Shown here: positions 1 through 64,000 of the stretch, piece by piece
Layout of the letters: each line of letters opens with the position of its first letter
How positions within the stretch are numbered: the first letter of the stretch is position 1
Assembly (NCBI RefSeq): GCF_014062315.1
Contig: NZ_JACGLT010000014.1
Span: 22,020 to 86,019, forward strand
Direction of reading: 5' to 3'
From: Gelidibacter maritimus
GTDB taxonomy: Bacteria > Bacteroidota > Bacteroidia > Flavobacteriales > Flavobacteriaceae
DNA: 64,000 nt
Notes under the pieces: model-generated
Database searches by the model: none
Seen by the model: only the letters and a program-made list of their open reading frames with translations
What the model was told of the DNA's origin: nothing
Translations under genes and position numbers: made by a program

Positions 1-116
1 TTTCGTTATATGACGCTGCGATTGTTTTGCATAGCCATAGCTATGGAAAATATGAGCAAGGAAATAGAACGGAAAATGAACGAGTTTGAATGCGACATTA
101 TATTGTTAATTTGGTA

Positions 117-596
117 TTATTCCGTGACATTCCCTTTGATGTCTTCGATCTCTGAATGACGATGGGCGTATTTATGAATCCCGATTAATTTATTGAGATA
201 GATAGCTTCAAAAACGGTCCATGCTCCTGCAACAAACATAGGGATGGCAACCATCAATAAAACATTAATGTTCTTGTCTGCTGAAAAGGTGTACATGATA
301 TATACAAAGTAAAAGGAAAGCAAGATATAAGCAATTCCGAAAGCAATATCAAGAACCCACAACCACGGATCTACATTTGGCAAAACCACTTTCATTCGGA
401 GCAGCTTATAGAATTTTTTGGTTTTAAAATGGAACATAAAGCTACCAATACCCAATACCGTTATACCAATCGGGATCCACATTGACGCTTCAAACTTCAG
501 TTCTTCAAACAATAACACATAAGAAATCAACCCTCCGGGGAACAGCGCCAATGGCACGATTAAAACCAACAAAATGATTTTTTGGAGGTGTCCCAT
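117..596 (-). CDS. Hypothetical four-helix inner-membrane protein
   Basis: This 159-residue protein is not a family I recognise. Four hydrophobic segments are visible at about residues 5-30, 40-56, 83-107 and 113-133. A short basic loop (about 57-70) lies between the second and third, and a charged, His-containing C-terminal tail follows the last. This suggests an integral inner-membrane protein with no obvious catalytic motif. Its ATG lies 2 bp after the stop codon of lipB, so the two are almost certainly co-transcribed, but the partnership with lipoate metabolism may be only positional. Existence as a gene is well supported by the tight spacing and the hydrophobicity pattern; function is unknown. 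Confidence 0.75.
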   Translation of the reverse strand: MGHLQKIILLVLIVPLALFPGGLISYVLLFEELKFEASMWIPIGITVLGIGSFMFHFKTKKFYKLLRMKVVLPNVDPWLWVLDIAFGIAYILLSFYFVYIMYTFSADKNINVLLMVAIPMFVAGAWTVFEAIYLNKLIGIHKYAHRHSEIEDIKGNVTE

Positions 597-598
597 AT

Positions 599-1315
599 TT
601 AAATCACACTCTTTTTATGATGCGGCATGGCTTCAAACAAATTGATGAAATGCTTTAGGAGCTTCGCTTTCAATTCGGATTCGTCCACCCTAGCAACACC
701 TAATTCCACATTCAAAGATGTAACCGCTTTACCACGAATACCACACGGTATGATATTGTCAAAATACCCTAAATCGGCATTGACGTTCAGTGCAAACCCA
801 TGCATCGTCACCCATCTACTTGCTCTGACTCCCATGGCACAAATTTTCCGTACAAACGGTGTTCCTACACCCAACCAAACCCCTGTTTCTCCCGGACTGC
901 GTTCGGCTTTAAGTCCGTATTCAAACAAGGTCAAAATGATCATTTCCTCCAATAAACGTAGGTATCTATGAATATCAGTAAAAAAGTTCTCCAAATCCAG
1001 AATGGGGTAGCCCACAATCTGACCCGGTCCGTGATATGTAATGTCTCCGCCTCTATTAATTTTATAAAAAGTTGCCCCTTTTTCCGTGAGCTGCTCTTCA
1101 TTTAACAACAAATGTGAGAAATCGCCACTTTTACCTAATGTGTACACATGTGGATGCTCTACAAATAGAAAGTAATTTGGCGTATCTAAATTGATGCCTT
1201 CTCTTCTGTTCTTGACTTTGGCATCAATAATTGATTTGAATAAACCTTCTTGATAATCCCAAGTTGCTTTATAATCATTGTGGCCTAAATCTTGAATTTC
1301 AATTATTTTATTCAT
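599..1315 (-). CDS. lipB: Lipoyl(octanoyl) transferase LipB
   Basis: LipB moves octanoyl groups from octanoyl-ACP to lipoyl domains, the first step of lipoate assembly on E2 and GcvH proteins in the cytoplasm. The family signature region LFVEHPHVYTLGKSGD is followed by INRGGDITYHGPGQ. The catalytic Lys/Cys regions RKICAMGVR and PCGIRGKAVTSL are also present. The open frame extends 32 codons upstream, but MNKIIEIQDLG matches the usual N-terminus of Bacteroidota LipB and gives the normal length of about 238 residues. A TAATTTTG box lies only 6 bp upstream of this ATG (1321-1328, minus strand), which could mean a near-leaderless transcript. A membrane protein gene follows after 2 bp. The 2-oxoacid dehydrogenase E2 at 24919-26259 is a plausible substrate. 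Confidence 0.95.
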   Translation of the reverse strand: MNKIIEIQDLGHNDYKATWDYQEGLFKSIIDAKVKNRREGINLDTPNYFLFVEHPHVYTLGKSGDFSHLLLNEEQLTEKGATFYKINRGGDITYHGPGQIVGYPILDLENFFTDIHRYLRLLEEMIILTLFEYGLKAERSPGETGVWLGVGTPFVRKICAMGVRASRWVTMHGFALNVNADLGYFDNIIPCGIRGKAVTSLNVELGVARVDESELKAKLLKHFINLFEAMPHHKKSVI

Positions 1316-1800
1316 GTCAACAAAATTAAGCCATTTTTGGTGGAAGACGGGTAACGGATCATCAAAAAAGTTGTTCCAATTGAATTTATCAATTCCCATC
1401 TCACACCTCATCTCCCCTCAAAAACCAACGAATAGAGCTCTAAACTTGCGGTTGAAAAAGAGTACAAGTGTGTAATAAAAGAAACTCAATCGTATAATTA
1501 TATTAGGAATTTTTCTTTAACCAGAATGGTTATCTTAGAACGGGTCCGACGGAATCTACAAAATAGGTATAGCGTATATACTCCATAGATACTCCATAGA
1601 TACTCCATGGATAGTGTATGGATAGTGTATGGATAGTGTATGGATGATGTATGGGATACGATATTATAATTCTATGGTCTATCAGAATTTTTTGTTGTAT
1701 ATAAAAGATGGAGGCAATTATCAAGCTATAACCATCTAAAAAATGAACGAATCATCATTGACCGTGGCTGCGACTGAGACAGAAGCCTGCCATCTAAAAT
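1316..1800. other. Gene-free stretch upstream of lipB with tandem repeat
   Basis: About 485 bp between lipB and the Pmp3-like gene contain no convincing coding sequence. A 64-codon minus-strand frame (1530-1724) only translates the AT-rich tandem repeat at 1578-1654, and its product (many His, Tyr, Ile and Pro) looks like a read-through of repeat units. The rest is AT-rich, presumably the lipB 5' region and the 3' region of the Pmp3-like gene. Confidence 0.6.
1578..1654. repeat. 11-bp tandem repeat, seven units
   Basis: Seven consecutive 11-bp units run without a gap. Units 1-3 read ATACTCCATAG, ATACTCCATAG, ATACTCCATGG. Units 4-6 read ATAGTGTATGG three times. Unit 7 is ATGATGTATGG. The array changes unit type once, in the middle, as if two related units had each expanded. 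The 11-bp period is close to one helical turn. Confidence 0.9.
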
Positions 1801-1959
1801 CTACCGCTTCGGATTATTCAAGATGACTAGCGCCGCAATAACTCCGGGCACCCAACCACAGAGCCATAATAAAAAAACAATGACAATAGAGCCACAGCCT
1901 CGGTCAAGGACAGCCAATGGTGGACAAATAATAGAAAGAATAACCCTCCAAATACTCAT
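1801..1959 (-). CDS. Pmp3/YqaE (UPF0057) small membrane protein
   Basis: This 52-residue protein starts MSIWRVILSIICPPLAVLD and continues through GCGSIVIVFLLWLCGW to end in VILNNPKR. It shows the two-helix layout and CPPLAV/GW-PG motifs of the Pmp3/YqaE proteolipid family, found in bacteria, plants and fungi and linked to membrane potential and salt or cold stress in yeast and plants. Two membrane segments are visible at about residues 3-19 and 24-47. It is isolated, with non-coding DNA on both sides, so it probably has its own promoter. It is easily missed because of its size. The family assignment is firm; the role in this organism is inferred. Confidence 0.92.
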   Translation of the reverse strand: MSIWRVILSIICPPLAVLDRGCGSIVIVFLLWLCGWVPGVIAALVILNNPKR

Positions 1960-2218
1960 AATTTTGATGATTTTTGATGATTGATAGACCTTACTTCAAG
2001 TCGGTATGCCAATAAGACGCATAAACATCCCATTTTGTTACGATAATGTTCCTAAAAAACCGACGTATCAAAAACTGAAAACACCGCAAAATTCTTTAAA
2101 AAATTGAAATATACACCCAAAGTCAAATAATATGACAAATAAAAATAACTTTCCTTCATTAATCCGTCAAAAAGCCAATCTATCCATGAAACTAGGCTGT
2201 TTAATTTTTAAAAAAGTG

Positions 2219-2226
2219 TAATTTTG
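2219..2226 (+). promoter_or_regulatory. Candidate lysS promoter -7 box (TAATTTTG)
   Basis: The octamer matches the Bacteroidota -7 consensus TAnnTTTG and lies 19 bp before the lysS ATG, giving a very short leader. No clear TTTG -33 element is seen at the expected distance. Confidence 0.5.
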
Positions 2227-2245
2227 CACATTAAAATTTTACAAT

Positions 2246-3934
2246 ATGCAACTTTCAGAACAAGAACTCATTCGAAGAGAAAAATTAGTGACACTACGTG
2301 AGATGGGTATTAATCCATATCCAGCCGATTTATATCCTGTTGATCATACTTCCAAACAGGTAAAAGAGCAATTTGAGGAAGGTAAGAAAGTTGTTATTGC
2401 GGGCCGATTGATGTCCGTAAGAGTTCAGGGAAAGGCAAGTTTTGCCCAAATACAGGATTCTGCCGGCAAAATACAAGCGTATTTTAATCGGGATGAAATC
2501 TGTCCTGGTGACGATAAAAGCTTATATAACGACGTCTTTAAAAAACTATTGGATTTTGGTGATTTTATAGGTGTTGAAGGTGAGCTATTCACCACTCAGG
2601 TTGGCGAAAAGACCGTAAAAGTCAAAAACTTCACCTTACTAAGCAAAGCTTTAAAGCCCTTGCCATTACCTAAGGAAAAAGACGGTGTTGTTTACGATGC
2701 CTTTACAGATCCTGAACAACGCTATAGACAACGCTATGCCGATTTGGTAGTCAACTCTAAGGTCAAGGAAGTGTTCATCAAACGCACTAAATTGTATAAC
2801 GCCATGCGTCAATTCTTTAATGATGCCGGCTACTTTGAGGTGGAAACCCCTGTATTGCAACCCATTCCTGGAGGCGCAGCGGCACGTCCCTTTGTAACAC
2901 ATCACAACAGTTTGGATATTCCATTATACATGAGAATTGCCAATGAGCTCTACCTAAAACGTCTTATTGTTGGCGGTTTTGATGGCGTCTATGAGTTTTC
3001 AAAAAACTTCAGAAATGAAGGCATGGACCGCACCCACAATCCGGAGTTTACGGCCATGGAAATTTATGTTTCCTACAAAGATTACAATTGGATGATGAGT
3101 TTTTGTGAGGATCTATTAGAGCATTGTGCCATTGCCGTAAACGGTACCACCAAAGCAACCTTTGGGGAACACCACATCGATTTTAAGGCACCTTATGCCC
3201 GAGTCACCATGACGGATTCAATTAAGCATTTTACGGGTTTTGATATTACTGGAAAATCTGAAGACGACATCAGAAAAGCGGCTCAAGATATGGGTATTGC
3301 TGTGGATGAAACCATGGGCAAAGGCAAATTGATAGATGAAATTTTTGGAGAAAAGTGCGAGGGCAACTATATCCAACCAACCTTCATTACCGATTACCCA
3401 AAAGAGATGAGTCCTTTGTGTAAAGAACACCGCGACAATCCAGAACTGACTGAGCGTTTTGAATTGATGGTCTGTGGTAAGGAAATCGCCAATGCCTATT
3501 CTGAATTGAATGATCCAATTGACCAACGTGAGCGTTTTGAACATCAAATGCAATTGGCCCAAAAAGGCGATGACGAAGCTACTGAAATGATCGATTATGA
3601 TTTCCTGCGTGCCTTGGAATACGGCATGCCTCCAACTTCAGGATTGGGCATAGGCATGGATCGACTCATCATGTATTTAACCAATAACCAATCCATCCAA
3701 GAAGTATTGTTCTTCCCTCAAATGAAACCGGAAAAGAAAGCTGTGGCTATGACCGATGAAGAGAAAGCTGTCCTAAACCTTCTAAAAGCTAAATCACCAA
3801 TCGATCTAAACACCTTAAAGGCCCAATCAGGATTAAGTAACAAAAAGTGGGACGCCACTATAAAAGGCTTAACAAAAAACAATTTGGCCAAAGTGACTAA
3901 GACAGAAGATGGTTTATTTGTAGATGCTTTATAA
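2246..3934 (+). CDS. lysS: Lysyl-tRNA synthetase, class II
   Basis: LysRS charges tRNA-Lys with lysine using ATP. An N-terminal OB-fold anticodon-binding domain (about residues 50-150, with VAGRLMSVRVQGKASFAQIQD) precedes the class II catalytic core. Motif 2 is around FRNEGMDRTHNPEFTAMEIY and motif 3 is GLGIGMDRLIMYLTN. At 562 residues the protein is longer than E. coli LysS (about 505). The extra C-terminal tail of some 60 residues after motif 3 (AVLNLLKAKSPIDLNTLK...) looks like a small winged-helix-like appendage, which I recall as usual in Bacteroidota. The EEP-family gene downstream starts 11 bp before its stop codon, so the two are translationally coupled. Confidence 0.97.
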   Translation: MQLSEQELIRREKLVTLREMGINPYPADLYPVDHTSKQVKEQFEEGKKVVIAGRLMSVRVQGKASFAQIQDSAGKIQAYFNRDEICPGDDKSLYNDVFKKLLDFGDFIGVEGELFTTQVGEKTVKVKNFTLLSKALKPLPLPKEKDGVVYDAFTDPEQRYRQRYADLVVNSKVKEVFIKRTKLYNAMRQFFNDAGYFEVETPVLQPIPGGAAARPFVTHHNSLDIPLYMRIANELYLKRLIVGGFDGVYEFSKNFRNEGMDRTHNPEFTAMEIYVSYKDYNWMMSFCEDLLEHCAIAVNGTTKATFGEHHIDFKAPYARVTMTDSIKHFTGFDITGKSEDDIRKAAQDMGIAVDETMGKGKLIDEIFGEKCEGNYIQPTFITDYPKEMSPLCKEHRDNPELTERFELMVCGKEIANAYSELNDPIDQRERFEHQMQLAQKGDDEATEMIDYDFLRALEYGMPPTSGLGIGMDRLIMYLTNNQSIQEVLFFPQMKPEKKAVAMTDEEKAVLNLLKAKSPIDLNTLKAQSGLSNKKWDATIKGLTKNNLAKVTKTEDGLFVDAL

Positions 3935-4841
3935 TATCGCCATAAAAACCTTTGTAATACTAAGAGCATGTGCATTATTTGCATATGCTTTTTTATTACT
4001 TATCCATTTCGTTTTAAAGGATCACTTTCAATTTCTACAAATTTTCTTCTATGCCTTTCCGCTGCCTATTTTAGTTTTTATTGGAAGCATTATTGCCATT
4101 TTGTTTTATAAACCCAAAGCCTATTTTATTTTTTTCATTTGTCTAACACTAGGTCTGACTGGAGTCTGGTTCAACAAGGCTTATATATTTCCAAAAACTG
4201 TTGCCGTTCAGGAAGATGCAACATCAGTTATATTTTGGAATGCTGCCGATAAGGCAACAATTCCTATGGAAATCCTTTTTAAAAACATTAAAAAAATTCA
4301 GCCTGATATCCTCGCTCTTGTTGAGACAGAACACGCCACCGAAGAAGATGTTTTAGAACTTTCAAGAGCATTTCCCAACTATCAATTCCGAATCCTTGAT
4401 GGCTTTATGATGATCGGGGTTAAAGGGCATATTGAAGATATTAATTATATGAATGAAGCGTATAGCTACGACATAAATTTTGTGAAGATACAACGCCAAA
4501 ATGGCTCAATGATGCTTGCTGTTGTTGATACTTTTCAAAGTCCCATAATGGATAAACGTGAAACCTTAGAAACGGTATTGCAGTTAATTACTGATAAAAA
4601 CACAGATCTTATTGTGGGCGATTTCAATACACCGTATGAAAGTGTTCATTTTAGGAATTATGAAGACGATTACAACAGCTTTCGGGATTACGGCCAAGGA
4701 TTTAGCGCCACTTGGCCCTTTGGCATTCCGCTTCTTGAAATTGATCAAATTTATGCAGCCAAAAGCCTCACCCCCATTCTTCTTGAAAAATTTTACTATA
4801 AGGTCTCTGATCACGCCATGCTCGTTGGTTATTTCAAATAA
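3924..4841 (+). CDS. Membrane-anchored endonuclease/exonuclease/phosphatase (EEP) family protein
   Basis: Three hydrophobic segments occupy roughly residues 8-30, 37-56 and 61-80. They are followed by an EEP-fold domain from about residue 95. Motifs seen are VIFWNAAD (first strand with Asn), PDILALVETE (metal-binding Glu), IVGDFNTPYES (the GDFN motif) and VSDHAMLVGY (catalytic SDH near the C-terminus). The catalytic set is complete, so the protein is probably an active metal-dependent phosphoesterase. The substrate cannot be read from sequence; the catalytic domain would be placed outside the membrane or in the periplasm if topology follows the positive-inside pattern. Its start overlaps the end of lysS by 11 bp. 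Confidence 0.85.
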   Translation: MLYNIAIKTFVILRACALFAYAFLLLIHFVLKDHFQFLQIFFYAFPLPILVFIGSIIAILFYKPKAYFIFFICLTLGLTGVWFNKAYIFPKTVAVQEDATSVIFWNAADKATIPMEILFKNIKKIQPDILALVETEHATEEDVLELSRAFPNYQFRILDGFMMIGVKGHIEDINYMNEAYSYDINFVKIQRQNGSMMLAVVDTFQSPIMDKRETLETVLQLITDKNTDLIVGDFNTPYESVHFRNYEDDYNSFRDYGQGFSATWPFGIPLLEIDQIYAAKSLTPILLEKFYYKVSDHAMLVGYFK

Positions 4842-4902
4842 TATTTTGGCACCATAGCATGATTTGTTTAATCGGTTTTTGAATAGATAACAAGACAACC
4901 TT

Positions 4903-4925
4903 GCAGATATTTAATAATTATCTGC
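4903..4925 (+). terminator. Weak hairpin after the lysS operon
   Basis: GCAGATA and TATCTGC form a 7-bp stem around a 9-nt AT-rich loop, followed by only three T residues. It may act as a terminator or 3' stabiliser for the operon, but the missing T-run makes this uncertain. Confidence 0.3.
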
Positions 4926-5045
4926 TTTCAATAATCAGTACCTCGGCTTGCAATAGTTAAAAAAATACTAAAACATTTTGTAATACCCTATAACAACGAT
5001 GTATTACGTATTTTCCCGTTTTTAAATTTCTAAACTCCTAACATT

Positions 5046-7487
5046 TTGAAAAAAATCTCCTTAAGTGTGCTATTTTTGGCGTCTCTTTTCTTATTTGTCT
5101 CATGTTCAACGACCAAGAAAGCGTCAAAGGCACCAACTTCCGCGAGCGCTAAATCAAGTAGCGCTAAAAAACCTGGAAAAAATGATATCCAACCGTACAA
5201 CAAAGTTATTACCAAAGAGGCTGTTAGCGATCCAGGATTGTTTACGGTCCACAAAATAGATGAGACCTATTTTTATGAAATTCCTGATTCGTTATTCGAA
5301 CGTGAAATGCTCAAAGTGACCCGTATTGCTAAAACTGCCAGTGGCTTAGGTTTTGGCGGCGGTAAGCAAGACGAGCAAGTATTGCGTTGGCAAAAGAAAG
5401 GTAAAAGAGTCTTACTTCGCATGGTCTCACACAGCGTGGTTGCCAATGATACCTTACCGGTTCATGAAGCAGTTGTCAATTCCAACTTTGAACCTGTTCT
5501 ATTCAGCTTTCCTATAAAAGCAATTGGCAAAGACTCAACATCTACCGTAATTGAAGTCACTGATTTATATAATAAAGATGTGAAACCTTTCGGATTACCC
5601 AATCGAAGTAGAAAACAATATAAAGTGACACGTTTGGACTCGGACCTGTCCTATATTGAAAGCATAAAAAGTTACCCACTAAATATTGAGACCCGTCATG
5701 TAAAAACTTATAATGCCGGTAACCCACCTTCAAACGCAACTAGCGGCGCCATATCAATTGAACTAAGCAATTCAATGGTGCTGCTACCAAAAGAGCCTAT
5801 GAAACGTAGAATCTTTGACCAACGTGTTGGTTGGTTTACAAGCGGTCAGATAGATTACGGTTTGGATGCGCACGAAAGCAAACGCGTGACTTATTTAGAC
5901 CGATGGCGCCTTGAAGTCAAAGATGAAGACATTGAGAAGTTTAAGCGTGGCGAATTGGTTGAACCTAAAAAACAAATTGTCTACTACATTGATCGAGCGA
6001 CCCCTGTGCAATGGCGTAAATATATAAAACAAGGAATCGAAGATTGGCAAGTGGCTTTTGAAGCTGCTGGATTTAAAAATGCTATCATAGCCAAAGATCC
6101 ACCTTCAATTGAAGAAGACCCAGATTGGAGCCCTGAAGATGCGCGGTATTCAGTAGTGCGCTATTTAGCCTCACCTATCCCTAATGCTAATGGTCCTCAT
6201 GTCAGTGACCCAAGAAGTGGCGAAATTATTGAAAGTGATATCAATTGGTACCATAATGTGATGACTTTATTACGCAATTGGTTCTTCGTTCAGACCGCTG
6301 CCATCAATCCCGATGCACAAAGCGTAAAGTTTAAAGACGAAATCATGGGACGATTGATTCGTTTTGTATCTTCACACGAAGTGGGACATACTTTAGGATT
6401 ACCTCATAATATGGGAAGTAGTTCTGCTTATAAAGTGGATGACTTACGCGATCCAGAGTTCACTAAGAAACATGGAACCGCACCATCCATTATGGATTAT
6501 GCACGTTTTAATTATGTGGCCCAACCAGGTGACGATGGTGTTGCCTTAATGCCAAATATCGGCGTTTATGATAAGTACGCTATTGAATGGGGTTACCGCC
6601 CAATTTTGGATGCAAAAACACCAGAAGACGAAAAGAAAACGCTGGATAGCTGGATTCTTAAACATGCAGGGGACCCAATGTATCGTTTTGGAAAACAACA
6701 AGGCATGGTGATTGATCCAAGTTCTCAAACAGAAGACTTAGGCGATGATGCCATGAAGGCGAGTGCTTATGGTATTGCCAACCTCAAACGTATTGTGCCA
6801 AATTTAATCAAATGGACAGCGGAAGATGGTAAAGACTATAAGGATTTAAAAACAATGTACGGTGAGGTTCTTAGCCAATTTAACCGCTATATGGGGCATG
6901 TTACCGCTAATATTGGTGGCGTTTATGAAAACTACAAAACCTACGATCAGGAAGGTGCCGTATATACACAAGTTGATAAAGCAAAACAAAAGGAAGCTTT
7001 ACAATTTCTTCAAGACCAACTTTTCAACACCCCTGAATGGTTGATAGACGATGAGATTTTCAATAAAATCGAGTTTGACGGAAATGTGACACGTATTCGT
7101 GGAACGCAAACCAGAACCCTTAATAATCTCCTGCAACCATCGCGGCTACAACGTATGATTGAAAATGAGACTATTAATAAGAACCAAGCCTACTCACCGT
7201 TAAGTATGATGCAAGATTTACGAAAAGGGATTTTCAGCGAATTGCGTTCAGGAAAAAAAATAGATACCTATAGAAGAAATCTTCAGCACAGTTATATTGA
7301 TCGAATGGAATATTTAATGTCTGCGAAGCAATCTCCTTCAGATATAAAAGCGATTTCGAGAGCCGAATTGAAAACATTAGAACGCGCCATCAGATCTGGA
7401 TTGGCAAGAACCAATGACACCATGAGCAGAATCCATTTAACGGATGCCTTACAACGGATTGATGCTATATTAAATCCGAAGAGTTAA
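5046..7487 (+). CDS. Zinc-dependent metalloprotease lipoprotein (DUF5117/DUF5118/DUF4953 type)
   Basis: The 813-residue protein starts at TTG and carries a lipoprotein signal (LFLFVSCSTTKK, acylated Cys about residue 20), so it is exported and lipid-anchored. The zinc-binding metzincin motif HEVGHTLGLPH runs from His444 through His448 to His454. The rest matches the architecture of a large Bacteroidota family with N-terminal DUF5117/DUF5118 regions and a C-terminal DUF4953 part. An extracytoplasmic peptidase role follows from the motif; substrates are unknown. It is a single-gene unit facing a convergent hydrolase gene, with a bidirectional terminator between them. The TTG start is preferred because it directly precedes the Lys-Lys of a normal signal peptide. 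Confidence 0.93.
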   Translation: MKKISLSVLFLASLFLFVSCSTTKKASKAPTSASAKSSSAKKPGKNDIQPYNKVITKEAVSDPGLFTVHKIDETYFYEIPDSLFEREMLKVTRIAKTASGLGFGGGKQDEQVLRWQKKGKRVLLRMVSHSVVANDTLPVHEAVVNSNFEPVLFSFPIKAIGKDSTSTVIEVTDLYNKDVKPFGLPNRSRKQYKVTRLDSDLSYIESIKSYPLNIETRHVKTYNAGNPPSNATSGAISIELSNSMVLLPKEPMKRRIFDQRVGWFTSGQIDYGLDAHESKRVTYLDRWRLEVKDEDIEKFKRGELVEPKKQIVYYIDRATPVQWRKYIKQGIEDWQVAFEAAGFKNAIIAKDPPSIEEDPDWSPEDARYSVVRYLASPIPNANGPHVSDPRSGEIIESDINWYHNVMTLLRNWFFVQTAAINPDAQSVKFKDEIMGRLIRFVSSHEVGHTLGLPHNMGSSSAYKVDDLRDPEFTKKHGTAPSIMDYARFNYVAQPGDDGVALMPNIGVYDKYAIEWGYRPILDAKTPEDEKKTLDSWILKHAGDPMYRFGKQQGMVIDPSSQTEDLGDDAMKASAYGIANLKRIVPNLIKWTAEDGKDYKDLKTMYGEVLSQFNRYMGHVTANIGGVYENYKTYDQEGAVYTQVDKAKQKEALQFLQDQLFNTPEWLIDDEIFNKIEFDGNVTRIRGTQTRTLNNLLQPSRLQRMIENETINKNQAYSPLSMMQDLRKGIFSELRSGKKIDTYRRNLQHSYIDRMEYLMSAKQSPSDIKAISRAELKTLERAIRSGLARTNDTMSRIHLTDALQRIDAILNPKS

Positions 7488-7513
7488 GTTAAACACTTAA
7501 TTTATGATTGATC

Positions 7514-7550
7514 AAAAAATGCTTCAGGAAGTTTTCTTGAAGCATTTTTT
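7514..7550. terminator. Bidirectional terminator between convergent genes
   Basis: A-rich left flank, stem ATGCTTCAGGAA paired with TTCTTGAAGCAT, and a run of six T residues. Because A and T runs flank both sides it can serve the metalloprotease (plus) and the hydrolase (minus). Confidence 0.85.
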
Positions 7551-8343
7551 ATTTCAGAACGTTTTGAATGCCCGTTCTATAAGCTTCAAATTCAATCAGG
7601 TTATTATGTCCACCACCTTCAATTTTCACAAACGTGGTGTGCTGTTTTGGCGCGATTTCAAAAAGTTTATGGCCCGATTCAAATGGTACCACCCCATCAG
7701 CTGTCCCATGAAAAATTACTATGGGGCATTCTACCAACGTTATAAATTCATTGGTGGGAAACTTGTATTGTAATAATTTTTCAATCGGAAGAAAAGGAAA
7801 GCGTGACTTAGCAACATCGGTCATGCTATAGTAAGGCGTTTCCAAAATTAATTGTTTTGGTTTATTCTTTGAGGCGAGATAAGCGGCAATCCCAGTACCG
7901 AGCGACCTCCCATAAAGGCTGATGTCCGAATCAGAATAGCTTTGTTTTAAGTAGTCGTAACAATATTGTGCGTCTTTGTAAAGCGCGGCTTCACTTAATT
8001 TCCCCGTGCTTTTTCCGTAAGTCCGATAATCCATAATAAACACATTGTAGTTCATGTTTACAAAGTATTCTGCAATGGTTCCCCACTGGGATAGGTCGCC
8101 CGCATTCCCATGAAAATATAAAATAACACCCTTTGGGTTTTCGGTTTTGAAATGTAGGGCATTAATTACCGCATCCTCATCCGTTTTTAAAAACAGTTCC
8201 TCGAAAGGGTGATTAAATTCATATTGAAAATCCTGAGGTAATACCGTTGGCATAAATAGAATTTTCTCTTGTAAAAAATATAAAGATGCTCCAATCATAA
8301 TGTATAATGTTAGGATAGTGAATACTATTTTTTTAACTCTCAA
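7549..8343 (-). CDS. Alpha/beta hydrolase with N-terminal membrane anchor
   Basis: The 264-residue protein has an N-terminal hydrophobic segment (residues 6-25) that is probably an uncleaved signal anchor. An alpha/beta hydrolase fold follows. The oxyanion motif FHGNAGD is at about 77-83, the nucleophile elbow GRSLG has Ser147, and the other triad residues are Asp216 (HGTADGVVP) and His246 (GGGHNN). The general pattern resembles the ABHD13/YfhR-like serine hydrolases. Function would be an esterase or thioesterase of unknown substrate at the membrane. A TAGCTTTG promoter box lies about 100 bp upstream. The gene stands alone and shares a terminator with the metalloprotease. Confidence 0.88.
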   Translation of the reverse strand: MRVKKIVFTILTLYIMIGASLYFLQEKILFMPTVLPQDFQYEFNHPFEELFLKTDEDAVINALHFKTENPKGVILYFHGNAGDLSQWGTIAEYFVNMNYNVFIMDYRTYGKSTGKLSEAALYKDAQYCYDYLKQSYSDSDISLYGRSLGTGIAAYLASKNKPKQLILETPYYSMTDVAKSRFPFLPIEKLLQYKFPTNEFITLVECPIVIFHGTADGVVPFESGHKLFEIAPKQHTTFVKIEGGGHNNLIEFEAYRTGIQNVLK

Positions 8344-8441
8344 TTTATTATAAGCTTTAAACTTTCAGTTTTCCTATAAACTGATGGTTTGGATAAATCA
8401 TCGAGTGAATTACCCGGATTAACAGATGTTAGTTTCCAATA

Positions 8442-8449
8442 CAAAGCTA
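8442..8449 (-). promoter_or_regulatory. Candidate promoter -7 box (TAGCTTTG) for the hydrolase
   Basis: Read on the minus strand this matches TAnnTTTG exactly and lies about 100 bp upstream of the hydrolase start. No -33 TTTG was found at 19-21 bp. Confidence 0.4.
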
Positions 8450-8521
8450 CTTTAAAAATTTAGAATTAAACGTTTTAACCCCTTATCAGTCCTATTACTA
8501 CAAACCTTAAAAAAAAGAGAC

Positions 8522-9004
8522 ATGAAAAAATTAATAATGATCCTGATTGCAGTGGCAACATTTCAAGTTTCGGCACAGGACCAAAAGAGAGACATGAAAA
8601 AACAGCGCACAAGTTCCAAAATGAATTATTCTCCTGAAGAAATGGCGCAGCTCAAGTCTAAAAAATTGACTTTAAAACTCGATTTAGACACTAATCAACA
8701 AAATGAGGTAGCCGATTTATATTTGAAACAAGCCCAATTGAGGCAAAGTAAAAAGGAGGCGTATTTACAGGGTAACACGAAAGGCGATCGTAAGGACTTC
8801 TCCAAAGCGGAACGTCTCAAAATGGCCAACGCCAGATTGGATCAGAAAATTGAAATGAAGAGAAAAATGAAAGATATTTTATCTGAAGAGCAGTATAAAA
8901 AATGGGGTAAAATGAATCAAAAACGTCACCACAAGAGCAAAAGACACGGTATGCGTTCCAAAAACAGAAAAGAGGGGATGCCCCAACAAAAAACAAAACA
9001 GTAA
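8522..9004 (+). CDS. Secreted basic Spy/CpxP-like protein (DUF4890-like)
   Basis: A cleavable signal peptide ends at about residue 19 (ATFQVSAQ). The mature part is about 140 residues, strongly basic, without Cys, and largely helical with an LKSKKLTLKLDLDTNQQNEV segment. This recalls the LTxxQ-type helical hairpins of Spy/CpxP periplasmic proteins, and many flavobacterial genomes have similar short proteins. A periplasmic chaperone or metal-sensing role is only inferred. The very basic C-terminal 40 residues (HHKSKRHG..., rich in Lys, Arg and His) look disordered. A strong terminator follows immediately. Confidence 0.82.
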   Translation: MKKLIMILIAVATFQVSAQDQKRDMKKQRTSSKMNYSPEEMAQLKSKKLTLKLDLDTNQQNEVADLYLKQAQLRQSKKEAYLQGNTKGDRKDFSKAERLKMANARLDQKIEMKRKMKDILSEEQYKKWGKMNQKRHHKSKRHGMRSKNRKEGMPQQKTKQ

Positions 9005-9026
9005 TTTTATTCAATCTGAAAAAAGT

Positions 9027-9062
9027 AAAAAAGGGAATTTCCAGTTAGAAATTCCCTTTTTT
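9027..9062. terminator. Bidirectional rho-independent terminator
   Basis: AAAAAGGGAATTT and AAATTCCCTTTTTT form a perfect stem with an 8-nt loop between two convergent genes. The A and T flanks allow use on both strands. Confidence 0.88.
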
Positions 9063-9083
9063 AATACTTTAATCCAATACGGT

Positions 9084-10370
9084 TTAAAGATCCTTGCTGA
9101 CCGTTTTAACCGCTTTAATCGTTGCATCCAAATCATCATAACTCAGGGCATCACACAAAAACCAAGTTTCAAAAGCACTCGGGGCAATATAAACTCCTTC
9201 TTTGAGCATGCCGTGAAAGAACTTTTTAAAGGTCTCGTTATTGGCTTTTGCAGCGGTTTCAAAATCATGCACCTCATGATCTTCAAAATGGATGGAAATC
9301 ATGGATCCTTTCCTATTAATGGTATGTTTTATATTATAGTCTTGAAGAGCATTTGCCATACCATGGTGTAAGTATTCTGTCTTTTCTGCTAAGCGGTTAT
9401 AAACCGTCCTATCGTTATTTAACTGCTGTAGCATGGCCAAACCTGCCGCCATGGCTAACGGATTCCCACTTAAGGTTCCCGCTTGGTACACAGGCCCATG
9501 AGGCGCCAAATAATCCATGATTTCATTTCGCGCGGCAAACGCTCCAACAGGCAAACCACCGCCGATCACCTTTCCAAAGCAAACAATATCGGCATTGACC
9601 TTATATAATTCTTGAGCCCCACCCGCAGCCAATCTAAAACCAGTCATCACCTCATCAAAAATCAACAGGATATCATGTAGATCACATAAAGCCCTTAACT
9701 TCTGCAAGAAATTATCCTTTGGAGGAATACATCCCATATTTCCTGCAACAGGCTCAATGATGATACAGGCAATCTCCTCTTTATTTGCTTCCACTAATTG
9801 TGTTACATTATCAATATCGTTAAACTTTGCCAAAAGTGTATCTTTAGCGGTACCCTGGGTCACCCCTGGGCTATTTGGCGTTCCAAAAGTTATTGCACCA
9901 GATCCTGCCGCAATTAAAAACGCATCACTATGGCCATGATAGCATCCCGCAAACTTGATGATTTTATCTTTTTTTGTATAACCGCGAGCCAATCTGACTG
10001 CACTCATACAGGCCTCAGTACCTGAGTTGACAAATCTTATTTTGTCGATATTGGGCACCATAGAAACCGCCAATTCTGCAATTTCGGTTTCAATGGCCGT
10101 TGGCATTCCAAAAGAAGTGCCTTGTTTGGCTTTCTTAACCACGGCATCCACTACCGGCTCAAAGGCATGACCAAGAATCATGGGCCCCCATGAGTTAATA
10201 TAATCAATATAGGTGCGTCCATCCTCATCGTGGATATAAGCACCCTTAGCCGATTGGGCAAAAATAGGGGTTCCACCGACGGCTCCAAACGCCCTAACCG
10301 GCGAATTCACACCTCCTGGAATTACTTTTTCTGCTTCTTTAAATAAACTACTACTGCGTTGATATAACAT
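9084..10370 (-). CDS. hemL: Glutamate-1-semialdehyde 2,1-aminomutase
   Basis: HemL converts glutamate-1-semialdehyde to 5-aminolevulinate, the committed precursor of haem and sirohaem, with pyridoxal phosphate. It has the class III aminotransferase fold at the family length (428 residues). The PLP-binding motif [12 protein letters not shown] and the Schiff-base lysine Lys267 ([13 protein letters not shown]) are present, as is the N-terminal [16 protein letters not shown] typical of HemL. It is the last gene of a four-gene minus-strand operon, 3 bp after the glucosaminidase gene. The other genes have no clear link to haem, so the operon looks like a positional grouping. Confidence 0.97.
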
Positions 10371-10373
10371 GAA

Positions 10374-11198
10374 TTAATTGACTTTTATAATCAGGATTTG
10401 TCCTATTTGTAAATTATTGTTGTTCATTCCGTTTAGCTTTTGCAATTCGCTAACCGAAAGATTATAGCGCTTTGAAAGAGAATACATGGTATCTCCTTTA
10501 ACTACTTTATGGGTCAGTTGAGAGGCAATTTCACGAGGTCTCGGTTTTGGTCTCGTCCCCAAAACTTCTTGATCAAATCGGTACAACTGGAAACGCTCAA
10601 TTAAACTGATCAATTTCTGCGGATACTTTCTATCAGTGGCATAACCTGCCGCTCTTAAACCTTTGGCCCAGCCCTTGTAATCATCAATTTCCAATTGGAA
10701 CAATTTTGAATAACGGCCACGTGTGGTCAAGAACTTAGAGTGGTCTTCAAAGGATTGGGAAGCATGTCTATATTTTCTGAAGCATTCCTGGGAGGCATCA
10801 TCATCATGATAAATTTTATCGCCAGACCAGCCGTGACATTTAATTCCAAAATGATTATTGGCTTTTACCGCCAATCTGCCCCTACCAGAACCCGATTCTA
10901 AAATGCCTTGAGCTAAGGTGATACTCGCCGGGATTTTATGGGTGCGCATATTATTTTTGGCAATTTCACCGTAGGTTGCGATGTACATTTCGTTGACACC
11001 TAAGTTTCCCGGTGTCTTAGGGGTAATGACCGTAGGAACACCCACTTCCGAAGGATTGGAGGTACGATGATCTCTAACCACACGTTCGGTTTTTGATTTA
11101 GAATTTTTCTTTTTAGTAACAATGCGTTTCTTACCGCCGCAGCTTGATAAGCTTAATGCAACGACCAAAACCATGATTAATCTCAAACTAAATTTCAT
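10374..11198 (-). CDS. Glucosaminidase (GH73) lipoprotein with C-terminal LysM domain
   Basis: The lipobox at residues 16-20 (LSLSSC) indicates an exported lipoprotein. The central domain (about 65-210) is of the mannosyl-glycoprotein endo-beta-N-acetylglucosaminidase/FlgJ type. The likely catalytic Glu is in AQGILESGSGRG, followed by NNHFGIKCHGWSG. A LysM peptidoglycan-binding domain fills the C-terminus (HKVVKGDTMYSLSKRYNLS...). Together these support cleavage of peptidoglycan glycan strands in the periplasm, for cell wall remodelling or division. It sits in an operon between the ACC deaminase-like gene (7 bp) and hemL (3 bp). Confidence 0.94.
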   Translation of the reverse strand: MKFSLRLIMVLVVALSLSSCGGKKRIVTKKKNSKSKTERVVRDHRTSNPSEVGVPTVITPKTPGNLGVNEMYIATYGEIAKNNMRTHKIPASITLAQGILESGSGRGRLAVKANNHFGIKCHGWSGDKIYHDDDASQECFRKYRHASQSFEDHSKFLTTRGRYSKLFQLEIDDYKGWAKGLRAAGYATDRKYPQKLISLIERFQLYRFDQEVLGTRPKPRPREIASQLTHKVVKGDTMYSLSKRYNLSVSELQKLNGMNNNNLQIGQILIIKVN

Positions 11199-11205
11199 AG
11201 AAAGC

Positions 11206-12117
11206 TTAACTTATTAAAGGCCATTTCTTTTTTTTCAATAGCTCATTCATCCTAGAAATCCCCTGTAAACCGCCTGTATGAATGACCAATATTTTTGAGG
11301 CTTCAGGAAAATATCCTTTGCTCAATAAATCCATAACGCCGTACATCATCTTTCCAATATAGATTGGATCTAAAGGAATGTTATAATCACTTTTAAACTG
11401 ATTGATAAAGCCGATGAATTCTTTATTTATTTTAGCGTAACCACCAAAATGATAATCTGTGATGAGCTGCCAATTTGGATTTTTGGCAAATTTACTAATT
11501 TCTTCTCTCAAAAAATCACCTTTTAGGGCAGGAAAACCCAAAATCTGCTGATGTGGTCTGCAAGTGTTAATAAGTCCAGAAATAGTTCCACCCGTGCCAA
11601 CAGAGCAACAGATATAATCAAATTTAGAATCTTCTTCTAAGAGGATTTCCTCACAGCCTTTGATAGCCAAATCATTGGTGCCGCCTTCTGGGATTAAATA
11701 GAAGTCTGCATACTCACTTTTTAAGTTTTGAATAAATTCTTCGGAAATTTTATTTCTATAAGCCTCGCGGGTCACAAATTTGAACTTCATCCCACAGCTT
11801 TTTGCAAATTGCAAAGTGGGGTTATTAGCTATATTATCCACTAGCTCTTCACCTCTTATGACACCAATTGTCTCGAATCCAAATTCTTTTCCCACGGCAG
11901 CAACAGCAGCAATATGATTTGAAAATGCACCTCCAAACGTCAATAGGGTACTTCGCCGCTCTTCTTTTGCCTGTGCCACATTGTATTTCAATTTCCTATA
12001 TTTATTTCCTGAAATATAAGGATGGATAAGATCCTCTCTTTTCACACTCAAATAATGTTTAGCATTATGGCCTAAGTTTAAGCTTTGGTTTTCTGAAAGA
12101 TGTACCTTAAAATTCAT
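11206..12117 (-). CDS. PLP-dependent ACC deaminase/D-cysteine desulfhydrase family protein
   Basis: The 303-residue protein belongs to the fold-type II PLP enzymes. The PLP-lysine region is SGNKYRKLKYN and is followed by TFGGAFSNHIAAVA. The phosphate-binding glycine loop is SVGTGGTISGL. The same family includes 1-aminocyclopropane-1-carboxylate deaminase and D-cysteine desulfhydrase. The substrate cannot be decided here; D-cysteine or another D-amino acid seems likelier than ACC in a marine bacterium, but this is inference. It is the second gene of a four-gene operon, 4 bp after the small HExxH protein. Confidence 0.9.
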   Translation of the reverse strand: MNFKVHLSENQSLNLGHNAKHYLSVKREDLIHPYISGNKYRKLKYNVAQAKEERRSTLLTFGGAFSNHIAAVAAVGKEFGFETIGVIRGEELVDNIANNPTLQFAKSCGMKFKFVTREAYRNKISEEFIQNLKSEYADFYLIPEGGTNDLAIKGCEEILLEEDSKFDYICCSVGTGGTISGLINTCRPHQQILGFPALKGDFLREEISKFAKNPNWQLITDYHFGGYAKINKEFIGFINQFKSDYNIPLDPIYIGKMMYGVMDLLSKGYFPEASKILVIHTGGLQGISRMNELLKKKKWPLIS

Positions 12118-12121
12118 GGCT

Positions 12122-12445
12122 TCAAAGATATTTCAAAAAGTTCCAAAATGGTCGTTTTTTAAGAAATTCTAAGTGGTTTTCATGTTGATAGGCCTCGCGC
12201 TCAAAGGAGATATTCCGATAAGCCAGATACCAATTTTTATAGCGGCCATATCGCACTAAGAACTCTAAACCATACCAGACAAAAAAGGGTATGATCAATA
12301 ATTCCAGCTGCTGCCTTAAGTGGATGTGTTCATGATTTAGAAATATCTTATCAAGTTTGAGATAGGCGTGCTTTACAAATACAAACGGAAACAGGGCAAT
12401 ACCAGAATACCCTTTTGGAACGATGTATTTTGAGACCAATATCAT
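12122..12445 (-). CDS. Small membrane-associated protein with HExxH motif
   Basis: The 107-residue protein is not a named family I can identify. It carries HEHIH in NHEHIHLRQQLEL, matching HExxH. A hydrophobic segment follows (about 50-68), and a downstream FEREAYQHE could give a third acidic ligand as in gluzincins of the M48/SprT type. A zinc-binding or minimal membrane peptidase role is therefore possible, though the protein is very short for an active protease. It is the first gene of the operon leading to hemL, and its 5' end faces the promoter of the DUF5522-hutU unit. Existence is well supported by operon spacing. Confidence 0.75.
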   Translation of the reverse strand: MILVSKYIVPKGYSGIALFPFVFVKHAYLKLDKIFLNHEHIHLRQQLELLIIPFFVWYGLEFLVRYGRYKNWYLAYRNISFEREAYQHENHLEFLKKRPFWNFLKYL

Positions 12446-12537
12446 GGGTTATGTACTTAAAAAAAATTTAGTGTATGAATATCCTAAAACCTACTGACCT
12501 TCATTTAAGGCCACAGAATTTTTTCTCGAATTTACAC

Positions 12538-12545
12538 TATCTTTG
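12538..12545 (+). promoter_or_regulatory. Promoter -7 box (TATCTTTG) for DUF5522-hutU
   Basis: Exact match to TAnnTTTG, 7 bp before the ATG at 12553. It falls inside the longer open frame that starts at 12475, so it supports the shorter start. No clear -33 element. Confidence 0.55.
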
Positions 12546-12552
12546 TAATACT

Positions 12553-12726
12553 ATGAAGAAAATTGTTCCGATTGAAGAAGGCGATTATTATTTGACACCA
12601 GAAGGTTACCGCTGTTTTACTGCTCAATACCTACTCAAGCGTGGTTATTGTTGCGAAAGTGGCTGCAGACATTGCCCTTATGGTTTTAATCCTCCGACCC
12701 AGCGCAGGACTGGCAAAAAAAATTAA
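12553..12726 (+). CDS. DUF5522 cysteine-rich small protein
   Basis: The 57-residue protein has the motif CCESGCRHCPYGF near its C-terminus, the signature of DUF5522. Clustered Cys and His suggest metal binding, but no activity is known to me. The frame is open from 12475. The start MKKIVPIEEGDYYLTPEGY is chosen because it begins the conserved part and because a promoter box lies between the two possible starts. hutU begins 10 bp after its stop codon, so they share a transcript. Confidence 0.88.
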   Translation: MKKIVPIEEGDYYLTPEGYRCFTAQYLLKRGYCCESGCRHCPYGFNPPTQRRTGKKN

Positions 12727-12736
12727 AAACAAACTA

Positions 12737-14746
12737 ATGCAACGTACTTCCATTTCTTTTAAAGATCAGATATTAGAAGGCATCCCGAGTGTTTTACCTC
12801 CAGCAAAACCTTATGACGACGCCATCAATCATGCGCCAAAACGTAAAGACATTTTATCTGATGAAGAAAAAAAATTAGCTTTACAAAATGCTTTACGGTA
12901 TTTTGACCCGAACCAGCATGCGGAATTACTCCCAGAATTTAGGCATGAATTAGAGACTTATGGCAGAATTTATATGTACCGTTTGCGTCCGGATTATAAA
13001 ATGTACGCCCGACCATTGGATGAGTATCCGGCTAAATCAAAACAAGCTGCGGCCATCATGTTGATGATTCAAAACAACCTCGATTATGCCGTGGCACAAC
13101 ATCCACATGAACTCATTACTTATGGTGGCAATGGGGCTGTGTTCTCCAACTGGGCACAATACCGACTGACCATGAAATATTTGGCCGAAATGACTGATGA
13201 GCAAACCCTGAGCATGTACTCTGGACATCCCATGGGGTTATTTCCAAGTCATAAAGAAGCTCCGAGGGTGGTGGTCACCAACGGCATGATGATCCCGAAT
13301 TACTCAAAGCCTGACGATTGGGAGAAATTCAATGCCTTGGGCGTAACGCAGTACGGGCAAATGACCGCGGGGAGTTATATGTATATCGGACCACAGGGCA
13401 TTGTTCACGGCACTACCATTACCGTTCTGAACGGATTTCGAAAAATAAATAAAGCGCCAAAAGGAAATTTATTTGTCACCTCCGGTTTAGGCGGCATGTC
13501 TGGCGCACAACCAAAAGCTGGAACCATTGCCGGATGTATCACAGTGTGCGCTGAGGTCAACCCAAAAATCACCCAAGTACGCTTGGATCAGGGGTGGATT
13601 GATGAAAAGATTTCAGATTTAGACCAACTTGTAACTCGAGTAAAAAAAGCAAAAGCTGATCTCGAAACTGTTTCCATTGCCTATTTAGGAAATGTTGTTG
13701 ATGTTTGGGAAAAGTTTGATCTAGAAAATATTCATATCGATTTGGGAAGTGATCAAACCTCACTGCATAATCCGTGGGCTGGAGGTTATTATCCGGTTGA
13801 TATTTCTTTTGAAGAAGCCAATTTAATGATGGCAAATAACCCTGAGCTATTTAAGGAAAAAGTTCAGGAAACCTTGCGCCGACATGCTAAAGCAATTAAT
13901 AAACATACTGAGAAAGGCACCTATTTTTTCGATTATGGTAATGCTTTTCTACTGGAAGCCTCACGCGCAGGAGCTGATGTGATGGCCGAAAATCCGACTT
14001 TGGGGCGCGAATTCAAATTCCCGAGTTATGTTCAAGATATCATGGGGCCCATGTGTTTTGATTATGGCTTTGGACCATTCCGCTGGGTTTGCACCTCTGG
14101 GAAGCCAGAAGATTTAGCAAAAACAGATCACATTGCCTGTCAGGTTTTGGAAAAAATAAAACGAGACGCTCCTGAAGAGATACAACAACAAATGGCCGAC
14201 AATATCCAATGGATTAAAGGCGCTCAAGACAATAAATTAGTGGTAGGTTCACAAGCCAGAATATTATATGCCGATGCTGAAGGCCGCACAAAAATAGCTA
14301 AAGCTTTCAATGATGCCATTGCTCAGGGTGAAATTGGCTATGTGGTTCTAGGCCGCGACCATCACGATGTCTCAGGCACGGATTCACCATATCGGGAAAC
14401 CTCGAATATATTTGATGGCTCACGTTTTACTGCGGATATGGCCATACAAAATGTAATTGGCGATAGCTTTAGAGGAGCCACCTGGGTAAGCATCCACAAC
14501 GGCGGTGGCGTTGGGTGGGGCGAAGTAATCAACGGCGGTTTTGGTATGGTTCTTGATGGTAGTAAGGAGGCTGAAAGACGCTTAAAATCCATGCTTTTTT
14601 GGGATGTCAACAATGGTATTTCAAGACGCAGTTGGGCAAGAAATGACGAGGCGATTTTCGCCATAAAACGTGCCATGCAAACTGAGCCCAATTTAAAAGT
14701 AACGCTCCCAAATGCTGTGGATTCCGATTTATTGAATTCTGAATAA
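12737..14746 (+). CDS. hutU: Urocanate hydratase
   Basis: HutU converts urocanate to imidazolonepropionate, the second step of histidine degradation, using NAD as an electrophile. The 669-residue protein contains family blocks YGGNGAVFSNWAQYRLTMKY, MTAGSYMYIGPQGIVHG, TSGLGGMSGAQPKAG (glycine-rich NAD binding) and HNGGGVGWGEVINGGFGM. The start at MQRTSISFKDQ is chosen over codons upstream that overlap the DUF5522 gene. The length is about 100 residues above proteobacterial HutU, from insertions seen in the long Bacteroidota form. The other hut genes (hutH, hutI, hutG) are not in the window; the partners here are DUF5522 and a DUF4136 lipoprotein. Confidence 0.95.
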   Translation: MQRTSISFKDQILEGIPSVLPPAKPYDDAINHAPKRKDILSDEEKKLALQNALRYFDPNQHAELLPEFRHELETYGRIYMYRLRPDYKMYARPLDEYPAKSKQAAAIMLMIQNNLDYAVAQHPHELITYGGNGAVFSNWAQYRLTMKYLAEMTDEQTLSMYSGHPMGLFPSHKEAPRVVVTNGMMIPNYSKPDDWEKFNALGVTQYGQMTAGSYMYIGPQGIVHGTTITVLNGFRKINKAPKGNLFVTSGLGGMSGAQPKAGTIAGCITVCAEVNPKITQVRLDQGWIDEKISDLDQLVTRVKKAKADLETVSIAYLGNVVDVWEKFDLENIHIDLGSDQTSLHNPWAGGYYPVDISFEEANLMMANNPELFKEKVQETLRRHAKAINKHTEKGTYFFDYGNAFLLEASRAGADVMAENPTLGREFKFPSYVQDIMGPMCFDYGFGPFRWVCTSGKPEDLAKTDHIACQVLEKIKRDAPEEIQQQMADNIQWIKGAQDNKLVVGSQARILYADAEGRTKIAKAFNDAIAQGEIGYVVLGRDHHDVSGTDSPYRETSNIFDGSRFTADMAIQNVIGDSFRGATWVSIHNGGGVGWGEVINGGFGMVLDGSKEAERRLKSMLFWDVNNGISRRSWARNDEAIFAIKRAMQTEPNLKVTLPNAVDSDLLNSE

Positions 14747-14763
14747 CTCTAAATAAAAATGCT

Positions 14764-15312
14764 ATGAACAAAATATTAACAACTGTATCAATGGCTCTGC
14801 TCTTAGTAGTAGCCACATCCTGTAGCTCAGTAAGAGTTGCTGCGGATTATGACAAGAATGCAAATTTCAACGAGTACAAAACCTTTGCTTTTTTTAAAAC
14901 AGGTATTGATAAGGCCGAAATCAGCGATCTTGACAAACGTCGGATTTTAAGAGCCATAGAAAGTGAACTAATGGCCAAAGGTTTTACAAAATCTGAAAAC
15001 CCAGATCTATTGGTCAGCATTTTTACCAAATCTCGTGACAAAGTCAATGTCTATAACAATGCCTATGGCTACGGACCTTACGGTTATGGTTGGGGTTGGA
15101 GTCCATATTACTGGAATTCAGGTTATAATTCAGTCTCTACCTCTACCGAAGGCACACTTTATGTCGACTTAATTGACGCCAAGAAAAAAGAATTGGTTTG
15201 GCAAGGAATGGGTGTGGGCTATTTATCACAACGGATGGACAAAAAAGAAGAACGTATCAAGGAATTTGTCGCCAATATCATGGAGAAATACCCTCCTGGA
15301 ATCCAAAATTAA
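14764..15312 (+). CDS. DUF4136 lipoprotein
   Basis: The 182-residue protein has a lipobox (LLVVATSCSS, Cys at about 20) and the DUF4136 opening VRVAADYDKNANFNEYKTFAFF. A Gly/Tyr/Trp-rich stretch (about 97-120, YGYGPYGYGWGWSPYYW) precedes the C-terminal beta-rich part with TLYVDLIDAKKKELVWQG. DUF4136 proteins are envelope lipoproteins of unknown role, probably facing the periplasm. It follows hutU by 17 bp and may be read with it, ending at a strong terminator. Confidence 0.9.
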   Translation: MNKILTTVSMALLLVVATSCSSVRVAADYDKNANFNEYKTFAFFKTGIDKAEISDLDKRRILRAIESELMAKGFTKSENPDLLVSIFTKSRDKVNVYNNAYGYGPYGYGWGWSPYYWNSGYNSVSTSTEGTLYVDLIDAKKKELVWQGMGVGYLSQRMDKKEERIKEFVANIMEKYPPGIQN

Positions 15313-15368
15313 TGGTCTTTAAAAGAAACCCGTGGTCTTAAAACCTATTGGGGAGAAAGAAATTTAAA

Positions 15369-15399
15369 AGCATCAATTTTAATTATTGATGCTTTTTTT
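15369..15399 (+). terminator. Rho-independent terminator after DUF4136 gene
   Basis: AGCATCAAT and ATTGATGCT form a 9-bp perfect stem with a 7-nt loop followed by seven T residues. Confidence 0.88.
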
Positions 15400-15444
15400 G
15401 TGTCCAAAAATACCAAGCAAATCCTGCCTTCCAATCAAAAACCT

Positions 15445-15452
15445 TATATTTG
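15445..15452 (+). promoter_or_regulatory. Promoter -7 box (TATATTTG) for the SulP transporter
   Basis: Exact TAnnTTTG match located 23 bp before the ATG pair at 15475/15478 and downstream of an earlier in-frame ATG (15400). It therefore supports the later start. Confidence 0.55.
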
Positions 15453-15474
15453 CCCCCTTTTAAGTATAAAAACT

Positions 15475-17142
15475 ATGATGTTTAGTCAAACCAGAAAAAA
15501 CTTTACCCAAAACCCTAAGAATGATATCCTTGCCGGTATTACTGTGTCATTAGCCATGATTCCCGAGGTTGTTGCTTTTGCTTTTGTGGCGCAGATTGAT
15601 CCTTTAGTGGCCTTGTCCGGCGCATTTATAGTGGGATTGATTGCTGCAATTTTTGGTGGCCGACCTGGATTGATCTCTGGTGCCGCCGGTGCTGTGGCCG
15701 TTATTTTTGTAAATCTTATTTCAGAAGGACATGAGAGAGGCATGTTATTTGACACCCCCGTTGAAAACATGGGTTATTTTTATTTGTTAGCAGCCGTAAT
15801 ATTGATGGGACTCATCCAAATTGGCGCTGGTGTTTTAAAATTAGGACGTTTTGTGCGATTGATTCCGCATTCGGTCATGATGGGCTTTGTTAACGGATTG
15901 GCCATTGTGATTTTCTTAGCACAAGTCCGCATGTTCTCCCACAAAGAATTACAAATTGGAGAGGATGGTTTAAAAAGATACATCAACATTCCAATGGAGG
16001 GCACAGAGCTATACACCATGCTGGCACTCGTCGGACTTACTATGGCCATCATTTGGTTACTCCCTAAGTTGACTACCAAAATCCCTTCCGCATTAATAGC
16101 CATTATCGTCACAAGTGGCGTTGTTATTTTTGGTGGGCTGGATGTAAGCACCGTTGGCTCGTATATCATAGAAGGCGGTGGTGAAGGTTTGAAAGGAGAA
16201 CTTCCAACGCCAAATATAGAACTCTGGCAAAACCTGCCTATTAATTTTGCTACTTTTAAATTCATCCTTCCCTATGCGTTTTTAGCAGCGTCTGTTGGAC
16301 TTATTGAATCTTTAATGACCATGAATCTGGTTGACGAATTAACAGACACTCGCGGCAATGGAAATAGAGAGTGCGTGGCTCAAGGTGCTGGAAATATGGT
16401 CAGTGGTTTATTTGGAGGTACTGGAGGTTGTGGTATGATTGGTCAAACCGTTATTAACATTAATGCTGGCGGTAGAGGACGTTTATCGGGAATTGCTATG
16501 GCATTAACCCTATTAACCTTTATTTTATTTACGGCGCAGTATATTGAACAAGTACCAATTGCCGCTTTGGTAGGTGTTATGTTTATGATGGTCATTGAAA
16601 CATTTGCCTGGTCCAGCTTCAGGATTATTAGAAAAATACCGGTTGCAGATGCTTTCGTACTTGTTACTGTATCTGCAGTGACAGTTATTTATGATCTTGC
16701 CATTGCTGTTTTTATTGGTGTTATTTTATCTGCTCTTGTTTTTGCCTGGAAAAATGCCACAATGATTAGAGCTCGTAAACGCCTAAAAGAGGATGGCACA
16801 AAAGTATATGAAATATGGGGACCTCTATTTTTTGGTTCTGTTCAAAATTTCAATAATAAATTTGATGTCAAGAACGACCCTCAAAATGTAGTCATTGATT
16901 TTGTTGAATCTCGTGTGAGTGATCATTCGGCAATGGAAGCCATATTCAATTTAGTTAACAAATATGAAGCGGAGGGCAAAACAATCAAACTCAAACATTT
17001 AAGTGAAGACTGTAAAACGTTGATGTATAAAGCTAGTCCTAAGTTTGAGGAAGTTATTATTGATGCTATTGACGACCCTCGGTATCATTTGGCTGCTGAT
17101 CCGGAGAAGTTTACCAAACCGCTTTCTGAATATAAGTTATAG
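15475..17142 (+). CDS. SulP-family anion transporter
   Basis: The protein (555 residues from this start) belongs to the SLC26/SulP family of sulfate, bicarbonate or other anion transporters. The N-terminal DILAGITVSLAMIPEVVAFA is the conserved SulP entry, followed by some 10-14 membrane segments to about residue 410. A cytoplasmic STAS domain ends the protein (IWGPLFFGSVQNFNNKFD..., then VVIDFVESRVSDHSAMEAI). Two adjacent ATGs at 15475 and 15478 are equal candidates. The earlier ATG at 15400 is rejected because it lies upstream of the promoter box and within terminator flank. The convergent haloperoxidase gene ends only 16 bp away. The transported ion cannot be told from sequence. Confidence 0.93.
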   Translation: MMFSQTRKNFTQNPKNDILAGITVSLAMIPEVVAFAFVAQIDPLVALSGAFIVGLIAAIFGGRPGLISGAAGAVAVIFVNLISEGHERGMLFDTPVENMGYFYLLAAVILMGLIQIGAGVLKLGRFVRLIPHSVMMGFVNGLAIVIFLAQVRMFSHKELQIGEDGLKRYINIPMEGTELYTMLALVGLTMAIIWLLPKLTTKIPSALIAIIVTSGVVIFGGLDVSTVGSYIIEGGGEGLKGELPTPNIELWQNLPINFATFKFILPYAFLAASVGLIESLMTMNLVDELTDTRGNGNRECVAQGAGNMVSGLFGGTGGCGMIGQTVININAGGRGRLSGIAMALTLLTFILFTAQYIEQVPIAALVGVMFMMVIETFAWSSFRIIRKIPVADAFVLVTVSAVTVIYDLAIAVFIGVILSALVFAWKNATMIRARKRLKEDGTKVYEIWGPLFFGSVQNFNNKFDVKNDPQNVVIDFVESRVSDHSAMEAIFNLVNKYEAEGKTIKLKHLSEDCKTLMYKASPKFEEVIIDAIDDPRYHLAADPEKFTKPLSEYKL

Positions 17143-17158
17143 TACAACTCCTATTGGC

Positions 17159-18496
17159 TTACTGATTTTTTATAAATTTAATTTCAGAATTTACTAAGGT
17201 TCCAACACGCACGCCTTGAGATAAACCTTCGTTAATTGCAGAAGGGTAATGTATGCCGCCATAAAGCCTACTTATTGCGGCCTCTTCAGCGGCAGCCCTG
17301 AACGAGCTGAAAGCTCTTACCGGCAACCCATAAGGAAGCTCAGTAGTATCATCAAAACTAATATTGTCACCAAAAATAGCGGTCAAGACCTCGGCCGCTG
17401 ATCCTGAAACTACAGAATGGCCACTTGAGTATTCTGGAAATGGTGGGGTTTGCAATAAAGGGGTCCAATCAGCGTCAATATATTCATTGATCAGAGTTTC
17501 AGGTCTGATCAGGTTACTTCTATATTTTTCATCCCAACAACTTATAAAAGCATCAGCTATGCCCATCGAGGTTTTGGTATAGGCAAATACAGTTTTTTCG
17601 AAATCAGAATTGGAATCTTTACTTACAATTTGACAGATGCCCATCCAATGCGCGCCTGGAGTTATCTTTTTTTCTGCAAACATAAAATGTCCTTTATTGA
17701 CGGTTACAAATGGATTACAATCCCAAAATCGTGCAATTTCAATCTCTTCAGAAGTATCGCCCAACGCCCTAATCTCATTAACAACATTATAAACTGCCAT
17801 GACTTCATTGTGAAAATCAGTTTTGGGTTTCATGGAAAACTCAGGAGGCGGCAATGGCATAAACTGCGATGCAGAATCTAACACAAAGGTTCTGATTTTG
17901 TCCCAATGAGGCTCAATCCCGTTCATATATGCCGGTGGTGTTGGCTTCCATCGTGAAGGATCTTTTTCGTACACATTAAAATTAGGCATCGAACGTGTTT
18001 CTCTGTAGTTATCCTCCTCCATCCATTGAAGAATTTGTTTGGATATATTCAATCCATAAGCTTTTGCACTTGAAAACTCTTTTGAATTATGAGTGTTCCA
18101 ATTTCCATATAGACTATCTCTGTAGGAAACAAGGATGTCTTTTGAGAAAACCAATTCTTTAGCGACATCTATATATGCTATAATTGAGGCCAGTTTTAAA
18201 TTTAGGTCATCGTCAACTGCTGGAACATCCAATGTAGCCAATCCGTTGACTTGACCAACCAGCGAGTTATAAGTTTCACTATTTTGATTTAAAACTTCAT
18301 AAGATGCTATGTTTGGATAAATATAAATTCTGCTCGCTACGGGTGGCGAATAAACGTCATGGACCATAATTCCTGTTACCATGTCCACTAACTTGTGGTA
18401 ATCATCAGGATATATTTCGATATTTTTCTTTTCTGAGGCGCATCCCAAACATAAAGTAATGAAACACCATATGATGAACTGTTTAATAAAATACAT
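17159..18496 (-). CDS. Vanadium-dependent haloperoxidase/PAP2-type lipoprotein
   Basis: The 445-residue protein has a lipoprotein signal (FITLCLGCASEKK, Cys about 19). The PAP2/vanadate-binding triad is present: KYRSNLIRP (KX6RP), YSSGHS (in place of PSGH) and SRLYGGIHYPS (SRX5H). The length and spacing fit vanadium-dependent haloperoxidase-like proteins of Bacteroidota rather than small PAP2 phosphatases. The activity may be halide oxidation or phosphatase; sequence alone does not decide. It follows the VCBS/ASPIC gene by 3 bp, so both lipoproteins are made together and probably act together at the outer face of the cell. Confidence 0.88.
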   Translation of the reverse strand: MYFIKQFIIWCFITLCLGCASEKKNIEIYPDDYHKLVDMVTGIMVHDVYSPPVASRIYIYPNIASYEVLNQNSETYNSLVGQVNGLATLDVPAVDDDLNLKLASIIAYIDVAKELVFSKDILVSYRDSLYGNWNTHNSKEFSSAKAYGLNISKQILQWMEEDNYRETRSMPNFNVYEKDPSRWKPTPPAYMNGIEPHWDKIRTFVLDSASQFMPLPPPEFSMKPKTDFHNEVMAVYNVVNEIRALGDTSEEIEIARFWDCNPFVTVNKGHFMFAEKKITPGAHWMGICQIVSKDSNSDFEKTVFAYTKTSMGIADAFISCWDEKYRSNLIRPETLINEYIDADWTPLLQTPPFPEYSSGHSVVSGSAAEVLTAIFGDNISFDDTTELPYGLPVRAFSSFRAAAEEAAISRLYGGIHYPSAINEGLSQGVRVGTLVNSEIKFIKNQ

Positions 18497-18499
18497 GAT

Positions 18500-21400
18500 T
18501 TATTTTTTGTAGGTATAGGCATTTAAGCTTTCGTTATTTGTAATGATGATAAGTAGATTCTTATCTTTCATTTTTAAAGTAACTGTTTCTTTAACTTGAC
18601 CGTGAAACGGCTGAATACCGAACTCATAAACGGCATTCATTTCGGACAGATCTTTTAAAAACACCCCTTTTAAGGACGTATAAGCGCCGTGGTAGGTGTT
18701 AACTTTGAGCGAGTTTCCGCTGACCAACAACTGATCTTCATTATCTATGCTGATATTTGTAAACGAATTGATCGGAGCCAATTGAAGTTCTTGAGGAAAT
18801 TCAACAAATTCAGTAAAAACACCATTATCATTCCTTAAGTAACCAGATGCCAAAGTATGAACTTCATACTTTACAGCCTTAGCTATGGCATCGTGTGACA
18901 ATACTTCTTCTATAGTTTTCAGGGCGAAGTCCTTGTAATTTACAAACCTTTTACTGATGACATTCATCTGACTGGCAAGTTCATCTTTTGAATTGACTGG
19001 ATAATAGTTGCTGTCTTTGCCATAGGCTAAGACGGTCTCGTTCTTGCCATTTTGATCAAAATCAGAATAATACATTAACAATGGCGTCTCTGCCGTTGGA
19101 TTGAATCTGGTATTTAGTCCCCAATTTCCCAAGAGAATGTCCTTATCACCATCCCCATCAATATCATAACTTGCAATGGACTGCCATAAACCGTTCATGC
19201 CTTCGGGTAGCTCAACTAAATTTAGGGTTCCGTTTTTGTTCAAGTAAACCTTTGGTCCATCCCATTCTGTAGACACCAATAAATCCTTTACCCCATCATT
19301 GTCAATATCTGCCCAAACGGCTGATGTGACTTTTGAAGTCAAAGAAAAATCCTCGAGTTTATGGAATGTGCCCTGACCATCATTTACCAAAATATACGAG
19401 GATACTGCAAGACCAAAATCGTCTGGATCTGATAAGTTGCCTATAAATAAGTCCACGTCACCATCATTGTCAAAGTCGTAAGCTGCAACACAGGAGGTTA
19501 CCAATGGATTCCGTGGTATTTTATTCTCTGACTTTATGAACGACCCGTCAATATTGACATATAATCGGTCAGTTTCATAAGCTTTATCTCTTGTCCGATT
19601 GATTCCTGAAGCTACATAGAGGTCCAAATGCTTATTATTATTGGAATCAAAGAATACAGCGTCGTTATCTTCATATAAACTATCTTTTGCAATGGCTTCA
19701 ATATTCATCTCTCTAAAAGTGATGCCGTTGTTCAAGAATAACTTAGCGGGCTTTCCCGATGAATTTCCAATAAAGATATCATCAAAACCATTCTTATTAA
19801 TGTCCGCCACATCTACTGCAGGCCCTAAAGTAGAAACTTTGTAAGGAATTAATTTTTCCTGGACGAAATCATTATAATCATCCTCAGCATGATTGAAAGT
19901 GATTAATTTACTTTCTTTAAAATAACCTTCGTTAATCAATTTGTTCTCAAACCAATAGTCTTCTACTAAATCCTCGGCATAGGCAATTGTCAATTTTTGA
20001 TTGATTTTTGGTGTTTTAAGTGTCTGGAATTTTTGATCTGGCCATATCACTTGTAATGAATCAATTTCATAAGTATCGCCTAAACCAAAATGCAGACTAC
20101 CATCTGTTGCGGAGAGAAAGCCTCTGGATTTGAAAAGTTGTTTTAATTGGGATTTGCCATCGCTAAAAACAATAACTTTTGCGCCAATACCCTCCTTGTT
20201 CTGACCTTTGTAATCTAAGTTTACCGACAAATAATTCTTAGTGTTATTTGTTGTATTTTCATAAACATTAGCATATCCATTGAGATTGTTGATGACCAAA
20301 TCTAAATCGCCATCATTATCTAAATCGATATATATAGCGCCGTTGGAAAGCGAAGGCATGTTTTCAATCCACTCGCCTGTTCTATTTTCAAATTTATTCG
20401 AATTGCCTTCAAATATTTCATTAGCAACCCGACCGCTTGGCATTTCATTGATAGAATTATACAACCAATTTAATGCGCTTTCGGGACTTCTACCTCTAAA
20501 GGCACTGGCTACATATTTTCTAAAATCTAAATTATTGGGCCTTCTCAAAATCCCGTTAGACACAAACAGGTCCTGATGACCATCATTATTAAAATCTGCA
20601 ATGAGTGGCCCCCAACTCCAATCAGTATCTGCTATGTCATTATACAAAGCGGTCTCTGTAAAATAAGCACCTTTATTGTTAATTTGTAGCATATTCCGGG
20701 CATACTGATCCTTATAGCCCAATTCTCTCATACGCTCTTGCATATTAAACATGGCGTCATCTCCTTCAGACTCCTTAATGACTTTTTCGTCTTTTGGCAA
20801 CATATCTAAAGTGATCAAATCTTGGTAACCATTGCCATTGATGTCTGCTGCATCACTTCCCATTGAAAATCTACTTATTGTTGAAAATGCCATCTTTATT
20901 TGGTCCGAGAATGTCCCATCTTGATTGTTGATATAATAATAATCATCTTCATGAAAATCGTTGCATACATAAATATCATCCCAACCGTCATTGTTGAAAT
21001 CTGCAATGGTTGCACTAAGTCCGTACCCATTGATGCCTCCGTAAATATTTGCTTTGGCGCTAACATCAACAAATTTACCGTTGTCATTATTTAAGAGCAC
21101 ATCTCCAACAAGTGGAACCCGTTGGTCTCTAACATGTGAAGGCCCATGGGATAGTGTGGTATGAACGGCATGATTAACTATATAAACATCAAGATCACCG
21201 TCTTTATCGTAATCAAAAAAATAAGCTTGGGTTGAATATCCTTCAAAGTCCAAACCATACTCTTTGGACATTTCGGTAAAAGTCCCGTCACCGTTATTTA
21301 TAAAAAGCTCATTATGACCTTTAAAATCCAAAAGTCCAGAAACAGAACATAAGTAAATATCTAAATACCCATCATTGTTGATATCAACCATAGTAACACC

Positions 21401-21778
21401 GGTGTTCCAACTTGATTTACTGGAAACATTGGCCGTAGCAGTTATATCCTCAAATTCCATATTTCCTTTATTGAGATATAATTTATTTTCACCCGTATTG
21501 GAGACGAAGTACAAATCAGGAAGACCATCGTTATTGATATCTCCAGCCGCTACACCTCCTCCATTATAATAGTAGATATAATTGATGATGCTATGATTGA
21601 CATCCTCAACAATTGTGTTTTGAAAGGTGATATTGGTACGCTCGACTGGAAGTTTGTTGAATAAGAAATTGCTTTCCTTTAGTTGTTCATTTTGTTTGCT
21701 TTCTTCTTTACAACTGAAGCAACTTAGCATAACTATAAATACGAGATTGAATTTCGTCTTAAAAATAAGTTTTGACAT
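18500..21778 (-). CDS. VCBS/FG-GAP repeat lipoprotein with ASPIC/UnbV domain (CRTAC1-like)
   Basis: The 1092-residue protein has a lipobox (MLSCFSCKEES). It carries at least ten Ca-binding FG-GAP/VCBS loops such as DINNDGLPDLYF, DINNDGYLDIY, DYDKDGDLDVY, DFNNDGWDDIY, DINGNGYQDLI, DFNNDGHQDLF, DLDNDGDLDLV, DINKNGFDDIF, DFDNDGDVDLF and DIDGDGDKDIL. These predict two beta-propeller blocks. An ASPIC/UnbV domain (about 520-600, IGAKVIVFSDGKSQLKQLF to LHFGLGDTYEIDSLQVIWP) lies between the blocks. Such proteins are surface binding or scaffold proteins; no enzyme motif is visible. A complete promoter lies 79 bp upstream and the haloperoxidase-like gene follows after 3 bp. Confidence 0.93.
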   Translation of the reverse strand: MSKLIFKTKFNLVFIVMLSCFSCKEESKQNEQLKESNFLFNKLPVERTNITFQNTIVEDVNHSIINYIYYYNGGGVAAGDINNDGLPDLYFVSNTGENKLYLNKGNMEFEDITATANVSSKSSWNTGVTMVDINNDGYLDIYLCSVSGLLDFKGHNELFINNGDGTFTEMSKEYGLDFEGYSTQAYFFDYDKDGDLDVYIVNHAVHTTLSHGPSHVRDQRVPLVGDVLLNNDNGKFVDVSAKANIYGGINGYGLSATIADFNNDGWDDIYVCNDFHEDDYYYINNQDGTFSDQIKMAFSTISRFSMGSDAADINGNGYQDLITLDMLPKDEKVIKESEGDDAMFNMQERMRELGYKDQYARNMLQINNKGAYFTETALYNDIADTDWSWGPLIADFNNDGHQDLFVSNGILRRPNNLDFRKYVASAFRGRSPESALNWLYNSINEMPSGRVANEIFEGNSNKFENRTGEWIENMPSLSNGAIYIDLDNDGDLDLVINNLNGYANVYENTTNNTKNYLSVNLDYKGQNKEGIGAKVIVFSDGKSQLKQLFKSRGFLSATDGSLHFGLGDTYEIDSLQVIWPDQKFQTLKTPKINQKLTIAYAEDLVEDYWFENKLINEGYFKESKLITFNHAEDDYNDFVQEKLIPYKVSTLGPAVDVADINKNGFDDIFIGNSSGKPAKLFLNNGITFREMNIEAIAKDSLYEDNDAVFFDSNNNKHLDLYVASGINRTRDKAYETDRLYVNIDGSFIKSENKIPRNPLVTSCVAAYDFDNDGDVDLFIGNLSDPDDFGLAVSSYILVNDGQGTFHKLEDFSLTSKVTSAVWADIDNDGVKDLLVSTEWDGPKVYLNKNGTLNLVELPEGMNGLWQSIASYDIDGDGDKDILLGNWGLNTRFNPTAETPLLMYYSDFDQNGKNETVLAYGKDSNYYPVNSKDELASQMNVISKRFVNYKDFALKTIEEVLSHDAIAKAVKYEVHTLASGYLRNDNGVFTEFVEFPQELQLAPINSFTNISIDNEDQLLVSGNSLKVNTYHGAYTSLKGVFLKDLSEMNAVYEFGIQPFHGQVKETVTLKMKDKNLLIIITNNESLNAYTYKK

Positions 21779-22357
21779 GTTTTAACATAAAATTAACGGA
21801 CGTAAACTTAACAATATTTATGTTTTAATTACATAAAATTTCGATTTTTAGCCAATCAAAAATAATTCAGTAAGAATTTTCATCAAAAAATCAATAATTC
21901 GTTCATTTTAACTAAAAAACAAGAACAAATGATTATGACTGCCTATAAGGGGTTGTTAACAGAATTTTAACCTAAGGTTCTATAAACTTGAATAATCTTA
22001 ACATATCACATTCTTGTGTATGAATATGACTTAACTACAAACAATAGAGAGATTAGTTGGTCATATTTCCAAGAATGTAGAAAGAAGGCTGCTTTATAAA
22101 AATTACGTTAGATAAATTAGCGGTAATTAGTTATTGCATAAACCAAGCCTTAGAAAATGAGGTAAAGAAGATTATAATTAAATTTAGTCGCCAATTTATT
22201 TCTGAATCCTTACGCCGACTATATAGACGTGAATAAAAGTACAGCTTCAGCTACAGTTTTTTGATAGACCGTTATGCGAGGATTAGGTGATTGGGGGAGC
22301 CACTACATTATGTAGTTTAATTTCATGAAGTTTAGAAGGGATCATAAAGCAAGGCAT
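21779..22357. other. Gene-free AT-rich stretch
   Basis: About 580 bp upstream of the VCBS gene. Apart from the promoter at 21857-21887 I see no coding sequence, tRNA or strong hairpin. Short frames such as one beginning near 21929 stop within 15 codons. Confidence 0.6.
21857..21887 (-). promoter_or_regulatory. Complete Bacteroidota promoter for the VCBS-haloperoxidase operon
   Basis: On the minus strand, TTTG (21884-21887) is followed by a 19-bp spacer and TATTTTTG (21857-21864). This is the textbook Bacteroidota sigma-A layout TTTG-N19-TAnnTTTG. It predicts a leader of roughly 70 nt before the VCBS start. Confidence 0.7.
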
Positions 22358-22388
22358 AAAAAAACGACTCATTTGAGAGTCGTTTTTT
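22358..22388. terminator. Terminator hairpin downstream of acidic lipoprotein gene
   Basis: AAAAACGACTC and GAGTCGTTTTT form an 11-bp perfect stem with a short loop, flanked by A and T runs, directly after the 22399-22641 gene (minus strand). Confidence 0.85.
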
Positions 22389-22398
22389 CCTTTGAACC

Positions 22399-22641
22399 TT
22401 AATTATCGTCATTGTCAGTTTTATCCTTTATTTTGACATCGCCGTCATCATCAGTTTTAATTTTGACTTTTCGGTTTTCGGTTTCCATTTTAATTTTGTC
22501 GCCATCTTCACTGACATCAATATCAGCACCTTCATCTTGCATTTCATTTATGATTCTTTCCTTCTCAGTTTCTTCTCTGCAGGAAGTCAACGAAAAGGTC
22601 ATAAACAAAGACATCGTTGACATAAAAATTATTTTTTTCAT
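22399..22641 (-). CDS. Small acidic lipoprotein, hypothetical
   Basis: The 80-residue protein has a lipobox (FMTFSLTSCREE, Cys about 21). The mature part is about 60 residues, almost entirely charged and strongly acidic, with alternating Lys/Asp patterns near the C-terminus (KIKTDDDGDVKIKDK). No domain is recognised. The Asp-rich tail could bind calcium or simply be disordered. It has its own strong terminator. Existence is supported by the signal peptide and terminator; function unknown. Confidence 0.72.
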   Translation of the reverse strand: MKKIIFMSTMSLFMTFSLTSCREETEKERIINEMQDEGADIDVSEDGDKIKMETENRKVKIKTDDDGDVKIKDKTDNDDN

Positions 22642-22702
22642 AATATGAGTTTTAATATTTAGTGTAAAACTATCATACTATCAACAGTCGTTTTGACTGT
22701 AA

Positions 22703-24853
22703 TCAATAATTAAGTAACTCAATTATCTTTTGCTTCACCTTCTCGGTACTCGGAATCATAGTCTCCTCCAATATGGAATTCAGAGGAATAGCAGGCATAT
22801 TCTCACTGCCAATAGTCATCACCGGCGCATCTAAGAATTTAAAAGATGCTTCCTGAATCTTGCCTGCCAAAGCCCTTGCAAACGAATTGTTTGAAGGCTC
22901 TTCAGTTACCACAAGACACTTTCCTGTTTTCTTAACGGAGGTCATAATGGTCTCTTCGTCTAAAGGAAACAAGGTTCTTAAGTCGATAATTTCAATTTGA
23001 TCGCGCATGTCCAACTCACCAGATGCATTGTATGCCCAATGCACACCCATGCCGTAAGTAACAATAGTAATGGTCTCTTTATCTTCCTGTTTCCAAATTT
23101 CTTGAAGTACCCAAGCCTTGCCAAAAGGCAGCACATAATCTTCGCTTGGCTCAACAGATGTGGCGCCTTTAGTGCCCGGCACCTTGCTCCAATACAACCC
23201 TTTATGCTCCAAAATAACAACTGGATTTGGATCGTAATAGGCTGCTTTTATTAAGCCTTTTAGGTCGGCACCGTTGCTTGGATAAGCTATTTTAATGCCT
23301 CTAATATTAGTGACGATACTTTCCACTGACGATGAATGGTACGGACCTCCACTGCCATAAGCCCCAATTGGCACACGCAAAATCATGCTCACGGGCCATT
23401 TTCCATTAGATAAATAGCAGCTTCTACTGACTTCTGTAAATAATTGATTCAAGCCTGGCCAAATATAATCGGCAAATTGAACCTCAACGATTGGTTTTAG
23501 TCCAACAGCACTCATGCCAACGGTTGACCCCACTATAAAAGCTTCTTGAATGGGTGTATTGAAGACCCGATCATCTCCAAACTTTTGCGCCAAGGTTGCG
23601 GCCTCTCTGAAAACACCACCTAATCTGCCACCAACATCCTGTCCATAGAGCAAACATTCTTTATGTTTTCGCATTAATTCTTCTACGGCGAATAAAGCAC
23701 AATCAACCATAACGACTTTCTCAGCACCATTAGGAGAACGCTCGCCTTCTTCTTCAGTGATTGGCGTGGGTGCAAAATCGTGGGTGAATAAATCTTCTGG
23801 TTTTGGATCATCGGCTTTTAGGGCCATATTATAATCTTTCTCTACAGCCGTATGACATTCCTTTTCTAGAGTTTCTAAATCATCATTAGAAAACCCATGA
23901 TCCAATAACTGTTGCTTTAATACCGGATAAGGATCTCGAGATCTGGCTTCTTCCAAATCATCACGATACCATTCCATTCGCACGCCAGAGGTATGATGAT
24001 TCAGCAAAGGCACTTTAGCATGCACTAAAAATGGCCGACGTTCTTTACGAATGGTAGCAATCACTTTTTCAATGGCTTCATAACTCTCAATGAAATTGGC
24101 ACCATCAATTGTAATAGCTTCCAAACCTTTAAAGCCTTTTGCGTATTCAAAGGCATTCTGGGCTCGGGTTTCAGCAGCATTGGCCGAAATATCCCAATCG
24201 TTATCTTGTACCAAATATAAAATGGGTAATTTCTTAAGGACCGCCATTTGAAAGGCTTCCGCAACTTCGCCTTCGGTAATGGAGGCATCGCCTAAGGAGC
24301 AAACCACAATTGGCGCATTCCCGTTGCGGCGGGAAGCTTCTGAATGAACAGAGGCATCATAATCACTTAAAAATTCTTCTTCATCAGGAATTGATATTTT
24401 AGTTGTTTCGTTTTCCTCTTTAAAAAGATTACCGCCTTCGCGGTAAGAGAACCCCATAGCGACGCCAGTTGCAGGAATAGCTTGCATTCCAGTAGCTGAT
24501 GATTGATGGGGGATTTTAGGTTTGTCAAAATCCTTCAAACTTGGATGGCAATAGTAGGTGCGTCCCCCAGAAAACGGATCGTCTTTTTTAGCCAATAATT
24601 GCAGCATTAAATCGTAAGGTTTCAACCCGAAAGACAACAGCATTGCATCATCACGATAATACGGAAACGCATAATCCTGCGGCAGCAATTGCATGCCTAA
24701 AGCTATTTGGATGACTTCGTGACCTCTTGAGGTAGCGTGAACGTATTTGGATACTTGCTTGAAATTGGCTTCGTACAATTCGGACATTGCCTTGGCTGTA
24801 CAAAGATGTTTGAATGCTTTTTTTAATAGATCTTTACTTATGTTTTTTGACAC
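22703..24853 (-). CDS. Fused alpha/beta E1 of a 2-oxoacid dehydrogenase complex
   Basis: The 716-residue protein joins E1-alpha (about residues 1-340) and E1-beta (about 375-716), which are separate subunits in most bacteria. The thiamin diphosphate site is in CSLGDASITEGEVAEAFQMA through YLVQDNDWD. The beta half has LYGQDVGGRLGGVFREA and ADYIWPGLNQL. The family decarboxylates branched-chain or related 2-oxoacids and transfers the acyl group to the E2 lipoyl arm. It starts at GTG, 65 bp after E2, with a palindromic repeat in the gap. Its position at the end of the paa island suggests phenylpyruvate or other aryl 2-oxoacids as substrates (inference). E3 is not in the window. Confidence 0.93.
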   Translation of the reverse strand: MSKNISKDLLKKAFKHLCTAKAMSELYEANFKQVSKYVHATSRGHEVIQIALGMQLLPQDYAFPYYRDDAMLLSFGLKPYDLMLQLLAKKDDPFSGGRTYYCHPSLKDFDKPKIPHQSSATGMQAIPATGVAMGFSYREGGNLFKEENETTKISIPDEEEFLSDYDASVHSEASRRNGNAPIVVCSLGDASITEGEVAEAFQMAVLKKLPILYLVQDNDWDISANAAETRAQNAFEYAKGFKGLEAITIDGANFIESYEAIEKVIATIRKERRPFLVHAKVPLLNHHTSGVRMEWYRDDLEEARSRDPYPVLKQQLLDHGFSNDDLETLEKECHTAVEKDYNMALKADDPKPEDLFTHDFAPTPITEEEGERSPNGAEKVVMVDCALFAVEELMRKHKECLLYGQDVGGRLGGVFREAATLAQKFGDDRVFNTPIQEAFIVGSTVGMSAVGLKPIVEVQFADYIWPGLNQLFTEVSRSCYLSNGKWPVSMILRVPIGAYGSGGPYHSSSVESIVTNIRGIKIAYPSNGADLKGLIKAAYYDPNPVVILEHKGLYWSKVPGTKGATSVEPSEDYVLPFGKAWVLQEIWKQEDKETITIVTYGMGVHWAYNASGELDMRDQIEIIDLRTLFPLDEETIMTSVKKTGKCLVVTEEPSNNSFARALAGKIQEASFKFLDAPVMTIGSENMPAIPLNSILEETMIPSTEKVKQKIIELLNY

Positions 24854-24875
24854 GGATTCTATATTTTGTATTGTG

Positions 24876-24909
24876 AGACCTAACAGGTTTCAAAAAACCT
24901 GTTAGGTCT
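24876..24909. repeat. Palindromic repeat, AACCT/AGGTT family (perfect 15-bp arms)
   Basis: AGACCTAACAGGTTT and AAACCTGTTAGGTCT flank a 4-nt loop between E2 and E1. Related palindromes lie at 28513-28545, 33201-33231, 39265-39293 and 40290-40335. It could also act as an mRNA processing or attenuation hairpin between the two genes. Confidence 0.85.
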
Positions 24910-24918
24910 GTATTTATT

Positions 24919-26259
24919 TTAAATTGCTCTATTAACATCAAATTGCTCGAAATAATCAGCAACTCGACGAACAAAACTGCCTCCTAAGAAACCATCAACC
25001 ACGCGATGGTCAAACGACAAAGACAAATACATCATGCTCCTGATCGCTATTTCATCACCTTTTTCTGTTTCAATGACTTCCGCTCTTTTTTTGATGATCC
25101 CCAAGGCCAAAATGGCCACTTCTGGCTGATTGATGATGGGTGTCCCCATCACACTTCCAAAGGTACCAACGTTAGAAATAGTGAACGTACTGCCTTTAAT
25201 ATCGTCGCCTCCCAATTTATTGTCTCGCGCTTTATTGGCAAGGTCATTGACGTTTTCGGCCAAGGTCATCAAATCTTTGGTATCTGCATTTTTAACAACT
25301 GGAACAATCAAATTCCCACTCGGCAAGGCCGTTGCCATGCCTATATTGATATCTTCTTTCACGATAATGTTATTCCCATCCACAGAAGCATTGATGTTTG
25401 GAAAATCCTTAACCGCTTTGGCGACGGCTTCCACAAATAACGGCGTGAAGGTCAATCGCTCACCATATTTCTCTTGAAAAGCTTCCTTATTGGCGTTTCT
25501 CCAGTTGACCATATTGGTCATATCGGCTTCCACATAAGCGGTGACGTGTGGTGATGTATGTTTGGAATAGACCATATGATCGGCAATCATTTGGCGCATG
25601 CGATCCATTTCAATGATTTTTCCTTTGCCTTTATCAAAATTCAATTGCGGAATTCGGTATGCGGTCGGGTCTTGTGTTACGGGCTGTGCAAACTTATAGG
25701 GTCTTCCATCCTCAATATAATTGAAAACATCGCTTTTCCGTAATCGTCCCTCATGTCCAGTGGCTGGAATCCTTGCTAATTCTTCATAGCTGATATGGTG
25801 CTCCTTGGCAATTTTCAGAATTAGTGGCGAAAAGAAAGCATTTGAAGTTGAAGTCTGATAACCATGGAGAGGAATTGAAGTGGTTGATTTTGGTGCAGTT
25901 TTAGTTTGCTTTGACTTGTTTGGCTTTTGTACTATTTTTTCTTGAGTGTTCTCAGACTTAGTAGCTACAACCTTCTGTTCATTGGAGGTTATGTCTTCCG
26001 AAGCTTCAAAAATTGCAATAATTTCCCCCACCGGAACTACATCTTTTTCCTTAAACAAGGTTTGTATTAACTTACCGGATTGGGGTGCTGGGACTTCATT
26101 GTCAACCTTATCGGTAGCAACTTCCAGAATGATATCGCCCTCTTCAAAGCTGTCTCCTTCGTTGATGAGCCAACTGATGATTGTTCCCTCAGTGATACTT
26201 TCGCCCATTTTGGGCATCCTTAATTCCCACGAAAGTGGGAATCTCTTTTCTTTACTCAT
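24919..26259 (-). CDS. Dihydrolipoamide acyltransferase E2 of a 2-oxoacid dehydrogenase complex
   Basis: The 446-residue protein has a single N-terminal lipoyl domain (ATDKVDNEVPAP, lipoyl-Lys in DKVD), a linker rich in Lys, Thr and Ser, and an E3/E1-binding domain (about 138-178, ILKIAKEHHISYEELARIPA). The C-terminal catalytic domain has SFDHRVVDGFLGG near the end. It accepts the acyl group from E1 and passes it to CoA. The N-terminus MSKEKRFPLSWELRMPKMGES is odd: residues 6-13 are encoded by an inserted palindromic repeat (26223-26242) just before the conserved MPKMGES. Genes downstream and upstream are E1 (65 bp) and paaY (332 bp away). Confidence 0.94.
   Translation of the reverse strand: MSKEKRFPLSWELRMPKMGESITEGTIISWLINEGDSFEEGDIILEVATDKVDNEVPAPQSGKLIQTLFKEKDVVPVGEIIAIFEASEDITSNEQKVVATKSENTQEKIVQKPNKSKQTKTAPKSTTSIPLHGYQTSTSNAFFSPLILKIAKEHHISYEELARIPATGHEGRLRKSDVFNYIEDGRPYKFAQPVTQDPTAYRIPQLNFDKGKGKIIEMDRMRQMIADHMVYSKHTSPHVTAYVEADMTNMVNWRNANKEAFQEKYGERLTFTPLFVEAVAKAVKDFPNINASVDGNNIIVKEDINIGMATALPSGNLIVPVVKNADTKDLMTLAENVNDLANKARDNKLGGDDIKGSTFTISNVGTFGSVMGTPIINQPEVAILALGIIKKRAEVIETEKGDEIAIRSMMYLSLSFDHRVVDGFLGGSFVRRVADYFEQFDVNRAI
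26223..26242. repeat. Palindromic repeat inside the E2 coding sequence
   Basis: ATTCCCAC and GTGGGAAT flank GAAA. It belongs to the TTCC...GGAA family also seen at 31934-31951, 33167-33186, 33366-33385 and 38905-38922. Here it lies in frame and adds the residues FPLSWEL to the E2 N-terminus. Confidence 0.85.
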
Positions 26260-26591
26260 TGTTTCTTATTTTCAATCCTTCAAGGTTTTTGAATCCATGC
26301 GGATTAACCCTTTTTTATTGATTCTATATTACTTTCTTGTTTTGACATTGCGTTAGCGATTACTCAACCACACTTATTTGATAATTAAGAAATCGTGAAT
26401 GCTCAGCATTTGAACGATTTGTTTGAGCTCTCCCAACTTTTCGTTGGGAAGCGAGTAGTTAAAGTGCGACCCTTGGGTAACGCCCAACTATTTCAAATTA
26501 TAATCATCCTCCGTGTATGATACATTATCCTTCATAGCATTGCAATTAATACCGCGAACTGAATATAATATCTGCCCTCATCATTCTGCTT
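26260..26591. other. Gene-free gap between paaY and E2
   Basis: 332 bp without a convincing gene. A hairpin TCCCAAC/GTTGGGA occurs around 26433-26452. Small frames end within about 15 codons. The gap may hold a separate promoter for E2-E1, but I see no full consensus. Confidence 0.55.
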
Positions 26592-27206
26592 TTAATCAGA
26601 AGATTCCTCCTTTCGCAGGAAGTGTTCGCGAAGCGTCTTATACACATCTTCCTGTAACTTCATGTTTTCAGGAACCTCCCTTAATGGCTCTACTTCTCTT
26701 AAACTCTCATGGCAATCGGCTGGTAATTGCTGATAAAGTTGCGTTCCTTTAGTTTTCCAAGCAATCATTTCATCGCTTACTTGTTTAATTACCTTTGCCG
26801 GATTACCAACTACCAAACTGCGTTTTGGAATAATGGTTTCTGCTTTTACAAAACTCATGGCTCCAACGATGCATTCATCGCCAATTTCAGCATCATCCAT
26901 AATAACAGAATTCATCCCAATCAGGCAATTTCTACCCAAATTGGCACCGTGAATTATGGCACCATGACCAACATGAGCGCTTTCTTGTAGTCTAATCGAC
27001 TTGCCCGGAAACATGTGCACCGTGCAATTTTCTTGAACGTTGACACCATCCTCCAAAATAATCTGTCCCCAATCGCCGCGAATGGCTGCTCCTGGACCGA
27101 TATAGCAGTTTTTGCCGATAATGACATTTCCTGTGACTGCAGCTAATGGGTGCACAAAACTGGATTCGTGTACAACGGGAACGTAGTTGTTGAATTTATA
27201 GATCAT
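26592..27206 (-). CDS. paaY: PaaY-type hexapeptide-repeat protein (gamma-carbonic anhydrase fold)
   Basis: The 204-residue protein has a left-handed beta-helix made of hexapeptide repeats (VTGNVIIGKNCYIGPGAAIRG through VGNPAKVIK). The metal-ligand His residues occur in VHMFPG, AHVGHGAIIHG. In E. coli, PaaY is a thioesterase that clears dead-end CoA adducts of the phenylacetate pathway. The unusual C-terminal part after about residue 160 is helical and charged. The last residues (FLRKEESSD) lie within a degenerate palindromic repeat at 26604-26621. The gene follows the four-helix-bundle gene by 49 bp and belongs to the paa island. Confidence 0.92.
   Translation of the reverse strand: MIYKFNNYVPVVHESSFVHPLAAVTGNVIIGKNCYIGPGAAIRGDWGQIILEDGVNVQENCTVHMFPGKSIRLQESAHVGHGAIIHGANLGRNCLIGMNSVIMDDAEIGDECIVGAMSFVKAETIIPKRSLVVGNPAKVIKQVSDEMIAWKTKGTQLYQQLPADCHESLREVEPLREVPENMKLQEDVYKTLREHFLRKEESSD
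26604..26621. repeat. Degenerate TTCC/GGAA palindrome at the paaY 3' end
   Basis: TTCCTCC and GCAGGAA with one mismatch; codes for part of FLRKEE near the PaaY C-terminus. Same family as 31934-31951. Confidence 0.5.
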
Positions 27207-27220
27207 AGATAATAGAGTTT

Positions 27221-27250
27221 AGTGGGTAGTGGGTAGTGGGTAGTGGGTAG
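27221..27250. repeat. 7-bp tandem repeat AGTGGGT
   Basis: Four full copies of AGTGGGT plus AG, in the gap between the four-helix-bundle gene and paaY. Confidence 0.9.
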
Positions 27251-27255
27251 ATTGT

Positions 27256-27642
27256 TCATGTTTTCTTATTTTTTAAGTATTTCATTAAAGCAGACAACAT
27301 TTTATTAATTTCAACAAGCAAAGACCTGTTAACTTCACTTTGCTCAAATGTTATATAATTACGCAATCGTGCTTTTGTAGTTGCAGCGACACATTCTAAA
27401 GCACTACCGCGTGCGATTCTTAAATAATTTAAAAAACTTACATCAGAATTGCTCGAACCTTCAGCAATATCAAATGCAATGGAATCAGCGGCTCTTGCAA
27501 ATTGCGATGATAATCGATAAGATTCATAATTGGGAAAATGATTGATTTGTCCATGAACTAATTCACCAAATTCTATAGCCTTTTGGTATACTTTTAATTC
27601 CTCAAAATTAAAATGATATTTACTTTCCATAAACCATTTCAT
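27256..27642 (-). CDS. Four-helix bundle protein (23S rRNA IVS/S23 type)
   Basis: The 128-residue protein resembles the four-helix-bundle proteins first found in 23S rRNA intervening sequences. Signature parts are FEELKVYQKAIEFGELVHGQI, SSQFARAADSIAFDIAEG, and NYLRIARGSALECVAAT. The same fold occurs in the Avd accessory protein of diversity-generating retroelements. Members bind nucleic acid or act as pentameric scaffolds; the cellular role of stand-alone copies is unclear. Either the ATG at 27642 or the one at 27630 (MESKYHFNFEEL) may be used; the second gives the usual N-terminus. It interrupts the paa genes and has no visible link to phenylacetate. Confidence 0.88.
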   Translation of the reverse strand: MKWFMESKYHFNFEELKVYQKAIEFGELVHGQINHFPNYESYRLSSQFARAADSIAFDIAEGSSNSDVSFLNYLRIARGSALECVAATTKARLRNYITFEQSEVNRSLLVEINKMLSALMKYLKNKKT

Positions 27643-27692
27643 TTAACTTCCATTCTCTGCTACCCTCTACCATCTACACCCGCTACCCTCTT

Positions 27693-28442
27693 CTAATTAT
27701 ACTCTTTAAGTTTCTCCTTCGTAAACTCACTCAACACCAATCGGCCGCTAATTTTTGCACGTTGAAGCAATAGCTGATCCCAATCTTCGGTACCACGCCA
27801 AAACATAGTTTTCATTTCGGCCATGGCTTTCGGATTGTAGCTGCACATATTTTCCGCGAATGTTTTTACAGCCTCATCCAATTCTTCGGCCGAGTCGAAT
27901 ACTTGGGTATACAACCCTTTTTGCATGGCCCATTCCGCCGTATAAAATGTATTGGCGTCCATGGCAATCTGTGACATTCCGCTCAATCCCAATTTTCTTT
28001 GGACTGCGGGGCCAACCACAAACGGTCCGATGCCAACATTCAGTTCGCTTAATTTGATTTGGGCATATTTAGTCGCCATACAATAATCGGTTGCTGATGC
28101 CAGTCCGACACCTCCTCCAACAGTTTTGCCTTGGATACGACCGATGATGAATTTTGGACATTTTCGCATGGCATTAATGACATTGGCGAATCCCGAAAAG
28201 AATATCTTTCCTGTTTCCTCATCGTTGATAGCAACAAGTTCGTTAAAGCTCGCACCTGCGCAGAATGTTCTATCGCCACCACTCTGCAGCACGATGACTT
28301 TAATGCTATCGTCTTCCCCAGCAGAATGAATGGTTCTTGCCAATTCTGAAAGCAGATTTCCGGGCAAGGAATTATGGGCAGGATGAAAAAATTCGATATA
28401 TCCTACTCCGTTTTTGTTTTTTAGTGTTACGTATGGCTCCAT
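27693..28442 (-). CDS. Enoyl-CoA hydratase/isomerase family protein of the paa island
   Basis: The 249-residue crotonase-fold protein has the CoA/oxyanion motif RTFCAGASFNEL and GKTVGGGVGLASATDY. The residue equal to catalytic Glu144 of rat mitochondrial hydratase is Gly113 (GGGVGL instead of GGGxEL), while the Glu164 equivalent is kept (Glu133 in LSELNVGIGP). With one Glu lost, a simple hydratase (PaaF) role is uncertain. It may be an isomerase or act on a specialised CoA ester. The position between paaZ and paaY suggests a step in the lower phenylacetate pathway. Confidence 0.85.
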   Translation of the reverse strand: MEPYVTLKNKNGVGYIEFFHPAHNSLPGNLLSELARTIHSAGEDDSIKVIVLQSGGDRTFCAGASFNELVAINDEETGKIFFSGFANVINAMRKCPKFIIGRIQGKTVGGGVGLASATDYCMATKYAQIKLSELNVGIGPFVVGPAVQRKLGLSGMSQIAMDANTFYTAEWAMQKGLYTQVFDSAEELDEAVKTFAENMCSYNPKAMAEMKTMFWRGTEDWDQLLLQRAKISGRLVLSEFTKEKLKEYN

Positions 28443-28512
28443 ATATTAGGATCAAGATTTTTAGAATCAAGAATCAAGACTGTTTTGACTCTTGAATGAG
28501 ATTTTATGATTG

Positions 28513-28545
28513 AAACCTTTCAGGTTTTAAAAACCTGAAAGGTTT
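28513..28545. repeat. Palindromic repeat, AACCT/AGGTT family (16-bp arms)
   Basis: AAACCTTTCAGGTTTT and AAAACCTGAAAGGTTT are perfect inverted copies separated by one base, 10 bp before the paaZ stop codon (downstream of paaZ on its strand). Confidence 0.88.
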
Positions 28546-28554
28546 GTGCTATTT

Positions 28555-31053
28555 TCAAATTAATCCGAACTGCTCAAAGTGATGATTCAGATGTTTTCTT
28601 TCCAACAAGTACGATTCATATTTATTCAATTCACCAAAAACCAAGTTTTTCAATTTTGCTTCTGGATGTTCTTTAAAAAATGCGACATACCTTTCTCTTT
28701 GTTCTTGGAATTTTTGTTTTGCAGTTTCTAAATCTGGATATTTTAATTCATCCAATTTATCTTTTTCGAGTAATGGAAAATTCGAATTCCTTGGAAATTT
28801 CTCATAGGTATAGAGACTTGCATGAATTTTTTCCAATATCTTTTCCGGTGTCGTGATATCAAAATCCTGAACTTCACCTGAAGCGATTTTGTAAGTGTAT
28901 TCCAGATGCTCCAACATGTGCTGTGGGGTCATGATGCCCCATTTTGGTTTCATGTCTGGAGTTAATTTTGAAAGAAGCTCTTCAATTTTCTCATCGGTCA
29001 TTTCTACAAACACTTCTTGTTTTTTCTGAACCATGGTTAAAATTGTCGCTACGGCTACCAATTCATCTTCTGCATCGAAAACCTCAACAAACCATTTGAC
29101 AATTCCACTTGGATGTTCTGCGGAAGCGACATCTCTGTCCACTTTTTGTTTACAGGTCAATCGCACATAAATGGTATCGTTATGATATAATGGGCGTAAA
29201 AATCGACAGTCTTCCAATCCGTAGTTGGCAGCTACAGGACCTTTATTTGGATAGACAAACAATCCAGCGGCAGCAGCAATGATGAAATAGCCATGGGCAG
29301 TTCGTTTTTCAAAAATGCTCCCATCCAAGGAAGTGATATCCGTATGGGCATAAAAATGGTCCCAAGTGAGATTCGAAAAATTGATAATATCTGTATCAGT
29401 AAGCGTCCGTTTATGGGTCTTTAAGGACATACCAGGTTGAATATCTTCCCAATGGTATTTGAATGGATGCTGCTCTGCTTCTTTGTATTTGGCTTTGGCT
29501 TGATAAATACCAGTAATTTCGGTCAATGTGGTTGGGGATCCTTGGATGGCAGTTCGTTGTAAGTAATGCTTAATGCCTCTTAATCCTCCCATTTCTTCAC
29601 CACCTCCCGCACGTCCTGGACCTCCATGAACCAAATTCGGCAATGGCGACCCGTGACCAGTGCTTTCCTTGGCCATTTCTCGGTTGATGACTAAAATCCG
29701 GCCGTGATGACTTGCCGCATTGACGACATATTCTTTAGCGATTTTATCGTCGAAAGTTGCAATAGACGACACCAGAGAACCTTTACCCATTTGGGCCAAA
29801 GTAACAGCTTCTTCTATATTTTTATAAGGCATAATGGTGCTCACTGGACCAAAAGCTTCGGTTTCGTGAACCGATAAGTTTTTAAACGGGTTGTCTTCAC
29901 GCAGCAAAATCGGACTTAAAAACGCTCCTTTTTTGGAATCAGCGCCAATTGTCTCTATTTTATCCAAATCGCCATAAACAATACTGGCGGTTTTAGCCAA
30001 TTCCTCCACACGATTCCTAACTTCCGTTACTTGATCCCTGCTTATCAATGCACCCATTCTGACGCCCTTAAGTCTCGGATCGCCAATAGTAACCCTGTCC
30101 AAAGCTTTTCCTAAGGCAACCTGAACATCTTCGACCAAATCTTGTGGTACAATAATGCGACGGATTGCTGTACATTTTTGTCCACATTTGACTGTCATTT
30201 CATTTCTGACTTCTTTGATAAACAAATCAAATTCGGGAGTTCCAGGAACAGCATCTTCACCTAATATTGAAGCGTTCAAAGAATCAGCCTCCATATTGAA
30301 AGGGACGGATTCTTCAATGATTCGTTTATGCGATTTTAACAAGCGACCGGTGGTTGCTGAGCCTGTAAAGGTCACCACATCCTGTGATTCGACAGTATCT
30401 AAAATAGTTCGTGCTGAGCCTGTAATTAATTGTAAAGCACCTTCGGGAAGAATACCCGATGCTATAATTTCACGCACCACAGCTTCGGTTAAAAACGAAC
30501 CATTCGTTGCTGGTTTTACTACTGCAGGAACACCCGCCATCCAATTGGATGCACATTTTTCCAACATGCCCCAAACCGGGAAGTTAAAGGCGTTAATATG
30601 AACTGCCACTCCACGCTTTGGCACCATGATATGATGCGCCATAAAGCGTCCACCACGTGATAAATCGATAGGCTCTCCTTCTACATGATAGGATTGGTTA
30701 GGAAATAATTTTCTTAAGGATGCGTTGGAAAAAAGGTTACCAAATCCGCCTTCAATATCAATCCAACTATCCATTCTGGTTGCGCCGGTTCTATAACTTA
30801 ATTCGTAGAAAGCCTCCTTTCTCTTTGTAAGATATAAAGCCAAGCTTTTCAACATATTCCCACGTTCTTGAAAGGTCATTTTCCGAAGCACTTCACCCCC
30901 TTTGGTTCTTCCATAATGAAGAATTTCGGCGAAATCCAATCCTTGAGTGTCTGAAAGCGCAACGACTTCGCCAGTGATGGCATCGTACATAGGAGTACCT
31001 TCTCCTTTACCTTCAATCCATTGTCCTGTGACGTAATTTTGTATTTTTTTCAT
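28555..31053 (-). CDS. paaZ: PaaZ bifunctional ring-opening enzyme with C-terminal DUF1569/DinB-like extension
   Basis: PaaZ hydrolyses the seven-membered oxepin-CoA ring and oxidises the resulting aldehyde. The N-terminal aldehyde dehydrogenase (to about residue 510) has catalytic Glu256 (NMEADS) and Cys294 (GQKCTAIRR). A MaoC-like hotdog hydratase follows (about 530-675), with DHFYAH and GYFIIAAAAGLFV. Residues from about 679 to 832 are an additional domain with HMLEHLEYTYKIASG and a final LNHHFEQFG, the His pattern of DUF1569/DinB-superfamily four-helix proteins. E. coli PaaZ (about 681 residues) lacks this part. Its role is unknown. The gene lies downstream of a toxin-antitoxin pair, with a palindrome 11 bp before its ATG. 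Confidence 0.95.
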   Translation of the reverse strand: MKKIQNYVTGQWIEGKGEGTPMYDAITGEVVALSDTQGLDFAEILHYGRTKGGEVLRKMTFQERGNMLKSLALYLTKRKEAFYELSYRTGATRMDSWIDIEGGFGNLFSNASLRKLFPNQSYHVEGEPIDLSRGGRFMAHHIMVPKRGVAVHINAFNFPVWGMLEKCASNWMAGVPAVVKPATNGSFLTEAVVREIIASGILPEGALQLITGSARTILDTVESQDVVTFTGSATTGRLLKSHKRIIEESVPFNMEADSLNASILGEDAVPGTPEFDLFIKEVRNEMTVKCGQKCTAIRRIIVPQDLVEDVQVALGKALDRVTIGDPRLKGVRMGALISRDQVTEVRNRVEELAKTASIVYGDLDKIETIGADSKKGAFLSPILLREDNPFKNLSVHETEAFGPVSTIMPYKNIEEAVTLAQMGKGSLVSSIATFDDKIAKEYVVNAASHHGRILVINREMAKESTGHGSPLPNLVHGGPGRAGGGEEMGGLRGIKHYLQRTAIQGSPTTLTEITGIYQAKAKYKEAEQHPFKYHWEDIQPGMSLKTHKRTLTDTDIINFSNLTWDHFYAHTDITSLDGSIFEKRTAHGYFIIAAAAGLFVYPNKGPVAANYGLEDCRFLRPLYHNDTIYVRLTCKQKVDRDVASAEHPSGIVKWFVEVFDAEDELVAVATILTMVQKKQEVFVEMTDEKIEELLSKLTPDMKPKWGIMTPQHMLEHLEYTYKIASGEVQDFDITTPEKILEKIHASLYTYEKFPRNSNFPLLEKDKLDELKYPDLETAKQKFQEQRERYVAFFKEHPEAKLKNLVFGELNKYESYLLERKHLNHHFEQFGLI

Positions 31054-31063
31054 TCTATCCCAT

Positions 31064-31082
31064 CCCTTTCCAAACGAAAGGG
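31064..31082. repeat. Hairpin repeat at the paaZ 5' end (CCCTTTC family)
   Basis: CCCTTTC and GAAAGGG flank CAAAC, followed by CTTTTTG. A closely similar element with similar flanks lies at the same place before paaE (41503-41521). Confidence 0.75.
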
Positions 31083-31216
31083 CTTTTTGTTAGTTAAACT
31101 TCTTTACTTCTATATTCATAATTCGGTTCAGAACCAATACTCCTAATCCAAAATCCTCCAATCAGTCAGGTCCTTTCACTCAGTACCGAAAATTACAATG
31201 AATACCATATTCAATT

Positions 31217-31549
31217 TTATAATCGTAAAATATCATCAAGTGTTTTTTTTATTTCTAAAACAATTTCTTCTGAAATAACCCCTATTTTCTTCTTAAAACG
31301 CAATTTCGAAAGTGTTCTAACTTGAAATACCAAAACTTCCGAAGGCACTTCCAAACCATTAATTTTATCAGGTTTTAAAATGGGATTTCCTTTATAACCT
31401 TTGATTGAACTTGTTAGCGGGCATACAATTGCCAAATCAGATTTTGAATTCATCAAGTTCCCACTTATAATAACTGCTGGTCTATTATCCGCCTGTTCAC
31501 TGCCCTTTATTGGGTCAAAATAAACATTCCAAATCTCACCCTGTTTCAT
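31217..31549 (-). CDS. mazF: MazF/PemK-family toxin (mRNA interferase)
   Basis: The 110-residue protein has the MazF opening MKQGEIWNVYFDPIKGSEQ followed by RPAVIISG and the conserved VCPLTSSIKG. MazF toxins cut RNA at short specific sequences. The C-terminal helix (EEIVLEIKKTLDDILRL) is typical. The start overlaps the antitoxin stop by 4 bp (ATGA). All family residues that I can check are present, so the toxin is probably functional. It sits between paaJ and paaZ with no functional relation to either. Confidence 0.93.
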   Translation of the reverse strand: MKQGEIWNVYFDPIKGSEQADNRPAVIISGNLMNSKSDLAIVCPLTSSIKGYKGNPILKPDKINGLEVPSEVLVFQVRTLSKLRFKKKIGVISEEIVLEIKKTLDDILRL

Positions 31550-31791
31550 TTCTTTTCCAGCTCCTCTAAAATCCTGACGTAATCTTCCAAGCCTTCTTCT
31601 GCAATTAAGAGCATTTCTGGATCCTTTGCAGCACGTTGAAAGGATTTGGCATATTCAGCACGCTTGATTTGGTCTAAATAATATTCCAATGCTTTCTCTA
31701 TAATTTTGTTCTTCGGTAGCTTAAGTTTTTTTGCCGTATCAGCAAGCTCCTTAAGCAATTCGTCCGGTAATGATGATGTAAATGTTGCCAT
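31546..31791 (-). CDS. Ribbon-helix-helix antitoxin of the MazEF-type pair
   Basis: The 81-residue protein starts MATFTSSLPDELLKELADTAKKL, a ribbon-helix-helix DNA-binding region with the strand first and then two helices. The acidic helical C-terminus (AEEGLEDYVRILEELEKK) is expected to bind and block MazF. The toxin follows with an ATGA overlap. The pair is likely autoregulated from the AT-rich inverted repeat just upstream. Confidence 0.92.
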   Translation of the reverse strand: MATFTSSLPDELLKELADTAKKLKLPKNKIIEKALEYYLDQIKRAEYAKSFQRAAKDPEMLLIAEEGLEDYVRILEELEKK

Positions 31792-31793
31792 TT

Positions 31794-31816
31794 TATATTT
31801 ATTTTATATAAATATA
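31794..31816 (-). promoter_or_regulatory. Candidate operator of the MazEF-type pair
   Basis: TATATTTA and TAAATATA are 8-bp inverted copies with a 7-bp spacer, 3 bp upstream of the antitoxin ATG. RHH antitoxins bind such sites, but pure AT composition makes chance likely. Confidence 0.35.
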
Positions 31817-31918
31817 GATAACATTTATAAATTTTTATATCAAGTTTGTGGAAACTTGCTGTTGTTAACATTCTTCGGAGAATGAACTGAGCTTTAGGGA
31901 GCCAATGAGATTAACTAC

Positions 31919-31951
31919 GCTGAACCTAAAGGTTTCCTGCCTACGCAGGAA
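31919..31951. repeat. 33-bp repeat with TTCC/GGAA palindrome at the paaJ stop
   Basis: It differs by one base from 38890-38922. It ends in TTCCTGC-CTAC-GCAGGAA (31934-31951). The paaJ stop codon lies in the loop (TAG at 31941-31943, minus strand), so the repeat supplies the last codons Ile-Pro-Ala and the stop. Confidence 0.85.
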
Positions 31952-33155
31952 TTCGTTCTATAATAGCCGCATAACCTTGTCCAACCCCAATACACATGGT
32001 AATCAACGCATATCTTTTTCCCGTTTCTTTAAGCTCCAGTGCGGCAGAATATGCCACTCGAGTTCCCGTTACGCCGAGCGGATGACCAATGGCAATGGCT
32101 CCTCCGTTAGGATTCAATCTCGGGTCGTCGTCTGCCAATCCCCATGCTCTTGTGCACGCCAAAGCTTGAGCTGCAAAGGCTTCATTGAGTTCGATAATAT
32201 CCATGTCTTCCATCGTCAAACCTGCTTTTTCAAGCGCCTTATTAGAAGCTTCCACGGGACCAATGCCCATGACTCTCGGCTCAACGCCAACCACTGCTGA
32301 ACTTACAATTCTTGCCAATGGTTTTAAATTGTATTTTTTAACGGCTGATTCCGAAGCGATGATGGTTGCAGCGGCACCATCATTCAGCCCCGAGGAATTA
32401 CCTGCGGTGACGCTTCCTCCCTCAGCTTTGAATGCCCCACGTAATTTCCCTAAAACTTCTAAAGAGGTATTCGGTTTTACAAATTCGTCTTTTGAAAATT
32501 TAATAGGGTCTTTTTTTCGTTGAGGAATTTCAACAGTCATAATTTCTTTCGCTAAACGCCCGTTTTCTTGAGCTTTAGCTGCTTTCATTTGGCTCCAATA
32601 AGCAAACTTATCCTGATCCTCACGTGAGATATTATATTTATCTACCAGATTTTCAGCAGTTTGACCCATACCTTCGGTTCCATATAGTTTTTGCATTTTC
32701 GGATTGACAAACCGCCATCCGAAACTGGAATCGTACATTTGAGCATCGGTTCCAAAAGCTTTTGAGGGTTTTGCAACCACATAGGGCCCACGAGTCATAT
32801 GTTCCACCCCACCGGCAATAAAAATATCACCGTCTCCAGCTTTTATGGCACGATTGGCGTGAATGATTGCTGATAATCCTGAGCTACATAAACGGTTGAC
32901 CGTTTCACCTGGAACGGTAAATGGCAATCCAGCCAATAATGAAGCCATGCGTGCCACATTCCGATTGTCTTCGCCTGCTTGATTGGCACAGCCCAAAATG
33001 ACATCGTCGTAGGCATCCTTTGGGATGTTTGGGTTCCGTTTGACAATCTCTTCTATGACCAAAGCTGCTAAATCGTCAGTTCTTACTGCAGATAATGTGC
33101 CTTGATAACTTCCTATTGGTGTTCTAATGCCGTCTATGATATATGCTTCTTTCAT
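31941..33155 (-). CDS. paaJ: Acetyl-CoA acyltransferase (3-oxoadipyl-CoA/3-oxo-5,6-dehydrosuberyl-CoA thiolase)
   Basis: The 404-residue thiolase performs the CoA-dependent cleavages that release acetyl-CoA at the end of the phenylacetate pathway. The nucleophilic Cys is in NRLCSSGLSAI (about residue 91). The family blocks NEAFAAQ, GGAIAIGHPLG (catalytic His) and MCIGVGQG (second Cys) are present. The C-terminus IIERIPA ends inside a palindromic repeat that provides the stop codon, so the native C-terminus may once have differed. It is separated from the metalloprotease gene by 233 bp holding three palindromes. Confidence 0.95.
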   Translation of the reverse strand: MKEAYIIDGIRTPIGSYQGTLSAVRTDDLAALVIEEIVKRNPNIPKDAYDDVILGCANQAGEDNRNVARMASLLAGLPFTVPGETVNRLCSSGLSAIIHANRAIKAGDGDIFIAGGVEHMTRGPYVVAKPSKAFGTDAQMYDSSFGWRFVNPKMQKLYGTEGMGQTAENLVDKYNISREDQDKFAYWSQMKAAKAQENGRLAKEIMTVEIPQRKKDPIKFSKDEFVKPNTSLEVLGKLRGAFKAEGGSVTAGNSSGLNDGAAATIIASESAVKKYNLKPLARIVSSAVVGVEPRVMGIGPVEASNKALEKAGLTMEDMDIIELNEAFAAQALACTRAWGLADDDPRLNPNGGAIAIGHPLGVTGTRVAYSAALELKETGKRYALITMCIGVGQGYAAIIERIPA

Positions 33156-33166
33156 AAGCTTGCTTT

Positions 33167-33186
33167 ATTCCCGCGAAGGCGGGAAT
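33167..33186. repeat. TTCC/GGAA palindrome upstream of paaJ
   Basis: ATTCCCGC and GCGGGAAT flank GAAG, 12 bp before the paaJ ATG. Confidence 0.85.
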
Positions 33187-33200
33187 CTTATTGTTTAAAA

Positions 33201-33231
33201 GACCAACAAGGTTTTTAACCTTTGCTGGTTG
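33201..33231. repeat. Imperfect AACCT/AGGTT palindrome
   Basis: GACCAACAAGGTTT and AACCTTTGCTGGTTG pair with one bulge and one mismatch; same family as 39265-39293. Confidence 0.6.
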
Positions 33232-33365
33232 TTAAATTATTTGTTTATTAATTTAATATTTCCAGGATTAAAACGATTCTGTCATACACTGGACAATTTT
33301 TGTGTGTTAAAGTCATCAATCGTTATCAGCGGTATTTACAATGCTAACGCTCTTACAACACTGAG

Positions 33366-33385
33366 ATTCCTGCCTACGCAGGAAT
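33366..33385. repeat. TTCC/GGAA palindrome downstream of the ypfJ-like gene
   Basis: ATTCCTGC and GCAGGAAT flank CTAC, 4 bp from the stop codon of the metalloprotease gene. Confidence 0.85.
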
Positions 33386-33388
33386 TGG

Positions 33389-34252
33389 TTAATTCAAAAG
33401 TTCTGAAAACGTATCGCCTTGTCTGATATCGCCAGTTTTATAACCTTTCATAAACCAATGCATTCGTTGCTCAGAAGTGCCGTGAGTAAAACTATCCGGT
33501 TGCACACTGCCTTGTGTTCGTTTTTGAATAGCATCATCACCCACTGCATTTGCAGCGCTTAATGCCTCTTCAATATCACCTTCTTCCAAATATTCTTTAT
33601 TGTGATGCGCCCATACACCTGCATAGAAATCGGCCTGAAGCTCTTGTGCTACAGAAAGTTGATTGGCTTGTGCTGCACTGGATTGTTGTTGCATTTGCCT
33701 GACCTTTTGAGACGTGCCGAGCAAGGTTTGAACGTGATGACCAATTTCATGAGCCGTAACATAAGCAATTGCAAAATCGCCACCCTTGGCGCCAAATCGA
33801 CTTCTTAGCTGGTCAAAAAAGGATAAATCCATATATACTTTTTGATCTGCAGGACAGTAAAAGGGCCCTGCCGCAGCACTTGCATTTCCGCAACCAGTTC
33901 TTACAGCGTCTGTAAACAAAACCACATTAGGCTCTTTATAAGCTCCCAAACCATTATCCCTGAATATTTGGTTCCAAATATCTTCAGTATCCACCACCAC
34001 TGCATTCATAAACGCACCAAGTTCCTTTTCTTTCTCAGTTAATTCTCTTTGCTCTCCAGATTCTGATACCGATTGCGATTGATTGACCTGATCCAAAATT
34101 GGCGCTAATACTTGTCCGGTTTCGCCACCAAACATTTGTAGCAGGACTACAACTACGGCGATTATACCACCACCAGCAGCAAATTTACCCTTAGTGGACA
34201 TACCGCGACGGTCTTCCAAATTCCCACTTTGTCTTCTACCTCTCCATTTCAT
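33389..34252 (-). CDS. Neutral zinc metallopeptidase (YpfJ family), membrane anchored
   Basis: The 287-residue protein opens MKWRGRRQSGNLEDRRG, the YpfJ-type cytoplasmic start. One membrane helix follows (about 27-45), then a peptidase domain with HEIGHHVQTLLG (HExxH) and QELQADFYAGVWAHH giving the third ligand. The family (Pfam zinc_metallopeptidase) is widespread with unknown targets. It lies between paaI and paaJ without an obvious metabolic link to phenylacetate, which suggests an insertion into or a hitch-hike with the island. Confidence 0.93.
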   Translation of the reverse strand: MKWRGRRQSGNLEDRRGMSTKGKFAAGGGIIAVVVVLLQMFGGETGQVLAPILDQVNQSQSVSESGEQRELTEKEKELGAFMNAVVVDTEDIWNQIFRDNGLGAYKEPNVVLFTDAVRTGCGNASAAAGPFYCPADQKVYMDLSFFDQLRSRFGAKGGDFAIAYVTAHEIGHHVQTLLGTSQKVRQMQQQSSAAQANQLSVAQELQADFYAGVWAHHNKEYLEEGDIEEALSAANAVGDDAIQKRTQGSVQPDSFTHGTSEQRMHWFMKGYKTGDIRQGDTFSELLN

Positions 34253-34304
34253 ATATTTTAGTGTTTAAAATTTTTAGTTATTAAATTTAAAACATTCTTT
34301 CTTA

Positions 34305-34709
34305 TTATTCCCATTCTTTATTGGTTCTATAAACCACCCCTTTAAAAAGCGCGACCAATTCATCACCCCGTTTCACCTCGACAATATTAAATCCCAATTT
34401 ATTTTTAACCTTCTCAATGACAGATTCAGCCACTATATAATCACCTTCATCTAAAGCTTCGATATGGTTGATACTTGTTTCGATAGAAACTGCGTATTTA
34501 CCATGGGTATTGGCCGTAAATCCGAAAGCGGTGTCTGCTAATGAATAACTGATGCCACCGTGAGCTTTACCCATACTGTTTAGCATTTCCTTTCTTATCG
34601 TTAATCCGACTTTACAACGCCCTATTTCGCATTCTAAAATTTCAATGCCGAGCCAGGTACTGTAGGCATCGAAGGAGAGCATTTTATATGGTATAAGGGT
34701 TTCGTTCAT
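34305..34709 (-). CDS. paaI: PaaI hotdog thioesterase
   Basis: The 134-residue hotdog-fold protein shows NSMGKAHGGISYSLADTAFGF, the PaaI active-site region with the Asn, His and Asp positions of this thioesterase family. E. coli PaaI hydrolyses hydroxyphenylacetyl-CoA and related adducts, recycling CoA when the pathway stalls. Its place between paaH and the YpfJ-like gene supports this role. Length agrees with the family. Confidence 0.93.
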   Translation of the reverse strand: MNETLIPYKMLSFDAYSTWLGIEILECEIGRCKVGLTIRKEMLNSMGKAHGGISYSLADTAFGFTANTHGKYAVSIETSINHIEALDEGDYIVAESVIEKVKNKLGFNIVEVKRGDELVALFKGVVYRTNKEWE

Positions 34710-34810
34710 TTAGTGATGAGTTTTGTAGAGATGAGAGGTGAGTGAAGTCATACGACTTATCACAATTCAGCTCTTATTATTTAAGTGTCTTCTCAAAGCA
34801 GATATCATTT

Positions 34811-34897
34811 TTGATTGATGATTAACGATTTTTGATTGTTGAAGTGTCCAAACTTCTGAATTCAAAAATCAGCACTCTTCAATCGTTAATCAAAAAA
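34811..34897. repeat. Large imperfect inverted repeat between paaI and paaH
   Basis: GATTAACGATT...TTGAAGTG on the left and CACTCTTCAATCGTTAATC on the right are inverted copies with an insertion of about 7 bp. The right end covers the paaH stop codon (34886-34888). Confidence 0.6.
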
Positions 34898-36091
34898 CCT
34901 CATACCTTCAGAAAGCATTCGTCGCAACAACGGGCTACACCGATACCTATCTTCATGATATTCATTGTACAATTCATCCATTTTTGTAACGCACCAATCG
35001 ATGCCTTTTTCATTTGCCCATGCCAATAATCCCTTTGGGTAATTGACACCTTTGGTCATGGCATTATCTATATCTTCTGCGGAAGCGATATTCATGAATA
35101 ACGCATCGGCAGCTTCGTTGATAAGCATAACAAGGACACGATCGAATATATATTGTTTTAGTTTTTTATCATGAGTGTCCTTTTCCTGATAATAATCGCG
35201 TTCAGGAATAATTATACCTCCATTTTTATCATAGTTATAATAACCTTTACCCGATTTCCTTCCCAAATATCCCGCTTCTGCAAAACGCTTTTGCGTAAAA
35301 GATGGCTTATATCTCGGATCAAAATAAAAGGCTTTAAAAACGGTTTCAGTTACCGTGTAATTGACATCGTTTCCAATAAAATCCATTAATTCGAAAGGGC
35401 CCATCCTGAAACCTCCCAAAGTTTTAAGGCTTTCATCTATGGTTATAAAACCTGCCTGTCCGGCAGGCAGGTCGGCAATTCCTTCTTCGTATATTCTTAA
35501 AGCTTCGCCATAAAAAGGCCTTGCCACCCGATTGACAATAAATCCGGGAGTGTCTTTTGCAACGGCAACAACTTTTTTCCAATCGGATATTGTATTTACG
35601 GTCTTATCCAAAATGTTTTTTGAGGTTTGAATGGCCGGAATCACCTCAACCAGTTGCATCAAGGGCGCCGGATTGAAAAAATGAATGCCGATGCAGCGCT
35701 CAGGATTTTTCAAGGCCGAAGCAATCGACGCAATGGATAAGCTTGATGTATTTGAGGCGATGATACAGTCTTCTGAAACATAGGTTTCCAGTTCTGAAAA
35801 CACTTTCTTCTTGATGTCCAGATTTTCAACAATAGCCTCGATGGTTAAATCGGAATCCGATAGATCATTTAAATTACTAACGTAGGAAATGTTGTTTTGA
35901 ATCCGAGATTTTTCGTCAGCATCAATACGATCTTTTTCAATCAATCGTGACAATATTTTATCCAAAGCTGTTTTTGCCTTGTCTAATGCGGATTGATTGG
36001 TATCGTACAACTTCACTTTGCAGCCTGATGTTGCTGCCACTTGCGCGATGCCGCTTCCCATGGTTCCAGACCCTATTATTCCAATTCTCAT
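34886..36091 (-). CDS. paaH: 3-Hydroxyacyl-CoA dehydrogenase
   Basis: The 401-residue enzyme oxidises 3-hydroxyadipyl-CoA with NAD in the lower phenylacetate pathway. The Rossmann motif GIIGSGTMGSGIA starts directly at the N-terminus, so the ATG at 36091 is chosen over nine extra codons that only translate repeat DNA. The catalytic HFFNPAP is at about 137-143, and both C-terminal 3HCDH domains are visible (GGFRMGPFELMDFIG and a second half to the end). An in-frame 21-bp palindrome (35451-35471) adds about seven residues, LPAGQAG, at 208-214 between EEGIAD and FITID. The stop codon lies in another repeat. Confidence 0.95.
   Translation of the reverse strand: MRIGIIGSGTMGSGIAQVAATSGCKVKLYDTNQSALDKAKTALDKILSRLIEKDRIDADEKSRIQNNISYVSNLNDLSDSDLTIEAIVENLDIKKKVFSELETYVSEDCIIASNTSSLSIASIASALKNPERCIGIHFFNPAPLMQLVEVIPAIQTSKNILDKTVNTISDWKKVVAVAKDTPGFIVNRVARPFYGEALRIYEEGIADLPAGQAGFITIDESLKTLGGFRMGPFELMDFIGNDVNYTVTETVFKAFYFDPRYKPSFTQKRFAEAGYLGRKSGKGYYNYDKNGGIIIPERDYYQEKDTHDKKLKQYIFDRVLVMLINEAADALFMNIASAEDIDNAMTKGVNYPKGLLAWANEKGIDWCVTKMDELYNEYHEDRYRCSPLLRRMLSEGMRFFD
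35451..35471. repeat. In-frame palindrome inside paaH (CCTGCCTG family)
   Basis: CCTGCCTG and CAGGCAGG flank TCCGG; 21 bp equals exactly seven codons and reads LPAGQAG in PaaH. Peptides of this kind are typical of GC-rich palindromic elements inserted in Bacteroidota genes. Confidence 0.85.
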
Positions 36092-36157
36092 GAATAACGA
36101 ATATTGAATTTTGAACACTGAATATCGAAGTTTGATTTAGTCATACTATTCATATAT
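36092..36157. repeat. GAATAT/TATCGAA repeat element upstream of paaH
   Basis: The gap consists of reiterated GAATAACGAATATTGAAT and GAATATCGAAG-like words. The same type of sequence fills the next three gaps at 36527-36570, 37351-37454 and 37956-38053. Confidence 0.7.
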
Positions 36158-36526
36158 TTAGCTTTTATTTTTATTTTGTGATGTACGAATACTTGAAACG
36201 AAAATCGCAATTAGTTCATTGTTCTCTTTCATTAACAGATTCAATCGTTCAATGTCTTTAATTAAATCAGCACCTTTTTGAATCTTGAGATTGACTAAGG
36301 ACTCTCTCAATTCCTTCAAGCACAACCTCATTTTATGAAGAAAATCTCTTGCAGACTCAGCACTTTGCGCCTCTCCGTAATTAAGAGCGGCAGAAGTTGC
36401 TGAACGAATTAATTGTTTTGACAAATGCTGTGAGGCGAAACTCCCATCAATTTTTCCACAGATTAAAATAACATCAACTGCAAACTGGATTAGTCGTTCT
36501 TCCAAATCATACTTATAACTTGCCAT
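36158..36526 (-). CDS. Four-helix bundle protein (S23/IVS type), second copy
   Basis: The 122-residue protein has the fold pattern LIQFAVDVILICGKI, SKQLIRSATSAALNYGEAQSAES, DFLHKMRLCLKELRES, which marks the other common subfamily of 23S rRNA-IVS four-helix-bundle proteins. It is not a recent duplicate of 27256-27642, since only the general pattern is shared. It sits between paaH and paaG, with palindromic repeat DNA on both sides. Function unknown; structural relatives bind nucleic acid. Confidence 0.87.
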   Translation of the reverse strand: MASYKYDLEERLIQFAVDVILICGKIDGSFASQHLSKQLIRSATSAALNYGEAQSAESARDFLHKMRLCLKELRESLVNLKIQKGADLIKDIERLNLLMKENNELIAIFVSSIRTSQNKNKS

Positions 36527-36570
36527 ATTAAACTTCTTTATTCGATATTAATCGGTTCGATATTCGATAT
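36527..36570. repeat. TTCGATATT repeat element
   Basis: TTCGATATTAATCGGTTCGATATTCGATATT fills the gap upstream (minus strand) of the four-helix-bundle gene; same word family as 37359-37428. Confidence 0.65.
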
Positions 36571-37350
36571 TCACACTCCTTTAAACTTCGGTTTTCTTTT
36601 TTCAACAAATGCCGCAACGCCTTCTGCATAATCTTCGGTTTGTGCGGCTTCTATTTGAAATTTAGATTCTAATGCCAACTGGGCTTCCAAATCGTTGGTC
36701 ATGGAGTCATTGAACAATTCCTTAATCATTCCCAAAGCTTTTGTAGGCATATTGGCAAGTTTCAAAGCCAGTTGATTGACATCCTCTTCAAAGCTTTCCA
36801 AAGGCAGAACTTTATAGAGCATTCCCATTTTTTCCGCTTCTTCTGCAGACACTTTATCGCCAAGCATAGCCAATGCTAATGCTTTTTGAAATCCGATAAG
36901 TCGCGGCAAGAAGAAAGTTCCCGCACTATCCGGTACTAAACCGATGAGGCTAAAGGCTTGGATAAAACTTACTTTTTCATGAGCTACAACTATATCGCAT
37001 GCCAAGGCAATATTTGCACCTGCTCCTGCCGCCACGCCGTTGATGGCGCCAATGATTGGCTTTTTAATCGCACGAATTCTGGTGATGATCGGATTGTAAT
37101 GTTCTTCCAAGATCTTTTTGAACCCCGGATTCAATTCTGGAGAGGTGACTTCTTTTAAATCTTGACCCGCGCAAAATGCTTTTCCATTTCCGGTCAAAAC
37201 AATGGCCCGAACGGCGTCATTTTTTTCACAAGCATCCAGTGTGTCTTGTAATCGTAACGCCATTTCACGATTAAAGCTGTTGAAGACTTCTGGGCGGTTG
37301 AGCGTGATATACGCAACACTATTTTTTATTTCTAATACTATTGAATTCAT
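36571..37350 (-). CDS. paaG: 1,2-Epoxyphenylacetyl-CoA isomerase (PaaG)
   Basis: The 259-residue crotonase-family protein is PaaG, which isomerises ring-1,2-epoxyphenylacetyl-CoA to the oxepin and later shifts a double bond. The CoA motif is GKAFCAGQDLKEV. GAGANIALACD has no hydratase Glu. FSLIGLVPDSAGTFFLPR carries the Asp-containing PDS motif typical of PaaG isomerases. It lies 104 bp from paaD in the gap series filled with TATCGAA repeats. Confidence 0.92.
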   Translation of the reverse strand: MNSIVLEIKNSVAYITLNRPEVFNSFNREMALRLQDTLDACEKNDAVRAIVLTGNGKAFCAGQDLKEVTSPELNPGFKKILEEHYNPIITRIRAIKKPIIGAINGVAAGAGANIALACDIVVAHEKVSFIQAFSLIGLVPDSAGTFFLPRLIGFQKALALAMLGDKVSAEEAEKMGMLYKVLPLESFEEDVNQLALKLANMPTKALGMIKELFNDSMTNDLEAQLALESKFQIEAAQTEDYAEGVAAFVEKRKPKFKGV

Positions 37351-37358
37351 ATTTTTTT

Positions 37359-37428
37359 AATATCGAATATCGAACTAAGAATAACGAATAATGAAGTGGG
37401 CTTAATCCAAACTTCATGATTCGTTATT
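37359..37428. repeat. Inverted repeat element in the paaG 5' region
   Basis: AATATCGAATATCGAAC (37359-37375) is followed by an inverted repeat with 18-nt arms (37380-37397 and 37411-37428, one mismatch, core AACGAATAATGAAGT). The identical 17-mer and a similar inverted repeat stand before paaD. Confidence 0.85.
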
Positions 37429-37454
37429 TATAAATCAGTATTCATTATTCATTC

Positions 37455-37955
37455 TCATTTTAAACATTTAAAATAATCAAAGGGTTCCAAACAGTCATCA
37501 CACTGAAATTGTGCTTTACACGCTGTTGAACCAAACTGACTCACCATTTTTGTGTTTGTTGAACCACATTGCGGACATTTTACAATGCGTTTGCCGTGCA
37601 ATAAAACATCTTTATCGGCTTCTGCACCCAAGGGAGCCGCGATGCCATAATCCTCCAAAGCTTTTCTGCCTCTTGGGGTAATCCAATCGGTGGTCCAAGC
37701 TGGGGATAAGATTAATTCTACTTCCGATTTATATCCTGCATCTTTTAAGGCTTTTTTGATATCGTCACCAATAACGTCCATCGCCGGACATCCACTATAG
37801 GTTGGTGTGATTTGAACTTTTACAATTCCATTTTCAATGAGAGCACTACGCACCACTCCCATGTCCATGATGGAAAGGACTGGGATTTCTGGATCGGAAA
37901 CTGTCTCCAGGATCGGGATTAATTTAGGGTCGATATGTTGTTCTGTTGTGATCAT
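37455..37955 (-). CDS. paaD: PaaD, metal-sulfur assembly factor of the phenylacetyl-CoA epoxidase
   Basis: The 166-residue protein has a DUF59/MIP18 domain (ILETVSDPEIPVLSIMDMG, TYSGCPAMDVI) and a C-terminal zinc-ribbon-like part with CPQCGS and CDDCLEPF. PaaD is needed for maturation of the epoxidase, probably of the PaaE iron-sulfur centre. The start at MITTEQHIDPKL is chosen. A further 21 codons upstream translate repeat DNA and do not match the family. The order on the strand is paaE-A-B-C-D. Confidence 0.94.
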   Translation of the reverse strand: MITTEQHIDPKLIPILETVSDPEIPVLSIMDMGVVRSALIENGIVKVQITPTYSGCPAMDVIGDDIKKALKDAGYKSEVELILSPAWTTDWITPRGRKALEDYGIAAPLGAEADKDVLLHGKRIVKCPQCGSTNTKMVSQFGSTACKAQFQCDDCLEPFDYFKCLK

Positions 37956-37959
37956 AGTT

Positions 37960-38029
37960 AATATCGAATATCGAACGCTGAATAATGAATTATGAAGTTT
38001 CGTTCGGATTAACTTCATTATTCGATATT
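37960..38029. repeat. Inverted repeat element in the paaD 5' region
   Basis: Starts with the same 17-mer AATATCGAATATCGAAC (37960-37976), 4 bp from the paaD ATG. It is followed by arms at 37981-37999 and 38011-38029 (about 16 of 19 pairs). Confidence 0.8.
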
Positions 38030-38053
38030 CAAACTTCCTTATTCATGATTTTG

Positions 38054-38806
38054 TCACCATTCCATATTTGGATAAGTGCGCTGCATATATTGTAGTTCCG
38101 CCAATAGGAATCCCATATGTTCGGTATGAATCCCCATTTTTCCTCCTTTTTGGAAGTATTTGGATTCTGGAATGGTCAAGGTTGATTCTTCTAATACCGT
38201 ATTTACTTTTTCGTAATAAGCGTTTTTTAATTTAGTAACATCTACGCCAATACCTTCTGAAACCATTGCTTTATCAGCGTCAGTCTGGTGGAACAATTCA
38301 TCGGTGTAGGTCCATAAGTCATCAATTGCCGCTTGCATTCGGTTTTGACTTTCTTCGGTGCCATCACCTAATCGCCTGATCCAATCCGATGAAAAACGTT
38401 GATGGTATCTTACCTCTTTTATGCATTTTGTAGCGATTGCCGCCAAGGTCATATCCTTGCTTTTTTTCAGCTCGGTCAAAAATAATAAGTGATATTCATC
38501 AAATAAAAAATGACGCGCCATGGTATATGCAAAATCGGTATTGGGCTGTTCTACCAAAAGCACGTTAACATATTCACGTTCTTTACGAAGCATGGCAATA
38601 TCATCTTCTGTACGCCCATCACCAGCTATTTTCGCGGCGTATTGATAGTAACTGCGTACTTGCCCTAATAAATCCAAAGAAATATTGGTACAGGCAATGT
38701 CGGTTTCCAAACTCGGTCCATGTCCGCAGAGTTCGCCTATGCGTTGCCCGAGGATTAGGGAGTTGTCGGCGATGCCGAGGATGTAATTGTATAGGGACTT
38801 TTTCAT
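38054..38806 (-). CDS. paaC: PaaC, structural subunit of phenylacetyl-CoA epoxidase
   Basis: The 250-residue ferritin-like protein pairs with PaaA in the epoxidase core but has no complete diiron site of its own. Family blocks are LGQRIGELCGHGPSLETDIA, NTDFAYTMARHFLFDEYHL and VRYHQRFSSDWIRRLGDG. It supports PaaA structurally. It is the fourth gene of the paaEABCD set, with 118 bp of repeat-bearing spacer before it. Confidence 0.95.
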   Translation of the reverse strand: MKKSLYNYILGIADNSLILGQRIGELCGHGPSLETDIACTNISLDLLGQVRSYYQYAAKIAGDGRTEDDIAMLRKEREYVNVLLVEQPNTDFAYTMARHFLFDEYHLLFLTELKKSKDMTLAAIATKCIKEVRYHQRFSSDWIRRLGDGTEESQNRMQAAIDDLWTYTDELFHQTDADKAMVSEGIGVDVTKLKNAYYEKVNTVLEESTLTIPESKYFQKGGKMGIHTEHMGFLLAELQYMQRTYPNMEW

Positions 38807-38889
38807 TTTTTAAATTGAAATTGAACTTATTCTAAAATCAACAATCAGGATTCACAAATCGCTAATCGTTTAATTCTAAGGTTAGCTTT

Positions 38890-38922
38890 GCTGAACCTAA
38901 AGGTTTCCTGCCTTCGCAGGAA
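38890..38922. repeat. 33-bp repeat with TTCC/GGAA palindrome next to the paaB stop
   Basis: One base different from 31919-31951. The palindrome TTCCTGC-CTTC-GCAGGAA is 38905-38922, 2 bp beyond the paaB stop codon. Confidence 0.85.
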
Positions 38923-38924
38923 GT

Positions 38925-39215
38925 CTACATGTACTTCACCTCATCAGGTAACTCATAAAACGTGGGATGACGATAGACCTTGTCTTTTGCTGGCTCAAAC
39001 ATTTCGCCATTGTGTTCCGGATTGGAGGCGGTGATGTTTTTGGATTCTACAACCCATATGCTGACGCCTTCATTCCTGCGCGTGTAAACGTCACGAGCAT
39101 TTTCTAAAGCCATATCTGCATCTGCGGCGTGTAAACTACCGAAATGTCGATGTTCCAGTCCGTTTTTACTTCTTACGAAGACTTCCCATAGAGGCCAATT
39201 CTTTGTTGTTGTCAT
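38925..39215 (-). CDS. paaB: PaaB, small subunit of phenylacetyl-CoA epoxidase
   Basis: The 96-residue protein matches PaaB: WPLWEVFVRSKNGLEHRHFGS, HAADADMALENARDVYTRR and SIWVVESKNITAS. PaaB bridges the PaaAC heterodimers in the large oxygenase complex. Length is as in the family. It follows paaA by 80 bp, a gap occupied by an AACCT/AGGTT palindrome. Confidence 0.95.
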   Translation of the reverse strand: MTTTKNWPLWEVFVRSKNGLEHRHFGSLHAADADMALENARDVYTRRNEGVSIWVVESKNITASNPEHNGEMFEPAKDKVYRHPTFYELPDEVKYM

Positions 39216-39264
39216 AGTTTTGTGACTTAATATTATGATTCAAACCTGTAAAGCTATAATTCAA

Positions 39265-39293
39265 ACCTACAAGGTTTTGAAAACCTTGCAGGT
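39265..39293. repeat. AACCT/AGGTT palindrome between paaA and paaB
   Basis: ACCTACAAGGTTTT and AAAACCTTGCAGGT, 14-nt arms with one mismatch and a one-base centre, 2 bp from the paaA stop codon. Confidence 0.85.
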
Positions 39294-39295
39294 GG

Positions 39296-40252
39296 TTATA
39301 CTGCTTCTTTTTCTTTTCTTTCGGCTTTCTTTTCGGCGTGTGCCATAGCGGCATCGCGCACCCACTCACCGCGTTCCCAGGCGCCAACCCTGGCTTTCAT
39401 ACGCTCTTTGTTCATTGGACCATGACCTTTGACCACTTGCCAAAACTCATCCCAGTCAATTTCACCAAAATCATAACTTCCGCGTTCTTCGTTCCATTTT
39501 AAATCGGGGTCAGGAATGGTCAAGCCAATCAAATCTGCTTGTGGCACAGTTTGATCAATGAATTGCTGACGTAATTCGTCATTGGATTTACGCTTCAGTT
39601 TCCATTTCATGGATTGTTCGGTATGCACAGATTCCGCGTCGGTAGGCCCCAACATCATTAAACTTGGCCACCACCATCGGTTTAAAGCATCTTGTGCCAT
39701 TTCTTTTTGTTCTGGTGTGCCGCTAGACAGCTTGATCATGATCTCATACCCTTGACGTTGATGGAAACTTTCTTCCTTACAAACCCTGACCATCGCTCTG
39801 GCATAAGGTCCAAAAGAAGTGCTGCATAAAGGCACTTGATTGATAATGGCCGCACCATCCACCAACCATCCAATAGCGCCGATATCGGCCCAAGTAATGG
39901 TTGGATAATTAAAAATACTTGAGTACTTAGCCTTGCCCGTGTGCAACTGCTCATACATTTCCTCACGTGAAATACCTAAAGTTTCAGTTGCAGAATAAAG
40001 ATATAGACCATGGCCTGCTTCGTCCTGGACTTTGGCCAATAACGCTACTTTCCGTCTTAAAGAAGGCGCTCTGGTGATCCAATTTCCTTCTGGAAGCATC
40101 CCGACGACTTCTGAATGCGCATGTTGCGACATCTGACGGATATGCGTCTGACGGTACTTTTCCGGCATCCAATCTTTCGGTTCAATTTTTTCGTCTCTTG
40201 CAATTCGTTCTTCGAACTGCTTTTCTAAATTTCTTATTTGCTCTTCACTCAT
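39296..40252 (-). CDS. paaA: PaaA, catalytic diiron subunit of phenylacetyl-CoA epoxidase
   Basis: PaaA adds one oxygen atom across the ring 1,2 bond of phenylacetyl-CoA. The bacterial multicomponent monooxygenase-like diiron ligands are visible: an ExxH at Glu78-His81 (QDEAGH) and a second ExxH at Glu161-His164 (KEESFHQ), with further acidic ligands at about residue 48 and 130s. The N-terminal [21 protein letters not shown] is usual, and the Lys/Glu-rich tail ends the protein at 318 residues. A 162-bp gap with a large hairpin separates it from paaE. Confidence 0.96.
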
Positions 40253-40289
40253 GATATTAAATATTAGTGAATGGTTAGTTGTATGTCTT

Positions 40290-40335
40290 AGATCTCACAG
40301 GTTTTATCCTGTTTACTATCGAGACTGTGAGATCT
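40290..40335. repeat. Large hairpin between paaE and paaA
   Basis: AGATCTCACAG and CTGTGAGATCT are perfect 11-bp arms around a 24-nt loop that contains AGGTTTTATCCT. Confidence 0.8.
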
Positions 40336-40414
40336 CGTTACACATATGATATTTTAGTAGCGTTTCATACTCTTTAGGCCTATTCTTTCAATAAACCTTG
40401 CTGCTGAATGTAAA

Positions 40415-41488
40415 TTAAACGTCAAAATCCACCACAACTTTATCACTTGTCGGGACGGCTTGGCAACTTAACACAAAATTCTGTTCTACTTCCTTATCAG
40501 CCAGCGCATAATTCTTTTTCATTTGTACCGAGCCCTCTAATACCTGACATTTGCAGGTGCTACAAACACCGCCTTTACAAGCAAATGGCAAATCGGCCCC
40601 AGCAGCCAAGGCACCATCGAGAATATTGTCAAAATCATCGTCCATGATAAAATGGAATTCTTTTCCACCGTCAATGATGGTGACTTGTGTTCCATCAATT
40701 CGCTGTTCCAGCACTTCAGCAATATGTTTATTTTCTTCTTCTGAACTCCCGGTAAAAAACAATTCAAAATGAATTCTATTCTTAGGCATTCCTGCGGCCT
40801 GTAATTCATCGCGAATTAAATAAATCATATCTTGCGGACCACAAATGAACGCATGTTGCGTATCTGGTATATCTATAAAGGTCTTGGTCAATACCGCCAA
40901 TTTCTCTTTGTCAAAACGTCCGTTCAAAAACGGAATGTCACGCTGTTCCTTCGTTAAAAAATAAAAGACCTGAAACCTTTCAAAGAACTCATTCTTAAGC
41001 TGTTCGATTTCTTCTTTAAAGATAATGGATTTTACCGTTCTGTTCAAGTAAAACAACTTAAAGGTGCTGTTTGGCTCCTCGTACAAATGGGTTTTGATGA
41101 TGGACATTAATGGCGTAATACCACTTCCAGCGGCAAATGCGATATAATTATTGCTCGCCTCAACATCTACATCAACCGTAAATTCACCGTGAGGCACCAT
41201 GACTTCAAGCGTATCTCCCCTTTTTAGTTCGTTGAATGCATAATTTGAAAACACGCCGTTCCGTATGGTTTTGACAGCAACTTTCCATTCGCCATCCAAT
41301 GGACTTGAGAATAGCGAATAATTACGCCGAATGTCTTCACCGTTTAACTCCTTGCGCAAAGTCAAATGCTGACCTTGGCGGTATTTAAATGTTTCTTTTA
41401 GCTCGTCAGGAATATCAAAAGCAATGACTACGCAATCTTTTGTTTCCTTGTAAATATCTGCCACTTTAAGGTTGTGGAATTCTGCCAT
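40415..41488 (-). CDS. paaE: PaaE, NAD(P)H-dependent reductase of phenylacetyl-CoA epoxidase
   Basis: The 357-residue reductase passes electrons from NAD(P)H through FAD and a 2Fe-2S cluster to PaaA. The FAD-binding RRNYSLFSSP, the NAD-binding GSGITPLMSII, and the C-terminal plant-type ferredoxin CKGGVCSTCKC with the last ligand Cys in VLSCQAV are present. The start at MAEFHNLKVADI is chosen over eight codons upstream that translate a repeat. It is the first paa gene after the regulator. The order E-A-B-C-D differs from the A-B-C-D-E of enterobacteria. Confidence 0.96.
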   Translation of the reverse strand: MAEFHNLKVADIYKETKDCVVIAFDIPDELKETFKYRQGQHLTLRKELNGEDIRRNYSLFSSPLDGEWKVAVKTIRNGVFSNYAFNELKRGDTLEVMVPHGEFTVDVDVEASNNYIAFAAGSGITPLMSIIKTHLYEEPNSTFKLFYLNRTVKSIIFKEEIEQLKNEFFERFQVFYFLTKEQRDIPFLNGRFDKEKLAVLTKTFIDIPDTQHAFICGPQDMIYLIRDELQAAGMPKNRIHFELFFTGSSEEENKHIAEVLEQRIDGTQVTIIDGGKEFHFIMDDDFDNILDGALAAGADLPFACKGGVCSTCKCQVLEGSVQMKKNYALADKEVEQNFVLSCQAVPTSDKVVVDFDV

Positions 41489-41502
41489 AATCCTATACCT
41501 AA

Positions 41503-41521
41503 CCCCTTCCAAAGGAAAGGG
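41503..41521. repeat. Hairpin repeat at the paaE 5' end (CCCTTTC family)
   Basis: CCCCTTCC and GGAAAGGG with one mismatch, followed by AATTTTTG. Partner of 31064-31082 before paaZ; both are 11-15 bp upstream of the ATG. Confidence 0.75.
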
Positions 41522-41591
41522 AATTTTTGTTTTATTAAATTCAGTTTAACTACAAGTACCTAAGCTCGAGGATAGGAAAACTTGCAGACAA

Positions 41592-41613
41592 CAAACTAAC
41601 ACTTGTTAGTTTG
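41592..41613. promoter_or_regulatory. Candidate TetR operator of the paa operon
   Basis: CAAACTAACA and TGTTAGTTTG are perfect 10-bp inverted arms with a 2-bp centre (CT). The site lies between the TetR gene and paaE and directly next to the -7 box at 41618-41625, covering the likely transcription start. Size and symmetry fit a TetR dimer. Confidence 0.75.
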
Positions 41614-41617
41614 AATA

Positions 41618-41625
41618 CAAATTTA
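41618..41625 (-). promoter_or_regulatory. Promoter -7 box (TAAATTTG) of the paaE operon
   Basis: Exact TAnnTTTG on the minus strand, 17 bp after the TetR stop codon and 130 bp upstream of paaE. The operator begins 4 bp further downstream. Confidence 0.6.
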
Positions 41626-41641
41626 CAAAATTTATTGTAAA

Positions 41642-42214
41642 CTATTTGTTAATTCCGTTGATAAGGACATCACTCAAGTTTTGTGCTAAGATTTTAGGAT
41701 CAAGGTCGTCTTTATTTGGGATCCATAAGTACAAGGAACGAAGTGTAGAAAGTATTGAAAACATAATGACCTCAGGATTAGTATCAACAATTTCGTTACT
41801 GGCTATTCCATTTTTGATGATGGCTACAAAATCCTGTTCATAACCCTCTCGAAGCTGTAAATAATACTCTAATTGCTCCTCTAAATGCATCCAATCATTA
41901 TTAAGTGAAGCCATTCCGTATGGGTTTTTAGTAGTAATGTCAACATGCAGCGCAACAATTAAATTTAATTTTCTGATGACCGTTTCGTCAGAATTTTTAA
42001 TGGTTTCCATGCCTTGGGTGAACGCTTCAGCCAAAGAAATGATGATGGCTTTAAGAATTTCTTGCTTAGAGTTGATATGATTGTAAAGACTTGCAGCCTT
42101 CATCCCCATAGCTGTTGCCAAATCTCGCATGGTAACCGCACTATAACCTTTTTCTTTAAAAAGTTTTGTGGCAGTATTAATGATTTCGTCTCTACGTGTG
42201 CCTTCGGTATTCAC
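41642..42214 (-). CDS. TetR/AcrR-family regulator, likely repressor of the paa operon
   Basis: The 190-residue protein has an N-terminal TetR helix-turn-helix (about 20-48, GYSAVTMRDLATAMGMKAASLYNH). A helical ligand-binding domain follows, with no obvious signature for its ligand. By position it should sense phenylacetyl-CoA or a related intermediate, as PaaR-type TetR repressors do in other bacteria. A perfect palindromic operator lies 28 bp after its stop codon, at the paaE promoter. I see no second copy upstream of its own start, so autoregulation is not evident. Confidence 0.9.
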   Translation of the reverse strand: MNTEGTRRDEIINTATKLFKEKGYSAVTMRDLATAMGMKAASLYNHINSKQEILKAIIISLAEAFTQGMETIKNSDETVIRKLNLIVALHVDITTKNPYGMASLNNDWMHLEEQLEYYLQLREGYEQDFVAIIKNGIASNEIVDTNPEVIMFSILSTLRSLYLWIPNKDDLDPKILAQNLSDVLINGINK

Positions 42215-42289
42215 GATTCTAAGATTAAAATTCGATATTTTGATTCAAGGGTTTGTTCAATAATTCGTAAATTTAAACAAAAGAAAGTT

Positions 42290-42601
42290 ATGGGAATTTT
42301 TGATTTTATATTCGGTATCAAAAAAAGACAGATTCATGAACTTTTAGAAAAAGATGCCATTATTCTTGATGTTCGAACTCAAAGGGAATGGGACAATGGG
42401 CATATTAAGCATGCAAAACACATTCCTTTGGATGAATTGAAAGATAGGGTTGGCGAACTCAAGAAGTTAAACAAACCCGTTATAACGTGCTGTGCGAGTG
42501 GCGCCAGGTCAGCAAAGGCAGCCGAATACTTAAACCTAAATAATATCATCGCTACCAATGGTGGTGGCTGGTTGAGCTTGAGAAGGAAAGTGACCTCCTA
42601 A
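42290..42601 (+). CDS. Single-domain rhodanese-like protein
   Basis: The 103-residue protein starts MGIFDFIFGIKKRQIHELL and contains a rhodanese domain with ILDVRTQREWDNGHIKHAKHIP. The active loop is CCASGARS, with the catalytic Cys at about residue 68 (CASGAR pattern). Single-domain rhodaneses transfer sulfane sulfur in the cytoplasm. The frame is open for 92 codons upstream, antisense to the TetR gene, and those are rejected as coding. It is a monocistronic unit divergent from the TetR gene. Confidence 0.9.
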   Translation: MGIFDFIFGIKKRQIHELLEKDAIILDVRTQREWDNGHIKHAKHIPLDELKDRVGELKKLNKPVITCCASGARSAKAAEYLNLNNIIATNGGGWLSLRRKVTS

Positions 42602-42673
42602 ACCCCACTCAGCTCTCCCAAATGCTTAGAGTTTCAGAACATACTGCCTGTTGCGAAATGCAGGTTTTTAAAC

Positions 42674-43285
42674 TTACAGTTTGATGTTCTGTAAATCGTC
42701 TGAAGATTTTATATAACTGCCGTCATACTGTAGGGTCCAGCCCATAGAACTGGTCAGGATATAAAATTTTGACAATTCGCTGATCAGACGATTCTGGGCA
42801 TTACTTTTTAAATTTGAGGCTTCAATCTTTTTCATCAATTGCACCCTGACTTTATCTTTAATTTTATTGTAATCTTCTGCTTTAAAAGGATTTAAATAAT
42901 CCGCTGTGACATCATAATACTCAAAATCCGGATTGATATTGATCTCTTCTTTCGGGATACTTATAATTTTGAGAGTTTTGGAGGCTTCATCCAACTCGTA
43001 TTCGATTTGACTTAAATCGTAGGAAACCGTCACATCGGCATTGACCACGACAAGAGCTTTCTTTTCGACATTGACCAAATTGGCAAAAATAGCTTTTGAG
43101 TTTTTATAGGTAAACACCTGACTGAAGTGGCCTTCAGTAACAACTAATTTGCTGACGTTCCTGATCTGCTCTTGGATGAGTGCAGAGTTTTCTTGCAGAA
43201 TGGTTTCATCCTTATCATTAATAATATAGCGATAGCCGAACATAACGACCAGCACCAAAATTAAAACGTATAGGAGTTTGCGCAT
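42674..43285 (-). CDS. DUF4230 membrane-anchored protein
   Basis: The 203-residue protein has one N-terminal membrane helix (residues 4-21) and a DUF4230 domain: LVVTEGHFSQVFTYKNS, ADVTVSYDLSQIEYELD and KIISIPKEEININPDFEYYD. The family is widespread and of unknown function; the bulk is expected outside the cytoplasm. It lies downstream of gldB-gldC by 46 bp and may be a third gene of that operon. Confidence 0.88.
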   Translation of the reverse strand: MRKLLYVLILVLVVMFGYRYIINDKDETILQENSALIQEQIRNVSKLVVTEGHFSQVFTYKNSKAIFANLVNVEKKALVVVNADVTVSYDLSQIEYELDEASKTLKIISIPKEEININPDFEYYDVTADYLNPFKAEDYNKIKDKVRVQLMKKIEASNLKSNAQNRLISELSKFYILTSSMGWTLQYDGSYIKSSDDLQNIKL

Positions 43286-43331
43286 CGATTATTTATAATA
43301 TGAAAATCCCTGTCAGGCTTTTAAAGTATGA

Positions 43332-43670
43332 CTATTGCTTATTGAGTTCTAACTTTTCAGCAAAATAATCGCAGAAGTCCTTCATGGTTGCCGACATTTT
43401 TTCATCTTCTGTAGCACGATAGAACGTATTGCTCATTTCCACCAAGGTTTGATGGAAAAATAATTTCATTTCATCTACGGGCATATCCTTTGTCCAAAGA
43501 TCAATGCGCAGACTTTCCTGTGCTTCACTATCCCAAACCGATAGCATCATGGCCTTTGCCTCTTCATTATTGATACCACCATCTTGGGCCGTCCAACTTA
43601 ATTTTTCCGGCACACGATTTTCATCCAATTCTACGTGTAATTCGATAGTTGATTTTATAGTTTTTGACAT
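43332..43670 (-). CDS. gldC: Gliding motility protein GldC
   Basis: The 112-residue cytoplasmic protein matches GldC: IELHVELDENRVPEKLSWTAQDGG, then AKAMMLSVWDSEAQESLRIDLWTKDMPV. It is associated with the gliding and type IX secretion machinery in Flavobacterium. Its start overlaps the gldB stop by one base (TAATG), a strong sign of coupled translation. Confidence 0.95.
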   Translation of the reverse strand: MSKTIKSTIELHVELDENRVPEKLSWTAQDGGINNEEAKAMMLSVWDSEAQESLRIDLWTKDMPVDEMKLFFHQTLVEMSNTFYRATEDEKMSATMKDFCDYFAEKLELNKQ

Positions 43671-44629
43671 TATTTGCGTGGTTTAAATTTAGAATTATTA
43701 AATATCTCGTCTGCGTCCATCTGTAACATTTCCATAAACGGAACCTCATTGTTTTTCATAAAAGACCTTACTATTTGCCAACCCAAATACTGACCTATTC
43801 TACCTGGTGACTCGCTGTCCAATTCCAAATAAAATTTAGAAAATGGAGCATCAGCAATAAACCGACCCGCCAAACTATTATCTGTGCTGAATAAAAGTTC
43901 CCGTTCGATAAAATAGCGCCAGATTTCACTTTCATTTACGATGGCCCATTCCAATTGCTCTTCAGAATATCCAATTTTTTCAGCATCTGATTTGAATGGA
44001 ATCATCTGATCCTTAAAATACAATTGTTTTCCATAATAGATCATGTCATCCAATAGCGTTTTAGGTTTGGTTTGGTAAATATAACCTTCTGAATAGCTTG
44101 CTGCCAAATCGCTAACAATTTGTGATCGTTTCATATTTAAGCTTATAAAACGCTGAATGCCTTCATAAAAACGATGCTCAGAACCTAAATATGTATCCAA
44201 CGAAATGAGTACAATTGTGTCGGTAACAATGGTTTTATTCCTGTAATCGACATCAGAAGTGACCGTAATCACGCGTGGAACCTTAAAGGTTTTGTCGTAG
44301 TATTTTAAATGTTGGAAAAGCGATTCGATATCGTGCTGAATATCATCAAAATTAGAATATGCTTTTTCAACTTCGCTGGACAATTCCTGCTGAAGGGAGT
44401 CATTAATCCGCTCAACCCAAACAGAGTCTGGAATACGTTCTGAAAACAAAAAAGGGTAAGTGTGTTTTAATTCAGGTAGGTCTTCAGTTTCGGCATTGGC
44501 AAAATCCAGATCAAATCGCTCAACATTTAGGTCAATATCGATTTTAGAAATTTCACTTTCTATCTGATTACTTTCTTTACAAGCGTTAAAAACAAACAGT
44601 AGGACGAATAGAAAACCAATTTTCTTCAT
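43670..44629 (-). CDS. gldB: Gliding motility lipoprotein GldB
   Basis: The 319-residue lipoprotein (FVFNACKESN, Cys about 17) matches GldB: IDIDLNVERFDLDFANA, then DTYLGSEHRFYEGIQRF and ESPGRIGQYLGWQIVRSFMKNN. It is required for gliding in Flavobacterium johnsoniae and is anchored outside the inner membrane. It is divergent from nadE with overlapping promoters, the usual flavobacterial arrangement. gldC follows with a one-base overlap. Confidence 0.96.
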   Translation of the reverse strand: MKKIGFLFVLLFVFNACKESNQIESEISKIDIDLNVERFDLDFANAETEDLPELKHTYPFLFSERIPDSVWVERINDSLQQELSSEVEKAYSNFDDIQHDIESLFQHLKYYDKTFKVPRVITVTSDVDYRNKTIVTDTIVLISLDTYLGSEHRFYEGIQRFISLNMKRSQIVSDLAASYSEGYIYQTKPKTLLDDMIYYGKQLYFKDQMIPFKSDAEKIGYSEEQLEWAIVNESEIWRYFIERELLFSTDNSLAGRFIADAPFSKFYLELDSESPGRIGQYLGWQIVRSFMKNNEVPFMEMLQMDADEIFNNSKFKPRK

Positions 44630-44674
44630 AGATGTTTTAAACCTCTTTAATTTTTATTACTTAGGCGATTCCTT

Positions 44675-44682
44675 TATTTTTG
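44675..44682 (+). promoter_or_regulatory. nadE promoter -7 box (TATTTTTG)
   Basis: Exact TAnnTTTG, 42 bp upstream of the nadE ATG, facing the gldB promoter box 5 bp away. Confidence 0.55.
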
Positions 44683-44687
44683 TGATA

Positions 44688-44695
44688 CAAAGGTA
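44688..44695 (-). promoter_or_regulatory. gldB promoter -7 box (TACCTTTG)
   Basis: Exact TAnnTTTG on the minus strand, 59 bp upstream of gldB. A TTTG (44718-44721) lies 22 bp further upstream as a possible -33 element. Confidence 0.55.
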
Positions 44696-44723
44696 GTATT
44701 CTTTGTGTTAAATCTTCCAAAAA

Positions 44724-45512
44724 ATGCAAACAGAAAAAGTTATTGACCACATTGTAAACTGGCTAAAAGATTACGCCAATACTGCGAAAGTAAATGGTTT
44801 TGTTATCGGGATTTCTGGCGGCATTGATTCGGCAGTCACCTCAATTTTATGCGCTAAGACTGGATTGGAGGTTTTATGTCTTGAAATGCCCATACACCAA
44901 CCTAAGAGCCATGTATCGCGTGGCCAAGAACATATAAAACAGTTAAAAGAAACTTTCGGAAATGTAAAGGACACTTTGGTAGACCTCACTCCTGTTTTTG
45001 AACAATTCAAGACCGAAGTAACTGCTACTAAAGACCAGGCTATAGTTGACATGGCACTTGCCAACACTCGGGCACGATTGCGAATGACCACCCTGTATTA
45101 TTATGCGGGATTACACTCCTTATTGGTTGCTGGTACTGGCAATAAAATAGAAGATTTCGGGGTTGGTTTTTTTACAAAATATGGTGATGGTGGCGTAGAT
45201 TTGAGTCCGATTGCCGATCTGACAAAATCAGAAATCTATGACCTTGCCGAAGTGCTGGGGGTTTCGGAAGCTATAATCAAAGCAGCACCGAGCGATGGCT
45301 TATTTGGCGACGACCGCAGTGACGAGGACCAAATTGGTGCCTCCTATCCGGAGTTGGAGTGGGCAATGACCATGAGCGAAAACGGGAAAACAGTTCATGA
45401 TTTTGAGGGTAGAAAAGCAGAAGTCTTCAAACTATTTTCAAAATTAAACCGAAATAACCAACACAAGATGGTCCCGATTCCGATATGTAAAATACCTAAA
45501 ACCTTAAAATAA
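44724..45512 (+). CDS. nadE: Ammonia-dependent NAD synthetase
   Basis: NadE adenylates and amidates nicotinate adenine dinucleotide to NAD. The 262-residue protein is the short, ammonia-dependent form. The ATP-pyrophosphatase loop SGGIDSAVTS is near residue 30, followed by NTRARLRMTTLYYYA and GTGNKIEDFGVGFFTKYGDGG. The nitrilase-type glutaminase domain found in long NadE is absent. It is monocistronic and divergent from gldB. Confidence 0.96.
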   Translation: MQTEKVIDHIVNWLKDYANTAKVNGFVIGISGGIDSAVTSILCAKTGLEVLCLEMPIHQPKSHVSRGQEHIKQLKETFGNVKDTLVDLTPVFEQFKTEVTATKDQAIVDMALANTRARLRMTTLYYYAGLHSLLVAGTGNKIEDFGVGFFTKYGDGGVDLSPIADLTKSEIYDLAEVLGVSEAIIKAAPSDGLFGDDRSDEDQIGASYPELEWAMTMSENGKTVHDFEGRKAEVFKLFSKLNRNNQHKMVPIPICKIPKTLK

Positions 45513-45664
45513 TCGGACTGTTTTATTATTAAAATCACGGAATGTTATCGAAATCAATGGAATATCATGATTTTTTTCATACATTTACGTAGCGAATCTC
45601 CACAAGCGTAAACTTATCCTCTTAAGTATATAGGCTAACTTAATTAACTAATAAACTGTAAATT

Positions 45665-46294
45665 ATGATTAAGGTATTGGTTGTGGACTATCATCCCATT
45701 GTAAGAACAGGTTTGACGCTGTTTTTTGAATCAGATCCAGACATTGAAGTGGTTGGAACTGTTGGAACAGGCGTTGAAATCTTCGAATATATACGACGTC
45801 ATCCCGTAGACGTGGTCATTTCTGAGATTGATCTTCCAGAACTAAATGGCATCACGGCATTGAGGGCTATAAAAAAAGAACATGAAAAGGTAAAAGTTAT
45901 CATGTTCAGTTTTCACCCCGAAGAAATCTATGCCATTAGCAGCATTAAAGCTGGTGCTTCCGCCTATCTTTCCAAAACAGTAGAAACCGAAATCATAAGG
46001 GATGCCATCATCAAAGTGCATAATGGCGATATTTATTTGAGCGCCAAAATGGAGAAGCATTTGCATTATGATGACACCCGTAACTCCAAAAGTAAACTTT
46101 ATAAACGTTTGTCTACACGAGAAGTTGAAGTTTTGAAATTATTATCAATTGGTAAAAAGAACAAAGAAATTGCGTTGGAACTCGATATCAACGAAAAAAC
46201 AGTCAGCACTTACAAAGCCAGACTTTTCAAGAAATTGAATGTTACAAACCTCGTCGATTTAATCCATCAGGCGCAACATATCGGTACGATTTAA
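45665..46294 (+). CDS. Atypical LuxR-type response regulator lacking the phosphoacceptor Asp
   Basis: The 209-residue protein has a receiver domain (1-120) and a LuxR helix-turn-helix (about 145-205, LSTREVEVLKLLSIGKKNKEIA, KTVSTYKARLFKKLNV). In the receiver, the phosphoacceptor position is Glu54 (VISEIDLP) instead of Asp, and the second acidic pocket residue is Tyr9 (VVDYHPIV). Ser82 and Lys104 are kept. Such a receiver probably cannot be phosphorylated normally and may be constitutively active or ligand-controlled. No histidine kinase gene is adjacent. The gene ends 2 bp from the convergent dnaG. Confidence 0.93.
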   Translation: MIKVLVVDYHPIVRTGLTLFFESDPDIEVVGTVGTGVEIFEYIRRHPVDVVISEIDLPELNGITALRAIKKEHEKVKVIMFSFHPEEIYAISSIKAGASAYLSKTVETEIIRDAIIKVHNGDIYLSAKMEKHLHYDDTRNSKSKLYKRLSTREVEVLKLLSIGKKNKEIALELDINEKTVSTYKARLFKKLNVTNLVDLIHQAQHIGTI

Positions 46295-46296
46295 AT

Positions 46297-48258
46297 TTAC
46301 GCACCAACCACTTTCCCTAATTTTTTAGACAAGAGTGTTTTCAACCTTAAGTAATCACGAACATCTTCCATAATGCCCATAGCATTATTTTGTGGTTGAG
46401 AGATTGCCATCTTATATTCCATCACCTTTTGATCTATTAAAAAGCATCTTAAACTTAGTATTGTTTGGGTTACCAGCTGTGCGATGGATTGATCTTTCTC
46501 CTTTGGAATAATATGGTTCCGCTCCCAATCATGAAGGCTATAACGCTCATCATTCATCAAGATGGTGGTCACCTCATTGGCCATTTGTTGATCAAGTTTG
46601 TTGATAAAATCCTTTAATTGAAATTCTTTGGATTGGTGCAACGCCTCAATAATGACATAATATAGATTTTGGAACTGCTCATCAGAAAACTGCATTTCAT
46701 CTTCCTGTAAGTCCAAGTAAATTTTTTCAAATACTTTTGCCTGATGGATAATTGGCTCCAATTTTAAATCGCCGGCATCATCCTCCTTCATGACCAAGTC
46801 TTCAAACTCTTCGGTTTCACTTCCGTAAAGCAACAGGATTTCAATGATTTTTTGCTCCAATATGTATTGGTGGTTTACTTTTTTTGCGGGTTGCTCTGAA
46901 CGCAGCACCTCAAAAGCTTTTTGTTCAGTCTTATGTTGCCTGTTGGCTTCTTGAGTTTCCTTTTTACCAATTTGAGCCAAGGTGCTAAACAAAACCGTCT
47001 CACTGATATCCATAATATTGGCACATTCCTTTACATAAATCTCACGCTTAATTGGATCAGGAATTTTGGAAATACTATTGACAATTTCCCGAATGGTATC
47101 TGCCTTTTTAATAGGATCTTTTTTAGCATCTTCAACCAATAAAGATGCTTTAAACTGTATAAAATCTTTTGAATGGTCTACAAGATAAGATGCCAGTTCT
47201 TCAGGCGTATTCTGTTTTGCAAAACTATCAGGATCGGCGCCATTTGGAAAAGTGCAGACCTTGACGTTCATGCCTTGCTCCAAAATCAAATCAATTCCTC
47301 TAACTGCGGCACGAACTCCTGCAGCATCACCATCAAATAGCACCGTTATATTTTTGGTCAAACGGTTGATGAGACGAATCTGCTCTGGGGTTAAAGCCGT
47401 ACCGGACGAGGATACAACATTTTTTATTCCCGATTGGTAAAATTGAATGACATCTGTGTATCCTTCTACCAAATAACAATTATCTTCTTTGGCAATGGCT
47501 TGTTTGGCATGGAATAAACCATATAAGATTTTACTTTTATGGTAGACTTCGCTTTCGGGGGAGTTAAGATATTTGGCTGTTTTTTTATCGGCACCCAAAA
47601 TCCGACCCCCAAAACCTAAGACCCTTCCACTCATACTATGAATGGGGAACATGACCCGACCTTTAAACCGATCAAAGCGCTTATCATCTTTGACAATGGT
47701 CAATCCCGTCTTTTCTAAAAACTCCAGTTGATAGCCTTTTTTTAAAGCTTCATCAGTAAATGCTTGCCATTGATCCAGTGAATAGCCCAAACCAAAGGTT
47801 TTGATCGTCTCCGTCGTAAATCCGCGTTCTTTGAAATAACTCAATCCGATGGCCTTGCCTTGATCTGTTTTATGTAATGTGTTTTGAAAATAAGTACTTG
47901 CGAACTCATTGACCAAATAGAGGCTTTCCCTTTCATTGGCTACTTCCTTTTGCTCATTGGTCTGCTCGGTTCGCTCAATCTCAATATTGTATTTTCTGGC
48001 AAGGTACTTAAGAGCTTCAGGATAGGTGAAGTGTTCGTGTTCCATAAGAAAAGTCACGGCATTTCCTCCTTTACCACTACTAAAATCCTTCCAAATTTGC
48101 TTTACGGGGCTCACCATAAAACTTGGTGAGCGTTCATCGCTAAACGGACTCAGCCCCTTAAAATTACTTCCTGATTTTTTGAGGTTGACGAAATCGCCAA
48201 TGACCTCCTCAACCCGGGCGGTTTCAAATATTTGGTCTATGGTGGATTTTGAAATCAA
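46297..48258 (-). CDS. dnaG: DNA primase DnaG with a degenerate zinc-binding domain
   Basis: DnaG makes the RNA primers for replication. The TOPRIM core has YLVEGYTDVIQF (catalytic Glu) and LFDGDAAGVRAA (DGD). A helical DnaB-binding C-terminus follows. The N-terminal domain is homologous to the CHC2 zinc ribbon, but all four ligands are replaced: Ser37 and Ser40 (GLSPFSDE) and Asp58 and Ser61 (WKDFSSGKGGN). The TTG at 48258 (then ISKSTIDQIFETARVEEVIGDFV) is preferred over an ATG 16 codons upstream because it starts the conserved part; the product is 653 residues. The gene is convergent with the response regulator gene. Confidence 0.95.
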   Translation of the reverse strand: MISKSTIDQIFETARVEEVIGDFVNLKKSGSNFKGLSPFSDERSPSFMVSPVKQIWKDFSSGKGGNAVTFLMEHEHFTYPEALKYLARKYNIEIERTEQTNEQKEVANERESLYLVNEFASTYFQNTLHKTDQGKAIGLSYFKERGFTTETIKTFGLGYSLDQWQAFTDEALKKGYQLEFLEKTGLTIVKDDKRFDRFKGRVMFPIHSMSGRVLGFGGRILGADKKTAKYLNSPESEVYHKSKILYGLFHAKQAIAKEDNCYLVEGYTDVIQFYQSGIKNVVSSSGTALTPEQIRLINRLTKNITVLFDGDAAGVRAAVRGIDLILEQGMNVKVCTFPNGADPDSFAKQNTPEELASYLVDHSKDFIQFKASLLVEDAKKDPIKKADTIREIVNSISKIPDPIKREIYVKECANIMDISETVLFSTLAQIGKKETQEANRQHKTEQKAFEVLRSEQPAKKVNHQYILEQKIIEILLLYGSETEEFEDLVMKEDDAGDLKLEPIIHQAKVFEKIYLDLQEDEMQFSDEQFQNLYYVIIEALHQSKEFQLKDFINKLDQQMANEVTTILMNDERYSLHDWERNHIIPKEKDQSIAQLVTQTILSLRCFLIDQKVMEYKMAISQPQNNAMGIMEDVRDYLRLKTLLSKKLGKVVGA

Positions 48259-48466
48259 AGTTGTAGCTATAATTTTTTGTAAAAATAGCACAAAGAACCC
48301 AAACAATTAAGGAATGTACGATTTGAGTTTTTTTTGAAAAATCATAACAACCAATTCCCGTCTTGGAAAATTGAGATCTTCATCAATAGGTACTCGAAAC
48401 AATTTTAACTTGAACCACCCTTTTTAATAAAACGACTTCAAGTAAAAACTTGTAAAAACCATATTT

Positions 48467-48484
48467 GGTACATGTATTTGTACA
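48467..48484 (+). promoter_or_regulatory. YefM-type operator, two TGTACA-like hexamers
   Basis: GGTACA (48467-48472) and TGTACA (48479-48484) are 12 bp apart centre to centre. The E. coli YefM-YoeB operator also uses TGTACA hexamers with this spacing. It lies about 19 bp before the yefM-like start. Confidence 0.65.
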
Positions 48485-48502
48485 AAATTAAATACACTAT
48501 TT

Positions 48503-48757
48503 ATGTTAGTCACGACGGTTTCAGAATTCAGAAAAAACATTAAGACCTACTTGAACAGAGTGGTTAAAAACTTTGAAACGCTAATCATCAATCGCGGCAA
48601 AGACTCAGGAATTGTAGTGATGTCATTAGAAGAGTACAATTCATTAATGGCAACCAATCACGAATTGTCTTCTCGTAAAAACGAATTTAGATTGGATTCA
48701 GCCATTGAAAAGTTGAAAAATGGAAAATCTTTCGAGAAAGAACTAATTGAAAACTAA
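48503..48757 (+). CDS. YefM/Phd-family antitoxin
   Basis: The 84-residue protein has MLVTTVSEFRKNIKTYLNRVV, the Phd/YefM dimer fold with DNA-binding surface, and VVMSLEEYNSLMAT. The disordered-looking C-terminus (residues 55-84) would cover a YoeB toxin. The toxin that should follow is present only as a broken relic (48759 onwards), so the antitoxin is an orphan. It keeps a fitting operator upstream. Confidence 0.92.
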   Translation: MLVTTVSEFRKNIKTYLNRVVKNFETLIINRGKDSGIVVMSLEEYNSLMATNHELSSRKNEFRLDSAIEKLKNGKSFEKELIEN

Positions 48758-48758
48758 C

Positions 48759-48842
48759 ATGAAATATATCTTTGTTGATGAATCCTGGGAAGATTATTTG
48801 TATTGACAAAAAACAGATAAAAAGAAAGTAAAAAAGGCGCTG
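48759..48842 (+). pseudogene. Truncated YoeB toxin relic
   Basis: Directly after the antitoxin stop, ATG reads MKYIFVDESWEDYLY, then TGA (48804-48806), then QKTDKKKVKKAL. In YoeB proteins this is DYLYWQKTDKK, so the codon for Trp (TGG) has become TGA. The homology ends after about 27 residues where the terminator hairpin starts, so about two thirds of the gene, including the catalytic C-terminus, is gone. Confidence 0.85.
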
Positions 48843-48864
48843 AATTGCTTCAACACCCTTTTTT
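48830..48864. terminator. Hairpin with T-run between yoeB relic and beta-barrel gene
   Basis: AAAAAAGGCGCTGAA and TTCAACACCCTTTTTT pair with some G-U and one bulge on the minus strand. It probably terminates the sigma operon coming from the right. Confidence 0.6.
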
Positions 48865-48885
48865 CAACTAACTCAATTAATTGTG

Positions 48886-49950
48886 TTAATCCAAAGCCCA
48901 GCGCAAACCTAAAGATATATTTTGCTGGGCAACATCTTGATCTTTGAACAAATCGTTGAGATTGTATTTTGCATAGACACTAAAATCGCCCACCCCAATA
49001 TAACCACTCACACCATAAACAAAATTAGTGGTATTGTAATCTAATTTAAATTTATCCTTTTGGTTCTTGCCATCTTCTTTATACTTCAATTTCTGTTTGG
49101 TACTCAAATTGATGCCTGCAAATCCGCCCAGGCCTATTTTGAATTGTTTGTGAGTTTGATATCTAATACGATCATTAAAACCCAATTGCTTTGATGGACC
49201 AAATTCAAAATGTACAGGAACCACTAAACTGGTAGTCCTAAATTTAGCTTTTTTCAAATTTAAAGGAAAGGGTTCCAAGGTGGTCACGTCGTCGTTCGCC
49301 ACAAAATATTGATTGTCTTTTATGGATAATTTGTTCCACTGCAACGAAAGTCCATAATTGACTCTTACAAAATTCGAGTTTTTTAGAAGTCTGGTTTTCC
49401 ATAGCCAACCCAATTCCACAAACCCGGAGCCTCCTATTTCGTAAGGTGAATCGTCTAAGCTTTGCCCATCGATAATAGTGTTGTTAAAACCGATAGCGAA
49501 TAACAATTGGTTTGACGTACGAATATCATATTTTACGGGTTTGCTTTCTCCTTTAATCACGACTCTTTTTTTATTTCCAATGGTGAGACTAAAAGCGTCG
49601 AATACATCCGGATTGGATGGATAAGTCTCAGGGTTTCGCTTAATAAGTGCCAACTGACTTTCAATAATGGCTATCCGATTTTCAATATTCAACGCGCGTT
49701 TTTTGGCCATTTCCCTTTTTAGGCTATCAGCCTTTTCTTGGGAAATTTCACCATTTTCCAGGCGCTCGTTAATGGTTTCAACCTCAGCTTTCAACAACAT
49801 TTTTTCATCTTTAACGATGGCGTCCTTTAACTGCTCGAGGCGTGTAATTTCTTGACTGTGGTCTGTTTTCTGTAGCGTGTCTTGTGCTTGGGCATTACCC
49901 ATAAGTAGGCACAAGACTGCCAGCACAACAAATTTTGCAATTGTGTTCAT
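48886..49950 (-). CDS. Outer-membrane beta-barrel protein with N-terminal coiled coil
   Basis: The 354-residue protein has a signal peptide (cut about residue 22, GNAQAQ). A charged helical, probably coiled-coil segment runs through residues 28-105 (heptad-like EITRLEQLKDAIV, AEVETINERLENGEISQEKADSL). The remainder has alternating hydrophobic strands typical of an outer-membrane barrel (LFAIGFNNTII, FVELGWLW, GLSLQWNKL, ending in LGLRWALD with a terminal aromatic strand). I know no named family. It is third in an operon after an ECF sigma factor and a membrane regulator. Confidence 0.8.
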   Translation of the reverse strand: MNTIAKFVVLAVLCLLMGNAQAQDTLQKTDHSQEITRLEQLKDAIVKDEKMLLKAEVETINERLENGEISQEKADSLKREMAKKRALNIENRIAIIESQLALIKRNPETYPSNPDVFDAFSLTIGNKKRVVIKGESKPVKYDIRTSNQLLFAIGFNNTIIDGQSLDDSPYEIGGSGFVELGWLWKTRLLKNSNFVRVNYGLSLQWNKLSIKDNQYFVANDDVTTLEPFPLNLKKAKFRTTSLVVPVHFEFGPSKQLGFNDRIRYQTHKQFKIGLGGFAGINLSTKQKLKYKEDGKNQKDKFKLDYNTTNFVYGVSGYIGVGDFSVYAKYNLNDLFKDQDVAQQNISLGLRWALD

Positions 49951-49991
49951 AATGTTCGATTTTTAACTGATGAATTTACTTTGACGCTTGG

Positions 49992-50013
49992 AATTCCTAT
50001 TTGCACAGGAATT
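49992..50013. repeat. TTCC/GGAA palindrome in sigma operon
   Basis: AATTCCT and AGGAATT around an 8-nt loop, 3 bp after the stop of the anti-sigma-like gene. Related in arms to the palindromes of the paa island, but less complete. Confidence 0.5.
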
Positions 50014-50016
50014 GGG

Positions 50017-50763
50017 TTAATTTTTCCGTTCTGCTACGGCAGTCTTTATGGTTTCATAGCTACTTTTTAATGCCTCAAATATTTTCTTTCTAAAAGATTG
50101 CTGTAAATCATATTCGACGTCCTGTAGCAACGCATTTGCATCGACCGTTAATGTACCTTCCTGTGTCATAGTTTGAAACTTAATTTCCTTCTGTGCCTGA
50201 TCTAATAAGGCATCAATATCAGCATCGGTTACGGTTTGACCCTTATTTTTCAAATCTTGAATTTGGGCAAGAATCTCAGAGATTTTCTTATCTTCTAAAA
50301 TTTCCTTTTGACGATTTGCATCTAATGGTTCAATTGTTTCTTTCTCGGTATTCGCTACAGAACTGTTCTTTTCTACTGGTGGCATCAAATCATTTTGTGT
50401 TTTAAGAAGCTTTTTTTTAGAAGGTTTTTTTTCAACCGGTTTTCGTCTTTCATCCTCCTGGTGAGTTGCTGCTACTTGTTCCACCACTGGCTGATTCTCC
50501 ATCGGCATGGATTGTTCTTCAACTTGCTCTTGGGTATCCACTATAATCGGATTTTGAATCTCAGCACTCTTACCATCAAAAAGTACGTTTACCGTGAATA
50601 ATATGGCTACAATACTTGCTGCAATACCCACCCACCAATACGGCGTTTTACTCCTTTTTTTGTTGACGGTATCTAATTTGCCAGCTAAAGTATCCCAAGA
50701 TGCAGCAGATGGCTCGAGCGTTCTTTCCTCAAGTGTTTTCTTTATATTATCCTCCCATTTCAT
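50017..50763 (-). CDS. Single-pass membrane protein, likely anti-sigma factor
   Basis: The protein (about 248 residues) has an N-terminal cytoplasmic part of about 40 residues (MKWEDNIKKTLEERTLEPSAASWDTLAGKLD) and one membrane helix (about 42-62, WWVGIAASIVAILFTVNVLF). The long charged periplasmic part is rich in Glu, Lys and Gln. This topology, plus overlap with the sigma factor gene, suggests an anti-sigma factor, although no named anti-sigma domain is recognised. ATG codons at 50772 and 50763 are both possible. Overlap with the sigma gene is 17 or 26 bp. Confidence 0.8.
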   Translation of the reverse strand: MKWEDNIKKTLEERTLEPSAASWDTLAGKLDTVNKKRSKTPYWWVGIAASIVAILFTVNVLFDGKSAEIQNPIIVDTQEQVEEQSMPMENQPVVEQVAATHQEDERRKPVEKKPSKKKLLKTQNDLMPPVEKNSSVANTEKETIEPLDANRQKEILEDKKISEILAQIQDLKNKGQTVTDADIDALLDQAQKEIKFQTMTQEGTLTVDANALLQDVEYDLQQSFRKKIFEALKSSYETIKTAVAERKN

Positions 50764-51322
50764 CTGTACCATTTTTTACTATATTGGACGTTTTGATTTT
50801 GCGTTGTAAAAGCTGTCTTGCCTTGAACAACTGCGATTTGGAAGTACCTTCACTGATATTCAGTAATTTCGAAATTTCATGATGTTTATAGCCCTCAATC
50901 GCATACATCACAAAAACCATTTTGTAACCTTCCGGCAATTGGTCAATATACTGTTGGATCTCGTCCACCTCAATAGTGGTTTGTATATTGTTAACTTGCC
51001 CATGATTAACTGGCATAACATCCACTGAAAATTCCACCTTGTTTTCCTGTCTCAAAAATGAAATCGCCTCCCTTACCATAATCCGTCTAAGCCAGCCCTC
51101 AAAACTGCCTTCGTTCTTAAATGATTTTAAGTTGACAAACGCTTTAAAAAATCCGTTGAGCATAACCTCTTCCGCTTTTTGAATATCCTTTACGTAATAT
51201 CTACAAACACTCAACATTTTAGGCGCATGGGCCTCATAAAGCAGATGTTGCGCCTCACGATTGTTCTTGGCCGCTTTTTTAATGAGTGCGATGTTGTTAT
51301 TATGTAATTGAATGACTTTCAA
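50747..51322 (-). CDS. ECF RNA polymerase sigma factor
   Basis: The 191-residue protein is of the sigma-70 ECF type. Region 2 (about 25-95) has HLLYEAHAPKMLSVCRYYVKD, EEVMLNGFFKAFVNL and FEGWLRRIMVREAISFLR. Region 4 (about 125-180) has IDQLPEGYKMVFVMYAIEGYKHHEI, then KSQLFKARQLL. It starts at TTG, directly before the usual KVIQLH. The downstream genes overlap or follow closely, suggesting a sigma, membrane anti-sigma and envelope protein unit that may react to envelope stress. Confidence 0.94.
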   Translation of the reverse strand: MKVIQLHNNNIALIKKAAKNNREAQHLLYEAHAPKMLSVCRYYVKDIQKAEEVMLNGFFKAFVNLKSFKNEGSFEGWLRRIMVREAISFLRQENKVEFSVDVMPVNHGQVNNIQTTIEVDEIQQYIDQLPEGYKMVFVMYAIEGYKHHEISKLLNISEGTSKSQLFKARQLLQRKIKTSNIVKNGTDEMGG

Positions 51323-51513
51323 AAATTGGTTCGATTAGGTCTTCTATTTATAAAGACGTAGAAAACAGGGAAAAGGTTGCCTGAGGGATTAAATATGAAT
51401 CAATAAATTTAAATACAAATACCAATTATTTGATAATAAGTAAATTAACTCAAAAAAAAAAAATAAAGCTTTTCCAACTTTCATCTTTCCGCTTCAGGCT
51501 TCAAAATCAAAAC

Positions 51514-52491
51514 CTACTTCTTCCTGTCAATCACATAATTGACCATAAGGAGCAAAGATGCTTTAAATTTAGATTCAGGATAGGCTTTTAAAAGTTGTAG
51601 GGCTTCGTCTTGAAATTCCAGCATTTTTGAAACGGCATAGTCCAAACCGCCTTTATTTTTTACGAAGGCAATGACTTCCTTAACGCGTTTTCTATCCTTA
51701 TTATGGTTTTTGACCGAATTGATCAACCAGGATTTTTCTTTTTTAGTAGAATTATTAATGGCATAAATAAGTGGAAGGGTCATTTTACGCTCCTTGATAT
51801 CAATGCCCGTTGGCTTTCCGATAGCTTCATTGCCATAGTCGAACAAGTCGTCTTTAATCTGAAATGCCATTCCGATGAGTTCTCCAAACTTACGCATGGA
51901 TTCCACATCAGGCGAATTGGGTTTTACAGAAGCCGCACCAAGACTACAGCAGGCAGCAATGAGTGTGGCTGTCTTTTGCCGAATGATTTCATAGTACACA
52001 TCCTCAGTGATGTCCAATTGACGCGCCTTTTCAATTTGCAACAACTCACCTTCGCTCATTTCCCTAACGGCTACGGAAATAATCTTAAGCAAATCAAAGT
52101 CGTTGTTATCAATGGAAAGCAGCAAGCCTTTAGACAGCAGATAATCGCCAATAAGCACGGCAATCTTGTTTTTCCATAAGGCATTGACCGAGAAAAAGCC
52201 CCGCCTTCTATTGCTGTCATCTACCACATCATCGTGCACCAAGGTAGCCGTGTGGATCAGTTCTATAACCGCAGCACCTCTATAAGTCCGTTCGCTTACA
52301 TTACCATTATTGACCATCTTGGCGACGAGAAATACAAACATAGGGCGCATTTGCTTGCCTTTTCTATTGACAATAAAGGTTGTAATCCGGTTTAAAAGCG
52401 CCACTTTAGAAGACATGGAAAGTAAGAACTTTTGTTCAAAAAGTTCCATTTCATAGGCTATGGGCTGCTTTATTTGTTCGTCAATTTTCAA
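51514..52491 (-). CDS. Polyprenyl diphosphate synthase
   Basis: The 325-residue trans-prenyltransferase has both Asp-rich motifs: LVHDDVVDDSNRRRG (first) and FQIKDDLFDYG (second). The residue five before the first motif is Ala (ATLVHDD), a small residue that allows a long product. An octaprenyl-type diphosphate for menaquinone is the likely output, as in other Bacteroidota. It is probably monocistronic and faces rlmN upstream by 124 bp. Confidence 0.92.
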   Translation of the reverse strand: MKIDEQIKQPIAYEMELFEQKFLLSMSSKVALLNRITTFIVNRKGKQMRPMFVFLVAKMVNNGNVSERTYRGAAVIELIHTATLVHDDVVDDSNRRRGFFSVNALWKNKIAVLIGDYLLSKGLLLSIDNNDFDLLKIISVAVREMSEGELLQIEKARQLDITEDVYYEIIRQKTATLIAACCSLGAASVKPNSPDVESMRKFGELIGMAFQIKDDLFDYGNEAIGKPTGIDIKERKMTLPLIYAINNSTKKEKSWLINSVKNHNKDRKRVKEVIAFVKNKGGLDYAVSKMLEFQDEALQLLKAYPESKFKASLLLMVNYVIDRKK

Positions 52492-52615
52492 ATGGAGGTC
52501 GTCATGCGAATTTCAATAACAAACGTACTAAAAATGGGAATGAAATACTATCTAAAATTTCAGAAAGCTAAGATTTATACAAGAATTATTACAAATAGAA
52601 TGAGAAGTTGCTTTT

Positions 52616-53656
52616 TTAGGACTTATTTGCCAATTGTCCGCAAGCCGCATCAATATCCTTGCCTCTTGATCGTCTTACCGTTACAGTGATATTATTTGCT
52701 TCCAACATGGCAATGTACATGTCTAGTGCAGCATTATCGGCCTGTTGGAATTCGCCATCATCAATGGGGTTATATTCAATCAAATTGACTTTACTGGGCG
52801 CAAATTTGCAGAATTGAATCAAGGCCTCCACATCTTTTTTTGTATCATTGATACCGTTCCACACCACGTATTCATAGGTGATGAGATGTTTTGTCTTTGC
52901 ATACCAATGCTCTAAAGCCGCTCTTAAATCTGCCAATGGAAAGGTTGCATTAAACGGCATAATCGAGGTTCTGATGTCATCAATGGCAGAGTGCAAAGAA
53001 ACGGCAAGACCGAATTTGACTTCGTCATCGGCCATTTTTCTGATCATTTTAGGAACTCCTGAAGTGGAGACCACAATGCGTTTAGGAGACATCCCCAAAC
53101 CTTCAGGTGAGGTAATCTTATCAATAGCTTTCAACACGTTATTATAATTCATGAGCGGTTCTCCCATACCCATAAATACAATATTGGTCAAGGGCTTATT
53201 GAAATATAATCGACTTTGTTTATCAATGGCCACTACTTGATCAAAAATTTCATCAGGATTCAGGTTACGCATGCGCTTCAGACGCGAGGTAGCACAGAAC
53301 TTGCAGTCGAGGCTACAACCAACTTGAGACGACACACAAGCGGTAGTCCGCTTCTTTGTGGGAATAAGCACAGACTCAACCACTAAACCGTCGTGCAAAC
53401 GAACAGCGTTTTTAATGGTACCGTCATTACTGCGCTGCATCTGGTCCACTTCAATATGGTTGATGACAAAATTTTCCTCCAACATAAGTCGTGTCTGTTT
53501 GGAGATGTTGGTCATGTCCTCAAATTTATGGGCACCTTTGTTCCACAGCCATTCATAGACCTGATTGCCTCTAAACTCTTTATCGCCTTGAGCGACGAAA
53601 AATTCTCGGAGCTGTTCTTTGGTTAATGCGCGTATGTCTTTTTTTATTGTTTCCAT
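52616..53656 (-). CDS. rlmN: 23S rRNA (adenine-2503-C2)/tRNA methyltransferase RlmN
   Basis: RlmN is a radical-SAM enzyme that methylates A2503 of 23S rRNA and A37 of some tRNAs. The cluster motif CSLDCKFCATSRLKRMRNL is at about 115-133. The SAM-binding GMGEPLMNY follows, and the C-terminal Cys (DIDAACGQL) that forms the covalent intermediate is present. Length 346 is normal. The next upstream gene on this strand is queA, also a tRNA modification enzyme, 257 bp away. Confidence 0.97.
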   Translation of the reverse strand: METIKKDIRALTKEQLREFFVAQGDKEFRGNQVYEWLWNKGAHKFEDMTNISKQTRLMLEENFVINHIEVDQMQRSNDGTIKNAVRLHDGLVVESVLIPTKKRTTACVSSQVGCSLDCKFCATSRLKRMRNLNPDEIFDQVVAIDKQSRLYFNKPLTNIVFMGMGEPLMNYNNVLKAIDKITSPEGLGMSPKRIVVSTSGVPKMIRKMADDEVKFGLAVSLHSAIDDIRTSIMPFNATFPLADLRAALEHWYAKTKHLITYEYVVWNGINDTKKDVEALIQFCKFAPSKVNLIEYNPIDDGEFQQADNAALDMYIAMLEANNITVTVRRSRGKDIDAACGQLANKS

Positions 53657-53865
53657 TGCTGATGCAAAAATAATGAAAGGTTTGACGAATTGCGAAGAGG
53701 TCAGGGTATAATTTGAGAAAGTTCGGTCACAAGCCGTAATTGAGATTCAATTTGAAGATATAATTGAAGCTAAAACTGAGCTTGAAATCCGCAACTGAAT
53801 TTGTCCTCTATTCTATCATAAGCTGATCGTGCCAACGGCTGATTGCTGACTGATGATTGATGACT

Positions 53866-53894
53866 AAAAAAAAAGCCCATCCGAAGATGAGGCC
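53866..53894 (-). terminator. Rho-independent terminator of queA
   Basis: On the minus strand GGCCTCATC, a TTCG tetraloop, GATGGGC with one bulge, and a run of nine T residues, shortly after the queA stop codon. Confidence 0.85.
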
Positions 53895-53913
53895 TTATAT
53901 ATTGATTTGTCAA

Positions 53914-54963
53914 TTAAAGAATCAACATTGCGTCTCCATAAGTATAGAAACGGTATTTTTCCTTAACAGCTTCATCATAAGCCCTTTTGATAAAATCATG
54001 ACCAGCAAAAGCTGAGGCCATCATCAATAAGGTCGATTTTGGTGTATGGAAATTAGTAATCATACAGTTGGCGATGCTAAATTCATAAGGAGGAAAAATA
54101 AACTTATTGGTCCAGCCTGAAAACTCGTTCAGCGTGCCGCTTGACGACACAGAACTTTCAATGGCTCTCATGGCCGTTGTACCTACAGCACAGACTCTTT
54201 TTTTCCGCGTTTTGGCATCATTCACAATGTCAGCAGCTTGTTGGGTAACAAAAGCTTCTTCACTGTCCATTTTATGTTTGGACAAATCTTCTACCTCTAC
54301 TGGATTGAATGTCCCTAACCCAACGTGAAGGGTCACCTCAGCAAACTCAATGCCCTTAATTTCCAAACGCTTCAATAAATGTTTAGAGAAATGTAGACCG
54401 GCGGTTGGGGCAGCAACTGCACCTTCATTTTTAGCGAAAATAGTTTGGTAGCGCTCCTCATCTTCTGGCTCCACCTCTCTTTTGATATATTTAGGTAATG
54501 GTGTTTCTCCTAACATTGTTAATTTTTGACGGAACTCTTTATAAGATCCATCATATAGAAAACGTAAGGTACGCCCTCTGGATGTGGTATTATCAATAAC
54601 CTCAGCCACTAGAGTTTCATCATCACCAAAATACAATTTGTTACCAATTCGTATTTTTCGGGCTGGATCAACCAAAACATCCCATAAACGTTGTTCTTCA
54701 TTAAGTTCTCTTAACAAAAAGACTTCAATTCTTGCTCCTGTTTTTTCCTTATTACCGTATAAGCGGGCTGGAAAAACCTTGGTATTGTTTAAGATCATCA
54801 CATCACCTTCATCAAAATAGTCTATGAGGTCCTTAAACATCTTGTGTTCAATGGTTTGTTTTTCTCTATTCAAAACCATCAATCGGGATTCATCTCTAAT
54901 TTCTGATGGATGTTCAGCCAATAGTTCTTCAGGAAGTTTAAAATTAAAGTGGGATAATTTCAT
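53914..54963 (-). CDS. queA: tRNA preQ1(34) S-adenosylmethionine ribosyltransferase-isomerase
   Basis: QueA transfers and isomerises the ribosyl of SAM onto preQ1 in tRNA to make epoxyqueuosine. The 349-residue protein shows the family blocks [58 protein letters not shown] and THVGLG-like [11 protein letters not shown]. The other queuosine genes are not in the window. It stands alone with a good terminator. Confidence 0.96.
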
Positions 54964-55146
54964 GTATTTATATGTTTTTTAATGATCAGATCTGCCTGCC
55001 AACAGACCTCAAAAAGTACCCTTTTCTATATAATCGTTTGCTTTGAACTTAGTCATAAGTGCGTCACATCGCGATTAGTATAGATTTTTTTGCAGGCTGC
55101 AAAGATACAACCTCAAACTAGGCCTTGTCAAGTAAATGACCGTTTA

Positions 55147-56409
55147 TTATTTTGTTATTTTAAATCCGACCTTTTCAAGATCTTCCCAAAAGCTAGGATA
55201 GGATTTTGAAACCACCATGGCATCCTCGATCCGCAAATTTATTTTAAGGCCTAACGGGGCAAAAGCCATCGCCATTCTGTGGTCATGATAGGTGGCAATA
55301 ATCTCGCCTAACCCTTGACTACGCTGACCTTGGCTTGCTGAACCAAACAACTGATGCGCTTCTAATGACAAACTGTTTTCCGTGATGGATACTTTTGCGC
55401 CTAACTTTTCGAGCTCGGTTTTCAGAGCTACAAGCCGGTCGGTTTCTTTAATCTTTAAAGTATGCAAACCGGTTAAATGACAGCTTATTCCGAGTCCAAA
55501 ACAGGTTACGGCTATCGTTTGGGCAATGTCTGGAGCATTTTTTAGATCGCAATCGATAGGTTTTAGCTGGTATTCTTCTTTTTTTAATAGCGTGATGCTG
55601 TTGTTGTCAAATTTAGTCTCCACCCCAAAATCAGTATAGATATCGGATAATACGATGTCGCCCTGCAAACTATTCTGTCTATAGGAAGATAAGGTGATTT
55701 CAGTTCCAACAGCACTTAACGCTACGATACTGTAAAAGTAAGATGCCGAAGACCAATCACTTTCTACGGTTAACGGTGTTTGATCAGGACTTAAACTTTC
55801 AAGTGGACTTATTTTTATTTTATTATTCTCAAAATGGGTTTCTACCCCAATTTGATTTAGTAAATCCAAGGTCATATTGATATAGGGAACGGAAGTAATC
55901 TCACCCTCTAAGGTCAATTCCAATCCGTTTTTCAATTTTGGGGCTATCAATAATAGCGCAGAAATATATTGACTGCTCACATTAGCTTTTAGAGACACTT
56001 TGTTATTTGACAGTAATTTTCCGTTAATTTTTAACGGCGGACAACCTTCAGTTTCCAAATAAGAGATATCGGCACCTAAGGTATTTAAGGCATCTACCAA
56101 AACCTGTATCGGCCGCTCTTTCATTCTTGCCGAACCAGTAATAGTGATTTCTCTTTCTTCTTGGGTCGCAAAAAAAGCAGTTAAAAATCGCATAGCTGTA
56201 CCAGCATGAGAAATGTCGATATGGTTTGATGTTGATTTTAATGCAGCTTGCATTACTTTTGAATCATCAGAATTGGAGATGTTTTCAATTTTTATTTCAG
56301 GATAGAGGGCTTGCAACAATAACAGTCTATTCGACTCACTTTTTGAACCTGTAATAACAATTTTTGGGGGATTTTCTACAACGGCAGATTTATGAAGGGC
56401 TAACAACAT
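55147..56409 (-). CDS. aroA: 3-Phosphoshikimate 1-carboxyvinyltransferase (EPSP synthase)
   Basis: AroA joins shikimate-3-phosphate and phosphoenolpyruvate in the aromatic amino acid pathway. The family blocks are SKSESNRLLLLQAL, HAGTAMRFLTAFFA (GTAMR loop), and YHDHRMAMAFAPLGL at the C-terminus, with LKIKETDRLVAL before it. The ATG at 56409 is preferred over a GTG three codons upstream. The product is about 420 residues. AroA and the DAHP synthase at the right edge belong to the same pathway but are not in one operon. Confidence 0.95.
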   Translation of the reverse strand: MLLALHKSAVVENPPKIVITGSKSESNRLLLLQALYPEIKIENISNSDDSKVMQAALKSTSNHIDISHAGTAMRFLTAFFATQEEREITITGSARMKERPIQVLVDALNTLGADISYLETEGCPPLKINGKLLSNNKVSLKANVSSQYISALLLIAPKLKNGLELTLEGEITSVPYINMTLDLLNQIGVETHFENNKIKISPLESLSPDQTPLTVESDWSSASYFYSIVALSAVGTEITLSSYRQNSLQGDIVLSDIYTDFGVETKFDNNSITLLKKEEYQLKPIDCDLKNAPDIAQTIAVTCFGLGISCHLTGLHTLKIKETDRLVALKTELEKLGAKVSITENSLSLEAHQLFGSASQGQRSQGLGEIIATYHDHRMAMAFAPLGLKINLRIEDAMVVSKSYPSFWEDLEKVGFKITK

Positions 56410-56808
56410 TGGACTCACGATTTACGAAATTTGATTTTTGATTTTTGATTTACACCTACCAATTCGCAACATTTGCGGAGGCGGGATTTGCAATTTTACG
56501 AAAATAGAAAAGCTATTCCATAAAGCGACATAAAGACACACGAAGTTTTATAAAGATTTGACGATTGACGGTCTTTGATCTTCACCTGCCGATCTCTATC
56601 TTCTGAAAAGACACGTTCACAATTGTCGAAAGTTAAATAGCTAATTGAGAAAGGGATAGAAAGAAGTATGAAGTTTCATAAGAAATTGTGGATTTTTAAT
56701 TGATTGTTTAGGATTAGGCCTACGCTCTCGCAGCACTTGTGTAGGCGTAATATATGAAATTAAATAAGTTAGGCTACCTCAATACCTTTGAACTCTGAAC
56801 CTAAAAAA
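56410..56808. other. Gene-free stretch upstream of aroA
   Basis: About 400 bp with no coding sequence seen. It holds a TTTTTGATT tandem (about 56432-56450) and a small inverted repeat GCCTAC (56718-56723) / GTAGGC (56741-56746). Confidence 0.55.
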
Positions 56809-57135
56809 TCATTTCAATTTCTCATTCCCGTGATGCCTATCATGATCTCGTTTTGTTTTTTTATCCATTTTTTTATCAAAAGCGGCTTGAAGATCAATCC
56901 CTGTTTGATTGGCCAGACACAACACCACGAAAACAACATCGGCTAACTCCTCACCTAAATCTTTGTCCTTATCACTTTCCTTTTCACTCTGTTCGCCATA
57001 ACGTCGCGCAATAATTCTTGCTACTTCACCCACCTCTTCAGTAAGCTGCGCCATATTGGTTAACTCATTAAAATAACGGACACCATGGGTTTTGATCCAC
57101 TCATCTACTGTTTTTTGTGAATTTTTAAGTTTCAT
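56809..57135 (-). CDS. MazG-like nucleotide pyrophosphohydrolase
   Basis: The 108-residue protein has the MazG/YpjD pattern: MAQLTEEVGEVARIIARRYGE (ExxE metal site) and LGEELADVVFVVLCLAN (ExxD site). These enzymes hydrolyse nucleoside triphosphates to the monophosphate and diphosphate, for nucleotide-pool cleaning. The substrate is not known. It follows the DUF3857 gene by 1 bp, so it shares its transcript. The C-terminal 20 residues are basic and His-rich. Confidence 0.9.
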   Translation of the reverse strand: MKLKNSQKTVDEWIKTHGVRYFNELTNMAQLTEEVGEVARIIARRYGEQSEKESDKDKDLGEELADVVFVVLCLANQTGIDLQAAFDKKMDKKTKRDHDRHHGNEKLK

Positions 57136-57136
57136 T

Positions 57137-59143
57137 TTATATTTTTTTAAGCACTACTTTTTCTGTTTGCTTTTCTGTCATAAGTTGATAGAATTGCTTA
57201 AAATCATCATATTCATTCGGGAGAATAAATGATTTGTTCAAATCTAAAGTAACCAAAAATTGCAACACATTCCCATTAACCTTCGTAATATACTTAAACT
57301 CGCCGCCATCATCGAGAAATTTTACAACGGAACTCTCTGGCAATGATTCTACAACATACCCTTCAGGAACCATCATATTAATGGTGAATCTATCGTTAAA
57401 CGCATACACAAAATCAATTGGGTATTCCCTTTTATCTGCCTTGAATGGATTTTCTTTTGGTGAGAAAAACAGCATTGGGGATAAGAATATTTTATCACCT
57501 ATTTGCTCTATCGCACTCTTCAAATTATAATCATAAACATACTTTATCGGATTATCAACAACATCCATATCAGTGATTTCATAATCCGACACTTCAATTT
57601 CGCCTTTATCCTTTTCAATAGCCAACAGTTTTTCCTCAGCATTATAATTTTGGTATTTGCTTCTAAAGTTCTTAGCAGCAAAGGAGGTCATTTGAGCTCT
57701 TACCTTGCCGTCAATTGAGAAATCATCATTAATTTTTGCATTCATGAATATGTTTTCTTTGACAACCTCCTTTGGCTTTAGGTCATACCAAGTTGAACTG
57801 CCTGCTTCTCTAATGATTCTACCCTGCCAGTTAATTGCTCTAACAGGAAGCACATTGGGTGTTGCGAATTTATCCGTGGCATCCAAAAGAATGACATCAT
57901 TGTGAACCTCAACTGCAGCAACTACATAATTAAAACCGCCAGTAGCAGGGAATAACGGAATATCATTACTTCTTGTACTGATCAACATCGGATTGGCATT
58001 TATGTTGGCATAACGCAACATGGCAGTGAGCATTAAGTTGATATCGGCTACATTACCAACTCCTTCTTTGTAAGCTTTTTTTACGCCATTATCTGTGGTG
58101 TATCCATTATAATCATTCCACTTAACTTTGGATTTTACAAAATCATAAATGCGACTAATTTTTTCGGAATCATTGGCGGCACCTTCAATCAATGCAGAAA
58201 TATCCTTTTCAAAATAATTGGACTGTTTTAATTGGGACCCAAAGTTGCTGTCTTCATAAATGGTTTTGGTTACCTCATCCCAAGTAGAAGCATAATTTGT
58301 AATTAGACCTCCAGGATCTTTAGAAAACGCATACTCCCAAATTAATTTTGTTCTGTAAGTATTTAGATTACTAACATAATTTTCATTTTTAAGTGCGGGA
58401 ATATTTGACAGTTTTATTTCCGTTTTATTCTCTTTAAACTCCCATTTCTGCTGAGAAAAACTTGTTGAGCTAACCTTCTTGACCACTCTAGTTTTCGTCT
58501 GAATATGTTCAGCCCTGTTCACTTGAGACTCATTGATTTTTGGAATATAAACCGCTCTCGGATTCACATACTTGTTAAAATTATAAAACTCTGGAATCCT
58601 GACATACATATCCAATTCTTTAATCGGAATGCTATATTGCAGGTTGATATCACGAATACTTATGTACGGCGATGTAATTTTATATTCAAATTCTATGACG
58701 CATCCATCTTGAATGTTTGGCATGGTAAACTTTGAAGTTTTCCAATATTTATTGGTTTTCTCTTCAAACATGCCGTCTTTTTTCAACTTGGTTCGTTCTA
58801 TTTTTCCGTTCTCCAGCGTGTGCGTAAACGCCTTTAGGTTAATGACCGCTTCTCCTTTTTTGCCATCATCCCGCAATGCAACTTCTTCTGTAGCCCAATC
58901 ATAACCATCTTTATTGTAAATTTTTATACGTTTATATACTTCTGTAACCTGAACAAACCCTTCATTTTGAACATAATTGTAATAGGTTTTTTGATTTAAA
59001 TATAAAATGGCGGCATTGGCTTCAGGATCTTCCGGGTAAGCGGTTTCTTGTAGTTCATCTTTTGACACTTTCCCAAATCTATAATCTTGGGCATTGGTCC
59101 AATTAAAAGCAATGAACATAAATAGGTAGGTAATTTTTTTCAT
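57137..59143 (-). CDS. DUF3857/transglutaminase-like secreted protein with lost catalytic Cys
   Basis: The 668-residue protein has a signal peptide (cut about residue 18, NWTNAQ), a DUF3857 domain (about 50-250, YIPKIN...) and a transglutaminase-like domain. In the latter the usual GDCxD nucleophile site reads GNVADINLML, with Val365 in place of Cys. The His position is Tyr406 (FNYVVAAVEV), while the Asp is kept (LLDATDK). The fold is probably retained without the protease or transglutaminase activity. A DUF3858-like C-terminal part follows. Its upstream paralogue (59148-61067) keeps Cys and His. The two are separated by 4 bp. Confidence 0.9.
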   Translation of the reverse strand: MKKITYLFMFIAFNWTNAQDYRFGKVSKDELQETAYPEDPEANAAILYLNQKTYYNYVQNEGFVQVTEVYKRIKIYNKDGYDWATEEVALRDDGKKGEAVINLKAFTHTLENGKIERTKLKKDGMFEEKTNKYWKTSKFTMPNIQDGCVIEFEYKITSPYISIRDINLQYSIPIKELDMYVRIPEFYNFNKYVNPRAVYIPKINESQVNRAEHIQTKTRVVKKVSSTSFSQQKWEFKENKTEIKLSNIPALKNENYVSNLNTYRTKLIWEYAFSKDPGGLITNYASTWDEVTKTIYEDSNFGSQLKQSNYFEKDISALIEGAANDSEKISRIYDFVKSKVKWNDYNGYTTDNGVKKAYKEGVGNVADINLMLTAMLRYANINANPMLISTRSNDIPLFPATGGFNYVVAAVEVHNDVILLDATDKFATPNVLPVRAINWQGRIIREAGSSTWYDLKPKEVVKENIFMNAKINDDFSIDGKVRAQMTSFAAKNFRSKYQNYNAEEKLLAIEKDKGEIEVSDYEITDMDVVDNPIKYVYDYNLKSAIEQIGDKIFLSPMLFFSPKENPFKADKREYPIDFVYAFNDRFTINMMVPEGYVVESLPESSVVKFLDDGGEFKYITKVNGNVLQFLVTLDLNKSFILPNEYDDFKQFYQLMTEKQTEKVVLKKI

Positions 59144-59147
59144 GGGG

Positions 59148-61067
59148 CTATGATTTTTTTATAAGTATAATGCGTGCTTGATCTTGTTTAGCTACTTTTA
59201 AGTAAAAGTTTCTGAATTCGTCATAATCCTCCTTGGCATAATCACCTTTGTTCAAAATAAAACTGCGTTTGAACACTAGGCTATGATCATCGTTTTCAGT
59301 AATTGTATAACTGTATTTACCGAATTTGTTTTCAATAAGAACGTCATTTTGTAGCGCTTCAACCTGATAATTTTCTGGAATCGAAATTACATATTCATCG
59401 GTATCATAAAAGCCACGCTGTATCTTAAATGGTAGTTTTCTGTCTCTATACCGCGTTGGAACATTAGAAAGTACATTGAACAAATTGGGACTCAGCAACA
59501 ATCGATCGCCGGTTTTTGACGCATATTTGGCTGCGGTCAACTCAATGTTTTCAGAAAATTTTATGGTTTCTTTATCGTTTTTGTAGTTCATGGATACGAC
59601 ATCAACATTATTGATGTGGCTCCAATAACCCTTATAATAAAGAGTTTGATTTTTTAAGGCACTATTCTGAATCCCCTCGCGATGCCCGTATTGGGTCCCG
59701 TAGGAATTTAAACCGATTTTAGCTTCTATATCGCCATCTTCAGTTAAGACGATATCTGCTTTGGTTGCCAATAGATTTTCAGTAGCAGTATAAATCTTGG
59801 TGCGGACAATCTCACCTCCATCAGGCCTAATCACAAACACATTTCTATCGTCAGTAAAATTGGCATTATACCCAAATGGCGAAGTCTGACTTGTACACTC
59901 TAACCAGACATCCTTTCCTTGATGGGGCAGATTTAAAATAACATGATTTGATTGCCCAAGAAAAGAGGCAAAATCCTCATTGATATCTACAAGGTTGTTT
60001 GGAGATGCATAGACTCTTGTATAATACGATTCAACCCCAACAAGGTCCAGTAAGGCTTTGGTGTAGTTTGTAAGACCTTTACAATCGCCATATTTCACCT
60101 CATCAACCTTAAGAGCATCAATAGGCTGAATACCTCCAATGCCTTCCTGAACACTGATATACCTCGTGTTATCTTGCACATACTTATATACTACTTTAGC
60201 TTTATCAATCGGGTCATCAAGTCCTGCCACCAAACTCAAAATTTCGTTCTTGGTTTTTTCAGAAACTTGCGTTCTTCCTATCAACAATTGCTCATGCATC
60301 CATTTTCCTAAACCTTCCCAGCTATTTGAATTGCCAACATACCCTTCATAGGAGAAGTTTTTTAAGTTGAGCATAGCGTAGGGCGTCATATCCTTAAGAT
60401 TAGGGCTGTAAGCTTCATAAACGATAGCTTTCAGGTTCTTGGCTTCGTAGTGAATCTCTCCTGGCTTGGATTGATTGATTACGCCAAACACCTCAAAATT
60501 GATTTCATATTTATTCAATTCGTTGGCGGGGTCATAGCGAAACACGTAGCGGCTGTACTCGGTACTTGTTGAAAATCCTTCTATAGGCCGCCAGCGTCGG
60601 ATATAGGCTGTATAATTGTATTCAACTTCTGTATCAAAAACTACAGTATAAGGATAATCCGTGGGCGTGTATTTTAGGTATTTAACCCGACTGTCAGAAT
60701 AAAGTGTACCGCCATCAACGGCGCTGACATCTTCAAAATCTTTCTTCTTGATTCTTTTAATTTCTTTTCCATCACTGTTATAGATGCGTGCTTCCATTTT
60801 TTTGATGGATACAGCTTTATCGTAACCTAACGAGGCATCTACCTTAGCGTTTCCCGAAGAATTCAAAATGGTGACAATCCGTTTGTTGGTATGCAGCATT
60901 TTATTGGGTGACTTGACTTCAATATAGGAGTCGTCCCATCTTACAACGGCATTGGCATTTTCTACTAAGTTTATAGGAATGGTGTGGGAGTTCAATAGTT
61001 TATCCTCCTGCGAAAAACAGAATATAGGAAAGACCAGAACAACAATTAAGCGGTAAATTTTGATCAT
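59148..61067 (-). CDS. DUF3857/transglutaminase-like secreted protein
   Basis: The 639-residue protein has a signal peptide (cut about residue 19, IFCFSQ), a DUF3857 domain and a transglutaminase-like core with Cys329 (YGDCKGLTNY), His375 (SNHVILNL) and an acidic residue in WLECTS. The catalytic set is largely complete. Members of this family are exported and of unclear substrate, perhaps peptide crosslinks or carbohydrate-linked proteins. The paralogue downstream (4 bp gap) has lost the Cys. The pair looks like an ancient tandem duplication with one catalytic and one non-catalytic partner. Confidence 0.92.
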   Translation of the reverse strand: MIKIYRLIVVLVFPIFCFSQEDKLLNSHTIPINLVENANAVVRWDDSYIEVKSPNKMLHTNKRIVTILNSSGNAKVDASLGYDKAVSIKKMEARIYNSDGKEIKRIKKKDFEDVSAVDGGTLYSDSRVKYLKYTPTDYPYTVVFDTEVEYNYTAYIRRWRPIEGFSTSTEYSRYVFRYDPANELNKYEINFEVFGVINQSKPGEIHYEAKNLKAIVYEAYSPNLKDMTPYAMLNLKNFSYEGYVGNSNSWEGLGKWMHEQLLIGRTQVSEKTKNEILSLVAGLDDPIDKAKVVYKYVQDNTRYISVQEGIGGIQPIDALKVDEVKYGDCKGLTNYTKALLDLVGVESYYTRVYASPNNLVDINEDFASFLGQSNHVILNLPHQGKDVWLECTSQTSPFGYNANFTDDRNVFVIRPDGGEIVRTKIYTATENLLATKADIVLTEDGDIEAKIGLNSYGTQYGHREGIQNSALKNQTLYYKGYWSHINNVDVVSMNYKNDKETIKFSENIELTAAKYASKTGDRLLLSPNLFNVLSNVPTRYRDRKLPFKIQRGFYDTDEYVISIPENYQVEALQNDVLIENKFGKYSYTITENDDHSLVFKRSFILNKGDYAKEDYDEFRNFYLKVAKQDQARIILIKKS

Positions 61068-61120
61068 GTAGGGGCATGTTATACTGCTAAAGTAACCCTT
61101 TTAATCAAATATCAAAATGA

Positions 61121-61573
61121 TTATTCAACATTCTTGGAGTCTATAATGATGGTTACAGGACCGTCATTTATGAGCTCAACTTGCATATCTGCCCCAAATT
61201 GGCCAGTTTGAATTGTCTTGTTGAGTGCTTCTTCCAATCGTTTTACAAAACCTTCGTATAAAGGTATTGCAACATTAGGTTTTGCCGCTTTAATATAACT
61301 GGGTCTGTTGCCTTTTTTTGTAGACGCGTGGAGCGTAAACTGGCTCACAACAATAGCGTCTCCTTCAATATCAATGAGCGAACGGTTCATGACGCCATTT
61401 TCATCTGAAAAAATTCGAAGATTGGCGATTTTTCTGGTCAACCATTCAATGTCTTCTTGTGAATCTTCAGCAACGATTCCCAACAAAATAAGCAATCCCG
61501 ATTCTATTGAGGCCACTTTTTCATTATTAATGGTGACACTAGCTTGTGAAACTCTTTGAATGACTGCTTTCAT
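61121..61573 (-). CDS. dtd: D-aminoacyl-tRNA deacylase
   Basis: Dtd removes D-amino acids (and glycine from tRNA-Ala) from mischarged tRNAs. The 150-residue protein shows MKAVIQRVSQASVTI, the catalytic VSQFTLHAST loop and the NDGPVTIIIDS cross-subunit Gly-Pro motif. All conserved parts are intact. It lies between rsgA (99 bp) and the DUF3857 pair (53 bp). Confidence 0.96.
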   Translation of the reverse strand: MKAVIQRVSQASVTINNEKVASIESGLLILLGIVAEDSQEDIEWLTRKIANLRIFSDENGVMNRSLIDIEGDAIVVSQFTLHASTKKGNRPSYIKAAKPNVAIPLYEGFVKRLEEALNKTIQTGQFGADMQVELINDGPVTIIIDSKNVE

Positions 61574-61631
61574 GATAATCTATATTCTTGAGAGTGGTTT
61601 TAACGGTTGATTTGATTCTGGTATGTTTACT

Positions 61632-61674
61632 ACCGACTGCTGACTGAAGACTGCCAACTGAAGACTGAACACTC
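61632..61674. repeat. GACTG/CTGAAGACTG repeat between dtd and rsgA
   Basis: The words CTGACTGAAGACTG and CAACTGAAGACTG follow each other in direct repetition; the end overlaps the rsgA stop region. Low-complexity repeat of unknown role. Confidence 0.55.
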
Positions 61675-62620
61675 ATTTCACCCATTCTTCGGTGCGGTAA
61701 TGTTCATCATCGCCTTCTAAAATCTGCAGATAACTTCGATAGCGAGAGAAGGAGATTTCGTCTTTGTCCAATGCTTCTTTTACAGCGCATTGTGGCTCCT
61801 CTATATGTAAACAATTATTAAATCTGCACTTATGCTTTAAGGCGAAAAACTCTGGAAAATAATCGCCAACTTCTTCCCGATCCATATCTACTACACCAAA
61901 ACCTTTGATTCCAGGCGTGTCGATAATTCTTGCGCCAAAGCTCAAATCAAACATCTCAGCAAACGTTGTGGTATGCTGTCCCTGCATGTGCTGCATGGAG
62001 ATTTCTTTTGTTTTCAGATTTAGACCTGGTTCAATGGCATTGACCAAGGTTGACTTCCCAACGCCAGAATGCCCAGCAAACATGCTCGTCTTATCTTTCA
62101 TTAAAGCTTTTAAATGTTCAATATTCGTTCCATCTGCCGCAGAAACTTCAAGACATTCATACCCTATTTTTCGGTAAATGGAAGCCAGATATTTAACTTC
62201 CATCACATGCTCTTCATCATAAGCATCCATTTTGTTGAACACTAAAACTGTTTTAATCCGATAAGCTTGTGTTGTCACCAAAAACCGGTCTATAAAACTG
62301 GTCAATGTAGGAGGGTTATTTATGGTGATGAGCAAAAATACCTGATCAATATTGGCCGCAATAATATGGGTTTGCCTAGAGAGATTAACCGACTTGCGGA
62401 CGATATAATTCTCCCGATCATGAATGGTATGAATAATTCCTGTAGTGACATTATCCAAAACCTCGATATCAAAATCGACCACATCCCCCACCGCAATTGG
62501 GTTGGTGCTTTTAAGGCCCTTGATTCTGAACTTTCCTTTTATACGGCAATTATAAATCGCACCGAGCTCTGTTTTTACGGTGTACCAACTTCCTGTAGAC
62601 TTGTAAACGGTTCCTGTCAT
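61673..62620 (-). CDS. rsgA: Small ribosomal subunit biogenesis GTPase RsgA
   Basis: RsgA is a circularly permuted GTPase that checks late 30S assembly. An N-terminal OB-fold (about 1-75, GTVYKSTGSWYTVKTELGA) precedes the G domain in the permuted order: G4 FNKMDAYD, then G1 AGHSGVGKSTLVN, then G3 DTPGIKGFG. The C-terminal zinc motif is CRFNNCLHIEEPQC. At 315 residues it is of normal length. It is divergent from the secreted protein gene at 62707. Confidence 0.96.
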   Translation of the reverse strand: MTGTVYKSTGSWYTVKTELGAIYNCRIKGKFRIKGLKSTNPIAVGDVVDFDIEVLDNVTTGIIHTIHDRENYIVRKSVNLSRQTHIIAANIDQVFLLITINNPPTLTSFIDRFLVTTQAYRIKTVLVFNKMDAYDEEHVMEVKYLASIYRKIGYECLEVSAADGTNIEHLKALMKDKTSMFAGHSGVGKSTLVNAIEPGLNLKTKEISMQHMQGQHTTTFAEMFDLSFGARIIDTPGIKGFGVVDMDREEVGDYFPEFFALKHKCRFNNCLHIEEPQCAVKEALDKDEISFSRYRSYLQILEGDDEHYRTEEWVK

Positions 62621-62706
62621 GCATCAATTTTAGTAAGCAAAATAACAATTTTTTAATTAAAGAAAAATGTATATTAGCTACTTAATTTTTAACCAACCTA
62701 CTTATT

Positions 62707-63354
62707 ATGAAAAATTTACTCATTCCAATTTTATTATTCGCATTTCTCATTAATGTCAATGCCCAGACTAATCTCTATGAAAATCCCGAGTTTGACAAAA
62801 TTTCTAAATCTCATCGAATTATAGCTATAGTTCCATTTAAAACTAAGGTCAAATTAAGACCTAAGCAAATGAAAGATATGACGAGTGAACAATTAAACCG
62901 TCTGGAAAAAGCTGAAGGTGAAGGTATTCAAACTGCCTTATATTCTTGGTTCTTGAAACGGAAAAAAAGAGGTGACATGCAGACCGTAGACATTCAAGAC
63001 GTCCGAACTACTACTGCAATATTAAATAAAAAAGACATCAATTATGACAACTTATTGGACTATACGCCACAAGAACTTGCTCAAATTCTTGGGGTTGACT
63101 CCGTTATTTCTGGCGATTTTGAAACTAACAAACCTATGTCAGAGGGCGCGTCGCTCGCACTAGGTCTACTCGTGGGCTTTGGTGGCGCCACAAACAGTGC
63201 TCTAATAAATATGAGTGTTCATAATGCTGAAAACGGTACATTATTATGGAATTATAACAAAAAAGTAAAAGGAGGCTTGGGAAGTAGCTCAGAGGATTTA
63301 ATAAATGTTCTTATGAGAAAAGCTTCGCGAAGATTGAGTTATACCAAAAGTTAA
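62707..63354 (+). CDS. Secreted protein of unknown function
   Basis: The 215-residue protein has a signal peptide (cut about residue 20, INVNAQ). The region SHRIIAIVPFKTKVKLRPKQ and LGVDSVISGDFETNKPM, ending with LINMSVHNAENGTLLWNYNKKVKGG, recalls the curli-CsgG-like or DUF799/GNA1162 class of periplasmic alpha/beta proteins that assemble lipoprotein pores. The match is only by pattern and is not certain. It lacks a lipobox Cys. It is monocistronic, with a terminator after it. Confidence 0.72.
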   Translation: MKNLLIPILLFAFLINVNAQTNLYENPEFDKISKSHRIIAIVPFKTKVKLRPKQMKDMTSEQLNRLEKAEGEGIQTALYSWFLKRKKRGDMQTVDIQDVRTTTAILNKKDINYDNLLDYTPQELAQILGVDSVISGDFETNKPMSEGASLALGLLVGFGGATNSALINMSVHNAENGTLLWNYNKKVKGGLGSSSEDLINVLMRKASRRLSYTKS

Positions 63355-63417
63355 CAATCGAAAGCTTTAGGTTTTACATGTCAACGTGTATCTTAAAATC
63401 CTTCCGAACCATAAATA

Positions 63418-63457
63418 AAAAAGGAGGCTGTCTTATCATTAAAGCGGCCTCCTTTTT
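63418..63457. terminator. Bidirectional terminator between convergent genes
   Basis: AAAAAGGAGGC (63418-63428) and GCCTCCTTTTT (63447-63457), perfect 11-bp stem with an 18-nt loop between the secreted-protein gene and the DAHP synthase-chorismate mutase gene. Confidence 0.8.
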
Positions 63458-63473
63458 AATTATGAATTATTAA

Positions 63474-64000
63474 TTAAGAATTAATAATCTTTTCCTGATG
63501 GTTAATAGATTCCTGGTGAATAGCCTTGAACATTTTAAGAATAAATTCTTCGCTCAATCCATTCTGCTCACCTTCCAAGACCATATTGCCCAAAATTTCA
63601 TTCCAGCGTTTGCTCTGTAGCACCGCAACGTTTTTTTGCTTTTTAAGTGCGCCGATGCCATCAGAAAACTTCATGCGCTTGCCCAACATTTCAATAAGCT
63701 GATTATCCACCACATCAATCTGCGCTCTCAAATTACTCAATTCGGTATTGAATTCTTTTTCTGGATCAGATTCTTTTCTGATTCGCAAATCTCTCATGAT
63801 TTGAATCAATGTTTCTGGTGTTACTTGTTGCGCTGCATCACTCCAAGCAGCATCTGGACTTGTATGAGTTTCAATCATAAGACCGTCAAAATTCAGATCT
63901 AAGGCCGTTTGTGACACATCAAAAATCATATCGCGTTTTCCTGTAATGTGCGATGGATCGTTGATCAACGGTAAATCAGGAAACTTGGTTTGCAATTCAA
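63474..64000 (-). CDS. 3' part of DAHP synthase-chorismate mutase fusion (5' end beyond the window)
   Basis: The frame is open to the right edge, so the gene is cut. The visible part starts in the end of a type I DAHP synthase domain of the KDO8P-like class (FPDLPLINDPSHITGKR, FDGLMIETHTSPDAAWSDAAQQ). It is followed by an AroQ-type chorismate mutase (about the last 95 residues, LRAQIDVVDNQLIEMLGKRM, IHQESINHQ). The fusion links entry into the shikimate pathway to its phenylalanine/tyrosine branch, usually with feedback through the mutase domain. It fits with aroA at 55 kb. Confidence 0.93.
   Translation of the reverse strand, partial: ELQTKFPDLPLINDPSHITGKRDMIFDVSQTALDLNFDGLMIETHTSPDAAWSDAAQQVTPETLIQIMRDLRIRKESDPEKEFNTELSNLRAQIDVVDNQLIEMLGKRMKFSDGIGALKKQKNVAVLQSKRWNEILGNMVLEGEQNGLSEEFILKMFKAIHQESINHQEKIINS

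Follow-up and report, generated by a model that had tools for sequence, protein, structure and literature searches.

Short palindromic repeats of two families within genes of a paa cluster of Gelidibacter maritimus

The stretch of DNA analysed here (64,000 nucleotides of Gelidibacter maritimus, hereafter the window) holds a paa gene cluster in which short palindromes lie inside coding sequences. We refer to the palindrome found in paaH as element A (CCTGCCTGCCGGNCAGGCAGG, 21 bp, 7 codons) and to the one found in the gene of an E2 acyltransferase as element B. The host genes, element A and the sites of element B in the window are the following.

24317..24336, reverse strand: decayed B within the E1 gene (VHSE-ASRRNGN-APIVV)
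24919..26259, reverse strand: E2, 2-oxoacid dehydrogenase acyltransferase, host gene of B (Pfam Biotin_lipoyl, E3_binding, 2-oxoacid_dh)
26223..26242, reverse strand: element B, 20-bp palindrome at the E2 N terminus (RFPLSWEL), net gain of 7 codons
26603..26622, reverse strand: decayed B, C-terminal in a hexapeptide-repeat protein (..LREHFLRKEESSD)
31933..31952, reverse strand: B variant over the thiolase 3' end, providing its stop codon (ATT CCT GCG TAG, ..IERIPA*)
33167..33186, no strand assigned: intergenic copy of element B, 11 bp ahead of the thiolase start
33366..33385, no strand assigned: element B, intergenic
34886..36091, reverse strand: paaH, 3-hydroxyacyl-CoA dehydrogenase, host gene of A (Pfam 3HCDH_N and 3HCDH)
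35451..35471, reverse strand: element A, 21-bp palindrome within paaH coding for LPAGQAG, an exact 7-codon insertion when compared with orthologues
38904..38923, no strand assigned: decayed B, intergenic
49993..50012, no strand assigned: decayed B, outside any ORF of at least 90 aa

At 35451-35471, CCTGCCTGTCCGGCAGGCAGG is read as ..EEGIAD-LPAGQAG-FITID.. in the 401-aa paaH product, and at 26223-26242, ATTCCCACGAAAGTGGGAAT is read as MSKEK-RFPLSWEL-RMPKMGES in the 446-aa E2. The original prediction had placed a 21-bp palindrome coding for LPAGQAG and a 20-bp palindrome coding for FPLSWEL ahead of MPKMGES at exactly these positions, and had stated that both leave the reading frame open, all of which was confirmed. 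It had treated the repeats together; both are real, but they belong to two different families. Neither palindrome is due to chance. When three mismatches were allowed, dinucleotide shuffles of the window gave on average 0.00 matches to A and 0.01 to B, and the 8 matches to the second family in the window at no more than 2 mismatches compare with a mean of 0.27 and a maximum of 2 in 30 shuffles. By pattern searches of whole genomes, the A pattern (up to 2 mismatches) had 8 sites and ATTCCC-N8-GGGAAT had 7 in the genome of the window, where the reversed patterns gave 0 matches, while ATTCCYGC-N4-GCRGGAAT (up to 1 mismatch) occurred at 45 places there and at 9-97 in the other eight genomes of the genus (reversed control, 0).

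Exactly the seven codons of element A were missing from 26 of 28 aligned PaaH orthologues. Compared base by base, the empty site reads GCTGA-TTTC, with the element lying at the hyphen in filled genes, and there is no target duplication; judged by this alignment, the paaH element is a clean insertion. Element B was present in 6 and absent in 23 of the 29 readable E2 loci, a contig end cutting off the N terminus of the thirtieth. As read from the alignment, E2 has gained a net 7 codons with part of the flank replaced, and the cut is not clean as it is in paaH; because of its N-terminal position, the element reaches the protein only when translation begins at the ATG of MSKEK. Among the loci read, no distant orthologue carried the same residues at the same place, and further in-gene copies were found beyond paaH and E2. 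The origin by insertion that had been proposed is thus borne out.

The paaH site is filled by A in two genomes, G000 and G003, and the AU test rejects a grouping of the two (p=0.007 with paaH DNA, p=0.0017 with 13 concatenated proteins). Since the two species do not group, gain or loss of A in paaH probably occurred more than once, although lineage sorting combined with recombination over very short tracts is another possible source of this pattern. The 21 bp may be identical in both by vertical descent, and 31 of the 377 seven-codon windows of the two genes are identical anyway. For E2, the element of G001 may reflect transfer rather than a new insertion. As a hairpin, the empty paaH site is unremarkable: its z is -0.50, and 55 of 200 shuffles fold equally well. 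Comparison with solved homologues shows extra residues. The inserts of PaaH and E2 are most likely tolerated passengers with no function of their own; a PaaH structure predicted without an alignment was uninformative (mean pLDDT 38.6).

Besides E2, element B touches three further genes of the cluster, and its state there varies between genomes. The thiolase end in IPA was seen only in G000 and G007 (2 of 10 genomes as aligned), the hexapeptide-repeat protein has a B-type end in 6 of 10 genomes and DFMK in the other 4, and the E1 site holds a perfect copy in G003 and G004. For both families, presence differs between sister species at orthologous sites, and the empty target can therefore be read base by base. 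A series of states is seen at RidA: no element (G001 and 7 loci read from other genera), B only (G002, G004, G007 and G008, with a decayed B in G005 and G006), and B with A nested in its loop (G000 and G003). The G003 copy of the B upstream of the thiolase likewise has an A inserted in its loop. Empty and filled sites are readable at base level for A in paaH and for A nested in B, and wherever a clean empty counterpart exists, which is the case for two sites, A entered as one separate piece of 20-21 bp and left no target duplication. In each of the four genomes scanned for it, element B also occupies a SAM riboswitch loop (RF00162, 68.6-72.3 bits), a site that is empty in G001 and G005; an Rfam scan of the window itself returned 0 families. 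The places occupied by copies include genes, intergenic DNA and the loops of hairpins already present.

The exact A 21-mer was present in 13 of 395 genomes of the phylum of the window and in about nine phyla (as taken from record titles), ranging from Bacteroidota to Patescibacteria and Omnitrophota. It lies at unrelated places, including core genes such as TrpS, RadA and TypA, and its copy number varies widely between genomes, some having none. Isolates among the carriers include Salegentibacter, Muricauda and Terrimonas; many of the named matches are metagenome-assembled genomes. In genes, the commonest frame is LPAGQAG (41 of 88, p=6.5e-11), and all six frames are free of stops in the common form of A (N=A). 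The pattern was also found in 27 stretches of viral contigs; these were not included when frames and flanks were tested. Complementarity of mirror positions gave a weak signal at the flanks of A, and a run-based test against permuted flanks was used instead. Flanks pairing over at least 6 bases surrounded A at 13 of 154 sites versus 2.3 expected, and over at least 8 bases at 8 sites versus 0.2 expected; there was no excess for at least 4 bases (30 versus 24.0, p=0.1). By the 6-base measure, 141 of the 154 sites lie outside hairpins. Nested and tandem palindromes were also observed.

We considered whether selection trims A to multiples of three, with 20-bp copies intergenic and 21-bp copies genic. 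In the genus, ORFs of at least 150 aa held the 21-bp form at 7 of 15 places and the 20-bp form at 1 of 15 loci read (of 20 places; Fisher p=0.035). Since intergenic 21-bp copies are common outside the genus, this idea is not relied on.

Of 39 RAYT matches, the neighbourhoods of 30 were read. A or a close variant was seen in the putative terminal hairpin of the RAYT gene at 4 of these loci, one of them by eye, and not at the other 26. Strict A 21-mers within 250 bp of RAYT genes numbered 2, both at one locus, versus 0.30 expected, and no enzyme could be tied to A from these loci. Nor was a GTAG or CGTC tag found in 12 flank positions of 166 cellular sites, where only position -1 was strongly biased (purine in 152 of 166).

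Elements A and B each stand for a family of short, repeated REP-type palindromes. We regard it as fairly probable that they are mobile, that the moving form would be a single-strand hairpin, cut and rejoined in trans by an HUH tyrosine transposase of the RAYT/IS200-IS605 kind, and that among copies entering genes selection would retain those that preserve an open frame and contribute a mild peptide. More tentatively, and somewhat short of probable, A may be, to our knowledge, among the smallest mobile DNA units: an untagged hairpin crossing phyla, entering coding sequences precisely with a preference for hairpin loops, repeatedly gained or lost at one site, and adding LPAGQAG to RadA, TrpS and TypA.

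Replication slippage or template switching at hairpins might copy palindromes with no dedicated enzyme, and both the excess of hairpin-loop targets and the nested and tandem palindromes would fit. The same exact 21-mer in several phyla, also where there is no hairpin, calls for more than local slippage, namely a source and a carrier, and we consider this explanation unlikely. Less probable still is that the palindromes are the joined terminal repeats of a longer IS or MITE. Excision is known to leave palindromic footprints, and 20-21 bp could correspond to two short repeats joined, but the two clean empty sites bear no target duplication, no long filled form was encountered, and no transposase was detected in 9 scanned ORFs from between 24 pairs of neighbouring A copies (0.4-3.5 kb apart).

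A functional site, such as a terminator, a protein-binding site or a DNA-uptake signal, selected wherever it arises, would account for 20 fixed bases conserved across phyla, though the search pattern itself fixes them. Given that sister species differ at orthologous sites, that the copies sit in unrelated genes and that their number varies widely, with none in some genomes, this is very unlikely. An ancestral origin of the residues, with deletion in the other lineages, is highly improbable: the filled paaH site in two species that do not group would agree with it, but it would call for a loss in each outgroup read, none of the aligned loci from other genera has the residues, and what was inserted is the repeat, which also occurs at unrelated places. 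An assembly or sequencing artefact, which the many metagenome-assembled genomes might suggest, is scarcely credible in view of the orthologous placement in two separately assembled species, the in-frame bias, the isolates carrying A and the absence of reversed-pattern matches.

The reading as mobile REP-kind palindromes bears on a general problem, since the movement of REP-like repeats is an open question (PMC3733652, PMC8266576). With a small defined unit and base-exact empty sites, it becomes directly testable. In-gene REPs have been reported in other species (PMC3733652); element A was not found in the literature searched, and its interest lies in a minimal unit (21 bp) whose one sequence recurs across phyla. 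Such insertions also show how proteins can, in a simple way, acquire short extra stretches.

In-frame genic palindromes are best known from Rickettsia, whose palindromic elements (RPE) lie in unrelated, often essential genes, as do the repeats described here. In one report, on R. japonica, RPE are given as 100-150 bp, with the insert at the same locus in every rickettsial orthologue (PMC3767692). Element A differs in being a 20-21 bp unit at two clean sites and in its presence differing between sister species. MITEs are similar in being short, non-autonomous and able to add codons to genes, and usually have target duplications. They measure 70-300 bp with 15-30-bp TIRs (PMC3733652), whereas A has 20-21 bp and, at the two clean sites, shows neither an internal part nor a target duplication. 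With GTAG REP/RAYT systems (REPtrons; PMC8266576), A shares short hairpins spread over genomes, and some RAYT genes end in putative hairpins holding A or a close variant, but it lacks the GTAG tag and a proven cognate transposase.

Element B is closest to the CGTC-1 REPs, which Di Nocera 2013 equated with dRS3 of Neisseria and RPE-6 of Rickettsia, RPE-4 and RPE-6 containing CGTC REPs (PMC3733652). The original prediction that the palindromes have sequences other than those of RPE holds for the paaH element, but that of E2 has the stem-loop of CGTC-1. The two share an 8-bp stem starting with AT, a 4-base loop, intergenic as well as in-gene copies, and no assigned transposase; two B copies were also folded as DNA and agree with this stem-loop. 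In the genus, B differs in having neither the CGTC/TGTC (or CCTC) head nor the CCA tail, with a CTC-rich tail instead: at 53 distinct sites oriented by the loop, +1 is C in 91%, +2 T in 94% and +3 C in 68%, the other side being weak (-1 A 62%, -3 C 45%). In G031, from another genus, two exact-pattern B copies were read, one of which has the canonical form, TGTC-stem-loop-CCA.

Both palindromes of the original prediction were found in the window sequence with the reading frames open, as follows:

35451-35471, minus strand: element A, a 21-bp palindrome in paaH (3-hydroxyacyl-CoA dehydrogenase), coding for LPAGQAG
26223-26242, minus strand: element B, a 20-bp palindrome at the N terminus of the E2 gene (2-oxoacid dehydrogenase acyltransferase), coding for RFPLSWEL

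The repeats are real, and they belong to two families, A and B. Both recur in the Gelidibacter maritimus genome (G000), where the A pattern matched 8 places with ≤2 mismatches and ATTCCC-N8-GGGAAT 7 places, versus 0 for either reversed pattern; shuffled windows gave essentially no matches to either palindrome. Insertion of the palindromes is firm, and their mobility is likely.

Of the 30 PaaH loci retrieved, 28 entered the alignment; the two poorest matches, covering only some 290 residues from the start, were dropped. LPAGQAG was present only in G000 and in G003 of the same genus, and exactly these seven codons were missing from the other 26, which bears out the predicted insertion origin. 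Read base by base, GCTGA|TTTC is the empty site; G003, where it is filled, has GCTGA-CCTGCCTGCCGGACAGGCAGG-TTTC, with no target duplication. In a phmmer comparison with solved structures, 3-hydroxybutyryl-CoA dehydrogenase (3mog) showed a gap where the insert sits. As a hairpin, the empty paaH site was not notable (z -0.50).

Insert-free paaH DNA (AU p=0.007) and 13 concatenated proteins (p=0.0017) both rejected a grouping of G000 with G003; support for some other branches of this clade is low in the concatenated tree (57 and 65%). The bases adjoining the insert are shared by G000 and G008 (GCC / TTT ATA) and by G003 and G004 (GCT / TTC GCA), so that a transferred tract would be about the insert alone. 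Either two insertions occurred at this site or precise loss happened more than once, and lineage sorting with tiny tracts could also produce this pattern. Because 31 of 377 seven-codon windows match exactly in the two species, an identical insert says little about how old it is.

For E2, 29 of 30 loci were readable, the N terminus of L089 being cut by a contig end. FPLSWEL or FPISWEL was found in six (G000, G001, G003, G004, G007 and G008) and element B was missing from genus members G002, G005 and G006 and from other genera, the nearest B-free starts being MSKFDL-MPKMGES or MSMFEL-MPKMGES. The predicted absence from orthologues held outside these six loci, but not the clean seven-codon cut: the net gain is seven codons with some flank differing. 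Because of its N-terminal position, translation of B rests on the start codon used.

Across the genus, ATTCCYGC-N4-GCRGGAAT (≤1 mismatch) matched 45 places in G000 and 97, 91, 91, 40, 20, 16, 13 and 9 in the eight other genomes, and the reversed pattern 0. Three other genes of the paa cluster also have B: E1 (a perfect copy in G003 and G004, a decayed one in G000), the gene of a hexapeptide protein, at its C-terminal end, and thiolase, whose stop codon the element overlaps. Outside the window, B lies in a SAM riboswitch:

L115 12088-12231 (contig 6 of G000): SAM riboswitch, a hairpin loop of which contains a B palindrome

In all four genomes scanned for it (G000, G003, G004, G006), the riboswitch with B in its loop matched RF00162 at 68.6-72.3 bits; the site is empty in G001 and G005. 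Regular arrays were also seen: G007 (L107 1501-2384) has 135-153-bp tandem units with one B palindrome each, and B positions in G008 are similarly spaced by about 206 and 265 bp.

Element A was also found nested in B. Upstream of thiolase, G004 and G007 read ATTCCCGCC|TTCGCGGGAAT, and G003 carries CCTGCCTGCCGGCAGGCAGG exactly at the bar. RidA lacks any element in G001 and seven other-genus loci read, has B only in G002, G004, G007 and G008 (decayed in G005 and G006), and has A inside the loop of B in G000 and G003.

With ≤1 mismatch, A occurred in 8 of 9 genus genomes, and 50 genomes from elsewhere in the order had none. Across the phylum, the exact 21-mer was found in 13 of 395 genomes (own included) and 12 of 171 genera, and the named collection has it in at least 117 stretches. 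Among the 80 titles listed were Bacteroidota, Ignavibacteria, Omnitrophota, several Patescibacteria, Nitrospirae, Thermodesulfobacteriota, Saganbacteria, a Candidatus Obscuribacterium, Betaproteobacteria/Burkholderiaceae, unplaced bacteria and one MAG called Nitrosopumilus by its record title alone, the assignment of titles to phyla being partly tentative. In 34 genomes, mostly chosen for carrying A, 1 to 41 copies (≤1 mismatch) were counted per genome and 0 in the reversed control; loop variants such as CCTGCCTACCGGACAGGCAGG and CCTGCCTGCCGGCAAGGCAGG recur, the pattern itself fixing the length and admitting substitutions only.

Among 150 distinct cellular 21-mers (L189-L331 and genus loci), 94 lay inside stop-to-stop frames of ≥200 aa, which are open frames rather than curated genes, and 88 were scored after removal of 6 ambiguous cases. 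The LPAGQAG frame was used in 41 of 88 versus one sixth expected (p=6.5e-11), and the other five in 14, 11, 10, 8 and 4. Core genes are among the hosts: TrpS, RadA, TypA and FabG carry A in this frame and AroA in the PACRTGR frame, all five with extra residues at A versus solved homologues, within a larger insertion in FabG. Genus hosts include a heavy-metal ATPase linker, a multicopper oxidase, RidA and a DUF5712 protein; putative DnaE, GyrA/ParC-type, GrpE and UvrA proteins are further hosts. In G349 (L422), four genes in a row, each 837-852 aa long and spaced at about 3 kb, share one in-frame variant of A (LPTGQAG); it is therefore probable that A and its host gene were duplicated together there.

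A purine directly preceded A at 152 of 166 sites. After 12 near-duplicates were taken out, flanks could pair over ≥6 bases at 13 of 154 sites versus 2.3 in permuted pairs and over ≥8 bases at 8 versus 0.2, with no excess over ≥4 bases (30 vs 24.0, p=0.1); the majority of sites form no hairpin. Several copies of A also lie in other GC-rich sequences recurring across taxa (flanks of L191, L192, L218, L221, L228, L240, L246, L274 and L295), for example CCCCTC..GAGGGG with GGTGRGG, or GTCATTG..AAGCAATC, which resemble additional families of dispersed repeats.

In the own genome, Y1_Tnp (RAYT-like) gave 9 matches, 8 of them above the cut-off, and a third, A+T-richer palindrome type (ACCT..AGGTTT-AAACCT..AGGT) is present in the cluster:

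24876-24909: third-type palindrome
28513-28545: third-type palindrome
39265-39293: third-type palindrome

Since this type borders two RAYT-like loci (both sides in L022, upstream in L023), it is the best candidate for the genome's own REP/RAYT system (REPtron). Directly upstream of the L023 gene (~760-1362), tandem repeats contain three B palindromes, spaced by about 290 bp, as well as third-type palindromes. Another perfect palindrome type (ACGGACAGGTCGCGACCTGTCCGT-like) was seen at L021 1065-1084 and 1341-1364 and L115 ~9977-10006. For A, 30 of 39 RAYT matches in 8 A-rich genomes were read, and A or a close variant lay inside the presumed terminal hairpin of the RAYT itself at 4 of these loci, one spotted by eye; strict copies near RAYT genes numbered 2 versus 0.30 expected, both from a single locus. 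The link of A to RAYT is a lead rather than proof, and as a reasoned guess a single-strand REP/RAYT-like mechanism might move the elements.

In the titles and abstract starts searched, with subscription papers mostly outside the scope, no description of A was found, its peptide strings had no match and its DNA string gave two unrelated matches only. Rickettsia palindromic elements are treated in sections of an R. japonica study (PMC3767692) and of a MITE review (PMC10969869). For REPs, a passage of Corneloup 2021 (PMC8266576) states the spreading mechanism as open, and portions of Di Nocera 2013 (PMC3733652) cover GTAG and CGTC REPs, copies within genes and REPs within palindromes.
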